Source: Arenicola marina (Eukaryota; Annelida; Polychaeta; Arenicolidae). From it: 64,000 nucleotides of DNA. The notes under the pieces were generated by a model. It was not told the DNA's origin and made no database searches. It saw only the letters and a list, made by a program, of their open reading frames with translations. The stretch's first letter is position 1, and every line of letters begins with the position of its first letter. Below are positions 1-64,000 of the stretch, piece after piece. Both the position numbers and the translations under genes were made by a program. The stretch is from positions 35,105,759 to 35,169,758 of the forward strand of contig OZ025249.1 of NCBI GenBank assembly GCA_964019135.1, written 5' to 3'.

Positions 1-38
1 GGTTGACGTGACCCTGACGAAGAAACGTTCATTGTCGC
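1..38 (+). repeat. Isolated unit of the 92-bp minisatellite
   Basis: The first 38 bases closely match part of the 92-bp unit that dominates 2.0-4.35 kb, sharing the TGACGTGACCCTGACGAAGA core. The match stops abruptly at about base 38, and unrelated sequence follows until about 1.44 kb. Either the array also extends upstream of the window and was interrupted, or this is a dispersed single copy. Confidence 0.8.
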
Positions 39-1438
39 GGGACACCACAGAACTCGGTCGCGGTACTGCTACTTATGCCAAAGCATCGCGAAGCACACAA
101 ACTGATGACGTTTACCACTAAAATGAAAAGTTGTGGTAAATTGATATCACGGGCAAGGCTAAGAGACACTATTTGGCAGTCTGGCATGGGTGGAGTATAG
201 ACAAAAGAAGTCTTGAATGATTCTAGGACTGATTCTTATTAGTATTTTAACCTCTTTAATTTTGGCGGGAAAGAGCTCGACATGCAACTTTAAACTCTTG
301 GATTATTTTTTTTTTAAATTTGAAAGTAAGTATAGCTTATAAAGTTTCGGCTAAATTGAATTATAAACAACAAGAATAAGTTTGATGCGCCAAAGAGGAA
401 AGCCAAGCCAAAAAAGTTATAATTTTGTATTGATTTAATATATTAGTTTTCGTTCAGAGCTATTATTCGCTCATTGGTTAATTGGTTGATACATTTAGTT
501 CAGTCCTTGAAATAGGCGAAACAGAGTGGTTGGTGGCCGCATTGGTCATGTGATGTTGTAAACTACATAGTATTACATGTTATCCAATAAGGTATATCTA
601 TTAAGGAGGTCGAAACCCAAACGTTTCAGAGCTGTAATGTCTTTCACCGACCGAACCCATCTGCCGTCTTGTTTCTTGATAACAATATCTACAGTGGCGC
701 CATCTGGCATTGCTAAATCCAAGTATAAACAATATCTGCAGTGGCGCCATCTAGTAAAAAGTATCTGCAGTGGCGCCATCGCCATCCCGCTCAATTAATG
801 AACTTGTCAAGATTTTGCATGACCTCGTCTGCGCGCAATTCTAGGAGGTGGAGAGGGCCTTTTACGGCCGTAGAGACTTTCAACTGTCAACTGCCTACAC
901 AAACTTCACAGTTATATTTATTATTAACTTTAAGTGCGGTTAAGATAAAGCAATGCCATAGGGAAGGCTAAATCAGCACTATTTATTCGAATGCTGTAAT
1001 CGCCCCTGGTATATTATTTACTTTGTGTTAGTTGGTAAGAGTACTTAAGATAGGCATGCAGTAAATGTAATAGTCTCCACTGTAGTTTACATATATATAA
1101 GGTATGATGTCACATCAATGATAGTTATATTTGTATAACTTCTATACAACCGTATTTATATCTTTTTAATATCTAAATGTGTGAACAATAAAGCCTATTT
1201 GGAATGGCAGCTGTATCTCAATGACATAGACTGGACTTTATATACATATATAAGAGTGTATGAATGATTGGCCTTACATATATCACCTTGGTAGAGGAGT
1301 AATGCACAGTATCGCATGATCTGATATGTTAAAGAGCTTAATTGACATTGCTTTGTAAGAAAGTGTTCTGTACTGGCCCTGATGGGGGTAGTAAGGCTCT
1401 TTCCCTGATCTTATTCCTGATGGATAGGCATTCAACTT
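39..1438. other. Intronic or intergenic DNA without a supported gene
   Basis: I see no exon with good splice signals here. The stretch is AT-rich. A short run of three partial repeats lies at about 675-780, each containing CAGTGGCGCCATC and spaced by about 35-50 bases. An AATAAA hexamer lies near 1,187, but no coding sequence leads into it. If the LRR gene at 5,067 begins upstream of the window, this is part of one of its introns. Confidence 0.5.
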
Positions 1439-4400
1439 TGCTTGAAGTAGCAGCTGGAAGATGACTTACTGAAATTATTCTGCAGAGGAATGGTCTGTAG
1501 TCACAATAACAGAGAAGCCTTCACAATGCTTCAGTGTCACTTGGACGGGAAACGGTCTAAACAGCAGCTAGATATAACTGTAGAGGATCCAGAGCTGCTT
1601 GCCATTCAGATTCACTTTACATAGATCATAGCTAGAAAAAGACAACATCAGATTGAAATATCAATGAGTGGTATGACATCCCTGCATGATGAAGAAGTGG
1701 TCAGCATGGCTTGGAGGGGTGGCTGAAGGAGGGAGATGTAGACAGATTACTGGGTACAGCGTGAAGGCTTGATATACCCCTGACAATCAATTGTTCAATA
1801 CTTCTGAATGATGTAGCTAAATGACAATTGCATCAAGAGATTGGTCTGTATAAGAAGTGGCTTCTGCTTTATTTGCAACTGTAGCTAGAGGAGACAACAT
1901 TAGTAGATTGGCCTATAGTGGCTTGACATGACACAGAAGTGTTCCATGGAGCGGTCGCTGCATGAATAGGTATGACTTCCCACAGATTAGGTTGTAGAGG
2001 TGTGGTTTGATGTGACCCTGCTGAAGAAGCGTTCATTGGCGCTTGAAGCGGTCGCTGAATGGGCATATGACGCATTTAGTGATGTTTGGAGCGGTTGCTG
2101 AAGAGGTAGGACTTCAACAGATTGGGTTGTAGAGTAGCTAGTGGCTTGACGTGACCCTGACGAAGAAGCGTTCATTGTCGCTTGGATTGGTGGCTGAATG
2201 GGTTTGACTTCAACAGATTGGGTTGTAGAGGAGTGGTTTGACGTGACCCTGACGAAGAAGTCTTTATTGTCGCTTGGATCGGTGGCTGAAGGGGTATGAT
2301 TGGAACAGATTTGGTTGTAGAGGAGTGGCTTGACGTGACCCTGACGAAGAAGCGTTCGATCATTGTCGCTTGGATCAGTGGCTGAAGGGGTATGACTTCA
2401 ACCGATTGGGTTGTAGAGGAGTGGCTTGACGTGACCCTGACGAAGAAACTTTCATTGTCGCTTGGATCGGTGGCTGAAGGGGTTTGACTTCAACAGATTT
2501 GGTTGTAGAGGAGTAGCTTGACGTGACCCTGACGAAGAAGTCTTTATTGTCGCTTGGATAGGTGGCTGAAGGGGTATGACTTCAACAGATTGGGTTGTAG
2601 AGGAGTAGCTTGACGTGACCCTGACGAAGAAGTGTTTATTGTCACTTGGATCGGTGGCTGAAGGGGTATATAACTTAAACAGATTGGGTTGTAGAGGAGT
2701 AGCTTGACGTGACCCTGACGAAGAAACGTTCATTGTCGCTTGGATAGGTGGCTGAAGGGGTATGACTTCAACAGATTGGGTTGTAGAGGAGTAGCTTGAC
2801 GTGACCCTGACGAAGAAGTGTTTATTGTCACTTGGATCGGTGGCTGAAGGGGTATATAACTTAAACAGATTGGGTTGTAGAGGAGAAGCTTGACGTGACG
2901 CTGACGAAGAAATGTTCATTGTCGCTTGGATCGGTGGCTAAAGGGCTATGATTGGAACAGTTTGGGTTGTAGAGGAGTGACTTGACGTGACCCTGACGAA
3001 GAAGCGTTCATTGTCGCTTGGATCGGTGGCTGAAGGGGTATGACTTCAACAGATTGGGTTGTAGAGGAGTAGCTTGACTGACGCTGACGAAGAAATGTTC
3101 ATTGTCGCTTGGATCGGTAGCTAAAGGGCTATGATTGGAACAGATTTGGTTGTAGAGGAGTGGCTTGACGTGACCCTGACGAAAAAACGTTCATTGTCGC
3201 TTGGATCGGTGGCTGAAGGGGTATGATTGGAACAGATTTGGTTGTAGAGGAGTGGCTTGACGTGACCCTGACGAAGAAGCGTTCATTGTCGCTTGGATAG
3301 GTGGCTGAATGGGTATGATTGGAACAGATTTGGTTGTAGAGGAGTGGCTTGACGTGACCCTGACGAAAAAGCGTTCATTGTCGCTTGGATCGGTGGCTGA
3401 AGTGGTAGGACTTCAAAAGATTGGGTTGTAGAGGAGTGGATTGACGTGACCCTGACGAAGAAGCGTTCATTGTCGCTGCGATCGGTGGCTGAAGGGGTAT
3501 GACTTCAACAGATTTGGTTGTAGAGGAGTGACTTGACCCTTACGAAGAAGCGTTCATTTTCGCTTGGATCGGTGGCTGAAGGGGTATGATTGGAACAGAT
3601 TGGGTTGTAGAGGAGTGGCTTGACGTGACCCTGACGAAGAAGCGTTCATTGTCGCTTGGATCGGTGGCTGAAGTGGTAGGACTTCAAAAGATTGGGTTGT
3701 AGAGGAGTGGATTGGCGTGACCCTGACGAAGAAGCGTTCATTGTCGCTTGGATAGGTGGCTGAATGGGTATGATTGGAACAGATTTGGTTGTAGAGGAGT
3801 GGCTTGACGTGACCCTGACGAAGAAGCGTTCATTGTCGCTTGGATAGGTGGCTGAATGGGTATGATTGGAACAGATTTGGTTGTAGAGGAGTGGCTTGAC
3901 GTGACCCTGACGAAGAAGCGTTCATTGTCGCTTGGATCGGTGGCTGAAGTGGTAGGACTTCAAAAGATTGGGTTGTAGAGGAGTGGATTGACGTGACCCT
4001 GACGAAGAAGCGTTCATTGTCGCTGCGATCGGTGGCTGAAGGGGTATGACTTCAACGGATTTGGTTGTAGAGGAGTGACTTGACCCTTACGAAGAAGCGT
4101 TCATTTTCGCTTGGATCGGTGGCTGAAGGGGTATGATTGGAACAGATTGGGTTGTAGAGGAGTGGCTTGACGTGACCCTGACGAAGAAGCGTTCATTGTC
4201 GCTTGGATCGGTGGCTGAAGTGGTAGGACTTCAAAAGATTGAGTTGTAGAGGAGTGGCTTGACGTGACCCTTACGAAGAAGCGTTTATTGTCGCTTGGAT
4301 CGGTGGCTGAAGGGGTATGATTGGAACAGATTTGCTTGTAGAGGAGGAGAAACGGTAATTGTACCAATTGCGTTCGCAATTGAGGAGAAAAGTTCAGTGT

Positions 4401-4710
4401 TACTCGGAGTGATAGCCACAGGAGGACGGGTTAAACGAGTGTATAGCTGATGATCTGACGTCCCTTACCAAAAAGTGCTTGAGTTTTAACTCGGTTTGAA
4501 TACCATAGAATGTAGTCTGACGTCGTTTACAGAATATTGTTCAGCGGCTCTTAAGGCGATGTGGCTAGATGGAGACTTTATGCATAGGATATTACCCGAG
4601 TGGCCTGACGTTATGACAATCAAGTATTGAACCTTGCATGGGCTTGAAGCTGAAGGAAGACATAAACCGATTGAACTACTTCAGAAATTATTTGACTTGG
4701 AGTAGCTTTC
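1439..4710 (+). repeat. 92-bp minisatellite, homogeneous core with decayed edges
   Basis: A unit of 92 bases repeats head to tail, about 25 times in the well-kept core (about 2,030-4,350). Marker words are GGTTGTAGAGGAGTGG, TTGACGTGACCCTGACGAAG and CATTGTCGCTTGGAT. Units become steadily more diverged outward: recognisable but scrambled copies lie at about 1,439-2,030 on the left and 4,350-4,710 on the right. Two unit variants alternate, one with GACTTCAACAGATT and one with GATTGGAACAGATT. The plus strand has stops in every frame. The minus strand reads open for stretches, which yields Ser/Pro/Gln-rich reading frames that I regard as non-coding. Confidence 0.95.
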
Positions 4711-5066
4711 AATCCACTACAGTCAGTCATAACACTGGGGCGTGCCGTTGCGGGAGGAAGAAAGCCACAAGCTAGTTGTGACTTGTATAGGGGTTCCTTA
4801 CGTCATAGAAAAAGAGCGGACTAAACTTGAACAAGCATGAAAAATTAGCATGGAGAAATAACGCGGGGGCTGGAGGCAGTTTTTCGTGACTCCTGCATGG
4901 CCACGGTCCATCCGTACAACCAGTCTGTACATGTATATAAAAATATGAAAGATAAAAATAAAATAGACAAAAAAAGAGATTAAAAAAAATAGGATAGATT
5001 AATAATTCATCCATGAATGCTTCGTAATTTAGTATTATATATTAAAAGGTTTGTGATTTCTTTTAG
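4711..5066. other. Short non-coding stretch upstream of the first visible LRR exon
   Basis: This lies between the minisatellite and the first exon. It ends in a polypyrimidine-rich acceptor (TTTCTTTTAG, ending at 5,066). I see no other feature in it. The exon that must precede 5,067 was not found here. Confidence 0.6.
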
Positions 5067-6471
5067 TTAAACTTGACAAGCTCCACCTCTGTCCGAATGT
5101 GACCAGCATCGATCTCAATGGAAATTTCATCGAAATTGTGGAGAACCTGGATGTTTTGCCCCAGTTGTGGTCCCTCAATCTCGCCAACAACAGGGTATGA
5201 TTATATAAACGTGATATTTATTCTCAATCAATGGAAAGACGTAATATGTTTATGATTATGCTAACCTCATAATTTAAGTTTAATCATTTGGACTATATTC
5301 ACAGACCTGGAAATCTTCCAGACATTTAAAGTTTAAACTATCCACCAGCGAATTTAATATTCATATGAAATGGACCTTTGCATCTCCCGTGAACAAGACG
5401 TTTGTAATGGCGAATTCTACCGTATTACTACCACGGGTCTGAGCTACTGCGTTCGCAATAACGGTCGGGTCTGATTAGTGACATGGTCGTAAAGTAGACT
5501 TCCACGATATTGTTACATAAACTATTGTCATATGTATATCGGCTGAATATATGATGCTGTATTGCCGCTCACATGTAATGATGTTATTTACTGAAATGAT
5601 TAATTGCCACAGATCCAGAATCTGGATGGACTCCAGATGTTTGTTGCCATGGGAACTCTGATTCTGTCTAACAACGACATTTCCTGGTCAGAGGTTTCGC
5701 GGCTGAAACGGATGCATATCTTGGATATTAGTTTGCATGGAAATCCCCAACTGGAAAAAGATCCTCATTGTAATTACTTTTTTCATTTACTTGTTTGAGA
5801 TGTTACGACTTGTAATGTAACAATATACAAATCTTGTTCATCTTTCTAATTTATGGTGACTGCTGTTTGTGGCTTTAAACTAATACACAAAAATATTAAT
5901 ATTAAACCAAGAATATCCTGTTTGACATTAAAGTTTAATTCCTATAATAACCGTTAGACAATCATTTTCTTTTTTCTTTGATGACTTTCAGATCGGATAC
6001 ATGTTATTGACTGTCTTCCCAACGTCTGGATGTTAGACGGCAAGATCGTGACATGTGTGTTATTTGCCGTTGCTCTTGGTAACACCTTGGCCCTGTTTAT
6101 GGGTACCACTGAACCGCTGTCGTGCTTATAGCGCGTCTACTTTGTCTAGCTATAAGGTTGTTCCACTTGCCATCGGGTTTTGTTCGTTATGTCTGGAAAG
6201 GTAAAAGATAACCTTAATATTACTATAGCCTCCTATTTCTCGAGGGCTACTTCTCAAATACTCAAATATTCGATCATTTATTTCTTCTATTTTTGAAGAG
6301 CGTAACGTTGATACCAACGTGTAGTTATCCATATTAACATTATATTCACCTCGAAGGCTTTATCGGAGGAAAATGACAAAAAGCCGTCTATTTGTTTGTA
6401 ATTTTATAGCTGCTGAACGCCTACAGGTTCAACATTTCTTCCAAGATTCGGCGTTGACTGAGATTCCTATA
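5067..6471 (+). other. LRR block and following helix (exons 1-4 of the visible gene)
   Basis: Exons 5067-5194 and 5613-5769 carry LRR signatures: VTSIDLNGNFIEIVENL, LWSLNLANNRIQNLDGL and MGTLILSNNDI. The intron falls inside a repeat, directly after NNR, and the next exon resumes with IQNLDGL, which is typical of split LRR genes. Exon 5992-6054 closes the solenoid with HVIDCLPNVWMLDGK. That resembles the LRR-cap motif that ends SDS22-like and U2A'-like LRR domains; this is a family comparison from memory. Exon 6410-6471 starts a new segment, SAERLQVQHFF. Confidence 0.8.
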
Positions 6472-9400
6472 GTAAGTTTTTTTTTTCTGACGCTTAATTC
6501 GTGGGTCATCGTATGATGAGGCAAGACCATGCGTTCTTCTTGGATCTCTGACGCCAGGTTATTGAGAGGAATTTCCTTGCCCTTAAGTAAACTATAACAG
6601 GACGCATCTTGATGTAGGCCTTATAATTCTTTCTATTTATATATGTATTGATGGGCACGCATCCACGTAAGTAAAGTAAACGATACAGGTTAATGTGACC
6701 TTTCTTCATTTTTTTCTACATAAGCCATATCTATAACTTTTGTGCTTTTTGCAGAGACGCAAAGTAGGAAAGAAGAGTTTCACCCCCTCTGCTTTGAAGA
6801 AGATTGAGGTCCATGGTATTTATGGGAACCGAGTGAGTGATAACACTGGTCGACCATATATGACATTCAGTTACGCATATTACGCATATTGCATGCGTAT
6901 TCCAATTTGAACACTTAAGGGCACGTCTGTTCGTATTATGATTGACTTATTTATATGTACATGTATATTAATTTGAATGAATTTATCTGCTTGTCGTTGA
7001 TCCTATATATTTGAATATATTTATCTCTGTATGTCGTTGATCCTATATATTTGAATATATTTATCTCTGTATGTATGTTACTATTAGCATGCAAACCATG
7101 CACTTAACTCCTGACGATGTGATGCCTTGTCCTCGTATTAAAAATGTTGTAGTTGTGTTAATTGTATTCAAAGTGATGTTCATTGCATGATCCTATAATT
7201 CGTCGTAAAGTTGTGCTAGACATGACCAACTTGCATGACCTTCCAGACGAGTCACTTAATGATGAGGTTTCCGACCAGCGGGCCCTTAAACATTGGTAAG
7301 GTCAAATGAGTAAGACACCTTAGTATTTGCACAAATGATAAATTAATATATACTAACTATAGACTATATATGAGATTCGGGACTTGTCGAAACCCTTTTT
7401 GGAAGAATTCTTCCATGATAGATGTTATACAACCTCGGCGTAATGTGACTGCATGGGGAAACCAACTAATGTGTCAATGCTGTTTTCTGGCATGTCGTAG
7501 CTTCCTTGCATACCTTGCCACATATATGAAAACTTAACGGGATAAATTTGTTCAGTATTTCGTTTCTACAAGTCATACCTCAAAACTATTTAAAAAATGT
7601 CCATTGTGATACCATTTATGTTGTATGAAGAACCAAAATATTTCGTTTTTGCTCGAACAGATACTGACAAAAAGAGACTACGATACCTTGCATATACGAT
7701 GCAGGAAGATATATTGTTGGCAGAGAAACTTCGGAAAAGGTAATTAAGCCCACTCGGATTAGGTAATTAAGCACACCCCCACCTAGATATGGCTTTTTAT
7801 GGTAGGCTACCATGAAAGGCCATAATTATGGAATTATTTTTGTTGTATTGGTCTTGCGTTGTCATGGGCGGGAAGCGTCAATTTTCAACAGTCTTGATTA
7901 TAGCGTACAGAATTTTCTTATAAATAACTATGGATCACTGGTCGAGTTTGTAATGCCTTCGATTGAATCGCCAGTGATGGAATGAAATGCATTGGTGTTT
8001 TAGGCCGCTTCTGTGCAAGTATGATCGAGTGAAGGATATCGAATGTCTTTGTAGGAAGACAACTGCGAACGAGAGCAAATGCTTCTTGGAAGAATTGCTG
8101 GAGGAGAGGTTGAAAGACAGAGTCCAATGCAACATGCTGCTCATCATCCTTGTGGTAATTCTTGTTGCACTTCACGGTGTAATAAACGTTTACTTTGAAT
8201 TATCAGAAACAGTGACCTAATTAGTGTAGCCATTAAATAACTTTTTGTTGGTGTTTGATAAGTATATCGCCTCGTGCTAGATTCGATAACTTAAAACCAA
8301 TCGTGTTGATTTCTGGGCAATATATATATACATCTCATCAACTGATAAATTGAGCTAAAATCTTAAACGGTGAAGCTAAGGGCGTGTTCGATTTACCTGG
8401 AACCGACGAGAAACTGAAACCGTTTTTGAAATCGGTTTCAACGGTTTGCCCACCTAAAGGCGAAGGCAGTTTCATTTGTCAACAGTGTCAGCATGTATTC
8501 AGGCAATAGCCATGTGCTTATGAAGTTGTTATGCTTATGCCAGCATGCATATATATGCTGTCTGTTTAATTTTCTACCCGCGATTTGACTGTCCGTAAAT
8601 AAACTATTCTGATACTTTTGTACAGAAGTCTCTATTCATTACAATTATGATTAACTAAGGTGTATATGTTTACTGAAGTGACCGTTCCGCGGTATCGAAA
8701 TCGTCAAACCAGCTCTCTAGATAGTTTCGCGGTTTCGAGCAAACCGGTTTCGGTTCTTCTGCTATCGAACGGTCAGTTTGGCAAACTGGTTTTGGTTCCA
8801 TGCAAATCAAACACGCCCTAAGTTGAGCATTTCGGTTTTCAACTTTAGTCTTCTCTAGAGTTTGCGCTACCGGCCAAACTAGTACGTGAATTATTGCAAC
8901 GAGCCGGACTGGAACTGCTTGGGTGAGTATATTGACAAAGCGTTTGTCCTTGAACTCTCACTCAATTACTTGAAGCACGTATGTGAACTTTCCTCATGAT
9001 CTGCATGTTAGTGGAGTGTTTTAATACCTTCTCATAGCATATGGTACATTTTTCACCTGTGTCGATGATGCATGACTCACCATGTTTTTATATGCTATAG
9101 ATTACCGTTGTTCAATATCGTTTTCATGTTGCACTTACATATTTTAATGTTCTCATTTTAATGTTCTTTACTCCAACTGCATGCACACTTAAAATTTATA
9201 CTGGAATGTTTGCACTGTCACTTAGGTGTCTAGAAATGGAATTGTTTTGTAGTAAAACTCCCACAATGGATCTTTTCCTGCTACCAAGGGAAACAAGATG
9301 TCGTATTGCATGTCTGCTTCTTAGCGCTGTGAAGGTTGACAAGGACATCGGTGAGGTAAGTGGACTGATGGTTGCATAGACCATGCAAGTGTGAAATGTG

Positions 9401-12400
9401 GTACATGGAATTAGCGAGATATAAATATGCGAACCCCCAAATGTATCTGCAAATGGTCGAATATATCATTGACCATGATGGAAACTCCACATACCAAGGT
9501 TGAGTTGTTGAGAACGGTGTGTTTCTACATGTGCTCGTTCGGCGTTTATACAGTGAATATACATACTTTATACGCGTTATCGTGCGTTTAGACAGATCGT
9601 AGTGATGAATGGCGCATCACAATAGCTTTGTTGTACATTACACGGTTACTTAGCGGTAGTTACATGGAAATTTTTTTTCACATTTATTTCCTGTTCAAAA
9701 ATTTTTGGTCAATATAACTGAGTCGCAACAATATCTATTAATTTTTCATTTCTGGTGCTGGAAATGTTTCGTTTTGCCATTTTTGACAATTGGTGTCAAA
9801 CTTACATAGCCAATATATTTTGTTGTAGGATGGTGGATTATATGACAAGCTCTACTTATGCCTCTACCAGTCTGTGTCGGAGCTGAGCAAATTGTCTCAC
9901 AGCAATTTATCTGATTCACAAAACAGTGGTCGCAGCATTCACTGTCGCAGTGAAAGGTATGTGAAAACTAGACAGTCGTTTTTTCATGGATTTTTGATTG
10001 ACTGAATGGCTTTCTACAACGCAACCTAAATCAGACAAACATGTCTCTGTTAGAGCTGAGGCTGGCGAGAAACGCAGGACGAAAACCCTGACTGCCCGTT
10101 ATTGTGCCAATCAATACTGGATGAGGCTCTGCGAGGAGGCTTCTGACAGAGGTAATATGTGGGCAATGTACACCGGAATTAAAAAGCCCTGGGCCCTACG
10201 TTCACTACAACAGCCCCCCTAAAGTCACTTGATGGTGAGGTGATTACTGATCGTAGCAAACGCGTTGTCTCGCTGGGTGGAACACAACATTGCACTGTAC
10301 GCTCATGAGACTCCTGTATCACAACAGTGCTTGACACATTACCCCGACTGTCATCCCTCAGTCTTCGAGCTATGTGGGGCAATCGACACTTTGGGGCGCG
10401 GGAGATCACCTGGATATGATAGGATACCTGCCGAAGTAATAAAGTGTGGGAAAGTTTCTTCATCTGCGCCAGCTTCTCGTCTTTAGGCGGAACAACGGAA
10501 CTGTCTCCCAGGGCATGCGTCATGCAAACATCGTTACGCTCTACAAAAACAAAGAGGGCCGGGGTGATTGTAATGATGTCACACTTAAGCATTACATGTA
10601 CTGGCAAGCTCTTCGCCCGACTTGCCTCAAACAGACTGCAAATCCATGCGAACAGAGTACTTCCTGAAGCGGAGTGTGGTTTTAATTCTGAACGATCCAC
10701 TGTATACATGATATTCTCCTTGCGTCAACTTCAGGAAAACTGTAGAGCTTACCAGCACAACCCCATCTACCTGGCTTTTGTTAATCTCACCAAGACTTTT
10801 GATACTGTCAACAAATCCGTTTTATTCTTGGAATCTTTTGGCTGCCCTCGCTTAAAATTATTCGCTACGTTCATGAACACTCCTTTAGCACAGTACAGTT
10901 TGACGGAGCTACAGCCGAGAGCTTCCTAGTCAAAAGTGGTGTGAAGCAGGGATTTGTTCTGGCATCTACTCTATCTTCTTCTCCGTTCGAATGCATTGGA
11001 TGAGGGCGCTGAGGGTGTCTGCTTGCATACAAGATCGGATGGAAAGTTGTTAAATTTTTCAACATTGCGCGCAAGCGGAAGCGCTTCCTCATTATGGAAT
11101 TGCTATTCGCTGGCGACGCAGCGCTGGTTGCCCACTCAGAAAGCCAGCTACAGACGTAATATCGTCGCCGGCCTTTGCCGGGATATACCAATTGTACTTC
11201 TCAAATAACACCGTATCGATCGTTATTGATCGAGACGGTGGAAAGGGCTTGACTAAAACACACGCAGGGGTACAGTTTAATGAGGTTTATTCTAAAATTA
11301 TCACGAACGCAGCGATGAAATTGAAAAAAAAAACAGGTTATACACTAACCTAGTCTACCTTAGCTGCCTCCAGTGGGGGTGTGTCCCTGGGCGGGATCGA
11401 CATGTAGGTCTGGTGATCTTCTATGACAGACATTGATGCACCAGTATCCAACAACTAGGGACAGTCTACTATGCGGGGTGAGCTCTGACCATCTGTGCTT
11501 GCTCTCTCCGTTCGTTGTGAGCGAACCCTGATCGCCCCCCGGTTTCCCTTCACCCTCAGGGATTTCATTTGGGCTAGTCACCACCGGGATCCCACTTGCC
11601 CCTAACAGTTTGGGGACCCTCTATCTGTTCCCCTTTCACCATTTCCTGGGTTCCCTTTGGGCCTCTGGCACCGCCTCCTAGATTTGAGACAGTTTCTGGC
11701 CATGTGGCCATACTCAGCACAGTTGTAGCACTGCACTGAGGCCATCCAGTCTGGCCTGTCCTTCCGCCCACCTCGTCCCCCTGCAGGTTGATTTCTCTGC
11801 TGGGGGGCTCCCCTCCTAGATGAGCCAGGGCTTGGTGTATCCCCCTTCAGGGCCTGGGCTAGGAGGGTGATTAAGGCAGTGATTGCTCCGTCACTGTCGT
11901 TACCCTCGTCTGGATTGGGATAGGCGGTAGAAGCCTCAGCCCGGTAGACCATCGGCTTACTACGTCCAGGGTTAGAGTCCAAGAAATGTTCGCTCCTTTC
12001 GGCCATATCGACCAATAGTTCCAGAGAGACATCGCCCGCCACGACGCACAGCCACCTAGTCCTGTCATCTGTCAAGCTGTCCACAAACTGCTCGCGAAGT
12101 ATAATCGTACGGATGGTCTCATCGGCTCCAGGAAAAACCTGCCAAGCCAGGTCAGAGAGAGCCCTCGCGTAGTTTCGCAGGGACTCTCCCGTCCTACGGC
12201 TCCTGGCCCGGAATCGCCTCAGCGCCCCAACAGTTCCTCCTGGCTGAGCATATTGCCGCAGCAGAGGTGCCCTGATGGTTGCGTAATCCCGTCCAGCCTT
12301 TTCTCGGATCACCGAACCTCCGGTCCCATGCGCCCTAGGGGTCGAGTGGCACTGGGGGGGCTGGTTGTCTGACAGGGAGTCATTAAGAGTCCACCTCTGG

Positions 12401-15400
12401 GTATCTGCATGATCATCTGCTCCATAATAAGCGGCGGGCTCGCTGATAGGCCTGCTCGGTGCGCTCGTCCCCTTGTGTTGTCTCCACCCGTCTAATCCCA
12501 ACTGATTTCCATCGCGGACTAGTTCCCTGTTGGGAGAAACCGCAGGTTCTTTTTTTTTAGATTCTGTGGGCGCGGCCATGTTGGATCGTGGCGTGCTCTC
12601 GTTGCTCTGGGCACAGCTGTTCGCCGCCAGCGTTGGGATGTAGTGGCTGGGCGGCCCTGAGTTCAGTCCGTCTGCCCAGTCCACCCCACCGACTCCCTCA
12701 CGCCCAGCCCCTGGGAGCCAAGCAGAAGGCCCCATATTAGAGGTGTCTCGTGACCCCAACGACCAATCAGAGAGCTCCGCGCGCCGGGGCGTACCTATCC
12801 CCCTTCCTCTCAGCATGCCAAGAAAGGAGGCCGCCATGTTTTTATTTCGTTCTACAGGGGAAGTTTTATATCCTCCCGGGAGATAATCCCGCGTAAAGAC
12901 GACTCATTTTGACGGAGAGTAGCCCCATCAAAACTTCCAAACAAATCCCCCTCTCCTCCTCAAAGCTGCCCCCACCCGAGGTCGGGTTAGGGATTAAACC
13001 TCTTTCCTGAGCCTCACTGCCGCCCTCCCCCATTGCCAATCCTGAATCAAGCTCTCTCCATATTACACGATTTCCTCTCTATCGGCAGCGAGAAACACCT
13101 CTGTTGCGTTGTGACCCAAATCCTGGAGCGCGCGAGTGACACCGTTTAACACGCACGCCAGGAGGATTTCCTCAAAGAGAGTAGACCCCACGTACACAAT
13201 GCCAGTGTTTTCTATTAGTGATGATTGATTTATGTACATGATTTAACCACTTTGAGCAAGATAAACGTCTATGGTATGCAGATATATAATTCAGTATGGA
13301 CTTAACCGGCTTTTTTCGGCTGTTATCATGAGTTTAAATCGTCGAATGGTGTTTTGTGAAGGGACTGCAGGTTTTGTTGTTTTTCTGAAGAGCGTGCGGG
13401 GAGGGAGCAATCATTTTCACAACATGTGCACATGTGCACATGTTTACCCCAAAGCCACGACCACTATCGGGCATTAGGGAACACGCGTCAGTGTCAGTGA
13501 CTCACCAGCACACATTCCGTAATTGACATCAACCAGACCTGAAACCAGACCCGGCTGCGGTTTCTTTGATCTTGTCGCTTGGATATAGAGCATGCTCTAT
13601 TTCTGGGAGACATCTTTTGAGTCGTTAAATAGTGTTAAATCGTGTCTTGAGCGCCGTTCACACGGTTGTCCACACACGGTGAGATTATCGGCAAAACCTG
13701 TCGCCTGCCTCGAATCGCATGAAATAATCTCCTCGTGGGAACCGGGCTTAATAGATATAAGACTTCAGCACCCCAGTGCCGTGTCTCCGTGAGTTCAAGT
13801 TAAGAGGCTACACAGCACTCGCGTTTGGCGTAGGTCCTCTGTCCCGGTGTCTTTCGTCTGAGATGTCCACCAATTAAAACTAAATAAATCTCACTAAAAC
13901 TCTCGGAAGTCCGATACACGCCTTGACTCCCAAACTACGAATTGATTACTCCTGCCATCAGCCGACCAGATCTGGATCTCTCCAGATGTCCCCCAAGACA
14001 CGCCCCGACACGAGCTCTCCCGATATCTATGACAAGCCGACGGCTTATCTAACTAAATAATTGGCGTTACTTCTTTAAAATACTACACAGAGACTCGTGG
14101 ATCAAGTTTCAAATGCGTGTGTATTAGTCACACCGCCGGTAATTACCCTAAATAACATGCCTTTAGTGGCGGTAAATAAAATTCAATCTGTTTGTCCAGT
14201 GAGTATAATAACCCAAGACCTAACAACAGGTCATCGATGCGAGAACTGTGATAAGCTCGGTCGGTTCCCCAAATAGGCCTATTCAGTCATAAGCGCAAAT
14301 GCCGCAAAACAAACCTATTTTATTAAACCAAAACAAAAGCTGCAAATCGCTATCGCCTTTCGCAGACGGACGGATGCCAACCATTGAAGCCATATACTAT
14401 TTAATATAAACGCAATAAATCTTAATATCATTAACTTGAATTATGGTTGTCTTCGTTACAAAAAAAACGTTAAAAAGTTAACAATACAGCTATGTGTCTT
14501 CATATTGATCATAACTTCCGCGTCCTCTCGTACGTCACACGCCATATACTTTTTCAAGTCATATACTTTTTATTCCTTGTTATCCACTTTTCCAGCTACA
14601 GAGATGCGCAGTGCCTTATTGCATCAGAGGTTGTCCAGCTGCTTTGTGTCGTGCCCGAGTTCTTCGATTATCTCACCAAAGACCGAGGTTAGTGTTTCCG
14701 ATAAATAAATAAATAAATGGTATTCCTGCGGTTATAAATTTCAGAAATTATTAAGAAATTTGAAAGACTGTCGCACATGGATCATTATCTGTAAACTTGA
14801 GGGCACTAATCAGTATCCGTATCCAGAAAAAAAATCACATCATTACATATCTTTTTACATATCTTATAATAACGTGTGAATTCACGCGTATTATTTACTT
14901 CCTGCAAGAAGTCCTAGTCGCGCGCGGTTAAAGTGATGGGACAGCGATACTTTTTCTTCGTCAGCGCTGCTTGAAAAGAGACGATTCACGAACTCAAACT
15001 TTAATGAAAGACGAGAAAACCATTATCAACATCCAATATGTTTTGTTTAAGCAGTGATATATCGAACAAACCCTGCGACTGGAACAAGGAATTCTTGTTA
15101 TAATAGGATATTTGTCGCGTGTAATTTGTAAAATATAAGTGAATATATATCTACACAACGGAAACTACGTCACTGACGCATCATATAGATATGCTTGTTA
15201 TATCGCTATATAACGCTAAAACGTTAGGGTGGTCCAATGAAAATGCCATTTTATCTGATAATCACCCAGATATGTTATATACCTAGTGGGCACATTCGTC
15301 TCTACCTTTGCGATCTTTTATGGGACTTGGTGATGCGGTCGCCTGAGGCAGGGCATCATATGAGCTGTTCTTTTTATCGAAGTTTTGTATCGTCCCTGCA

Positions 15401-18400
15401 GCAAGTGGTCATACTGGTAATACGAAGAAAATTGTATGATGGAGGGGTATTATAATTAACACATACCTGTACGATAATACGAAATATAAGACAGAATATT
15501 TTAATTTGGATTCGTGCGATTGCGATTTAAATTGTTATAGGTATACAGAATCTTGTGAGTGTGGCCACCAGTGATCCTCTCGTAATTGACAAGATTGAGA
15601 AAGAGATGTCCAGATTGTCTGACATACAGGTATGTGTTGCCATGCAAGTGAATGAAATTAAAGGTTGTGCAGCCATTGCTATCGCGAGCAGATTAATTAC
15701 GACTATTATTGGTAAGATTATTGACAATTCTTTAGTGAAGTCAAATAAGCGAAGCCAGCTAATTAGTTACTATATAAGGTGCTATCATTGTGTACAACAT
15801 ATCTTACGGTAAGTAAACCCAGCAGCAGCGACGAACAATAAAATGAACAGAATAATTTGTCTGTGATATGTATACATGTAGTTGGCTCTAATACAATTTT
15901 AGTTAAACGAATGTACATGTATATTACATATTTGAGCTCTTTTATGCGATATCAATTTTTGATTTCAGTGTTCTGAGCGCAGAATCTGTGAAGAAATTAC
16001 TAAAATCATTTTGAACAAGACTGATCAAAATGCCATGAATATCATATGCAAGAAGACGATAAAAAACTCTGCGCTTGACGATAATTACATTCTCGATGTA
16101 AGTGCCTGTCACAACGTTTACGTGGTTCACATGCTTCATTTTATGGCGGACATACAGCTGCCATACTGACTCCGAGATCTAGTGGTGCATAGGCGACAGA
16201 CTCGAGAGTTGATTAAGAGTGGATTAAAGCCATATGTTCTGTAATTTTTATATCACCCATCTCAAATAAATATATTCTGTCTTGAATTGAAATCTTGAAA
16301 GCATGTGGGCTATCCGGAAAGAAGCAAATGTGTTCACCGGGGCAGACGTTGGTGGCCAGCTTTATATCCCTGCGCGCCTGTTCGCTGTTCGGTATTCTGT
16401 GTGATTTCGACCGCGGCGCACCAGGACGCGCGTCCGCTCGCGATAAACTAGTCCGCGCAGTTTTTTGTTGAAATTGGTGTTTTACAGACTCGACGAGATT
16501 TAAAACATATATGCATCATAAATTTGAGATACTTAATTGCAGTCTTTATTTTAAAATGTAAAAATCTAAGATGGCGCATGTAAGTATACTACTTTAAGCA
16601 TCAAACCTTCATCTTTACCACAGACTAGCAAGGCGATACCAAGGCGGCTGTTAAGCTTCTCCATACAAGCCAGTGAGTTTCACGCGTCGGGCAGAACCAG
16701 TCCCGACAAGAATCACGTACGACTGAAGACGGGCAAGTCCGACAGACGGCGCTACATACCCATAGCACGTTAGTATGTCTGTGACAACATGTCTAATTAT
16801 CCAAAGTACATGTAATTTATTACTGCCGTCTTTCTGTTAGCAAATGACTTTTAACATATTCCACATGTTTTAGGTCTGGGGGAGAAGGTTTTGCTTGGAC
16901 CACAGACCCTGGGCCGTATTATCTTAGCCCCAGAGCCGGAGTTGGTTCTGGTGCAAATGGATTCCGTTCCAGGTAACGACCTCAACCTGTAAATTCACGC
17001 TTAATTGTCTACGCCTGAATAAATGTATATGTGGTATACAGGCAGTGTTTCAGATCTTCTTTACATCTTTGATATATATGGTAGAATGTATTCGTTTTAT
17101 GATGCCTTCTAACGTTAGTACATGTATTATTTGATTTCTAAAAGCACTAGCATAAACATGTATACATGTATACATGTATGTTTTTATGGTTTCCAATCTT
17201 AACATTTTGGTTTTTTATTGATCGTCTGATATCTGATATACCATGCAGCTGCAAGTGGAGCGATGATACAGAATTCCAGCAATTGTGAAGAACACTACAC
17301 CTATTTGGACATGACTCAGTTGTACTGGGATCACCTCGGCGGTTACTGGCGGCCAAAGGGAACTGTAGGAGATAGGTGTGACCGCATATTGACACCCTTA
17401 TTTTTATTTAAGACCAATAGTGATACTGATGAGCTAAACGCGCCTGTGTGTAAAATAAAGTAACAAGTGTCACTTTCGCAAATCATAGCTAACTGCTTGA
17501 TTACCGTATCTTAAAGTTTTGTTTATAGCAGATGGCAAGTGCTCAATGAAGCTTCATATGCCAATACACCTAATCTGGGGCATGTTTTATCCATGCATCC
17601 TTCACCGTCCCTAGATGTTCCTTTGCCCTTGTTCGCACAAAAGTAGCGTAAACCTCTCATTCATTCATACATTAATGTTTTATGTTCCGTTAGGGTGACG
17701 ATTCAGAGGTTAAACGAGGAGGCGGCCGCAGCGGTTGGTCCGCAGACGACCAGAGCGCGTGCCACTCAGCAACACGGGGACGCGGGACAGCCACGGCTTG
17801 AAACAGGCTGCCACCTGGCGGAAGAACACGTGGTCCGGCCACAGAGGAAAGGCAGCCTGGCGCAGTATGATTCGGAGGTGTGGTCTGCCATGTGATAATT
17901 TTGCATATATAACTGTTCGCATGCATTAGCAATTTGCGTCCGTATGGACGGGGTTTAATTGTGAAAAAAACGCCTGTCTTCATATTGTTAACTACGAACA
18001 TGATAAAGTTAGTAGAACCTATAAGATTCGATCGCAATATATATTATGTTCCCTTCCCCCCTGCAGGATGATGAGGTTCGCCCAATCCCGGTCTCTGCCA
18101 GATTCAAAGAAGAGCACAATCTATCTCTGCAATGGCCAGCGGACGGTCACGCGGCCGCACCTGGGTCAGGGTTAGACGGAGTACGCCATTCCGCCTCTTT
18201 GACCGCCATCGCGCCCCCAAGGAACGCCGAGCCGAACGTAAATGACGTCGCGGAGGCTTCTGGGAACGCTGGCGAGGAGTGTGTCGGTGTGAGATCTCTG
18301 GTGTCCGTGATCACTGACCTCGAATGCCGCACTAAAGTCGACAACGAAACCCTGGTTAGAACCGCTACCTATTGGTCTGCCTAGTCTTTTCTGCTTTCTT

Positions 18401-21400
18401 CTATGTTCATAGGCAATGCACTTGGTTCGTTTGCCTTTGACTTGATTTTAATTCTTTTGCTTTAATCGTATCGTGTTGTCGTAGGAAATAATATACTGTC
18501 GCACTCTTTGTGCTTTTAACAATGGCCGCGAACAACTGTAGACCGGCCTATCATAGTGGTAATAGTGTCTGCAGTGATTCACCTTTTGCAGAAAATTAAT
18601 CCACTGAACACTGTCATTCAATACCATTGATTTCTCACGCACCATGTTTTTCCTGTTCTGTGCCCAAACCCCTGTTCTTTGCCTTCCACAGGACACCACT
18701 ACTGAAGGACCAGTTGATGGTTTATATGCCCGCATGCAAACCGCTATTCATAATGTCTTTCATGTACAGATTGAAGGAAGCGACCGCGTAAGCCTTTCCT
18801 CCGCAAATTGAATTTAGTTTTATAGGCTCAAATCATCAATAACGTCTCCTATATATCGATTAAGCATAAAATTGAGACATGTTTGCTGCACGTAGACGTA
18901 GACTTTTGCTGGACTTTTGTTGGAATACTGTTTGCGATGTTTTTATGTTTCACCTACAGTTTCATATTTCAGGAACGCTTTGAAGACTCGACATGCCGGT
19001 ACGTACCCGTCATCTTTACTGGTCATGAAGCAACTGATAAATGTGTGCGCAAATCATGGATATTGTCAGTGCGCAATGGCGCATGGAATGTTTGAACTTA
19101 CCTCGTTTGCAGGAACATATAATTGACGAATGCAGGGGGAACTGGCCTGCCCTCTAACAGCTCCACGGCTAGCTATAATGCACCATGACTGACGGTTATC
19201 TGTCCAAAAGAAACATTTTGGGGGGTTATTCATAAAGTATAATTCGTCATTACATATATAACATCAGTTTGTGCCAACATGTATCGATTTAATTGAAAAC
19301 CCGATCTTACCTTCAAAACTTCCATATAATACCTTAGCAGAAATCGAACAATGTTTGTGTACAATATGATTTCGAAGACCTTTACGTAATGTTGAAACAT
19401 GTACGATTTAATGTCTTTCATCAATCAGCAATATGAACATGTAAGATTTGATGTCTGTCGTGAATCAGCAATATAAGGACGTACATTGAGCACGTTGATC
19501 CATGGATCATTGCTTGCCTGGTTTACTTGCAGAGGCGCAGTGAGCAGAAGCTCCAGTTTCGAGTCCATTGACGAACCCGAACTTAAAAATATCAACCTAG
19601 ACTCGAGGCCGGTGACTGGGAAGAAAACTCGGTTGATGCACCCTCTTGAAGTGGCGGAGTCCGCACAGAGCAACACTCCCTCTGCACCGTCTCCGCATGT
19701 TGAAGTCCCTCAGGTAATGAGCGCAATGGCCTATAACGGAGCAACCAGTTTATGACCCATTAGCTATATACATGTAGTCACTTAACCTTCACATAAAGTA
19801 AAAACATCGGGAACATCATTTACGTGCATGACAACCTTTACGTAACTGGACCTCCATTTGATTTATGTTGCCGTTTTTAAAGTGTGCTGGGTGGCGTTCA
19901 ATGAATATGTCGTTGTATGTTACAACATGTTGGTATATTTACGGGGCATCAGATCACTGAATATCCTGACCCTGATGTTATCGATGATCCTGATAAGGTG
20001 ACCGATGTGTTGACTGGCATGGTGAACACCATCAAAAGGTAGAGTGCTGGACACAGATAACAAATACGTCAACATAGAGCAAGAAACACGCTGCTTCGTT
20101 GCGTAACGATTTAGATTTTAGATTTTCTAACAAGTTTGAGAAAGGTTGTGTTTATATCTGCATATGGTACGTGCACTATGCCACATTAACTATTTGTTTT
20201 CTTATTATTGTAGTATTTTCTAACCCGAAATGATTTACCGGTCCCTTTTGTACGACATCGATTCGCTACATGTGTGTGTGTCCATTAGTCCCCGAGGAGG
20301 GCAGGTCTGTGGCCTGGACACGTCCGGCCTGGTGGTCCCCAAGGACCCTCGCAGGGTCTTCACGTCGCCCTACCAGTGCAGGAGGATCGATGCCTGGAAG
20401 GCGGCCGGGGCAAACCCAAGTGAAGGCTGTACGTGCTACATATGATGAATCGCAATGTTTATTTATTTCTCCAATAATGTATACTCTGATATAAAAGCAG
20501 TGCAGGGGTGATATCTCTTATTATCGTGCGGTATTCGTATCTTTCCAGCCCGCTTGTATAGTCCAGATAGACAGTGTTTTTGCTCGCAAGCTTCCGTTGA
20601 TTGGTTATGATTGGTTATGTGTGAACTAAATGTATTACCCCAGCTTGCATAATGAGTTTTAGTCACTTTCGTCGTCAAAGTACACCAGGGTCAGTATCCA
20701 GTACCCATGCAGGGCCCGTGCCCAGGGCCATTGCCCAGGGTCATTGCCCAGGGCCAATGCCCAGGGCCAGTGGCCAGTGCCCTGGACCAGTGCCCAGGAC
20801 CAGTACCCAGGGCCGGTACCCAGGGCCGGTACCCAGGGCCAGTACCCAGGGCCAGTGCCCAAGACCAGTACCCAGGGCCAGGGCCAGTGCCCAGGGCCAG
20901 TGCCCAGGGCCGGTACCCAGGGCCGGTACCCAGGGCCGGTACCCAGGGCCAGTACCCAGGGGCAGTGCCCAAGACCAGTACCCAGGGCCAGGGCCCAAGA
21001 CCAGTGCCCAGGACCAGTACCCAGGGCCGGTACCCAGGGCCGGTACCCAGGGCCAGTACCCAGGGCCAGTGCCCAAGACCAGTACCCAGTGCCCAAGACC
21101 AGTACCCAGGGCCAGGGCCAGGGTCAGTGCCCAATACCCAGAACGCTGCCACCCCCCACCTCCTATCGCCTGTATTGATGTTCAATTCAACCTAAATTCG
21201 GTCTGTCCAGATCCGCCGCCACAGCGCCCGTCATCTCCAACGAGGGCCCGCGGTGAGAACAACCTCAGTGGCGCCGCCACACGGCTGAAATTGAACGTGC
21301 AGCAGTGCAGCCGCTGGATGGCCGGCGGGAAGGACGTTTATTGGGAGACTGTGCAGAGTAGACCGCCCAGGGCGGGCCTGGTGCCCGGGTGGAAGGAGGG

Positions 21401-23407
21401 GCTCCCCGACAGGCCTAAGTCCGCCGCCGCACTGCGAGCCTCGAAGTGAGCAATGGGGGAAGGAGTATGTCATTATGATGTAGTCAGACAGCTGCTGGAA
21501 GTTAACAGTACTTATAAGACTATTATACATGCCCGTCTCATCGATCAGTGAATACAGCAACTACTCGTTTTCAGTATCAAGCAAGGTCATTGTTATAGAC
21601 AACGTTTACAACGGTGGTTATACAGCATATGCAGATAATCTTGGAATGGTTAAACTTATCCTGAATAGTGGTTTCATATGGTGGCATTATAACGTGGCTT
21701 ATCGAAGATCTCCCGGTCGTTCAGTCTTCAAACTATAATGGTCCGGCTCAATCATCCATAAATCCATAAAGCAATTTCGTGATTCTATCATTTATATAAG
21801 GCTTCCATAATTGTCTCTTCTAAACGAAATTTCCGTGCCCTGAAGTTAGTTTAAATCTAATCGTTTATGTTAAAACTGACCGATGTCTGTGTACGTTCCC
21901 AGACGGACCAAGGCGCCGACGGTCGCGACGCCTTCATCCCTGGCGTATGAATACTTGTATGGTGAGTCAGACCGCTGCTCTATTTAGTCCTCCACTGACA
22001 CTGGCTGTCTGTTATCCTCCTCTGTCTATATCTTTGTCACGAGTTAATTGAGAAATACGGCGCGTTTTATTAGTGTGATATGATCAATATGGTGTTATAT
22101 GATTGGGTATTGTGATAATATGATCTTATATGATTGCGTATTGTGATAAATATGGTGTGTTATATGATTGCGTAGTACGATAAATATTGTGTACTATATA
22201 TTTGCGTAATGTGATAAATATGGTGTGTTACATGTTAGATATGGTTTGTAATGATTGTGTAATGTGATAAATATATGCTGTGTTATATTAATTATTGCGT
22301 AATGGGATAAATAGGCACTTTTATTCACGGCTTCCTTCCATAACCGCCTTAACGTTATATGGACCACTTATGAAGCGCCACGGTTTGTGGTTGATCGTGC
22401 CACTTCCGAATACGTCATGTGGTACGTACAGTGTAAGTATTATTTCTGCCTCAGCCCCGAAAGGTTCCAGCAGCCCACGTCAAGCAGGTCCGCCCCCTCA
22501 ACAGGTGGACGAGTGCAGACCGCGCACCGCGGGCGCCCTGAGAACGTACGTCACCAAACATGTATCAATATATCCCGTGTCATAAATGGGGGGTGGGTCG
22601 ATCATTGTTCATACAGATGATAAATTTGAATTTGACAATCTATTTTGTCTGGGTGGCTTGTAAAAGATACAAAAAGACTAACAAACAGAGATGTAGATGT
22701 CGTATGATAGATCTGATCTTCATATGTTTTTCTCCGGTCCTAGTAATAATAATATTACTGGTGTCAATTTGCAGTGGTATTGAAATTTTGCCCGGCAGTA
22801 AGCTGGAATCCCACCCGTATGCCAAGCAGCAGTACCAGCAGCGACAAAGGTGTGTACCTATAGCGAGTATATGGCTAGGAAGCTTCAGCCTGGAGCAAGC
22901 GGCATGAAACTTATTTAGCATTGTCCGAATTGTCATAAAGAAACAACGTTTTTTATATGACGGGGGTACTATAGTATGTACAGCTCCTACAGAGAGAGAG
23001 CGAGACAGATGTTATTAAAACTTATTTCAGCAGTGGCTTGAAATTTTACTGTCTTTCTGCTTTGCTCCGTAGCGTTAAAACCGACGTCACCATGCAGTCT
23101 TGTTGTATACTAGTCCCGTGTCGTGTGTTTCAGCCTGCAGGTGGCGCTACTGTGCGGCACGTGTTTAGCGCGTTACCGCCATCAAGAGCGCGAGTTGGTC
23201 GAGCAGCTGGGAGAGGCAAACCAAGACTTGATTGGCCAGCTGCTCAACCTGGAGTCATGTGACCACCGCCAGCCGTCACGTGACCACCGCCAGCCGTCAC
23301 GTGACCATCGCCAGGCGTCATGTGACCACCGCCAGCCATCATGTGACCATCGCCAGCCTGCCATTGGCCAGCGTTTACCGCACATTGAGGAACTACAATT
23401 GGCATAA
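5067..23407 (+). CDS. LRR-containing protein of unknown function, 29 exons, 5' end missing
   Basis: I assembled exons by reading each acceptor, donor and codon phase: 5067-5194, 5613-5769, 5992-6054, 6410-6471, 6755-6832, 7247-7295, 7661-7739, 8004-8154, 8861-8922, 9226-9355, 9829-9956, 14596-14687, 15541-15629, 15969-16097, 16624-16768, 16874-16972, 17249-17375, 17694-17877, 18067-18288, 18692-18787, 18973-18998, 19533-19713, 19953-20038, 20289-20419, 21211-21445, 21903-21961, 22455-22545, 22775-22849, 23134-23407. All introns are GT-AG and the frame stays open across every junction, giving 1,141 codons before TAA. The N-terminal end is missing because the first exon starts inside an LRR. 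Residues 1-115 are leucine-rich repeats ending in an LRR-cap-like CLPNVWMLDGK. A predicted helical region (about 116-465) follows, then a conserved-looking segment (LGEKVLLGPQTLGRI, about 515-590), a long Ser/Pro-rich and probably disordered part (about 600-1050), and a C-terminal helix with 7-residue repeats. I do not recognise the family. The LRR part suggests a scaffold or binding role. The exon structure is strong evidence; a few boundaries may be off. Confidence 0.82.
7025..7080. repeat. Small tandem duplication in an intron
   Basis: A segment of about 48 bases containing GTCGTTGATCCTATATATTT and ATATTTATCTCTGTATGT occurs twice in succession (about 6,990-7,080). It lies in the intron between exons 6755-6832 and 7247-7295. 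Confidence 0.7.
8380..8818. mobile_element. Harbinger/Tourist-like MITE in an intron
   Basis: The 439-bp element has terminal inverted repeats of about 25 bases with three mismatches: the left end starts GGGCGTGTTCGATTTACC and the right end, reverse-complemented, starts GGGCGTGTTTGATTTGCA. Both ends are flanked by TAA, fitting the 3-bp TWA target duplication of PIF/Harbinger elements. The interior is AT-rich with repeated AAACCGGTTTCGG-like words and no coding capacity, so it is non-autonomous. It sits in the intron between exons 8004-8154 and 8861-8922 and ends about 40 bases before the acceptor. Confidence 0.75.
9990..11220 (+). pseudogene. Decayed LINE reverse transcriptase in an intron
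   Basis: The segment codes in pieces for a non-LTR retrotransposon ORF2. At about 10,020-10,200 is the linker before the RT (YWMRLCEEA, MYTGIKK). At about 10,270-10,450 are WVEHNIALY and SPGYDRIPAEVIKCGK. At about 10,510-10,570 is ANIVTLYKNKEG. At about 10,600-10,830 are GKLFARLASNRLQ, LPEAECGFNSERSTVYMIFS and FVNLTKTFDTVNKS. At about 11,090-11,130 the catalytic FADD box reads FAGDAALVAHSES, which would be inactive. The reading shifts among frames at least four times. The endonuclease part and the 3' tail are not seen. It lies in the same direction as the host gene, inside its largest intron. The clade is not assigned. Confidence 0.85.
11355..12890 (-). mobile_element. Ty3/Gypsy-like LTR retrotransposon fossil (gag and protease part)
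   Basis: On the minus strand a gag-like region covers about 12,837-11,602. It has a retroelement capsid-type middle and a CCHC zinc knuckle (CYNCAEYGHMARNC), followed by basic residues. It is followed at about 11,460-11,360 by an aspartic-protease-like stretch with a DTGA-type active-site motif. A TATAAA-like element lies just upstream of gag at about 12,865-12,885 on the same strand. I found no reverse transcriptase, RNase H, integrase or clear LTR pair, so the copy is incomplete. The long gag region suggests it is not very old. It is inserted antisense in the LRR gene intron next to the LINE fragment. The family call rests on the capsid and knuckle pattern, from memory. Confidence 0.75.
12891..14595. 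other. Rest of the large LRR-gene intron
   Basis: This holds no supported exon. The first part (to about 13,200) is C-rich and probably belongs to the retroelement's non-coding leader. The remainder contains GTTCACACGG and GTGAGATTATCGGC-like words that resemble decayed transposon ends, but I could not define their borders. The stretch ends at the acceptor TTTTCCAG before exon 14,596. Confidence 0.4.
16256..16600 (+). repeat. Dispersed repeat, copy A (intronic)
   Basis: About 345 bases align over nearly their full length with 43,195-43,540. Shared words include ATTCTGTCTTGAATT, TTGGTGGCC, GCGCGCCTGTTCGC, GTTTTACAGACTC and AAATCTAAGATGGCGCAT. Divergence is noticeable, with many substitutions and small gaps. 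It fills most of the intron before exon 16,624 and stops about 25 bases from the acceptor. No coding capacity is seen. Confidence 0.85.
16874..17375 (+). other. Conserved-looking beta-rich segment of the LRR protein (exons 16-17)
   Basis: Exons 16874-16972 and 17249-17375 encode LGEKVLLGPQTLGRI, PELVLVQMDSVPAASGAMI and LYWDHLGGYWRPKG, about residues 515-589 of the visible protein. The alternating hydrophobic and glycine-rich pattern looks like a small SH3-like or CAP-Gly-like beta barrel, and nothing nearby looks low-complexity. The domain suggestion is inference from the pattern only. Confidence 0.4.
20686..21143 (+). repeat. 13-bp GC-rich minisatellite in an intron
   Basis: About 35 units of a 13-base motif (CCAGGGCCGGTAC and variants with AGTAC, AGTGC or AAGACC) lie between exons 20289-20419 and 21211-21445. 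No unit contains a stop in any frame, so all six frames are open. The resulting GPVPRAGTQGRYP-like frames are artefacts of the repeat. The array stops about 65 bases before the next exon's acceptor. Confidence 0.95.
22073..22312 (+). repeat. Degenerate AT-rich tandem repeat in an intron
   Basis: About six imperfect units of 33-40 bases carry the words GTGATAAATATGGTGTGTTA and TATGATTGCGTA. The repeat lies in the intron between exons 21903-21961 and 22455-22545. Confidence 0.8.
23134..23407 (+). other. Terminal exon of the LRR gene with 7-residue coding repeats
   Basis: The exon opens with a hydrophobic and then charged helix (ARYRHQERELVEQLGEANQD). It then encodes five copies of DHRQPS[R/C] from a 21-base tandem repeat at about 23,255-23,362, and ends in HIEELQLA with a stop at 23,405-23,407. 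The 21-base unit is a multiple of three, so copy-number change would keep the frame. The units contain the palindrome TCACGTGA or TCATGTGA. Confidence 0.8.
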
Positions 23408-23874
23408 ATTAAGTGGCCCCATGACGTTACAGAACCCTCTCTTTGACTTATTTCTCTCTACGTACGCTACGCGAGTGGGCAGTTGATCTGAGTATATTTG
23501 GAGGTCTCTTTTTCCTGCGAGTTCACTGTGATATCAATAATCCTAGAGCAGTATTAATATACATCGATTGCTTTTCACTTGCTGAATGAGAGCGGTCGGT
23601 TTAATCTGGTGCATATACTTTGTTATCAACTGTTATATATATCTGTGTATATCCCTTGCCAATTAAGGGATAAGCCTTCGCTGATGATACAGTTTTCGCG
23701 CCCAAGACTAATGATCTTAACCTTCGGCCATATGTTGTTTTTTTACTGTGGTCCACTCCTGTTTACGTTTATGATGTAACATAGTAAAACTGTAACACTT
23801 GTTCTTATTATTACTTCGAATCTCTTGTAAACGTTTTATACATGTACATGGAGTGCGAAATAGTTGTATCAAAA

Positions 23875-23880
23875 AATAAA
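23875..23880 (+). terminator. Probable poly(A) signal of the LRR gene
   Basis: AATAAA lies about 470 bases after the LRR gene stop codon, and a GT-rich stretch (GTCATTGTGAGAATCTGGTG) follows about 30 bases on. It is the best candidate in the 3' flank. Confidence 0.5.
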
Positions 23881-24608
23881 AATGACCCTTTTAAAATACC
23901 TCGCTCAGTAGTCATTGTGAGAATCTGGTGCTGGGCGCTTGTCTGCCACAGTCGGCAGACGATGTGAGGCACTTTTCAACTTCGGACCAACAAGATGGTA
24001 GTTCAAAAGACCGTTCTGCTTATCGAGGCTATAGCCTAACGCCTTAATTATTTCAGTGATAATATCAGTGTTACCGTTTCGCCGAGCGAAGAACTACTTC
24101 GTTACGCTGCGTGTTTGTAACGCTGCGTGTTTGTTCTGTCCATGACAATGAGGGAATATGTTTTGCCAGCGTTTTTGTAAACGTGTTCGTTTCCCCGTTG
24201 ATGTTCATGCGGCCTAACTTACGGACTATATATATACATGTATATGCATAGGAACGGGAATAGCTATTATAAAATACTATTGGAAGAGACCTTCGCCGTC
24301 ATGTCAGATCGGGTGTAGCACTCTTTCCCGCTTTTTACCGTAATTAACTGCTACTCCCGTTAGCTATAGGCTCTTGTATCGGTACAATGGTTTGAGTCAA
24401 CGGCCCGACCAGCTAGCCGGTGTGATTGCGTTTTAATACACATGCCCGCGAGGCATGGTATGGGACTCGATTTCGGCTTGGTGTCCACTGACTAACTGGT
24501 TTTTGCTGGTGTGAGTAATTTCAGTACAGAAGGTCTTCTTCGTGACATTTGCGATAATGAGCGGTTGCCACTGGATATAAGTCTTATTATGTGGATTTAC
24601 TGTGACTG
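23881..24608. other. Intergenic region before the MGAT4-like gene
   Basis: No coding region is seen. A candidate 3' splice site (GTGAGTAATTTCAG, ending near 24,524) about 150 bases before the start codon could end a 5'-UTR intron of the next gene. The duplicated word TAACGCTGCGTGTTTGT lies at about 24,108-24,133. Confidence 0.4.
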
Positions 24609-24671
24609 GTGAATAAATGGTTGATTGTAAATAATTATCGAATAACCATAGAACCCTGCAAATCAAGAACC

Positions 24672-26279
24672 ATGCGAACCAAACGACCATACTGGATATT
24701 TATGATGTGTTTGTCTGCGGTTCTCTTGTACATCTCCCATCAAAGGAGAAAGCTTCTGTCGCGGCATGTCGAATCGGAGAAGAACGTCTATGAGAAGTTA
24801 ACGGATCATTCCAAGGTCCGTGTGTTAAGATCCATCGCAAATAACGTCAGTTTGCTTCACGCCCCTGCCAGGAGGTGGTCACCATGGAGTCTTACGTGTG
24901 AAACCCTTGACGCAGGCATTGGTATAGCCGTTTCGGACGGCGTTGATGCCGCTACACTCCAAGGCTTGTTAAATTCTGTGATGTCGGGAAAGGAGTTCAC
25001 TATGTGTCCAATGCACATTGCGGTTCAGTTGTCGGCTAAAAATCAGACCCATTCGAGCCATCTTGCGGACAAGTTAATCGAACGGTTTTCGGACCGTGTC
25101 CATACAGGTAACCTTCACATTATCTCACCCCACACTGATCTATATGACATGCTGCGGGGTTTGCCCTTCCAGCCGGGACGCTCATTTATGGATGTCACCA
25201 ATGAAAGGATCCATGCTCTAGAAACTCTACATCTCATGGTTCACGCGTTATCTTTCTCAACTAAATATTACTTACATCTGACGTGTGACGTCATCGCGTC
25301 GGATGACGGGTACTTGCGACGAATGAAGAATTTCTTTCGTGGAGTAGATCATCGCTTCCTAATCGCGGCCGATTTCTCTGGCCAGCCTGGTCTCACTGGG
25401 AAACTGCTCAATACGTTGGATATGATGCCACTGGTCGGATATATGCTGCGGCACTTGCACCACCAGGACGTGACGACAATGCTCCAGGGATATATAGACG
25501 TGATCTACCCGCAGTGCTCCCCGGATATGTTCGCCCGAGACTCCCATCACTTCGGGTGTATCCAGGAGAGAGGCTTAGCGCGTGTGCCTCACAGACCGGC
25601 CCTGTTCACCCCAGTCAATGTCACCACACATTGGCACGAGAGCGACACCAAATTTGACTTCGACAGTAGGACGATGACACAAGGAAAGAACTTCATATTT
25701 GACCCGCTCATTCCCGTCAGACATGAATGGTGGCCCTGGAACGAGACCCCAGTTTATATCAATCCGCATGCCATAGTGACGTCATCCCTGCAAGCAGTAG
25801 ATGGCCTCCAGTCCATCGCGGAATTGTACAGATTCCGGGCGCCATATTTCCTGGCGCGTGCACCGGATGCAGACGACCATATCACGTTTCAGTTCCGACC
25901 TCCAGTGACCTTGGAAGAGTTTTACATCCGGGGATCCCATTCAATTCACCCGGATGCGGGGCTCGACTCGACAGTTTTCCTCGATGTCCTGCCGCTGTCG
26001 CCCTCGAACGTCAAAATATGTAGTGTGTGCTATTTCAAACACGAACAATTAGCGGACGGCTATGTGCGTGTAGGTCGTGTTAATGACCGCGCGATCGCTG
26101 AGGGACCTCTGGGCGAGTCGTTCGGCACCCTCTTGGCCGCCAGGCTGCGCTTCACGGCAAAAATGCCACACGAGGCACTGTTTCGCGAGATTGTCTTCAA
26201 ACTGCAAGTGGTATCGTTCGTACGCCGTCCGTGCTGCGAACCTTATTGGCGCGATCCCTTCCCTACAGGGATATCATAG
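24672..26279 (+). CDS. MGAT4-like N-acetylglucosaminyltransferase (GT54), intronless
   Basis: The frame opens at 24,609, but the methionine at 24,672 gives a better start. It places the basic MRTKRPYW directly before a hydrophobic anchor (IFMMCLSAVLLYI), the type II membrane topology of Golgi transferases; this form is 535 aa. The luminal part resembles MGAT4 enzymes, which add beta-1,4-GlcNAc to the alpha-1,3 mannose arm of N-glycans. Matching features are IGIAVSDGV near the N-terminus, YYLHL followed by an acidic loop, and a C-terminal segment (DHITFQFRPPV, IHPDAGLDSTVFLDVLPL, DGYVRVG, EGPL) like the family's C-terminal domain. In vertebrate MGAT4 I recall LEDD after YYLQ; here it reads LTCD (residues 225-227 from the upstream Met), so metal binding may be changed. 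The coding region has no introns, unlike the neighbouring genes, which hints at a retroposed or lineage-expanded copy. Confidence 0.85.
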   Translation: MRTKRPYWIFMMCLSAVLLYISHQRRKLLSRHVESEKNVYEKLTDHSKVRVLRSIANNVSLLHAPARRWSPWSLTCETLDAGIGIAVSDGVDAATLQGLLNSVMSGKEFTMCPMHIAVQLSAKNQTHSSHLADKLIERFSDRVHTGNLHIISPHTDLYDMLRGLPFQPGRSFMDVTNERIHALETLHLMVHALSFSTKYYLHLTCDVIASDDGYLRRMKNFFRGVDHRFLIAADFSGQPGLTGKLLNTLDMMPLVGYMLRHLHHQDVTTMLQGYIDVIYPQCSPDMFARDSHHFGCIQERGLARVPHRPALFTPVNVTTHWHESDTKFDFDSRTMTQGKNFIFDPLIPVRHEWWPWNETPVYINPHAIVTSSLQAVDGLQSIAELYRFRAPYFLARAPDADDHITFQFRPPVTLEEFYIRGSHSIHPDAGLDSTVFLDVLPLSPSNVKICSVCYFKHEQLADGYVRVGRVNDRAIAEGPLGESFGTLLAARLRFTAKMPHEALFREIVFKLQVVSFVRRPCCEPYWRDPFPTGIS

Positions 26280-26289
26280 ACGCGAATAA

Positions 26290-26313
26290 TCCGGGGGGGG
26301 GGGGGGGGGGGGG
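26290..26313 (+). repeat. Poly-G run just after the MGAT4-like stop codon
   Basis: An uninterrupted run of more than 20 G begins about ten bases after the stop codon, inside the predicted 3' UTR. Length errors are likely in such a run. Confidence 0.9.
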
Positions 26314-26548
26314 CTTGTTGTTTCCATCATTACCCAAAAATAGCACCTGTTAGAAGTCCCTTTATATGGGGAATCTTGCAGATTCTAAAATAGCTAAAAC
26401 TATTTTTTGTGGGGTTCTCATTGTAATCGTTCACTTCAAATTCCAAGGCCATGTATCTAGCCTGGTCTCTTCGCGGAGCTGTTTTTGCAATGATCATCAT
26501 CACATATATAATATACAAAACAGTCGCAATGTCTTGATGTTCTTAGTT

Positions 26549-26554
26549 AATAAA
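26549..26554 (+). terminator. Probable poly(A) signal of the MGAT4-like gene
   Basis: AATAAA lies 270 bases after the stop codon in an AT-rich context (GTTAATAAACTTTAT). It is the nearest canonical hexamer. Confidence 0.5.
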
Positions 26555-26719
26555 CTTTATACTGGCAATGAAGAGCGGTGATATAATTTTGCAAGTCGTG
26601 ATAAGCGAATTCCTGCTTGATGCTGTTAACGAGTCTTGCACTTTTCAGCCTAACTTCTCTATCAACATATTTCTACCAAGTCATGTCACCATATTGAGCA
26701 CCATATTGTACAGCAATCT

Positions 26720-26852
26720 CTCGGCATCGTTGTAAGGCAAGAACAAATATACTACACATGTAATCAATTAACCCGTGACACCATTCTCGGCATCGTTGTA
26801 AGGCAAGAACAAATATACTACACATGTGATCAATTAACCCGTGACACCATTC
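26720..26852. repeat. 66-bp tandem duplication
   Basis: A 66-base segment starting CTCGGCATCGTTGTAAGGCA occurs twice directly in tandem, with about one difference (TGTAATC against TGTGATC), so the duplication is recent. Confidence 0.95.
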
Positions 26853-27973
26853 TTATTGTTTCTTTACTGCTCGTCTCCTATTCCGTCTAGATACTACTAT
26901 TATCCTTTCATAGAGAGGACAATAATATGACCGGTGCTCGACGACCATTATATAATAATATGATCTTCATTTAAATGACTAATTACTCAGTCTGCCAGCC
27001 TTGGCATGGAATGCGTTACACCACATAAAGTACCTTCATGCTCACATTACCTTCACGCTCACATTACCTTCAATTTCAATTGTCATCGAAATAACTACCA
27101 TAAGTCACTTCGATGATAAAACCGTTCAATTTTAACAGCAACAAAGGCCATCAGTGAACAGAGGTTCATACTCGATTATGTTTATAATCGCACAGTATCC
27201 TGAATTACTGGAAAATGCAATCAACTTCATAATAGGTCTAAATACCGCTCCAAGGCATGTACACAACAATAGGGTAATGTAAATGTATGCAAACATCAAA
27301 GAAGAAATGCGAATAATCGTCTTTAGTCTCAATGTATTTCTGATACCAATGTTTAACCACCATGGACAAGAAAATCAACAAATCTTCCCAGCCAACATCT
27401 TTGTTTAATCTTTTGGTCCCCGCTAAATGCAACCGGTGTTATTGCTAAAAGTAAGAGTTTTATAGTTAGGGACTTCGCAAACGAGTGATCCTCCTTGCTT
27501 CAACATCAAGGTTTGCCCGATACCACGTGTAAGAATTGAGGCCCGTATTCATCAATCCTATCAAGCGTTACGCAAATCTACTTAACACTAAGGAGTCTAC
27601 TCAGGAAATATGTGTTTGGGAACAATTAAGAAAATGGCAAAGTCTATGACGAAAATGCGTTTTCCTTGCATGCGTTAGGCCATAATGATGCATACCGCCC
27701 CAGGTAATAATGGCCACAAAAGTGGAATTAAATAGCACTATCTAGCAAATTAGATACCGCCATACGGTTACGGTAAAGGACAAGCAAAAACAATACGGAA
27801 TTAATGACATTCTGACGGCCCCCTATCTGGTATATGTACACGCTACCATGGCATCTATATTTGTTCAAGGTCGCACATATACAGCGACCACATGTCTGAA
27901 AGGACGTCAAGCTGATGGATCCTCTAAGCGGTTGTCATGGGTACGTTTCACTGAACTTACTATCCTATACTCC
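26853..27973. other. Intergenic region between the convergent genes
   Basis: The MGAT4-like gene (plus) and the next gene (minus) converge here. I see no coding exon. A short direct repeat (TCACATTACCTTCA, about 27,040-27,075) is the only pattern noted. Confidence 0.5.
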
Positions 27974-29861
27974 TCAGACGCCAATACTGCTGCTCAAAAT
28001 AATCTCTGTGTCTAAACCAGAGGCGTTGTAAGCATCCAGTTCAATCAGGTCCTCGTCTTGTTCCTCACTTAACTCAATTAAGCTGGTCTGTTTCTTCGTG
28101 CTAGATTTCGGGTATTTCTTCTTTTTCTTTTTCCGCCGTCTCTCGGCCTTGTCGGCCAGTGGGTGTTCTTCGGTCGCGGAGAGATATTTGAGCGGCGCGT
28201 CGTGGTAGGGCTGTGGTCGCTTGTACCTGTACAGCTCGCTTTCGCTCCAGAACTCTGCCTCGCTGAAGGTGTACTCGACGGCGGACAGGACGGAGGCGGC
28301 TTTAAATACAGGGTGATCGTCGCCCACAGGGGCCGCCAGCCACTCCCGGATCACGTTCTTCTGCATGCTGGTCAGGTCAGAGTGCTCCACGAGCGTGATC
28401 AGACAGTGGTCCTGGGCCAGGGCGCCCAGGATTGGCTGCGAGGGGAACACCAGGTCGGCCATCCTGGGGTGGTAGACCATGTGTCTGGTGGGCGGGTAGA
28501 TTATCCGAGGTAGACCCACGTAGATCACCATCAAGTCGGCTGTCAACGTAAGGAGACAAATAATTACAAAAACAATCTGTTTCTCAATATTGACAACCAA
28601 GGGAGTTGTAACTAATAATCATCGATGTTCACACCATGTCCTACTTGGCGACTGTACGAGCAAAATCACTGGAACGATTAGAGTTGTTAAGGTTCAGGCA
28701 TTTTAACATGAAGGGTTAAGTTGCCCCAGATTCAGGCGCCAGGGCGCGAACCCACGACGTGTTGATCTGCTTACCACCAAACCATCTTCACTGCCCACGT
28801 GAACCTCTAGATATAACCTCATTTGTCATCAGACTGCGAGGCAGCCTCAGTAAGACTACCGACAACTTTATCATGTGAGAAAACCTCGCCACCTACCGCC
28901 AACTTCACAGACTTGGTCGTAAATGAAGTCGAGTTGTCCGCTGTTGCCGTCCTCGTCTATGACCTTCACACCGGGGGAGTGAGACGCGACGAGCACGACC
29001 TTGGGCACGAGAAGAGCGCCCTCGCAGAGGTCAGAGGGCTGCTTGACGTGGAAGGACTCGAGCGGTAGGGGACCATCCACCAGACTGGCCAGGCGTCCCT
29101 TAGTCTGTATCACAGCCTCCTGGTCACGGCCCACCACGCAGATACTGTTCCGCGCCTCAAGAAACTGCAAGGATGCAACAATATTATGCAATGATAGCAT
29201 GTCCAAAGACGTATAAATGTAATATCAAGATGGGGCTGCACATCTACTTAACATTTGTTCTTGGTGTGTCATGCGCATTTATACAGAGACATATATCGTA
29301 ATGTCAAACATCATGTCATCCCAGACATAGAAATATATAAAGTAAAGGAAGACTTGTTTTAATAAGCATGATAAGGCAGGACTATATAATTCATCCAAAT
29401 ACTACTTTGTTCCATGATAAATAATAGAGAGAAAATGTTGAAATAATGAAGAATCTTTAGCCCACATTAGTATAGATTATATAAAATATAGTGGAATCTT
29501 GGGCATAACCGAGTACTAGTAGTATCAGTCATACTACCGTAGTATCCAACGGCCTTATTTTATTTCTTGTAATGGGTTTCTGGTTATCTTCCTGTATCGT
29601 CTCTGGTTCAGCAAAGCCTGGTACATATCTATCAGAGGTGAAAAATTTGTTTTATATTTACTAAAAGTAAATTTTATAAAGTTTATAAAGTGGAAGTTTT
29701 GTAGAATAAAAATGTCTAAACTTATAATTAATTGACATCAATATCATCAATATAATAGCTGGTTCTTACCTGTTAACATACTTGCTAACTTCTATGTTAT
29801 TTTCTCCCAGGGATGTAAACATGGCATTTAGATTCATTCCAAGATCATAGTACTCTGCCAT
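27974..29861 (-). CDS. Hypothetical protein, four exons, 338 aa, complete
   Basis: On the minus strand the exons are 29861-29770, 29628-29538, 29164-28897 and 28539-27974. All have GT-AG borders and consistent phases (2, 0, 1), from ATG (MAEYYDLGMNLNAMF) to a stop at 27,974-27,976. Together they give 1,017 bases. The protein has a short acidic N-terminus. A compact alpha/beta-looking middle (about 62-260) contains ARNSICVVGRDQEAVI, PKVVLVASHSPGVKVIDED, DLMVIYVGLPRIIYPPTRHM and AQDHCLITLVEHSDL. A lysine cluster (RRRKKKKKK, about 284-292) could be a nuclear localisation or RNA-binding patch, and the tail is acidic and serine-rich. No signal peptide or convincing membrane segment is seen. I do not recognise the family. 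Exon 2 is the least certain because it is short. Confidence 0.75.
28680..28800 (-). mobile_element. Possible tRNA-derived SINE fragment in an intron
   Basis: On the minus strand an A-box-like TGGTTTGGTGG is followed about 22 bases later by a B-box-like GGTTCGCGCCC. This is the layout of a decayed tRNA-derived SINE head, although the spacing is shorter than in a tRNA. It lies in the intron between the last two exons of the minus-strand gene. No body or tail was identified. Confidence 0.35.
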
Positions 29862-30246
29862 TTTGAGTGCCCGTAATAAGCATAGATCTATGCCTATCAA
29901 TTACCTGTGCAAAGAAGCAAGGAAAAAAATATATAATCACAATCAAAACTAGGCATTTTCGGAGATGGAAATACTCAAACCAGATCTATTACAGAACAAA
30001 GACTAAGCTTAACTTAATAGGGTTAGTTTTCATGGCACTAGACCTATATCGCAGCAGACTATGTTACATCTATGGAACTAAACTATAGGTAGCACATTTA
30101 GCTGTTCCTTGTTTCCAAAGCAACGGGATTGAGACCTCTGTGCATCTATGGAATTACATGTGCCACAGATTAGTAGACTGGCACTGAGCAGGTGTACCAG
30201 CAAGTTGAACAGCAAGGTAGGAGCAATAATTGTTGTGATAGGATAT
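29862..30246. other. Upstream flank of the minus-strand gene
   Basis: This should contain the promoter of the four-exon gene. I see no clear TATA box or other motif, and no coding exon. Confidence 0.4.
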
Positions 30247-30527
30247 TGTTTTGATAGGTAGGCCAGTGGGTGGGTCTCAGTGCCCAGCCCAGAGTTCCTT
30301 AAAATTATAAGACATCCTAGCAATACATATGGGACATTAATTAAAATAAAATATTATGTAACTTAGTCTGCTTACTATATATTTATTTGTTTTGATAGGT
30401 AGGCAAGTGGGTGGGTCTCAGTGCCCGGCCCAGAGCTCCTTAAAATTATAAGACATCCTAGCAATATATATGGGACATTAATTAAAATAAAATATTATGT
30501 AACTTAGTCTGCTTACTATATATTTAC
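30247..30527. repeat. 141-bp tandem duplication
   Basis: A segment beginning TGTTTTGATAGGTAGGC occurs twice with an offset of 141 bases (starts 30,247 and 30,388). The copies differ at only a few positions, so the duplication is young. Nothing in it looks coding. Confidence 0.95.
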
Positions 30528-31325
30528 CATGCATCACCATAGCCCCTCACCGCTCAGAAATTTGTGTGCAACAAATGACGCAGGATGCATACCTATTAAA
30601 ATCTGATAGGTGTGTCGTATTCCGGGTATTACTTATTTAGTTTCATTATTGGTTACGTAAATCCGTGCTTTGGGAACGCGTCGAGATGGGATCCCCAGTG
30701 GATGATGTATGTCTCCTGGATACCTCGCACGTTACCAAAGCAACGACGCTTGTCATCTGCAGTTCCACTTTAGATTTTAGAAAGGAAGGCCGGCAGTCAG
30801 AAAGGCTGTCGGATTCCGCTGATTTTAGGCCACATCGGAAAGGGACTGCCAGACAGGAGTGACCGCCGACTCACCGGTAGGAGCTTCGGACAAGTTGTAT
30901 TTATATTTTATTAAGGGAAATTTAGTATAATCTGAATAAAAGGGATCGGTCTGAAATTCTACTCCCGGCGTTTGTTGAATTTCTCCCGTTGGTAAACACC
31001 TAAACCGCAGAAACGAACCTGGCTGTGTGAGAAGTACAAATTAATTACACAGGTGTTTTTCTGTTCCCATAACCATCGGGTTACGACGGAGAAATACCAC
31101 AGGTACAGCGCACAGCTATAGCCACAGGTACCATAACACAGTGGGGGCCAAGGTACCTGTTGTTAAGACACCCCCCCACCCCCACTGCATGAGCGTGACT
31201 ATACTATAGTATAGACAGGTAAGGGAAGGGGCCGACAATTAAGCAAGCAGGGTAACATATGATAGGCCCCTAGGTGTTATAATATAGGCCTACGACTAAG
31301 TTCAAAGTTGGTTTTAGGTGTCTAT
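30528..31325. other. Non-coding stretch with short C-rich runs
   Basis: No gene is supported. CCACAGGTACC occurs at about 31,120 and GGTACCTGTTGTTAAG at about 31,150, forming a loose inverted pair next to a C-rich run at 31,170. Confidence 0.4.
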
Positions 31326-31329
31326 AACC

Positions 31330-31463
31330 ACAGGCGCCTCAATCGTGGGTGGGTGGGGAGGGAGGGGGGGGGGCGGCTTCACACATGACATATGTGTGAA
31401 GCCGCCCCCCCCCCCCCACCCTACCGCCCCACCCACCCACGATTCGATTGAGGCGTCTGTGCC
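31330..31463. repeat. Long palindrome with G-run and C-run arms
   Basis: The left arm (about 31,330-31,386) reads CAGGCGCCTCAATCGTGGG, then a G-rich tract, then CGGCTTCACACAT. The right arm (about 31,391-31,462) is its reverse complement, ATGTGTGAAGCCG, a C-rich tract, and CCCACGATTCGATTGAGGCG. The loop is only a few bases. Arms of about 55-70 bases with small length differences would form a strong hairpin. It could be a fold-back element, but I see no clear target-site duplication. Confidence 0.9.
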
Positions 31464-31563
31464 TGTGGCTGTGGCCTGTGCTATAAAAGCTCTGCCAGTA
31501 ATGTAAAGTAATGGGCGACTTCACCTCTTTGTCTATTACATAGTCCGTATTCTTACCCAAATA

Positions 31564-34560
31564 TGTACTGTAGGCCTACATGCTACCAACGGCGAGAAGA
31601 TGTACAGCAGCACAAATCTAACTTATCTGTGTCATGATGACTGTGATGTGGGTGGATGCAGACAAGTCAGGTGCCTCGAGATAAACACAAACCATGTGAT
31701 ACGGCCTGACGTCACACGCGCTTGCGCAATGTGATTAATCATAAGGTACCCATCAAAGACGTGGTGGATAAAGACCAAAAAGCCACACTTTCATGAGGAG
31801 CATCATGCAGTTGTCCAAAACAATCAAGTTGCTTGACAGCATGCCCTTTTATTTACTCTATGCAGTACATGTGTTTTTATACACTAAAGACCCAAATAAT
31901 TCGCATTCGAAAGATTCAAACTGCATGACCTATATACTAGCATTTCGTACGTTGTACCCGCTCGATTCTCAACTTGAGAATTAAGTCGACGGCAATTTGT
32001 GACTGAGCCACTTCAAGAACCCTAGCTTCCCCGCTGGTTATCGCCATTATACCTCTTCAAATGGACGTCTGTCGCACTGGCCACCCTCTACCCGACTCGT
32101 TTCGTGACGTAAATGAAGGTTCCCGTTTGAAGAGCTGCGCTGCATGGGACCAGTGCGCTGTACGTACGCATGAGACGGGCATTAATTCATGCTATTTCTT
32201 TTGTTAGAAGCCGTTTCATCAAGAATCCCATTGTCGGCTATTAGCGCGCAATTTCCCTTAAACGTTTGTACCGACGTAAAATAAAATTATATCTTATCTT
32301 AGCTTCTGTCCTTTTAATCACTGTTAATGTATCGACCAGTTTTATTTTGAAGAGCAAAACTTTAAAAATCACATGAGGAGGGGAATTAACACATATTTTT
32401 TGTACGATATGGCACAGGTCCAAAAAGACCCCCACAAATATATACTGAGAGTAAGGGCGGGGGGTGGGAGGAGTGACCGGGTCCATACGTACAGCACGAC
32501 GAGGGATTTAATCAAGTTAACGAAGAATGTGTGCCTCCGACAGAATTGCCACCCACAGAAAACCAATGACGACGTGACGGCGTTCAAAGCTGCTAGCTGC
32601 GTCCATTTCGGCGAAGCAATGAGGATTATACGCTGTTGGTGTTAATTTTTTATCTCCGTCATGACGCACGAAGAAAAGCTGATGCTACCGGGCGTAAAAA
32701 CGATGAAATAAATACGAAACGACATCTGAGGGATGGTGTCCTGAGAAAAATCACTGATCGTGACGTCACCGGATCAATTCAGCGTTCCTTCTTATTGTCA
32801 GATCCTAGCTATATGGACGACTGCAGGGGACAAGAGCGAACACAAGGTATTTACCAGGTGCTAAAGCCAAAGGCAAAAGTTGTTTTTTAATCGATTCTTA
32901 TTTGACAGAGCTTCAGGCGAACCCATAAGGTGTCTTGTTTTGTCGGACCATTTTAAAAACAACACTCATAGGATGACCATGCACCGGGAATCTTCTCGAT
33001 AAAGAAAGGTTGTTCTAAATATTTAAAGAATTGCGGATGTTGGACACTGGGGTCACTGGGAATCGTTCGTTATTGTCTACGTCTGTCTGCTTCAGGTTTG
33101 ACCGAATGCGAGACTTTACATAACGTAGTAGAACAAAATTCTGACCATGTTAATTAGTCTGCCATTTTGAAAGTAATACAGTTATAGTATACATGCATTC
33201 GTCATTTCGGTCATTCTGGTCACGACCTAGAATTTGCCATTTGATGTCCATTAGACGCATCCGGGACATATACTTTTTGAAAGTTTTACCGTAAACGCAG
33301 TTTCATGTGGTCACTCGGACCAAAAGTCTAAACTTAGTCTAGATATATTTGTAAACCAAACTAAGATGGCTAGAACGTTTAGTCCGTCACTAACGGTAGT
33401 TGTCCACAAACTACTCATTTTCTAACATTTTTGGGCTAAAAAAAGAATCTAAATTTGACCACTTGTTCCAATATTAGACTATATATTGCCTAAAAATTAC
33501 CCAACCTTTAACCTTGCGATTGCGGCTAATAACGCACAATACTACCCCGCAATCTAGTAATAATCTTTACTGTACTATATGTGCCGTGGGCCCTTGGTAC
33601 ATAAAACATAATACAAATACACACACTAAGACAACTTAATATGTTCTTAAAATAAGTTAATTAAGTTAATTTAAATGTGTGAACAATTCAGATTTGTAAG
33701 AATGCATTTGTTGAGTTTCATTTTCGCTGTTTTTCGCCTGGAAATTCGCTTCTAATTTTGTTTTAATATTAAGTCCAGGCTTGCGAAGGTAAGTAGGTTT
33801 TATGAAATAAGGACCGGTTATTACTACCGGTTGGTCAGTCTGGTGGAGAGATAGATGAATTACTGCAATTAAGTTTAACATAACAGTTAAATTATTACGT
33901 GAGACCACGATTTTTACAGTGGATATTTTATTTTTATTATCACGAGCTCACCCGTTGTGTTTTTCCGAAAGATGCAATCCGCTGTTGCAGACCTCGCGAA
34001 GTTTGTGCGGGATATTTATTTATATTTACTTCCCGTTCAAGGTTCGATCCTAGTTTCCACGCCACATTATTGAAGATACGTATTTACATCAGGTATGGGG
34101 GTCTGGAAGGGGGCTCCAGTCTTTAGTGTCGATTTTTCAAAATTCTCTGTGTCCAATGTCGATTTTTCACGACGTTTTGTGTCGCTTGGCTAAGTTCAGT
34201 GTCGTGTTTTTGTCTAAAATGCCACTATCAGATCCTCGGTGTTGACATATGGGAGTCAACGGGTCAATGTCGAATTTTCAGATATGTCCCATCCTGACCC
34301 CTTCAGATGCCGCCCGCCGGCTGCCTTTCACCTCGTGGGCATGCAAGGCCAGCTGAGCACCAACCTCATCGGGAGACGCGTTAATGCGTGAACATGCTCT
34401 TCAGGTTCATTTACGTATTCTTTGGGATGCTCGATGTATTTTGTAGACGAAGCCACGAAGGGCATTATATATACGGCAGGTAGACGAGTGGCTCTCCGGG
34501 GCCCAGGTGCCATCTGCAACGGACTTCAAGTGACCGACCCGGGCTGGAGGAGTGTGGGGT
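31564..34560. other. Three kilobases without a supported gene
   Basis: Short open frames occur but none has convincing splice signals or codon bias. One stretch at about 32,410-32,600 reads MAQVQKDPHKYILRV and could be a small exon, but I cannot support it. CRE-like TGACGTCA and TGACGTCAC words occur at about 31,706 and 32,761. Confidence 0.45.
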
Positions 34561-34574
34561 AGAGCTGTAGAGGG

Positions 34575-35385
34575 CTGCAAGGTCGGGGTGGGCCTGGAGG
34601 CCATGGGGAGGGAGAGGGGCGAATGTAGTATGGGGCTGGAGGAGTAGGGGGTAGAGGGGTGAAGGTCGGGGTGGGCCTGGAGGCCATGGGGAGGGAGAGG
34701 GGCGAATGTAGTACGGGGCTGGAGGAGTAGGGGGTAGAGGGGTGAAGGTCGGGGTGGGCCTGGAGGCCATATGGGGAGGGAGAGGGGCGAATGTAGTATG
34801 GGGCTGGAGGAGTAGGGGGTAGAGGGGTGAAGGTCGGGGTGGGCCTGGAGGCCATGGGGAGGGAGAGGGGCGAATGTAGTATGGGGCTGGAGGAGAAGGG
34901 GGTAGAGGGGTAAAGGCCGGGGTGGGCCTGGAGGCCATGGGGAGGGAGAGGGGCGAATGTAGTATGGGGCTGGAGGAGAAGGGGGTAGAGGGGTGAAGGT
35001 CGGGGTGGGCCTGGAGGCCATGGGGAGGGAGAGGGGCGAAGGTAGTATGGGGCTGGAGGAGAAGGGGGTAGAGGGGTAAAGGCCGGGGTGGGCCTGGAGG
35101 CCATGGGGAGGGAGAGGGGCGAATGTAGTATGGGGCTGGAGGCGTGGGGGGTAGAGAGGTGGAGAAAGTATGGTGCTGGAGGAGTGGGGGGTAGAGGGGT
35201 GGAGATAGTATGGGGCTGGAGGAATGGGGGGGGGGTCGAGAAGTATGGGGCGGAAGAAGTGGGGGGTAGAGGGGTGAAGATAATATGGTGCTGGAGGAGT
35301 GGGGGGTAGAGGATGGAGATAGTATGGGGCTGGAGGAGTGGGGGTAGAGGGGGGAAAGTCAGGGTGGGCCTGGAGGCCATGACGT
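34575..35385 (+). repeat. 83-bp G-rich minisatellite that grades into a shorter unit
   Basis: From about 34,575 to 35,140, units of 83 bases (GGTGGGCCTGGAGGCCATGG, GGGGCGAATGTAGTATGGGG and GTAGAGGGGTGAAGG) repeat about seven times. From about 35,140 to 35,370 the period falls to roughly 40 bases, built from the ATGGGGCTGGAGGAGTGGGG half only. A last piece of the long unit follows. The minus strand lacks stops and reads as Pro-rich frames (PLYPLLLQPHTTFAPLPPHG-like), which I reject as coding. Confidence 0.95.
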
Positions 35386-36385
35386 CGGGGTTTAGTGCTT
35401 CATTGGTGTTATCCTACAGAGCAGATATAATTCTTAGGACGAGAAGGAACGCTTGGCGATCTATAGCGACCGACAGCGGAAGATAGAGACTGGACATGAG
35501 TGGACGTCATAAAATGCAGTCAGGCGGGCGAGCAGCGTAGGTACGTATAGCGTTGTTACGTGGACATCACAACCCTCACCGATTTAAGTGTTGTCTGCTG
35601 GTCGCCCCCGGAACGTGGTTAAATGCGTTGTTTATGCCGTTTAACCGTGACCATGCAGCCCTGGCCTTGGAACGCCACCCTACCTCTAACCCCCCCCCCC
35701 CCCCGCCCCCTCCCTCCAACCTTTTATGGTCCCCTTCCCCCCGCGCACCTCACCACCAAGAGCCATGCAGACACAAACTGTCAGCACTATAGCTACTAGC
35801 TTCCGCTTTACCACCAATTGAGCTATTCTACATTCTGGTCTCTGCGCGCTCTTTGAAGACGACTCGGCTTATGTCCACCGAGGCGACGTCTTGGTAGACT
35901 CTGGCACACAGCCTTTAATGCTTTCGATAAACAGAAAGAAACGACCTCTCGATACGCAGGCCGGGCGAGCTCGAGTCAGTTTACCAACCACTACCACTTA
36001 TCCATGCACGCCACCCCACCCAACCCGTCATGCCCCATCCGGCATGCCCCCGCCCTCTACCGCTGTTTATACCGGACAGGCACAACCTGGCATCAGAACT
36101 GTGCATTATGTGGATATGTCGATCCGTTTGCCCAAGATCTCGAGTCTGGCACCATTGCTCATCTCCGATGTGAAGAGTCACTTGAGACACTTCTCGCTCC
36201 AATAAAACAGTTGAAGAGAATGCGTCGCGATCTGCATAGAGTGGATCCCCGTGATGACACAACATATTAAAATAACCCTTAGATTTATTTCCAGGTATTG
36301 TTAAATTTGCATTTATTTGCAGTATTTCTAAGACCAGTTGCGTCTTCAGCCTTTAGCAGGGAAAAGTTGCATCCTACGACCGGGA
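35386..36385. other. Non-coding or unresolved region
   Basis: A poly-C run lies at about 35,691-35,704. Two overlapping frames at about 35,890-36,270 are open. One contains WHQNCALCGYVDPFAQDL, which looks somewhat protein-like, but no splice context or homology supports it. Confidence 0.35.
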
Positions 36386-36440
36386 CCAAATATTTCGCCC
36401 CGCTCGATGCTAATGTCCTATTCTAGGGCGAAATATTTGG
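36386..36440. repeat. Short perfect inverted repeat
   Basis: The arms CCAAATATTTCGCCC (36,386-36,400) and GGGCGAAATATTTGG (36,426-36,440) are perfect and can be extended outward with one mismatch (CGGG and CCCG). The loop is 25 bases. Confidence 0.9.
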
Positions 36441-36774
36441 CCCCGGCCGTTTCAAACTTACGGGCCCTGTACTAACGCATACCCTGGTGAAAAAACTTAT
36501 ACCTTCACCCCTCCCCTATGGCACCCCAAGGCCATGACACCCCACCTTTACCCCGAAAGCGAAGGAGAGACAGCATGTACAGCCCACATCTAATCTAGTC
36601 AGGTTCATAGGGCAGATTGAGAAAACGGGTGTAAATAAGGTTGATATTTATCATGAGATATATCAACGGGACTAGTAGAATTTGACAAATAAGTTCTGAT
36701 TCCTGATGACACCGGACTTCTGAGACAATATATGGATTTAATCATCAGATGAATGGTGTTACCAACATAGTCGC

Positions 36775-37125
36775 AAAGAACACTCGTCATAGTTTTCACA
36801 ATAAACACGTCACGTTTGTCACACGTGTCACACTGGTGGTCGTTTATTGTCACAATATACTCATTGTGTCACTGATTATTGTGCATCGTGTCACTTTTCT
36901 TGTCACAATGAACACGATGTGTCACAATGATGGGCGTGACTTGTGTCACCATTGGTGTCACTAATAACACGATGTCACAATGATTGTTATGAATTGTGTC
37001 ACCTTTCTTGTCTCAATGAACACGATGTGACACAACGATTGTCGTGAATTGCGTCACATTACTTGTCCCTATGAACACGACGTGTCACAATGATAGTCGT
37101 GATATGTGTCACCGTTCTCATCATT
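36775..37125 (+). repeat. 55-bp degenerate minisatellite (GTGTCAC/CACAATG)
   Basis: About six imperfect units share GAATTGTGTCACCTTTCTTG and AATGAACACGATGTG. Spacing is 55 bases where it can be measured (36,991 and 37,046). Each unit holds inverted GTGTCAC and GTGACAC words. Confidence 0.85.
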
Positions 37126-37348
37126 GAGCCGCATGTGCCACACAGGTTCTTAATTGCTTTAGTGCGCATAGCAGAGTAGCGGCGTTCCTGTTAGTGGTGT
37201 TACGGAAGTGGTCCAAGCTGGCTCGGAACCACCTATAACACTAACCAACCAACATTAACCACCTAAGGAATAGACTGGAGCTTATGGTTCTGTCGATTGA
37301 TAAATTATGTCCATATAAAATTGAGCTGATATATAGGAAATATTTGCT

Positions 37349-37534
37349 TTAACTGATAGCTTCTGAATAAGTGATCACAAGATTATAGAGGAAAATATTT
37401 GCTTTATAGCCGATAGGTTCTAAATCTGAATCTGAATCTGAAGTTGAAGAAAACGCTGTTGCTCCCGTTAACCCAGGCAGCAGCAGCAGCAGCAGCAGCA
37501 GCGGCGCCATACGGCTGCCACTCCCTCGCCACAA
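37349..37534 (-). CDS. Candidate secretory first exon built on a CTG repeat (weak)
   Basis: On the minus strand a frame starts MWRGSGSRMAPLLLLLLLL and continues PGLTGATAFSSTSDSDSD. The second methionine gives a textbook signal peptide: a short n-region, eight leucines from a CTG trinucleotide run (plus-strand CAG run at 37,478-37,502), and a small-residue cleavage region. No clear donor site or downstream exon was found, and the flanks look repetitive, so this may be chance. Confidence 0.2.
   Translation of the reverse strand: MWRGSGSRMAPLLLLLLLLPGLTGATAFSSTSDSDSDLEPIGYKANIFLYNLVITYSEAIS
37478..37502 (+). repeat. (CAG)8 microsatellite
   Basis: Eight uninterrupted CAG units lie between CCCAGG and CGGCGCC. 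Just upstream is a short (CTGAAT)n run, at about 37,425-37,440. Confidence 0.95.
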
Positions 37535-37997
37535 CGTGAAGAAGGCAAGAGCTTAGCCATTGTGGGGTGCGTGGTGAACTGGTGACGATGCATTAGGCGG
37601 CCACCACCGAGGGGGTGGTGCTGCGGTTCTGCCGAGTTCCTCGGGGAAGGCAATGGCATGAGTTTTAGCATCCTACCCCCCACCCTCAGGTGTGGCGGTG
37701 CCCGGGTGCCAGCCTCCACTCCCCACCCCCCCCGATTACACGCCCCCAGGTGTGGCACTCCTCGCAGACAGGGGCAGATGATGGAAGCGCCTGGTCGTCT
37801 CCTCGGTGCCATTGACTCAACACCTGCTCTCGGGGAGTTCGCCTTTATTATTATCTGATATCGACTTTGATCCTTTAAAGACGGGCTCTCAGCCATAAGG
37901 GTCTACCTACATCAAGCCTCATCCCTGCACCAGACGGTATACACCAATGTAAGACACTCTCCGACCGAGCGCGCACCGCTCGCGTCGCCCTCTCTCC

Positions 37998-38028
<31 letters not shown>

Positions 38029-38125
38029 CAGACTAACGCCCGTCGTGAACGCCCCCAAGCGGGGGAGTGTCTCTAGGCTGCTTGCTCAGCTATAACCTCA
38101 CACACAAAAAGGTACCACTGCTATA

Positions 38126-38230
38126 GTCACCCTGGTGTCTGTTGGCTCGCCAGTGCTCGTCACCCTGGTGCCTGTTGGCTGGCCAGTGCTCGTCGCCCTG
38201 GTGCCTGCTGGCTGGCCATTGCTAGTCACC
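38126..38230 (+). repeat. 33-bp tandem repeat, about three units
   Basis: Three units of GTCACCCTGGTGCCTGTTGG plus CTGGCCAGTGCTC follow one another with few changes. Confidence 0.9.
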
Positions 38231-38273
38231 CTTACGGCAGACAGGAATACGCGGCCAGTGCCCTCCAACAATA

Positions 38274-38621
38274 AGGTATGTAAGTGACGTCACAGACAGC
38301 GCGCGCTCACCTCTAGAAACAACCATTCTGGGTACAACGAGTCAGCGGGTCCCTATACTTTACTATGGGCGTCAAACTAGACTCGGTGATGTTTTGGATA
38401 TGAATGCACTGTTAGAGTTGAAAACCATGTGGAGTAAATGTTTGGGGCTGTACCTCCATACCATACTAGTTTTAAATCGAACGACGCTGGTTTTTTTGTG
38501 CGTTTCACGCAATTACAAAGAGCTCCCCGTGTTATGTATATGGGGCGGTGAAGTGTCATGTACCCAAAACCGGATTCGCTGGAGGTGAACGCGCGCTGTC
38601 TGTGACGTCACTTACAGACCC
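38274..38621. mobile_element. 348-bp MITE with TA flanks
   Basis: Terminal inverted repeats of about 38 bases pair the two ends. They begin AGGTATGTAAGTGACGTCAC on the left and GGGTCTGTAAGTGACGTCAC on the right (reverse-complemented), and continue ACAGACAGCGCGCG with few mismatches. Both ends are bordered by TA, which fits a Tc1/mariner-type target duplication, although two bases can match by chance. The interior has no coding capacity. The TIRs carry CRE-like TGACGTCA palindromes. Confidence 0.75.
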
Positions 38622-38949
38622 TATTACAGATTACGCTCGCGACACACGGCTTGGACCGGGAACCAGCTAGCGCACCAGTTGAGTTAATCCCAAAGTGGCC
38701 ATGGCTATGCTCCTCGGTGACAGGTGCTTTGATCACGTGGACTGTTCATCGGAAGTTTGACAAACTTCCGATGATTATGGAAATTGGGAATGGAGCCGTG
38801 AACGGGCCTTAATAGGCAATAGGAAGCTCACGCAGAGAGTGAGGCCAAGTGTGAGTGAACAGCGTCTATCAGGCATACAATCAGGGCTGGTCACGGCGCT
38901 CTAGTCAGCAGAGCGAACCGCAGCAGGCGGCAAGACAAGTGGCCTTATG
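38622..38949. other. Spacer with a small hairpin
   Basis: At about 38,748-38,776 the words CATCGGAAGTTTG and CAAACTTCCGATG form a perfect 13-base inverted repeat with a loop of a few bases. Nothing coding is seen. Confidence 0.7.
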
Positions 38950-39803
38950 ACCGGGTTAAAGTGGCCCTGGATGTCTACCCTAGTGATACCGGGTTAAAGT
39001 GGCCCTGGACATCTACCCTAGTGATACCGGGTTAAAGTGGCCCTGGACGTCTACCCTAGTGATACCGGGTTAAAGTGACCCTGGACATCTACCCTAGTGA
39101 TACCGGGTTAAAGTGGCCCTGGACGTCTACCCTAGTGATGCCGGGTTAAAGTGACCCTGGACATCTACCCTAGTGATACCGAGTAAAAAGTGGCCCTGGA
39201 GGTCTACCCTAGTGATACCGGGTTAAAGTGACCCTGGACGTCTACCCTAGTGATACCGGGTTAAAGTGGCCCTGGACGTCTACCCTAGTGATACCGGGTT
39301 AAAGTGACCCTGGACGTCTACCCTAGTGATACCGGGTTAAAGTGACCCTGGACGTCTACCCTAGTGATGCCGGGTTAAAGTGACCCTGGACATCTACCCT
39401 AGTGATACCGGGTTAAAGTGACCCTGGACGTCTACCCTAGTGATACCGGGTTAGTGACCCTGGACGTCTACCCTAGTGATACCGGGTTAAAGTGACCCTG
39501 GACGTCTACCCTAGTGATACCGGGTTAAAGTGACCCTGGACGTCTACCCTAGTGATACCGGGTTAAAGTGGCCCTGGACGTCTACCCTAGTGATACCGGG
39601 TTAAAGTGACCCTGAACCTCTACCCGTAGTGATACCGGGTTAAAGTGACCCTGAACCTCTACCCTAGTGATACCGGGTTGAAGCGACTCTGGACGTCTAC
39701 CCTGGTTATACGGGGTTAAAGTGACCCTGGACGTCTACCCTAGTGATACCGGGTAAAAAGTGATCTTCGATCTCTACCCTAGGACATCGGGTTGATGTGA
39801 CCC
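38950..39803 (+). repeat. 38-bp minisatellite (CCGGGTTAAAGTGACCCTGG)
   Basis: About 22 units of 38 bases share CCGGGTTAAAGTGACCCTGG and TCTACCCTAGTGATA. Variation is mainly GTGGCCC against GTGACCC and GACGTCT against GACATCT. The units at the right edge are more diverged. The sequence is unrelated to the other 38-bp array at 46 kb. Confidence 0.95.
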
Positions 39804-42034
39804 CAGAGTTGGGTGAGAGAGAAAGCTCGTGGGTTAACTAGTGCCCTCAATGTCACAGTCTGTCGTCCACCTACGTCATAACGGAGCGGTGACACCGGAG
39901 AACGCCTCTTACCTGAGGAAGACTGACAACGGAAATGGCTGTAACGATGGCGCCAGTGGGAGACGGACCGACTTGGATTGAATGAACCTTGTCTGGTCGG
40001 CCGCCACCTTTGTCTTTACCATTGTTCCTCAGCCCCGTACGCTGGCATCTCTCGGTGCGACGCTATCGATACACATCTGCTCCTGTGTGTGGCACGGTGA
40101 CTGGCGGTCCACACGCGGCTGGCGGGCGTCCTCCTCATACTAATGGTAGGTACATCGCAAAGGTTGATTTCATTAGGCACTATCAAATGGCGAGCTGGTG
40201 CATACATGCGTGCGGGCACAATGCCGGGATTCATCACAAGGGAAGGCTTTAGTCTGCTAATTGTCACGTGATGGCATTACGATCGGCGGGCGAAGAGCGC
40301 GAATGCCCTAATGACCACCGTCACGTTGCTATGGCGACGCTTGGGGTTGCAAGGACTTGACCGTAATCTGCACATGTGTACGTGTGCAATGTCTAGAGAG
40401 GTAGAGAGGGGGAGAGATAGAGGCAGAGAGAGGGGGTGGGATTTGCGGCAGTGACATCTATAGAGAGAGAAACAAAGCCATAGGTGGCGCATGTAAAGGG
40501 AGGGGGGTTCGAGTCGGGTGAGGAGGAGGAGGAAGGGGTGGGGGGGGGGGGGGTGGTGGCGGGGCTTTGGTAAGGCATGCTATCTGGCGTGTGTCAGGGT
40601 GAAAGCACGGCTGCCGTGTGGTGATGGCGCCCTGGGACAAATGATGGACCTAGCTCGTGCCCTGGTGCTTGGCCAGGTGTCTAGTGACGGCGTCAGCGTC
40701 AGCGGTGTCGTGGCACTCTCCCCTGCCCATTACGGCGGCAGCGCTTCTCCCCCTCGGCCCTGTCATGTACGTCACCATGGTGCCGGACGCGCAGCTACCA
40801 GTCGCCTGTTGTTTTTCGCGCTGACAACACGACACACAGCCCGCGCAGACTCATCGTCGACGCCACCGATCTATCACTTCTCAGTGGTGCCCGCTGCTAT
40901 CAAATTGGAGACTCTCGCGTAAATCGCGGCCGTGGATATCTTTATTGAATGACGTCGTGCAAATTCTGGTGAAGGAAACATTTTATTTTACCTGCGAGAA
41001 GGATAACGATTATTACTTATCACCGGACTTAGTGCGCGCCGAACCTGGGCTGGCAGGATGGGAATGTCGTTCCTTAATCGAATCCGCCACAAGCGTTAAT
41101 TGTTGGACTTTTACGCTGTCGGACACTCGAAACGTAAGCACAAAGGTGAAGTGTTAAGCAAATTATCTTAACTTTATGGATTGGAATCAATCGATATATC
41201 TCGCACAATGTCAATTCAATGATAAACCTTGCGTGTTGTCACCTAGCCAGCCTGGAGTCCGAGTGAATTGGAGGGGTTAAGGATCCGCAGTAACGACGAA
41301 GTACCCCTCCCCCCCCCACACCCCATCGTCTCCCCCCATTGAACCGCTGATGCCTCTGGGAAATGATGTGTCGCTTGATAGATGAGCGATTTAGAATCTG
41401 TGGGCTTCATAACAACCATGATGCCTTAAATCAAGGATTTGGGCGGATCCGTTCTAAAGGCATTACTTGTGGGTTCCATATGGTGTGTAGATATTTATCG
41501 AATTTATTTGGTCAGGGCTGGTCCCCGAGGTTCAAGTAAATGCCAACTATATAGCATATGGGGTTTGGCAGTGCGTCCTGTTTGTACGCAAGCGTTTCCG
41601 ATTTTCTCGAAGAATCCTATGTTGACTTAAGTGATAGACAGCTGCGAGGCTTGCTTGGTCGGAACCCTCCAAAAGACGACTCGCAAACAATTCACATACA
41701 GACCACGAAGAAAGAGAGAGAGAGCAGATTATCGGCAGAGGATCAATGCAAACAACGACTTACTGTATGCATGCCCTTCGCCCTCTACTATCTCGCTCAC
41801 TCCGCCTCTGGCTATTGCGCCATGCATTTGAATTACTACTTCTTTAGAGCGTCATCGATTTGCCTCTTCCAAACTCTATCTCTTATAGACAAGCACTTGC
41901 CATGCGATCGTTTCGCCTGTTCTCTTCCTGGAAGACCTCCTCTGCTCTTCCGCCTAGGTAGGTGGAAGAGGCTATTCCAAGCTCAATATGCGATATTCGC
42001 TCAATGTGACCAAATAGGTTTAAGAGAGAAAATA
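39804..42034. other. Region without a supported gene
   Basis: G-rich and GA-rich runs lie at about 40,400-40,560 (poly-G at about 40,542-40,553) and a poly-C run near 41,310. Several open frames exist, the longest at 41,558-42,055 (165 codons). None shows recognisable domains or a clear exon context. Confidence 0.4.
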
Positions 42035-42224
42035 GGGGAACATGGGGCAAAATGACCACCTTAACTTTATTTGCATTTTTTCGAGGACAAGCAGTGCTAT
42101 AAAAAGAGCTAAATTTTGGTAAACTGACAACAGTAATATTGTGAATAACATAGCTTGGATACATGCGAGTGACACGAACAAAATTTTTACTAGCACAGAA
42201 AACATGTTTTATGTCACAGTGGGT

Positions 42225-42252
42225 TATTTTGCCCCCCTAGTGGGGCAAAATA
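42225..42252. repeat. Inner palindrome resembling the element's ends
   Basis: TATTTTGCCCC and GGGGCAAAATA form 11-base arms around six bases. The GGGGCAAAAT word also occurs in the outer TIRs at 42,045, so this may be a pair of abutted ends from a related, nested element. Confidence 0.85.
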
Positions 42253-43194
42253 GTCAGCACATTATTTCAGCATGTTAATGAGTGAACTGAACAGCCTAAG
42301 AAGGCAAACTCCTAACTCTCTGGAACAGTTTGACCCAGAAGGATAACACACAGAAATTACAGATAACGATTACCTCAGCAGAGGCGATTTTTGCGCCATT
42401 TTTCGGTTCAAAATTTAGGCCATCTGAGGCGCAGAACTCAGCTTTATGCGAAGTCCTACTGCTGAACAGACCCGGGGCAGGGGCGATTCCAAGGGGGGCC
42501 GACCCGGCCCCGGCCGCCCTTTTTAGGGCGGGAATTTATATAATTTATACCATTTACCGCCCCCCCCCCCTTATCCAGCATATCCGGATCCGACCCTGAA
42601 ACCGCTCCCCCCTCGGTTTTAGGGATGAGGGCGGGGGGGGGGGGGGGTAAGTAATACATTGCGGGATTTGGGGGGTTCCGGGGTAAATCTCCCCCCCTTT
42701 TTCACCGCCAAAATCCGCTCTATGAACGCACATTTTCAAAGGCCCCCCCACGATCGCTTTTAAATTTTTTTTTAATAGTTTTAAACTATTCGCTCTGTAG
42801 GGGTATATTTTTCATCATAAATGTCCGCTCTATAGGGGTATCTTTTTCATCATAAATATCCGCTCTCTCAGGCATCAAGGCACCCGCGGAACCCTCCCAC
42901 CAGATTTGTATAATAGTGCCCCCCCCCCCCTGCGTCTTTTCCTGACGAGCTGCTGGAAGGTATGACCCTTAGTTTCGCCGAGGTTTCTGACTTCTCGATA
43001 TCAGCCGGGCCTTGTCACACTCTTTCTGTTGGTGGGGACCGTAGCGGGACATTGCCCGTTACTTGGCGCTTGTATCGAATGAAGACACGATGTCACGTGC
43101 CGCCTGGCTCTGCCTCAATCAACGCTTCCGGCTCCCTGGGGCGCACAACTCTCCCTTCTTCAAGCTCCCTCTGTGGTATTGCCAACCTCTTCTC

Positions 43195-43540
43195 CATGTC
43201 AAATAAGTACATTCTGTCTTGAATTTAAATCCTGAAAGCCTGCGGCCTGTCCGGAGAGAAGCATTTTGGTCAACGGAGCAGAAGTTGGTGGCCGGCTTTA
43301 TATCATTGCGCGCCTGTTCGCACTTCGCTATTTTGCGTGTGATGTCGACCGCGGCTCGCTATCACGTCCGCGCGATATAAATCAACCGCGGAGTTTGATG
43401 TTGAAATGTTTGTTTTACAGACTCAAAGAGATATGAAACATAAGCATCATAAATTATAGATTATAAAGATACTTTAAGTCTTGGTTCTTAAATTTAAAAA
43501 ATCTAAGATGGCGCATATAACTATATTGCTTTAACATTTG
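43195..43540 (+). repeat. Dispersed repeat, copy B (inside the TIR element)
   Basis: This is the partner of the intronic copy at 16,256-16,600, in the same orientation and with similar length. The two share GCGCGCCTGTTCGC and AAATCTAAGATGGCGCAT. Confidence 0.85.
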
Positions 43541-43889
43541 ATCGCTGTATAAAAAATACGGCGCAGTATATTCCGCATCTGAATTACGTTTGGGGCTTGA
43601 CTTGGACTTATCTTTGATCGTGTTAATTTATCAAAATTTCCCCCCAAGCTAGTATCCACCGAGCTCTACTTTCTTCCAGTATTTACCATAAATGGCAACA
43701 GCCCAGAATCTTTTATTTCGGTAACGAGGGTCAGCTGTCTGCTTCAGCGCCCATTTAGATTTTTTAAGGTATCACGTAACAAACAGGAACAAATATAAAA
43801 CGCTTCAATGCAGGTGGCAGCACCGCAATTGCGCGATATTGTGGTGGGCCATTTGACCCCGATGGGTCATTTTGCTCCATGTTCCCCTA

Positions 43890-44180
43890 CATGAATGGAA
43901 CGATGAATAAACTTAATATGTGAAACATATGTAAAGTCATTATTTGGTTATTTGAAAGGTATGTGTCAGGTATATGAAGGCCCATATATGCAGTTAACCA
44001 TGTTGATGTCTGGCGATCACATATGGACGTACATGGGCGATAAATTCTGACCTATAAGTGAATTTGCGCCATATTGAAACTACTCTTCCAACTCGGTAGA
44101 CGCGATTGATTCATCGCTCATATTCTCTATTCTTGGATGAGCGCTTTTTCTTCCTGGTAGAGATGAAACGATTATCTCTT
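43890..44180. other. Short unremarkable spacer
   Basis: Nothing recognisable is seen in this AT-rich stretch between the TIR element and the pyrimidine-rich region. Confidence 0.5.
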
Positions 44181-44760
44181 CCTCCCCTCTTACCTATCAC
44201 ACTCCCTCTTAACGGCCTCACACTCCTTTTCAACGGACTCACACTCCCTTTTTTCTATTACCTTCTCTTAACGGCCTCTCACTCCCTCTTATCTATTACA
44301 CTTTTCTCTTTAAAACCTCACACCCCCCTTACGAAAATGAAATTTAGATTTCAGTCGAAATACAGGAAGCCCGCAACAGAAAGCTAACTGAACAGTTTTT
44401 TCACCTGACCCGGACTTTTTCGTACGGGTCCCTCTTATCTGGCTTGTCTATCGTTACCGCCTCTCACTCCCTCTTAAATATCACCCTGACGGCCTGACAC
44501 TCCCTGTTATCTACCACCCTTCTTTCTTTACGGCTTGGCATTCTCTATAATCTATCACATTTACTGCCTTTCATTCCATATCCATCTCTTTACTGCCTCT
44601 CATTCCGTCAGCTCTACCTCTCCCGCCTCTCTATCTCTGTCTCTCTTTATCATATATTCATTTTGGCTTCCTTGCGATATTTACTCTTGCTCTATATCTA
44701 TCTCTCCTATCTCAATCTTTCGATCGTTTGTCTTTGGATACGACTAATCAACCCTGAGAG
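44181..44760 (+). repeat. Pyrimidine-rich degenerate repeat
   Basis: Loose units around CGGCCTCACACTCCCTCTTA and TCTATTACAC recur about 12 times with irregular spacing. The stretch is strongly C/T-biased on the plus strand. Confidence 0.7.
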
Positions 44761-44958
44761 CTGTTGCCGGGCCACTGGGCTTCAGGGGGGTCTATAGGGT
44801 GGTTCCGTAAGATAGTGATTTGCAATGCACTCCTCGGGTGATAATAATACAATCTGGAAGTAACCACTTACGCTGCAAATTTAGTATGACAGATCTACTT
44901 ATCTCCCTTCACCACCATCAATAATGCGTGCATTTCGCTCACAACTTACCGATATGTA

Positions 44959-45050
44959 CAGTAAAACCTCTCTAAACCGAACGTTATTTTGACAGACCGA
45001 AACATTCGGTTTACAGAGTGGTTCGGTTAAACAATGTTATCCAGAACCTG
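44959..45050 (+). mobile_element. Fragment with a pogo/Tigger-like end
   Basis: TA followed by CAGTAAAACCTCTCTAAACC matches the general form of pogo-type terminal repeats as I know them, and repeated ACCGAA and TTCGGTT words follow. The opposite end was not found, so the call is tentative. Confidence 0.45.
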
Positions 45051-45808
45051 GCAGAAGATACAGTCTCAATGCGACAAATGTGCTGCCACAAGGGCGATAT
45101 TGGAGTCAAAATCTGGTAGCTGCGCCGCGAGAGGGAGGAAAACACGAATATCGGTTAAGCCCGAAGGGTACGTCAGCAGATTCGATAACAAAATAGGTCG
45201 TGGGAGGGTGTGAGGGATGGGGGAATGGGGCGGGGGGAGGGGAGGTGAAGACATTTTTGACGGGGCAGTGACACTGCGGTAGCCCAAACACATAACATAT
45301 TTTCTTAGCCTAATCCTTATAGCGAAGAGATTCAGTGATTGGCTATTGATTGGGTAGAAGACGCATTAACATTTGTATATCATTTCGCGACAATGGGAAA
45401 GGTCAAGGTAGAGATTTACACAGATGGTGGCTCGAACCCCGCGCAGTTCGCTTGACAGAGTACACTTGACAATAGCCGCACACATTACCGAATGACAACG
45501 GGGTGACCTCGCAATCGGATGTATCATGCAAGGACAAGTTTGCATCCGGGCTTCGGGTGACACCACTCCCCCGCCGGGATTCAGCTCCTTTGATGGCACC
45601 CTGTGTACATGTTTCTACAGCTAGTTCCTCCGGCGTCTGCGCTAATCATTATTCATCATGGGTGTCGTAATCATTTGGTGGGCTTCGGAATATATATTTT
45701 CCATGATATATTTGCTTTTCAGAACCGTTTGATTTCTATAATTATTATATATATATTATAGTCTATTTGATAATGAGTGACAATTTGTGTTTTGTGTTTT
45801 CCTTGCAG
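45051..45808. other. Spacer before the 45.8-kb exon
   Basis: No gene is supported. The last 30 bases form a strong polypyrimidine tract and acceptor (TTTTGTGTTTTCCTTGCAG). Confidence 0.5.
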
Positions 45809-46082
45809 TCAGCGCCCATGTACTCGCATTGGCGCAGGTATCAGGACAACGCATGGACAGCAAACCCTGCGCCTCAAGCAATGTCTAACCCAAGCAGGCA
45901 AATCAACTCTCGTCGCCTGCCGCCTCTGGCCAGTGGCGGCAAGAGGGGGCCAAGTCCCCAGGCCCCAGGGACGAGCCGCCCGAGTCACCCGAGTCCCGGC
46001 CACTTCGGTAGCACATCGAGGACATCCGCCAGTCCCAAAGCCATGCTCGCAACGAATCTTCATCAGGACATGGTCATCACAG
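45809..46082 (+). CDS. Internal coding exon of an unidentified gene
   Basis: A 274-base exon is bounded by a strong acceptor (TTTTCCTTGCAG, ending at 45,808) and the donor CAG|GTAGGT at 46,082/46,083. In the likely frame it starts SAPMYSHWRRYQDNAW, is then rich in Pro, Ser, Gly and Arg (LPPLASGGKRGPSPQAPG), and ends NLHQDMVITG in phase 1. The stretch looks disordered. The preceding and following exons were not found in the window, so the gene must have large introns. A second frame is also open, but it gives an Arg-rich sequence with less natural composition. The downstream intron begins directly with the 38-bp array made from this exon's 3' end. Confidence 0.65.
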
Positions 46083-49000
46083 GTAGGTTAACAGTGTGCT
46101 TTAGTACATGGTCATCACAGGTAAGTTAACAGTGTGCTTTAGTACATGGTCATCACAGGTAAGTTAGGAATCTGCTTCAGGACATGCTCGTCACAGGTAA
46201 GTTAGCACCAGATAGTCTGCTTTAGGACAGGGTCATCACAGGTAAGTTAACAGTGTGCTTTAGTACATGGTCATCACAGGTAAGTTAGAAATCTGCTTCA
46301 GGACATGGTCATCAAAGGTAAATTAACAATCTGCTTCAGGACATGGTCATCACAGGTAAGTTAACAATCTGCTTCAGGACATGGTCATCAAAGGTAAATT
46401 AACAATCTGCTTCAGGACATGGTCGTCGCAGGTAAGTTAACAATCTGCTTCAGGACATGGTCATCAAAGGTAAATTAACAATCTGCTTCAGGACATGGTC
46501 GTCGCAGGTAAGTTAACAATCTGCTTCAATACATCATCATCACAGTTAAGTTAACAATCTGCTTCAGGACATGGTCATCACAGGTAAGTTAACAATCTGC
46601 TTCAGGACATGGTCGTCGCAGGTAAGTTAACAATCTGCTTCAGGACATGGTCATCACAGGTAAGTTAACAATCTGCTTCAGGACATGGTCATCACAGGTA
46701 AGTTAACAATCTGCTTCAGGACCTGGTCGTCGCAGGTAAGTTAACAATCTGCTTCAATACATCATCATCACAGTTAAGTTAACAATCTGCTTCATGACAT
46801 GGTCGTCGCAGGTAAGTTGACAATCTGCTTCAGGACATGGTCATCACAGGTAAGTTAGGAATCTGCTTCAGGACATGCTCGTCACAGGTAAGTTAACAAT
46901 CTGCTTCAGGACATGGTCATCACAGGTAAGTTAACAATCTGCTTCAGGACCTGGTCGTCGCAGGTAAGTTAACAATCTGCTTCATGACATGGTCGTCGCA
47001 GGTAAGTTAACAATCTGCTTCAGGACATGGTCATCACAGGTAAGTTAACAATCTGCTTCATGACATGGTCGTCGCAGGTAAGTTAACAATCTGCTTCAGG
47101 ACATGGTCATCAAAGGTAAATTAACAATCTGCTTCAGGACATGGTCGTCGCAGGTAAGTTAACAATCTGCTTCAGGACATGGTCATCACAGGTAAGTTAA
47201 CAATCTGCTTCAGGACCTGGTCGTCGCAGGTAAGTTAACAATCTGCTTCATGACATGGTCGTCGCAGGTAAGTTAACAATCTGCTTCAGGACATGGTCAT
47301 CACAGGTAAGTTAACAATCTGCTTCAGGACATGGTCATCACAGGTAAGTTAACAATCTGCTTCAGGACATGGTCGTCGCAGGTAAGTTAACAATCTGCTT
47401 CAGGACATGGTCATCACAGGTAAGTTAACAATCTGCTTCATTACATGGTCGTCGCAGGTAAGTTAACAATCTGCTTTAGGACATGGTCATCACAGGTAAG
47501 TTAACAATCTGCTTCAGGACATGGTCATCACAGGTAAGTTAACAATCTGCTTCAGGACATGGTCATCAAAGGTAAATTAACAATCTGCTTCAGGACATGG
47601 TCGTCGCAGGTAAGTTAACAATCTGCTTCAGGACATGGTCATCACAGGTAAGTTAACAATCTGCTTCATGACATGGTCGTCGCAGGTAAGTTAACAATCT
47701 GCTTCAGGACATGGTCATCACAGGTAAGTTAACAATCTGCTTCAGGACATGGTCATCACAGGTAAGTTAACAATCTGCTTCAGGACATGGTCATCAAAGG
47801 TAAATTAACAATCTGCTTCAGGACATGGTCGTCGCAGGTAAGTTAACAATCTGCTTCAGGACATGGTCATCAAAGGTAAATTAACAATCTGCTTCAGGAC
47901 ATGGTCGTCGCAGGTAAGTTAACAATCTGCTTCAATACATCATCATCACAGTTAAGTTAACAATCTGCTTCAGGACATGGTCATCACAGGTAAGTTAACA
48001 ATCTGCTTCAGGACATGGTCGTCGCAGGTAAGTTAACAATCTGCTTCAGGACATGGTCATCACAGGTAAGTTAACAATCTGCTTCAGGACATGGTCATCA
48101 CAGGTAAGTTAACAATCTGCTTCAGGACCTGGTCGTCGCAGGTAAGTTAACAATCTGCTTCAATACATCATCATCACAGTTAAGTTAACAATCTGCTTCA
48201 TGACATGGTCGTCGCAGGTAAGTTGACAATCTGCTTCAGGACATGGTCATCACAGGTAAGTTAGGAATCTGCTTCAGGACATGCTCGTCACAGGTAAGTT
48301 AACAATCTGCTTCAGGACATGGTCATCACAGGTAAGTTAACAATCTGCTTCAGGACCTGGTCGTCGCAGGTAAGTTAACAATCTGCTTCATGACATGGTC
48401 GTCGCAGGTAAGTTAACAATCTGCTTCAGGACATGGTCATCACAGGTAAGTTAACAATCTGCTTCATGACATGGTCGTCGCAGGTAAGTTAACAATCTGC
48501 TTCAAGACATGGTCATCAAAGGTAAATTAACAATCTGCTTCAGGACATGGTCGTCGCAGGTAAGTTAACAATCTGCTTCAGGACATGGTCATCACAGGTA
48601 AGTTAACAATCTGCTTCAGGACCTGGTCGTCGCAGGTAAGTTAACAATCTGCTTCATGACATGGTCGTCGCAGGTAAGTTAACAATCTGCTTCAGGACAT
48701 GGTCATCACAGGTAAGTTAACAATCTGCTTCAGGACATGGTCATCACAGGTAAGTTAACAATCTGCTTCAGGACATGGTCATCACAGGTAAGTTAACAAT
48801 CTGCTTCATGACATGGTCATCACAGGTAAGTTAACAATCTGCTTCAGGACATGGTCATCACAGGTAAGTTAACAATCTGCTTCAGGACATGGTCATCACA
48901 GGTAAGTTAACAATCTGCTTCAGGACATGGTCATCACAGGTAAGTTAACAATCTGCTTCAGGACATGGTCATCACAGGTAAGTTAACAATCTGCTTCAGG

Positions 49001-50760
49001 ACATGGTCATCACAGGTAAGTTAACAATCTGCTTCATGACATGGTCATCACAGGTAAGTTAACAATCTGCTTCAGGACATGGTCATCACAGGTAAGTTAA
49101 CAATCTGCTTCAGGACATGGTCATCAAAGGTAAATTAACAATCTTCTTCAGGACATGGTCATCACAGGTAAGTTAACAATCTGCTTCAGGACATGGTCAT
49201 CACAGGTAAGTTAACAATCTGCTTCAGGACATGGTCATCAAAGGTAAATTAACAATCTGCTTCAGGACATGGTCGTCGCAGGTAAGTTGACAATCTGCTT
49301 CAGGACATGGTCATCACAGGTAAGTTAACAATCTGCTTCAGGACCTGGTCGTCGCAGGTAAGTTAACAATCTGCTTCATGACATGGTCATCACAGGTAAG
49401 TTAACAATCTGCTTCAGGACCTGGTCGTCGCAGGTAAGTTAACAATCTGCTTCATGACATGGTCATCACAGGTAAGTTAACAATCTGCTTCAGGACATGG
49501 TCATCACAGGTAAGTTAACAATCTGCTTCAGGACATGGTCCTCACAGGTAAGTTAACAATCTGCTTCAGGACATGGTCATCACAGGTAAGTTAACAATCT
49601 GCTTCAGGACATGGTCATCACAGGTAAGTTAACAATCTGCTTCAGGACATGGTCATCACAGGTAAGTTAACAATCTGCTTCAGGACATGGTCATCACAGG
49701 TAAGTTAACAATCTGCTTCAGGACATGGTCATCACAGGTAAGTTAACAATCTGCTTCAGGACATGGTCATCACAGGTAAGTTAACAATCTGCTTCATGAC
49801 ATGGTCGTCGCAGGTAAGTTAACAATCTGCTTTAGGACATGGTCATCACAGGTAAGTTAACAATCTGCTTCAGGACATGGTCATCACAGGTAAGTTAACA
49901 ATCTGCTTCAGGACATGGTCATCAAAGGTAAATTAACAATCTGCTTCAGGACATGGTCGTCGCAGGTAAGTTAACAATCTGCTTCAGGACATGGTCATCA
50001 CAGGTAAGTTAACAATCTGCTTCATGACATGGTCGTCGCAGGTAAGTTAACAATCTGCTTCAGGACATGGTCATCACAGGTAAGTTAACAATCTGCTTCA
50101 GGACATGGTCATCACAGGTAAGTTAACAATCTGCTTCAGGACATGGTCATCAAAGGTAAATTAACAATCTGCTTCAGGACATGGTCGTCGCAGGTAAGTT
50201 AACAATCTGCTTCAGGACATGGTCATCACAGGTAAGTTAACAATCTGCTTCAGGACATGGTCATCACAGGTAAGTTAACAATCTGCTTCAGGACATGGTC
50301 ATCACAGGTAAGTTAACAATCTGCTTCAGGACCTGGTCGTCGCAGGTAAGTTAACAATCTGCTTCAATACATCATCATCACAGTTAAGTTAACAATCTGC
50401 TTCAGGACATGGTCATCACAGGTAAGTTAACAATCTGCTTCAGGACATGGTCATCACAGGTAAGTTAACAATCTGCTTCAGGACCTGGTCGTCGCAGGTA
50501 AGTTAACAATCTGCTTCAGGACATGGTCATCACAGGTAAGTTAACAATCTGCTTCAGGACATGGTCATCACAGGTAAGTTAACAATCTGCTTCAGGACAT
50601 GGTCATCACAGGTAAGTTAACAATCTGCTTCAATACATCATCATCACAGTTAAGTTAACAATCTGCTTCAGGGCATGGTCATCACTGCTTTAATACATCA
50701 TCATCACAGGTAGGTTAGCAACGGAAAATGTGCTTCATGATATGGTCATGACAGTTAAGT
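46055..50760 (+). repeat. 38-bp minisatellite made of an exon-intron junction (about 120 splice-donor copies)
   Basis: The unit aligns end to end with the last 28 bases of the exon (46,055-46,082) plus the first ten intron bases: AATCTGCTTCAG, then GACATGGTCATCACAG, then GTAAGTTAAC. Array length divided by 38 gives about 120 units. Most carry CAG|GTAAGT, the full consensus complementary to U1 snRNA. Minor variants read AAG|GTAAAT (from CATCAAAGGTAAATT) or CAG|TTAAGT, which would not be donors. Other changes are GTCGTCGCAG against GTCATCACAG. The first few units after the exon and the last few near 50,700 are the most diverged. The array lies in the sense direction within the intron. Confidence 0.95.
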
Positions 50761-51759
50761 TAACAACTTATAATCGGCTGCAGGACAAACATTTCTTTAT
50801 TAAAGCCTTCAACAATGACACAATTATCGGCCGTCCTAAATCCTAGCCTCATAGTGATCTTGACGCCACTTGCAGGCGATCTCGCTTGTTGATCGAGGGT
50901 TGAGTCAACTCTAAAACAACATCCGTCAATAGACATTGAAATCTACATATGGCGCTTTAGCCTACACGTAAGCCGACTTCACCGATTGATGCTAGGCATT
51001 GTCGTAGAGTATAAGTTTCCCTGTTTCGTGTCTCGGTAATCAACGGCCTGTAATTGCTGCCTACCTTCCGGTTGTTTGCCTTTATTCGCTTCACACACAG
51101 GATCGTGTGTCAGTGTCAGGCGACCAAATGTGTTGCGCGGGGTTTACTATGTCGTGTGAGGTAATAATCATCATGACTCGCATGTCTGCGCGCGGTATCT
51201 ATGGTTACGCAACATCGCTCCTTATATGGACTGAGCAGGCGAGGAAAAAGGTGTTCCGTTGGTCGCAGAAATGTAAACATCGATGATTTGCCTCAAAATA
51301 CAACGCTTCCAACTATCTCATTGAACGGACCACATGCATTATGGAGAGATAAATGTCTTATCTTTAACTATATTATGATTTTATAATTAGCAATGCCTGG
51401 ACGAAAGCAAACATAAAATAGTTTCACACCCACTCGATTCTTCACGCACAAACCTCGCAGAGAGCCGGTTCCCAACACTCAAACGTTGACTACAACGAGT
51501 GCGCGTCAAGCAGCTGCAGCAAGGCACCAGCGTGATGCGCACTCGTTTTTTTGTTGGTCTCCAAAAGACATAAACCGGAAATAGAACCCGCGAAAACTGT
51601 ACAGCCCTATTGTCAGCATTCTGACCAAACTGAAAAAAAAAATTGCCGGTGCGAGGGGTGGTTCTATTAAATACGATATAGTTTATTCATATATATGGAA
51701 GGTTGGATGGATGCATAGAAATGACGTTGTGCCATTTTGCCCGACAATCTTGCATTATA
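50761..51759. other. Non-coding region after the splice-site array
   Basis: No exon with supporting splice signals was found. The continuation of the gene with the 45.8-kb exon is not visible here. Confidence 0.5.
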
Positions 51760-52262
51760 TACCCAGTAAACACAAAACGTTCGCACAACGTGGGTTTTGG
51801 GTTGTAATCACGTCATCTCAAAGTTAACATCAGGACAACGTTGTCGTTGTTACAACGTTTGTCGCAAAGATTTAACTAATATTCTCTAGCCTATGTTTCA
51901 TAAAAATAAAACATTTGCCATGTGTAGTGACTGATCAAAATTGGCTGCGTGCAGCAATTGTTATAAATACAAAATGGTGAAAATTCGGGAGTGGACGTTT
52001 TTACAACTTTAGGACAACGTTACCTGAAAAATCAGACATCATGAAAACAGTATATAATTGATTGTCTTTGACAGTCATGCTTCTAATGAATTCATTATAT
52101 ATGCATTTGCTTTTCACAGAAGGCACAATTTTAATACTGGACTGAATGTCTGACAACGTTATCTGAAACCGCAAACAAAACCATAGATTTTCACGTGGTC
52201 ACAACGTTATTGCCACCAAAAGTAACCTTGTGTCGACGTTGTCATGACTGTTTGTTGGGTAC
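51760..52262. mobile_element. Candidate MITE rich in ACAACGTT
   Basis: The ends TACCCAGTAAACA (left) and TACCCAACAAACA (right, reverse-complemented) are imperfect inverted repeats about 500 bases apart. Between them the words ACAACGTT, CAACGTTGTC and related inverted copies recur about ten times. There is no coding capacity. No target duplication was established. Confidence 0.55.
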
Positions 52263-53454
52263 CTACTCCATGTTCTCATCTTGACGTATAGAGCTCAAAA
52301 TATTGTCACGCCACGTTCGAATATCTCTTTGTAACAGTTAACAAGGGTGATTCGCTTTGTATACACCTTGTAAACCAAACGTCGCCATGTACTTATAACG
52401 CAGCTCGTTATACTCGTTTGCCAACCACCAATCACTCTTGTTCTGCCTTACCAATGCATAAAACACGTGACAAATACATACGTTTGGGAAACCAGTGATT
52501 ATTTATAACATACTTTGGCTTGCCATGAATAATTGAGACTCACAATAGTATAAACCATGACAACGACGAAGCGCGTGCTGTCCCATCGACTTTTTTCCGT
52601 CACGTACGTCACATATTGGAATAGATAGGCGGCGAGAACAATGTATTGGTGACACGCGTCAAATGGCCCCTGAATGGCTTGAATAATTAAGAAGCTACTC
52701 TGCGGTTATTGGCTAACACGGGACGAGGCACGTGGCGTGCTGGTGAGGGGTGGGGCGGGTCGCCTTGGTAAGGAGAGGGCTCCGTCGTTAGTATCCTGTT
52801 TCCTGTTGGGGTTGGAGGCGGGTGCATGCGGGGGGGGGGGGGAGCAGAGCGTTGCAGGCAGAACTAGGTTGGTACCATCCCTTGTTGCCTCACCTGGAAT
52901 GGGTGGTTGTGGCCATATCGATACGTAGCGGTCAGGTCCCCGCCATGTACGTCATCCGCCATTGTAAGCGCTCACAGCGCCGCCAAGCGGCAGCGTTCGA
53001 CAATATTTACAATGACATCTCATGTTACGCATTCCGACTGTGCATCTCTTGCAATAGACTAATCAAAGTAACCATGGCAGCAAATGCGGTTTTGGCTGTG
53101 ATGGATCGGGATGAAACAAATCATCAAAGAAGCAGAATAACCTGACTAATGTGTCCAAACGACAGGGAACTTGTATATTAACACAAGTCAACGGAATACC
53201 GCCACACTGGGTCGGCACACGGCAATCCCTCCCTCTTTCAAGAGCGCTCTAGCTGCAACCTTAGAGATAAATTAACGTTCATGAACCCTCCGACTGCACC
53301 AAATCCATACCCTAACATACATATTACATGATACATGTTAGTGTCTGTATAAACTCAGTATGAAGCCAAATATGAGCCAATATCATCAGCCGAGAATGAG
53401 CTATTTTAAATTAACCTGACGGTCATATTTGACAGGCTGATATAGATGTGCATA
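52263..53454. other. Non-coding region before the 31-bp array
   Basis: A poly-G run lies at about 52,831-52,841. An open frame at 52,822-53,145 has no recognisable domain. Nothing else is supported. Confidence 0.45.
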
Positions 53455-56400
53455 TCTGACAATGGTCGAAGGTGCACCGCCCATGTCTGATTATGGGCGA
53501 AGGTGCACCGCCCATGCCTGGTAATGGTCGAAGGTCCCCCCCCCCCTCCCCCCCCCCCCCACCTGTCTGATAATGCACCTTCGCCTGATAATGGGCGAAT
53601 GTGCACCGCCCATGTCTGATAATGGTCGAAGGTGCCCCGCCCCCCCACCTGTCTGATAATGCACCTTCGCCTGATAATGGACGAAGGTGCACCGCCCATG
53701 CCTGATAATGGTCGAAGGTGCACCGCCCATGCTTGGTAATGGACGAAGGTACATCGCCCATGCCTGATAATGGTTGAAGGTGAACGGCCCATGTCTGATA
53801 ATGGTCGAAGTTGCACCGCCTACACCTGATAATGGTCGAAGTTGCACCGCCTACGCCTGATAATGGTCGAAGGTGCACCGCCAATGCCTGGCAATGGTCG
53901 AAGGTGCACCACCCATGCCTGGTAATGGTTGTAGGTGAACGGCCCATGTCTGATAATGGTCGAAGTTGCACCGCCTACGCCTGATAATGGTCGAAGGTCC
54001 CCCCCCCCCCTGTCTGATAATGCACCTTCGCCTGATAATGGGCGAATGTGCACCGCCCATGCCTGGTAATGGTCGAAGGTGCACCGCCCATGCCTGGTAA
54101 TGGTTGAAGGTGAACGGCCCATGTCTGATAATGGTCGAAGTTGCACCGCCTACGCCTGATAATGGTCGAAGGTGCACCGCCCATGCCTGATAATGGTCGA
54201 AGGTCCCCTCCCCCCCCTTGTCTGATAATGCACCTTCGCCTGATAATGGTCGAAGGTGCACCACCCATGCCTGGTAATGGTCGAAGGTGCACCGCCCATG
54301 CCTGGCAAGGGTTGAAGGTGCACCGCCCATGTCTGATAATGGTCGAAGGTGCACCGCCTACGCCTGATAATGGTCGAAGGTGCACCGCCCATGCCTGATA
54401 ATGGTCGAAGGCCCCCCCCCCCCCCTGTCTGATAATGCACCTTCGCCTGATAATGGTCGAAGGTGCACCACCCATGCCTGGTAATGGTCGAAGGTGCACC
54501 GCCCATGCCTGGCAATGGTTGAAGGTGCACCGCCCATGTCTGATAATGGTCGAAGGTGCACCGCCCAGGCCTGATAATGGTCGAAGGTCCCCCCCCCCCA
54601 CCCCACCTGTCTGATAATGCACCTTCGCCTGATAATGGGCGAATGTGCACCGCCCATGCCTGATAATGGTTGAAGGTGAACGGCCCATGTCTGATAATGG
54701 TCGAAGTTGCACCGCCTACGCCTGATAATGGTCGAAGTTGCACCGCCTACGCCTGATTATGGTCGAAGGTGCACCGCCCATGCCTGGTAATGGTCGAAGG
54801 TGCACCACCCATGCCTGGTAATGGTTGAAGGTGAACGGCCCATGTCTGATAATGGTCGAAGTTGCACCGCCTACGCCTGATAATGGTCGAAGGTGCACCG
54901 CCCATGCCTGATAACGGTCGAAGGTGCACCGCCCATGTCTGATAACGGTCGAAGGTCCCCCCCCCCCCTGTCTGATAATGCACCTTCGCCTGATAATGGG
55001 CGAATGTGCACCGCCCATGCCTGATAATGGTCGAAGTTGCACCGCCTACGCCTGATAATGGTCGAAGGTGCACCGCCCATGCCTGGTAATGGACGAAGGT
55101 GCCCCCCCCCCCTGTCTGATAATGCACCTTCGCCTGATAATGGGCGAATGTGCACCGCCCATGCCTGGTAATGGTCGAAGGTGCACCGCCCATGCCTGGT
55201 AATGGTTGAAGGTGAACGGCCCATGTCTGCTAATGGTCGGAGTTGCACCGCCTACGCCTGATAATGGTCGAAGGTGCACCGCCCATGCCTGATAATGGTC
55301 GAAGGTCCCCCCCCCTCCCCCTGTCTGATAATGCACCTTCGCCTGATAATGGTCGAAGGTGCACCACCCATGCCTGGTAATGGTCGAAGGTGCACCGCCC
55401 ATGCCTGGCAATGGTTGAAGGTGCACCGCCCATGTCTGATAATGGTCGAAGTTGCACCGCCTACGCCTGATAATGGTCGAAGGTGCACCGCCCATGCCTG
55501 GTAATGGTCGAAGGTGCACCACCCATGCCTGGTAATGGTCGAAGGTGCACCGCCCATGCCTGGTAATGGTCGAAGGTGCACCGCCCATGCCTGGTAATGG
55601 TCGAAGGTGCCCCGGCCATGCCTGATTATGGTCGAAGGTGCACCGCCCATGCCTGGCAAGGGTTGAAGGTGCACCGCCCATGTCTGATAATGGTCGAAGT
55701 TGCACCGCCTACGCCTGATAATGGTCGAAGGTGCACCGCCCATGCCTGATAATGGTCGAAGGCACCCCCCCCCTGTCTGATAATGCACCTTCGCCTGATA
55801 ATGGTCGAAGGTGCACCACCCATGCCTGGTAATGGTCGAAGGTGCACCGCCCATGCCTGGCAATGGTTGAAGGTGCACCGCCCATGTCTGATAATGGTCG
55901 AAGGTGCACCGCCCAGGCCTGATAATGGTCGAAGGTCCCCCCCCCACCCCACCTGTCTGATAATGCACCTTCGCCTGATAATGGGCGAATGTGCACCGCC
56001 CATGCCTGATAATGGTTGAAGGTGAACGGCCCATGTCTGATAATGGTCGAAGTTGCACCGCCTACGCCTGATTATGGTCGAAGGTGCACCGCCCATGCCT
56101 GGTAATGGTCGAAGGTGCACCACCCATGCCTGGTAATGGTTGAAGGTGAACGGCCCATGTCTGATAATGGTCGAAGTTGCACCGCCTACGCCTGATAATG
56201 GTCGAAGGTGCACCGCCCATGCCTGATAATGGTCGAAGGCCCCCCCCCCCTGTCTGATAATGCACCTTCGCCTGATAATGGTCGAAGGTGCACCACCCAT
56301 GCCTCGTAATGGTCGAAGGTCCCCCCCCCCCCCCCACTGTCTGATAATGCACCTTCGCCTGATAATGGGTGAAGGTGCACCACCCATGCCTGGTAATGGT

Positions 56401-59400
56401 CGAAGGTGCACCGCCCATGCCTGGCAATGATTGAAGGTGCACCGCCCATGTCTGATAATGGTCGAAGTTGCACCGCCTACGCCTGATAATGGTCGAAGGT
56501 GCACCGCCCATGCCTGATAATGGACGAAGGTGCCCCGCCCCCCCCCCCCCCCCTGTCTGATAATGCACCTTCGCCTGATATTGGGCGAATGTGCACCGCC
56601 CATGCCTGATAATGGTCGAAGTTGCTCCGCCTACGCCTGATAATGGTCGAAGGTGCACCGCCCATGCCTGGTAATGGACGAAGGTGCCCCCCCCCCCCCT
56701 GTCTGATAATGCACCTTCGCCTGATAATGGGCGAATGTGCACCGCCCATGCCTGGTAATGTTCGAAGGTGCACCGCCCATGCCTCGTAATGGTTGAAGGT
56801 GAACGGCCCATGTCTGATAATGGTCGAAGTTGCACCGCCTACGCCTGATAATGGTCGAAGGTGCACCGCCCATGCCTGATAACGGTCGAAGGTCCCCCCC
56901 CCCCCTGTCTGATAATGCACCTTCGCCTGATAATGGTCGAAGGTGCACCGCCCATGCCTGGCAATGGTTGAAGGTGCACCGCCCATGTCTGATAATGGTC
57001 GAAGTTGCACCGCCTACGCCTGATAATGGTCGAAGGTACACCGCCCATGCCTGGTAATGGACGAAGGTGCCCCCCCCCCCCTGTCTGATAATGCACCTTC
57101 GCCTGATAATGGGCGAATGTGCACCGCCCATGCCTGGTAATGGTCGAAGGTGCACCGCCCATGCCTGGTAATGGTTGAAGGTGAACGGCCCATGTCTGAT
57201 AATGGTCGAAGTTGCACCGCCTACGCCTGATAATGGTCGAAGGTGCACCGCCCATGCCTGATAACGGTCGAAGGTGCACCGCCCATGTCTGATAACGGTC
57301 GAAGGTCCCCCCCCCCCCCTGTCTGATAATGCACCTTCGCCTGATAATGGTCGAAGGTGCACCACCCATGCCTCGTAATGGTCGAAGGTCCCCCCCCCCC
57401 ACTGTCTGATAATGCACCTTCGCCTGATAATGGGCGAAGGTGCACCACCCATGCCTGGTAATGGTCGACGGTGCACCGCCCATGCCTGGCAATGATTGAA
57501 GGTGCACCGCCCATGTCTGATAATGGTCGAAGTTGCACCGCCTACGCCTGATAATGGTCGAAGGTGCACCGCCCATGCCTGATAATGGACGAAGGTGCCC
57601 CGCCCCCCCCCCCTGTCTGATAATGCACCTTCGCCTGATAATGGGCGAATGTGCACCGCCCATGCCTGATAATGGTCGAAGTTGCTCCGCCTACGCCTGA
57701 TAACGGTCGAAGGTGCACCGCCCATGCCTGGTAATGGACGAAGGTGCCCCCCCCCCCCTGTCTGATAATGCACCTTCGCCTGATAATGGGCGAATGTGCA
57801 CCGCCCATGCCTGGTAATGTTCGAAGGTGCACCGCCCATGCCTCGTAATGGTTGAAGGTGAACGGCCCATGTCTGATAATGGTCGAAGTTGCACCGCCTA
57901 CGCCTGATAATGGTCGAAGGTGCACCGCCCATGCCTGATAACGGTCGAAGTTCCCCCCCCCCTCCCCCTGTCTGATAATGCACCTTCGCCTGATAATGGT
58001 CGAAGGTGCACCGCCCATGCCTGGCAATGGTTGAAGGTGCACCGCCCATGTCTGATAATGGTCGAAGTTGCACCGCCTACGCCTGATAATGGTCGAAGGT
58101 GCACCGCCCATGCCTGGTAATGGACGAAGGTGCCCCCCCCCCCTGTCTGATAATGCACCTTCGCCTGATAATGGGCGAATGTGCACCGCCCATGCCTGGT
58201 AATGGTCGAAGGTGCACCGCCCATGCCTGGTAATGGTTGAAGGTGAACGGCCCATGTCTGATAATGGTCGAAGTTGCACCGCCTACGCCTGATAATGGTC
58301 GAAGGTGCACCGCCCATGCCTGATAACGGTCGAAGGTGCACCGCCCATGTCTGATAACGGTCGAAGGTCCCCCCCCCCCCCCTGTCTGATAATGCACCTT
58401 CGCCTGATAATGGGCGAATGTGCACCGCCCATGCCTGATAATGGTCGAAGTTGCACCGCCTACGCCTGATAATGGTCGAAGGTGCACCGCCCATGCCTGG
58501 TAATGGACGAAGGTGCCCCCCCCCCCTGTCTGATAATGCACCTTCGCCTGATAATGGGCGAATGTGCACCGCCCATGCCTGGTAATGGTCGAAGGTGCAC
58601 CGCCCATGCCTGGTAATGGTTGAAGGTGAACGGCCCATGTCTGCTAATGGTCGGAGTTGCACCGCCTACGCCTGATAATGGTCGAAGGTGCACCGCCCAT
58701 GCCTGATAATGGTCGAAGGTCCCCCCCCCTCCCCCTGTCTGATAATGCACCTTCGCCTGATAATGGTCGAAGGTGCACCACCCATGCCTGATAATGGTCG
58801 AAGGTGCACCGCCCATGTCTGATAACGGTCGAAGGTCCCCCCCCCCCCCTGTCTGATAATGCACCTTCGCCTGATAATGGGCGAATGTGCACCGCCCATG
58901 CCTGATAATGGTCGAAGTTGCACCGCCTACGCCTGATAATGGTCGAAGGTGCACCGCCCATGCCTGGTAATGGACGAAGGTGCCCCCCCCCCCTGTCTGA
59001 TAATGCACCTTCGCCTGATAATGGGCGAATGTGCACCGCCCATGCCTGGTAATGGTCGAAGGTGCACCGCCCATGCCTGGTAATGGTTGAAGGTGAACGG
59101 CCCATGTCTGCTAATGGTCGGAGTTGCACCGCCTACGCCTGATAATGGTCGAAGGTGCACCGCCCATGCCTGATAATGGTCGAAGGTCCCCCCCCCCTCC
59201 CCCTGTCTGATAATGCACCTTCGCCTGATAATGGTCGAAGGTGCACCACCCATGCCTGGTAATGGTCGAAGGTGCACCGCCCATGTCTGATAATGGTCGA
59301 AGTTGCACCGCCTACGCCGGATAATGGTCGAAGGTGCACCGCCCATGCCTGATAATGGTCGAAGGTGCCCCGCCCCCCCCCCCCCTGTCTGATAATGCAC

Positions 59401-62400
59401 CTTCGCCTGATAATGGGCGAATGTGCACCGCCCATGCCTGATAATGGTCGAAGTTGCACCGCCTACGCCTGATAATGGTCGAAGGTGCACCGCCCATGCC
59501 TGGTAATGGACGAAGGTGCCCCCCCCCCCTGTCTGATAATGCACCTTCGCCTGATAATGGTCGAAGGTGCACCACCCATGCCTGGTAATGGTCGAAGGTC
59601 CCCCCCCCCCCCTGTCTGATAATGCACCTTCGCCTGATAATGGTCGACGGTGCACCACCCATGCCTCGTAATGGTCGAAGGTGCACCGCCCATGCCTGGC
59701 AATGGTTGAAGGTGCACCGCCCATGTCTGATAATGGTCAAAGTTGCACCGCCTACGCCTGATAATGGTCGAAGGTGCACCGCCCATGCCTGGTAATGGTG
59801 GAAGGTGCACCGCCCATGCCTGGTAATGGTCGAATGTGCACCGCCCATGCCTGATAATGGTCGATTGTGCACCGCCCATGCCTGATAATGGTCGAAAGTG
59901 CACCGCCTACGCCTGATAATGGTCGAAGGTGCACCGCCCATGCCTGGCAATGATTGAAGGTGCACCGCCCATGTCTGATAATGGTCGAAGTTGCACCGCC
60001 TACGCCTGATAATGGTCGAAGGTGCACCACCCATGCCTGGTAATGGTCGAAGGTGCACCGCCCATGCCTGGTAATGGTCGAAGGTGCACCGCCCATGCCT
60101 GGTAATGGTCGAAGGTGCCCCGGCCATGCCTGATTATGGTCGAAGGTGCACCGCCCATGCCTGGCAAGGGTTGAAGGTGCACCGCCCATGTCTGATAATG
60201 GTCGAAGTTGCACCGCCTACGCCTGATAATGGTCGAAGGTGCACCGCCCATGCCTGATAATGGTCGAAGGCCCCCCCCCCTGTCTGATAATGCACTTTCG
60301 CCTGATAATGGTCGAAGGTGCACCACCCATGCCTGGTAATGGTCGAAGGTGCACCGCCCATGCCTGGCAATGGTTGAAGGTGCACCGCCCATGTCTGATA
60401 ATGGTCGAAGGTGCACCGCCCAGGCCTGATAATGGTCGAAGGTCCCCCCCCCCACCCCACCTGTCTGATAATGCACCTTCGCCTGATAATGGGCGAATGT
60501 GCACCGCCCATGCCTGATAATGGTTGAAGGTGAACGGCCCATGTCTGATAATGGTCGAAGTTGCACCGCCTACGCCTGATTATGGTCGAAGGTGCACCGC
60601 CCATGCCTGGTAATGGTCGAAGGTGCACCACCCATGCCTGGTAATGGTTGAAGGTGAACGGCCCATGTCTGATAATGGTCGAAGTTGCACCGCCTACGCC
60701 TGATAATGGTCGAAGGTGCACCGCCCATGCCTGATAATGGTCGAAGGCCCCCCCCCCCCTGTCTGATAATGCACCTTCGCCTGATAATGGTCGAAGGTGC
60801 ACCACCCATGCCTCGTAATGGTCGAAGGTCCCCCCCCCCCCCACTGTCTGATAATGCACCTTCGCCTGATAATGGGTGAAGGTGCACCACCCATGCCTGG
60901 TAATGGTCGAAGGTGCACCGCCCATGCCTGGCAATGATTGAAGGTGCACCGCCCATGTCTGATAATGGTCGAAGTTGCACCGCCTACGCCTGATAATGGT
61001 CGAAGGTGCACCGCCCATGCCTGATAATGGACGAAGGTGCCCCGCCCCCCCCCCCCCCCCCTGTCTGATAATGCACCTTCGCCTGATATTGGGCGAATGT
61101 GCACCGCCCATGCCTGATAATGGTCGAAGTTGCTCCGCCTACGCCTGATAATGGTCGAAGGTGCACCGCCCATGCCTGGTAATGGACGAAGGTGCCCCCC
61201 CCCCCTGTCTGATAATGCACCTTCGCCTGATAATGGGCGAATGTGCACCGCCCATGCCTGGTAATGTTCGAAGGTGCACCGCCCATGCCTCGTAATGGTT
61301 GAAGGTGAACGGCCCATGTCTGATAATGGTCGAAGTTGCACCGCCTACGCCTGATAATGGTCGAAGGTGCACCGCCCATGCCTGATAACGGTCGAAGGTC
61401 CCCCCCCCCCTGTCTGATAATGCACCTTCGCCTGATAATGGTCGAAGGTGCACCGCCCATGCCTGGCAATGGTTGAAGGTGCACCGCCCATGTCTGATAA
61501 TGGTCGAAGTTGCACCGCCTACGCCTGATAATGGTCGAAGGTACACCGCCCATGCCTGGTAATGGACGAAGGTGCCCCCCCCCCTGTCTGATAATGCACC
61601 TTCGCCTGATAATGGGCGAATGTGCACCGCCCATGCCTGGTAATGGTCGAAGGTGCACCGCCCATGCCTGGTAATGGTTGAAGGTGAACGGCCCATGTCT
61701 GATAATGGTCGAAGTTGCACCGCCTACGCCTGATAATGGTCGAAGGTGCACCGCCCATGCCTGATAACGGTCGAAGGTGCACCGCCCATGTCTGATAACG
61801 GTCGAAGGTCCCCCCCCCCCCCTGTCTGATAATGCACCTTCGCCTGATAATGGTCGAAGGTGCACCACCCATGCCTCGTAATGGTCGAAGGTCCCCCCCC
61901 CCACTGTCTGATAATGCACCTTCGCCTGATAATGGGCGAAGGTGCACCACCCATGCCTGGTAATGGTCGACGGTGCACCGCCCATGCCTGGCAATGATTG
62001 AAGGTGCACCGCCCATGTCTGATAATGGTCGAAGTTGCACCGCCTACGCCTGATAATGGTCGAAGGTGCACCGCCCATGCCTGATAATGGACGAAGGTGC
62101 CCCGCCCCCCCCCCCCTGTCTGATAATGCACCTTCGCCTGATAATGGGCGAATGTGCACCGCCCATGCCTGATAATGGTCGAAGTTGCTCCGCCTACGCC
62201 TGATAACGGTCGAAGGTGCACCGCCCATGCCTGGTAATGGACGAAGGTGCCCCCCCCCCCCCTGTCTGATAATGCACCTTCGCCTGATAATGGGCGAATG
62301 TGCACCGCCCATGCCTGGTAATGTTCGAAGGTGCACCGCCCATGCCTCGTAATGGTTGAAGGTGAACGGCCCATGTCTGATAATGGTCGAAGTTGCACCG

Positions 62401-64000
62401 CCTACGCCTGATAATGGTCGAAGGTGCACCGCCCATGCCTGATAACGGTCGAAGTTCCCCCCCCCCCTCCCCCTGTCTGATAATGCACCTTCGCCTGATA
62501 ATGGTCGAAGGTGCACCGCCCATGCCTGGCAATGGTTGAAGGTGCACCGCCCATGTCTGATAATGGTCGAAGTTGCACCGCCTACGCCTGATAATGGTCG
62601 AAGGTGCACCGCCCATGCCTGGTAATGGACGAAGGTGCCCCCCCCCCCCTGTCTGATAATGCACCTTCGCCTGATAATGGGCGAATGTGCACCGCCCATG
62701 CCTGGTAATGGTCGAAGGTGCACCGCCCATGCCTGGTAATGGTTGAAGGTGAACGGCCCATGTCTGATAATGGTCGAAGTTGCACCGCCTACGCCTGATA
62801 ATGGTCGAAGGTGCACCGCCCATGCCTGATAACGGTCGAAGGTGCACCGCCCATGTCTGATAACGGTCGAAGGTCCCCCCCCCCCTGTCTGATAATGCAC
62901 CTTCGCCTGATAATGGGCGAATGTGCACCGCCCATGCCTGATAATGGTCGAAGTTGCACCGCCTACGCCTGATAATGGTCGAAGGTGCACCGCCCATGCC
63001 TGGTAATGGACGAAGGTGCCCCCCCCCCCCCTGTCTGATAATGCACCTTCGCCTGATAATGGGCGAATGTGCACCGCCCATGCCTGGTAATGGTCGAAGG
63101 TGCACCGCCCATGCCTGGTAATGGTTGAAGGTGAACGGCCCATGTCTGCTAATGGTCGGAGTTGCACCGCCTACGCCTGATAATGGTCGAAGGTGCACCG
63201 CCCATGCCTGATAATGGTCGAAGGTCCCCCCCCCCCCCTCCCCCTGTCTGATAATGCACCTTCGCCTGATAATGGTCGAAGGTGCACCACCCATGCCTGG
63301 TAATGGTCGAAGGTGCACCGCCCATGCCTGGCAATGGTTGAAGGTGCACCGCCCATGTCTGATAATGGTCGAAGTTGCACCGCCTACGCCGGATAATGGT
63401 CGAAGGTGCACCGCCCATGCCTGATAATGGTCGAAGGTGCCCCGCCCCCCCCCCCCCTGTCTGATAATGCACCTTCGCCTGATAATGGGCGAATGTGCAC
63501 CGCCCATGCCTGATAATAGTCGAAGTTGCACCGCCTACGCCTGATAATGGTCGAAGGTGCACCGCCCATGCCTGGTAATGGACGAAGGTGCCCCCCCCCC
63601 TGTCTGATAATGCACCTTCGCCTGATAATGGTCGAAGGTGCACCACCCATGCCTGGTAATGGTCGAAGGTCCCCCCCCCCTGTCTGATAATGCACCTTCG
63701 CCTGATAATGGTCGACGGTGCACCACCCATGCCTCGTAATGGTCGAAGGTGCACCGCCCATGCCTGGCAATGGTTGAAGGTGCACCGCCCATGTCTGATA
63801 ATGGTCAAAGTTGCACCGCCTACGCCTGATAATGGTCGAAGGTGCACCGCCCATGCCTGGTAATGGTGGAAGGTGCACCGCCCATGCCTGGTAATGGTCG
63901 AATGTGCACCGCCCATGCCTGATAATGGTCGATTGTGCACCGCCCATGCCTGATAATGGTCGAAAGTGCACCGCCTACGCCTGATAATGGTCGAAGGTGC
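53455..64000 (+). repeat. 31-bp minisatellite with higher-order structure, runs off the window
   Basis: The basic unit is 31 bases: CGAAGGTGCACCGCCCATGC plus CTGGTAATGGT or CTGATAATGGT. Recurrent variants read GAAGTTGCACCGCCTACGCC, GAAGGTGAACGGCCCATGTC and GGTGCACCACCC. Runs of two to eight units are separated by cassettes of poly-C, TGTCTGATAATGCACCTTCG and a hairpin. A large block repeats at about 4.5-kb spacing. On the minus strand the unit has no stop in any of the three frames, giving overlapping reading frames up to 727 codons. Because 31 is not a multiple of three, each frame cycles through all three readings of the unit, so I do not call these genes. Confidence 0.97.
53535..63700 (+). 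repeat. About 50 poly-C plus hairpin cassettes inside the 31-bp array
   Basis: Each cassette has a C-run of roughly 8-17 bases (occasionally interrupted by T, A or G), then TGTCTGATAATGCACCTTCG, then CCTGATAATGGGCGAATGTGC. GCACCTTCGCC pairs with GGCGAATGTGC around a TGATAATG loop with one mismatch. I counted about 52 occurrences by eye, at irregular spacings of about 80-670 bases. GCACCTTCG is the reverse complement of the unit's CGAAGGTGC, so each cassette contains an inverted piece of the monomer. In some copies the second half is GGTCGAAGGTGCACC instead, which pairs over CGAAGGTGC. Confidence 0.9.

Follow-up and report, generated by a model that had tools for sequence, protein, structure and literature searches.

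A mirage-like minisatellite of about 120 units at a predicted exon-intron border in Arenicola marina

Extent of the array and its donor copies

A 64,000-nucleotide stretch of the Arenicola marina genome (hereafter, the window) contains a tandem array that starts inside a predicted exon and repeats the 5' splice site at its end. What could more than a hundred successive donor sites mean for the splicing of one intron? The answer that we favour, at somewhat better than even confidence, is a mirage-type array: an exon-border segment amplified neutrally and tolerated by splicing. We read the array as something other than a functional U1 sink. The features concerned are as follows.

45787-45808, forward strand: 3' splice site, a pyrimidine-rich tract ending TTTTCCTTGCAG, read from the sequence (weight-matrix score 7.54)
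45809-46082, forward strand: predicted internal exon of 274 nt, 61% GC, open in frames 0 (91 codons) and 1, proposed from the acceptor rank and an exon scan
46055-46092, forward strand: unit 1, the presumed founder copy, donor CAG|GTAGGT (35/38 to consensus; U1 pairing -11.8 kcal/mol)
46093-50685, forward strand: array core of 38-bp units, mostly with CAG|GTAAGT (TRF, alignment, donor count)
50686-50764, forward strand: imperfect units at the tail, including a copy of CAG|GTAGGT at 50707-50715 (alignment, donor count)

The unit structure was observed directly. TRF reported a minisatellite of period 38 at 46055-50685 (121.7 copies, 92% matches), and wrap-around alignment cut the array into 126 segments, 121 of them core units (119 free of indels), with imperfect copies continuing past 50685 to about 50764. 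The 38-bp minisatellite of about 120 units proposed in the original prediction for approximately 46055-50760 is thus confirmed and, at 38 bp by 121.7 copies, it falls within the minisatellite size range of mirages. Of the 121 core units, 50 show the exact consensus; in all, 22 types of unit can be told apart. No exact match to the unit pattern was found in viral and prokaryotic contig collections, a comparison that is uninformative for animal sequence, and Rfam returned no match at gathering score.

Unit 1 consists of the final 28 nt of the predicted exon and the next 10 nt, and thereby spans the predicted border 46082/46083. It had been proposed that the repeat unit equals these 28 exonic and 10 intronic bases; the layout is indeed so placed, but identity between unit 1 and the array consensus is 35 of 38 positions rather than complete, and the three differences include the donor. 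The 25 bases ahead of unit 1 (46030-46054) match the consensus in only 13 of 38 columns.

The donor copies, likewise a direct observation, were classified in 124 segments: 102 carry CAGGTAAGT, 12 AAGGTAAAT, seven CAGTTAAGT (in which the GT is lost) and one CAGGTAGGT, while two are decayed. Weak or dead donors therefore account for 19 of the 124 segments, the two decayed ones apart. A plain scan of the array found 102 copies of CAGGTAAGT on the forward strand and none on the reverse, and the sequence is absent from both strands in the rest of the 64-kb window. In the same scan CAGGTAGGT appeared twice, in unit 1 and in the tail copy at 50707-50715, which are the two ends of the array. Counting weaker variants, 116 GT sites could act as donors, such that duplicated AG/GT signals are present in many units. 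It was correctly anticipated that most units keep CAG|GTAAGT in sense orientation (102 of 124 segments, all forward), and about a hundred strong donors, 102 of them full U1 matches, would lie in one predicted intron. The exon's own donor reads CAG|GTAGGT rather than CAG|GTAAGT, and the CAG|GTAAGT of the consensus unit is slightly better.

Pairing energies with the U1 5' end were -12.1 kcal/mol for the consensus unit, -11.8 for unit 1, and -6.8 and -5.4 for the two variants. Among 2927 forward-strand GT sites in 1-46000, 0.07% pair as strongly as the unit and 0.14% as strongly as unit 1. Sites of -11.8 kcal/mol or better number four on the forward strand and none on the reverse in 1-46054, and none on the forward strand 3' of the array. 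Twenty-one other arrays of the window were examined on both strands over their first three periods plus 20 nt (a list that excludes overlapping TRF rows and those at 21086-21133 and 37477-37502); none contained a donor of this strength (best -10.8), and the idea that they too are mirages is not supported.

Several of the window's other repeats deserve mention in their own right. The minisatellite at 38950-39803 also has a 38-bp unit (22.5 copies), of different sequence and without a strong donor. A larger one, with a 31-bp unit and in part TRF periods of 62 and 80-93 bp, occupies 53456-64000 and runs off the window; it would share the intron of the array if the gene continues. At 2086-4346 lies a 92-bp minisatellite (about 24.6 copies), in which a higher-order period of 455 bp is also present. 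A dispersed repeat pair (16257-16601 and 43194-43537) has the same orientation and 78% identity over 353 aligned positions.

The predicted exon and its surroundings

Much depends on whether 45809-46082 is an exon. By weight-matrix score, the acceptor at 45809 ranked fifth of 3078 forward-strand AGs, and 0.11% of 3582 reverse-strand AGs scored as well. Both strands were scanned for exons of 30-450 nt with one open frame, an acceptor of 3.0 or more and a donor of -8 or lower. Of the 27 acceptor-donor pairs obtained, 45809-46120 (19.6) and 45809-46082 (19.3) came first; there is overlap among the pairs, and donors of the array itself contribute to this ranking. The window's best exon candidates finish precisely in units 1 and 2, and the best pair unrelated to them scored 16.2, on the reverse strand. 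GC content is 61% in the predicted exon against 44% on either side.

Coding evidence is neutral or unfavourable. Codon usage, trained on an MGAT4-like open reading frame of the window, gave frame 0 a score of -0.22, a value equalled or bettered by 47% of 2469 other stop-free windows; frame 1 scored -0.21. Among 5241 segments starting after an AG, 443 have a frame that stays open for 274 nt, as do 190 of the 506 whose GC content is at least 58%. Frame 0 of the predicted exon matched nothing in Pfam or PDB. Pfam searches named no gene in the flanks (42001-46100 and 50701-53460, three forward frames), in 32501-42100, in 50700-53460 on the reverse strand or in 1-1990 on the forward strand, and a PDB search with one frame of 42001-46100, other than frame 0 of the exon, named none either; 22601-32600 gave only the MGAT4-like frame and one match below cut-off. 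Outside the Pfam scan lay 1991-22600 on the forward strand and 1-50699 on the reverse (both except for eight open reading frames), the array, and 53461-64000. No next exon was identified; candidate acceptors lie 3' of the array at 51101 and 52120.

The MGAT4-like frame itself (24606-26276, forward, 557 uninterrupted codons) matched MGAT4_cons at 2.8e-17 and MGAT4A_C at 1.5e-12 in Pfam, and represents an MGAT4-like glycosyltransferase that is apparently intronless in this stretch. Retroelement-like remains occupy about 10423-12903, including a reverse-strand open reading frame (11605-12903) in which Pfam recognises a CCHC zinc knuckle (8.9e-06) and a forward frame (10423-10926) that resembles reverse transcriptase by eye only, with no significant Pfam match.

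These results bear on the possibility that the array is a minisatellite of the ordinary kind, intergenic or intronic, that happens to carry a donor-like 9-mer in its unit, the "exon" being a GC-rich open stretch behind an acceptor-like site. The missing Pfam and PDB matches would fit this, as would a codon usage no better than that of many stop-free windows; moreover, the more than 20 arrays of the window offer opportunities for coincidence, and the finding was chosen from a scan. Strong donors are nevertheless rare, with four on the forward strand and none on the reverse in 1-46054, and the fifth-ranked of 3078 acceptors is separated from the first donor of the array by the length of an ordinary exon. 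That the exon and its 38-nt longer variant head the 27 pairs also argues against chance, although the array donors feed that ranking. We consider a chance origin unlikely. The mirage reading has its own points against it, namely an exon without homology or codon-usage support, the lack of an identified downstream exon, the far smaller unit numbers of the published mirages compared here and the acceptor-side position of BflGb6, the best described of them; 45809-46082 is put forward here as a prediction that we judge likelier to be right than wrong.

Growth of the array and comparison with known boundary repeats

The history of the array is partly legible in its unit order, where block duplication and a difference between edges and centre were observed directly.

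46323-47098, forward strand: 776-bp block with an exact copy 1406 bp (37 units) downstream at 47729-48504, a block duplication within the array

Within this exact repeat, 20 consecutive units recur at a distance of 37 units. At lag 37, 37 of 84 unit pairs match, where 2000 permutations of the unit order lead one to expect 20% (z 6.9). At lag 62, a stretch of 10 units is found again in identical form. Such block repeats at unit lags indicate that the array grew partly by block copying, and are compatible, within this single sequence, with the length instability of mirages. The same 776-bp exact internal repeat might be taken as a sign of faulty assembly, the true array being shorter and only made to look this long by misjoined reads or alleles. 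However, the 22 unit types follow one another in irregular order, and even an inflated array would probably still contain dozens of units; we regard an artefact as extremely improbable.

The edge units are the most divergent, while the centre is homogenised. The presence of GTAGGT at both ends and of GTAAGT in mid-array suggests that GTAGGT is the ancestral donor form. For a mirage-type origin we infer the following sequence of events. The first step would have been the tandem duplication of 38 bp straddling the exon's 3' border (28 nt exonic, 10 nt intronic), the copying having begun at that border. Expansion to about 120 copies would have followed by slippage or unequal exchange together with the copying of blocks of up to dozens of units, and the change from GTAGGT to GTAAGT would have spread through the middle, leaving older forms at the edges.

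The original prediction had named "mirages" of amphioxus as a precedent, and the precedent is real (PMC3087553, PMC3902484). As described in PMC3087553, mirages are minisatellite-like repeats at exon-intron boundaries, found in Adh3, BflGb6 and BflGb9; Adh3 data and RT-PCR suggest that regular splicing is undisturbed by them, and the edges of mirage clusters escape homogenisation. In common with these, the present array is a tandem repeat across an exon-intron boundary (here a predicted one) with AG/GT in many units and with edge units outside homogenisation (PMC3087553). It differs in copy number (about 120, where the BflGb6 haplotypes have 6 and 3), in unit length (38 bp against 150-160 bp, the Adh3 units being quoted there as 10-72 bp) and in side: the donor is multiplied here, whereas BflGb6, the best described case, involves the acceptor and BflGb9 a duplicate of a donor-side border (PMC3087553).

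In lancelet PGBD5, repeats of 60 and 108 bp are described, the first of each abutting a 5' splice site (PMC3902484). The first repeat lies at a 5' splice site in both cases and the repeats overlap splice borders; PGBD5, however, has 2 or 7 copies of 60 bp and 3 or 6 of 108 bp depending on the assembly, the copies are imperfect, and the gene is known by homology (PMC3902484). The Rogers model, in which introns are gained by tandem duplication of AGGT-containing segments (cited in PMC3087553; cf. PMC4974935), shares the tandem duplication across an AGGT border, but here an existing border would be multiplied inside an intron, and no new intron is evident.

The suggestion that this may be an extreme mirage is borne out in size, the copy numbers in the parts of PMC3087553 and PMC3902484 considered here being far below 120. 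A literature search turned up no boundary array of this size, with the copy numbers of the founding Adh paper (NAR 2002 30:2871) outside the comparison. Our best reading is that the array is mirage-like and extreme in size; its kind is already in print.

Donor choice and possible effects on splicing

How such an array might be borne by its gene is suggested by the stops, which were observed directly: all three forward frames are interrupted within the array. In exon frame 0 the first stop lies at 46127, and only donors 1 and 2 of the 116 are free of a frame-0 stop, donors 3-116 all bringing one; frame 1 remains stop-free only with donor 1, and donors 2-116 bring a stop. Use of donor 2 (46120) would add 38 nt (46083-46120), change the phase of the exon end from 1 to 0 and shift the downstream phase. 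Under a mirage-type reading, the array would lie within the intron, and the exon would be defined by the upstream acceptor and either donor 1 or donor 2; any transcript cut at a donor further along would meet a premature stop and be degraded. The array is probably tolerated by splicing because the exon would be defined from its acceptor and the other donors yield premature stops.

A different possibility is that the array works as a U1 platform, some 116 sites on the nascent RNA suppressing premature polyadenylation, retaining the RNA on chromatin or slowing splicing. It would draw on the 102 full-match donors in 4.6 kb, present only on the sense strand, and on the array's freedom from AATAAA and ATTAAA, the first ATTAAA standing at 50799, just 3' of the array. 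The lack of poly(A) signals nevertheless follows from the repetition of one 38-bp unit, and seven units have lost the GT while 12 are weak. Variable columns make up 4 of 9 in the donor and 16 of 29 elsewhere (Fisher p 0.71); since donor columns are as variable as others, nothing suggests that donors are maintained by selection, and selection on them is rejected. In folding, CAGGU pairs with AUCUG of the units, and the mean unpaired fraction is 0.26 at donors (n=101), compared with 0.40 across the array; the exon's own donor has 0.37. Donors would thus sit partly in stems, which also speaks against a platform. A consensus 12-mer gives 0.25, but values no higher than that of the consensus also come from 9 of 60 shuffled units, which is not significant, and masking of donors by RNA structure is not supported. 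A functional U1 platform appears very improbable. U1 is abundant, a ground for doubting that a single locus affects it globally, and we consider the global titration of U1 snRNP that had been envisaged implausible for one locus. With unconserved donor columns and weak or dead donors in 19 of 124 segments, the other proposed consequences (poly(A) suppression, slow splicing, varied exon 3' ends) are similarly unsupported.

A recursive splice site, or ratchet point, is defined by a pyrimidine tract before CAG|GTAAGT. If CACAG|GTAAGT served as both acceptor and donor, the array could be trimmed in multiples of 38 nt, each cut at a unit's AG|GT restoring a donor, as in human UBC. Precedents exist in the tandem dual-specific splice sites of UBC and likewise VCX3A, where each tandem unit carries an AG|GT site as here; the UBC repeat, however, is coding with sites proven in both directions, whereas the present array has stops in three frames and a weak acceptor side (PMC10809524). 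The unit reads CATGGTCATCACAG|GTAAGT (score -1.1) and contains no pyrimidine tract ahead of its donor. By weight-matrix score, its three AGs fall at the 85th, 88th and 17th percentiles as acceptors, the AG|GT site itself scoring weakly, at the 85th. Of 343 AGs in the array, two exceed the 95th percentile of the background, and the best scores 2.5 compared with 7.5 for the exon's acceptor. Recursive or dual-specific splicing is accordingly very unlikely.

A further conjecture, which we hold to be distinctly unlikely, is a self-similar intron, in which the 116-site array would be tolerated and yet active on nascent RNA, being trimmed recursively or binding many U1 particles with the mRNA unchanged. 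It follows from the form of the units: intact ones end in CACAG (or CGCAG) followed by GTAAGT, and a splice from unit to unit would therefore restore the same exon end and donor. If true, donor-bearing border arrays could grow almost without limit.

Returning to the mirage-type reading, the locus would, if the exon is real, constitute a natural experiment in splice-site choice, with more than 100 further donors directly after the authentic one, of which 102 equal or surpass it in U1 pairing. It would then test whether the first donor owes its protection to exon definition or to first-come recognition, and what number of decoy donors an intron can gather harmlessly. It would be relevant, too, to the idea that new introns originate from boundary minisatellites.
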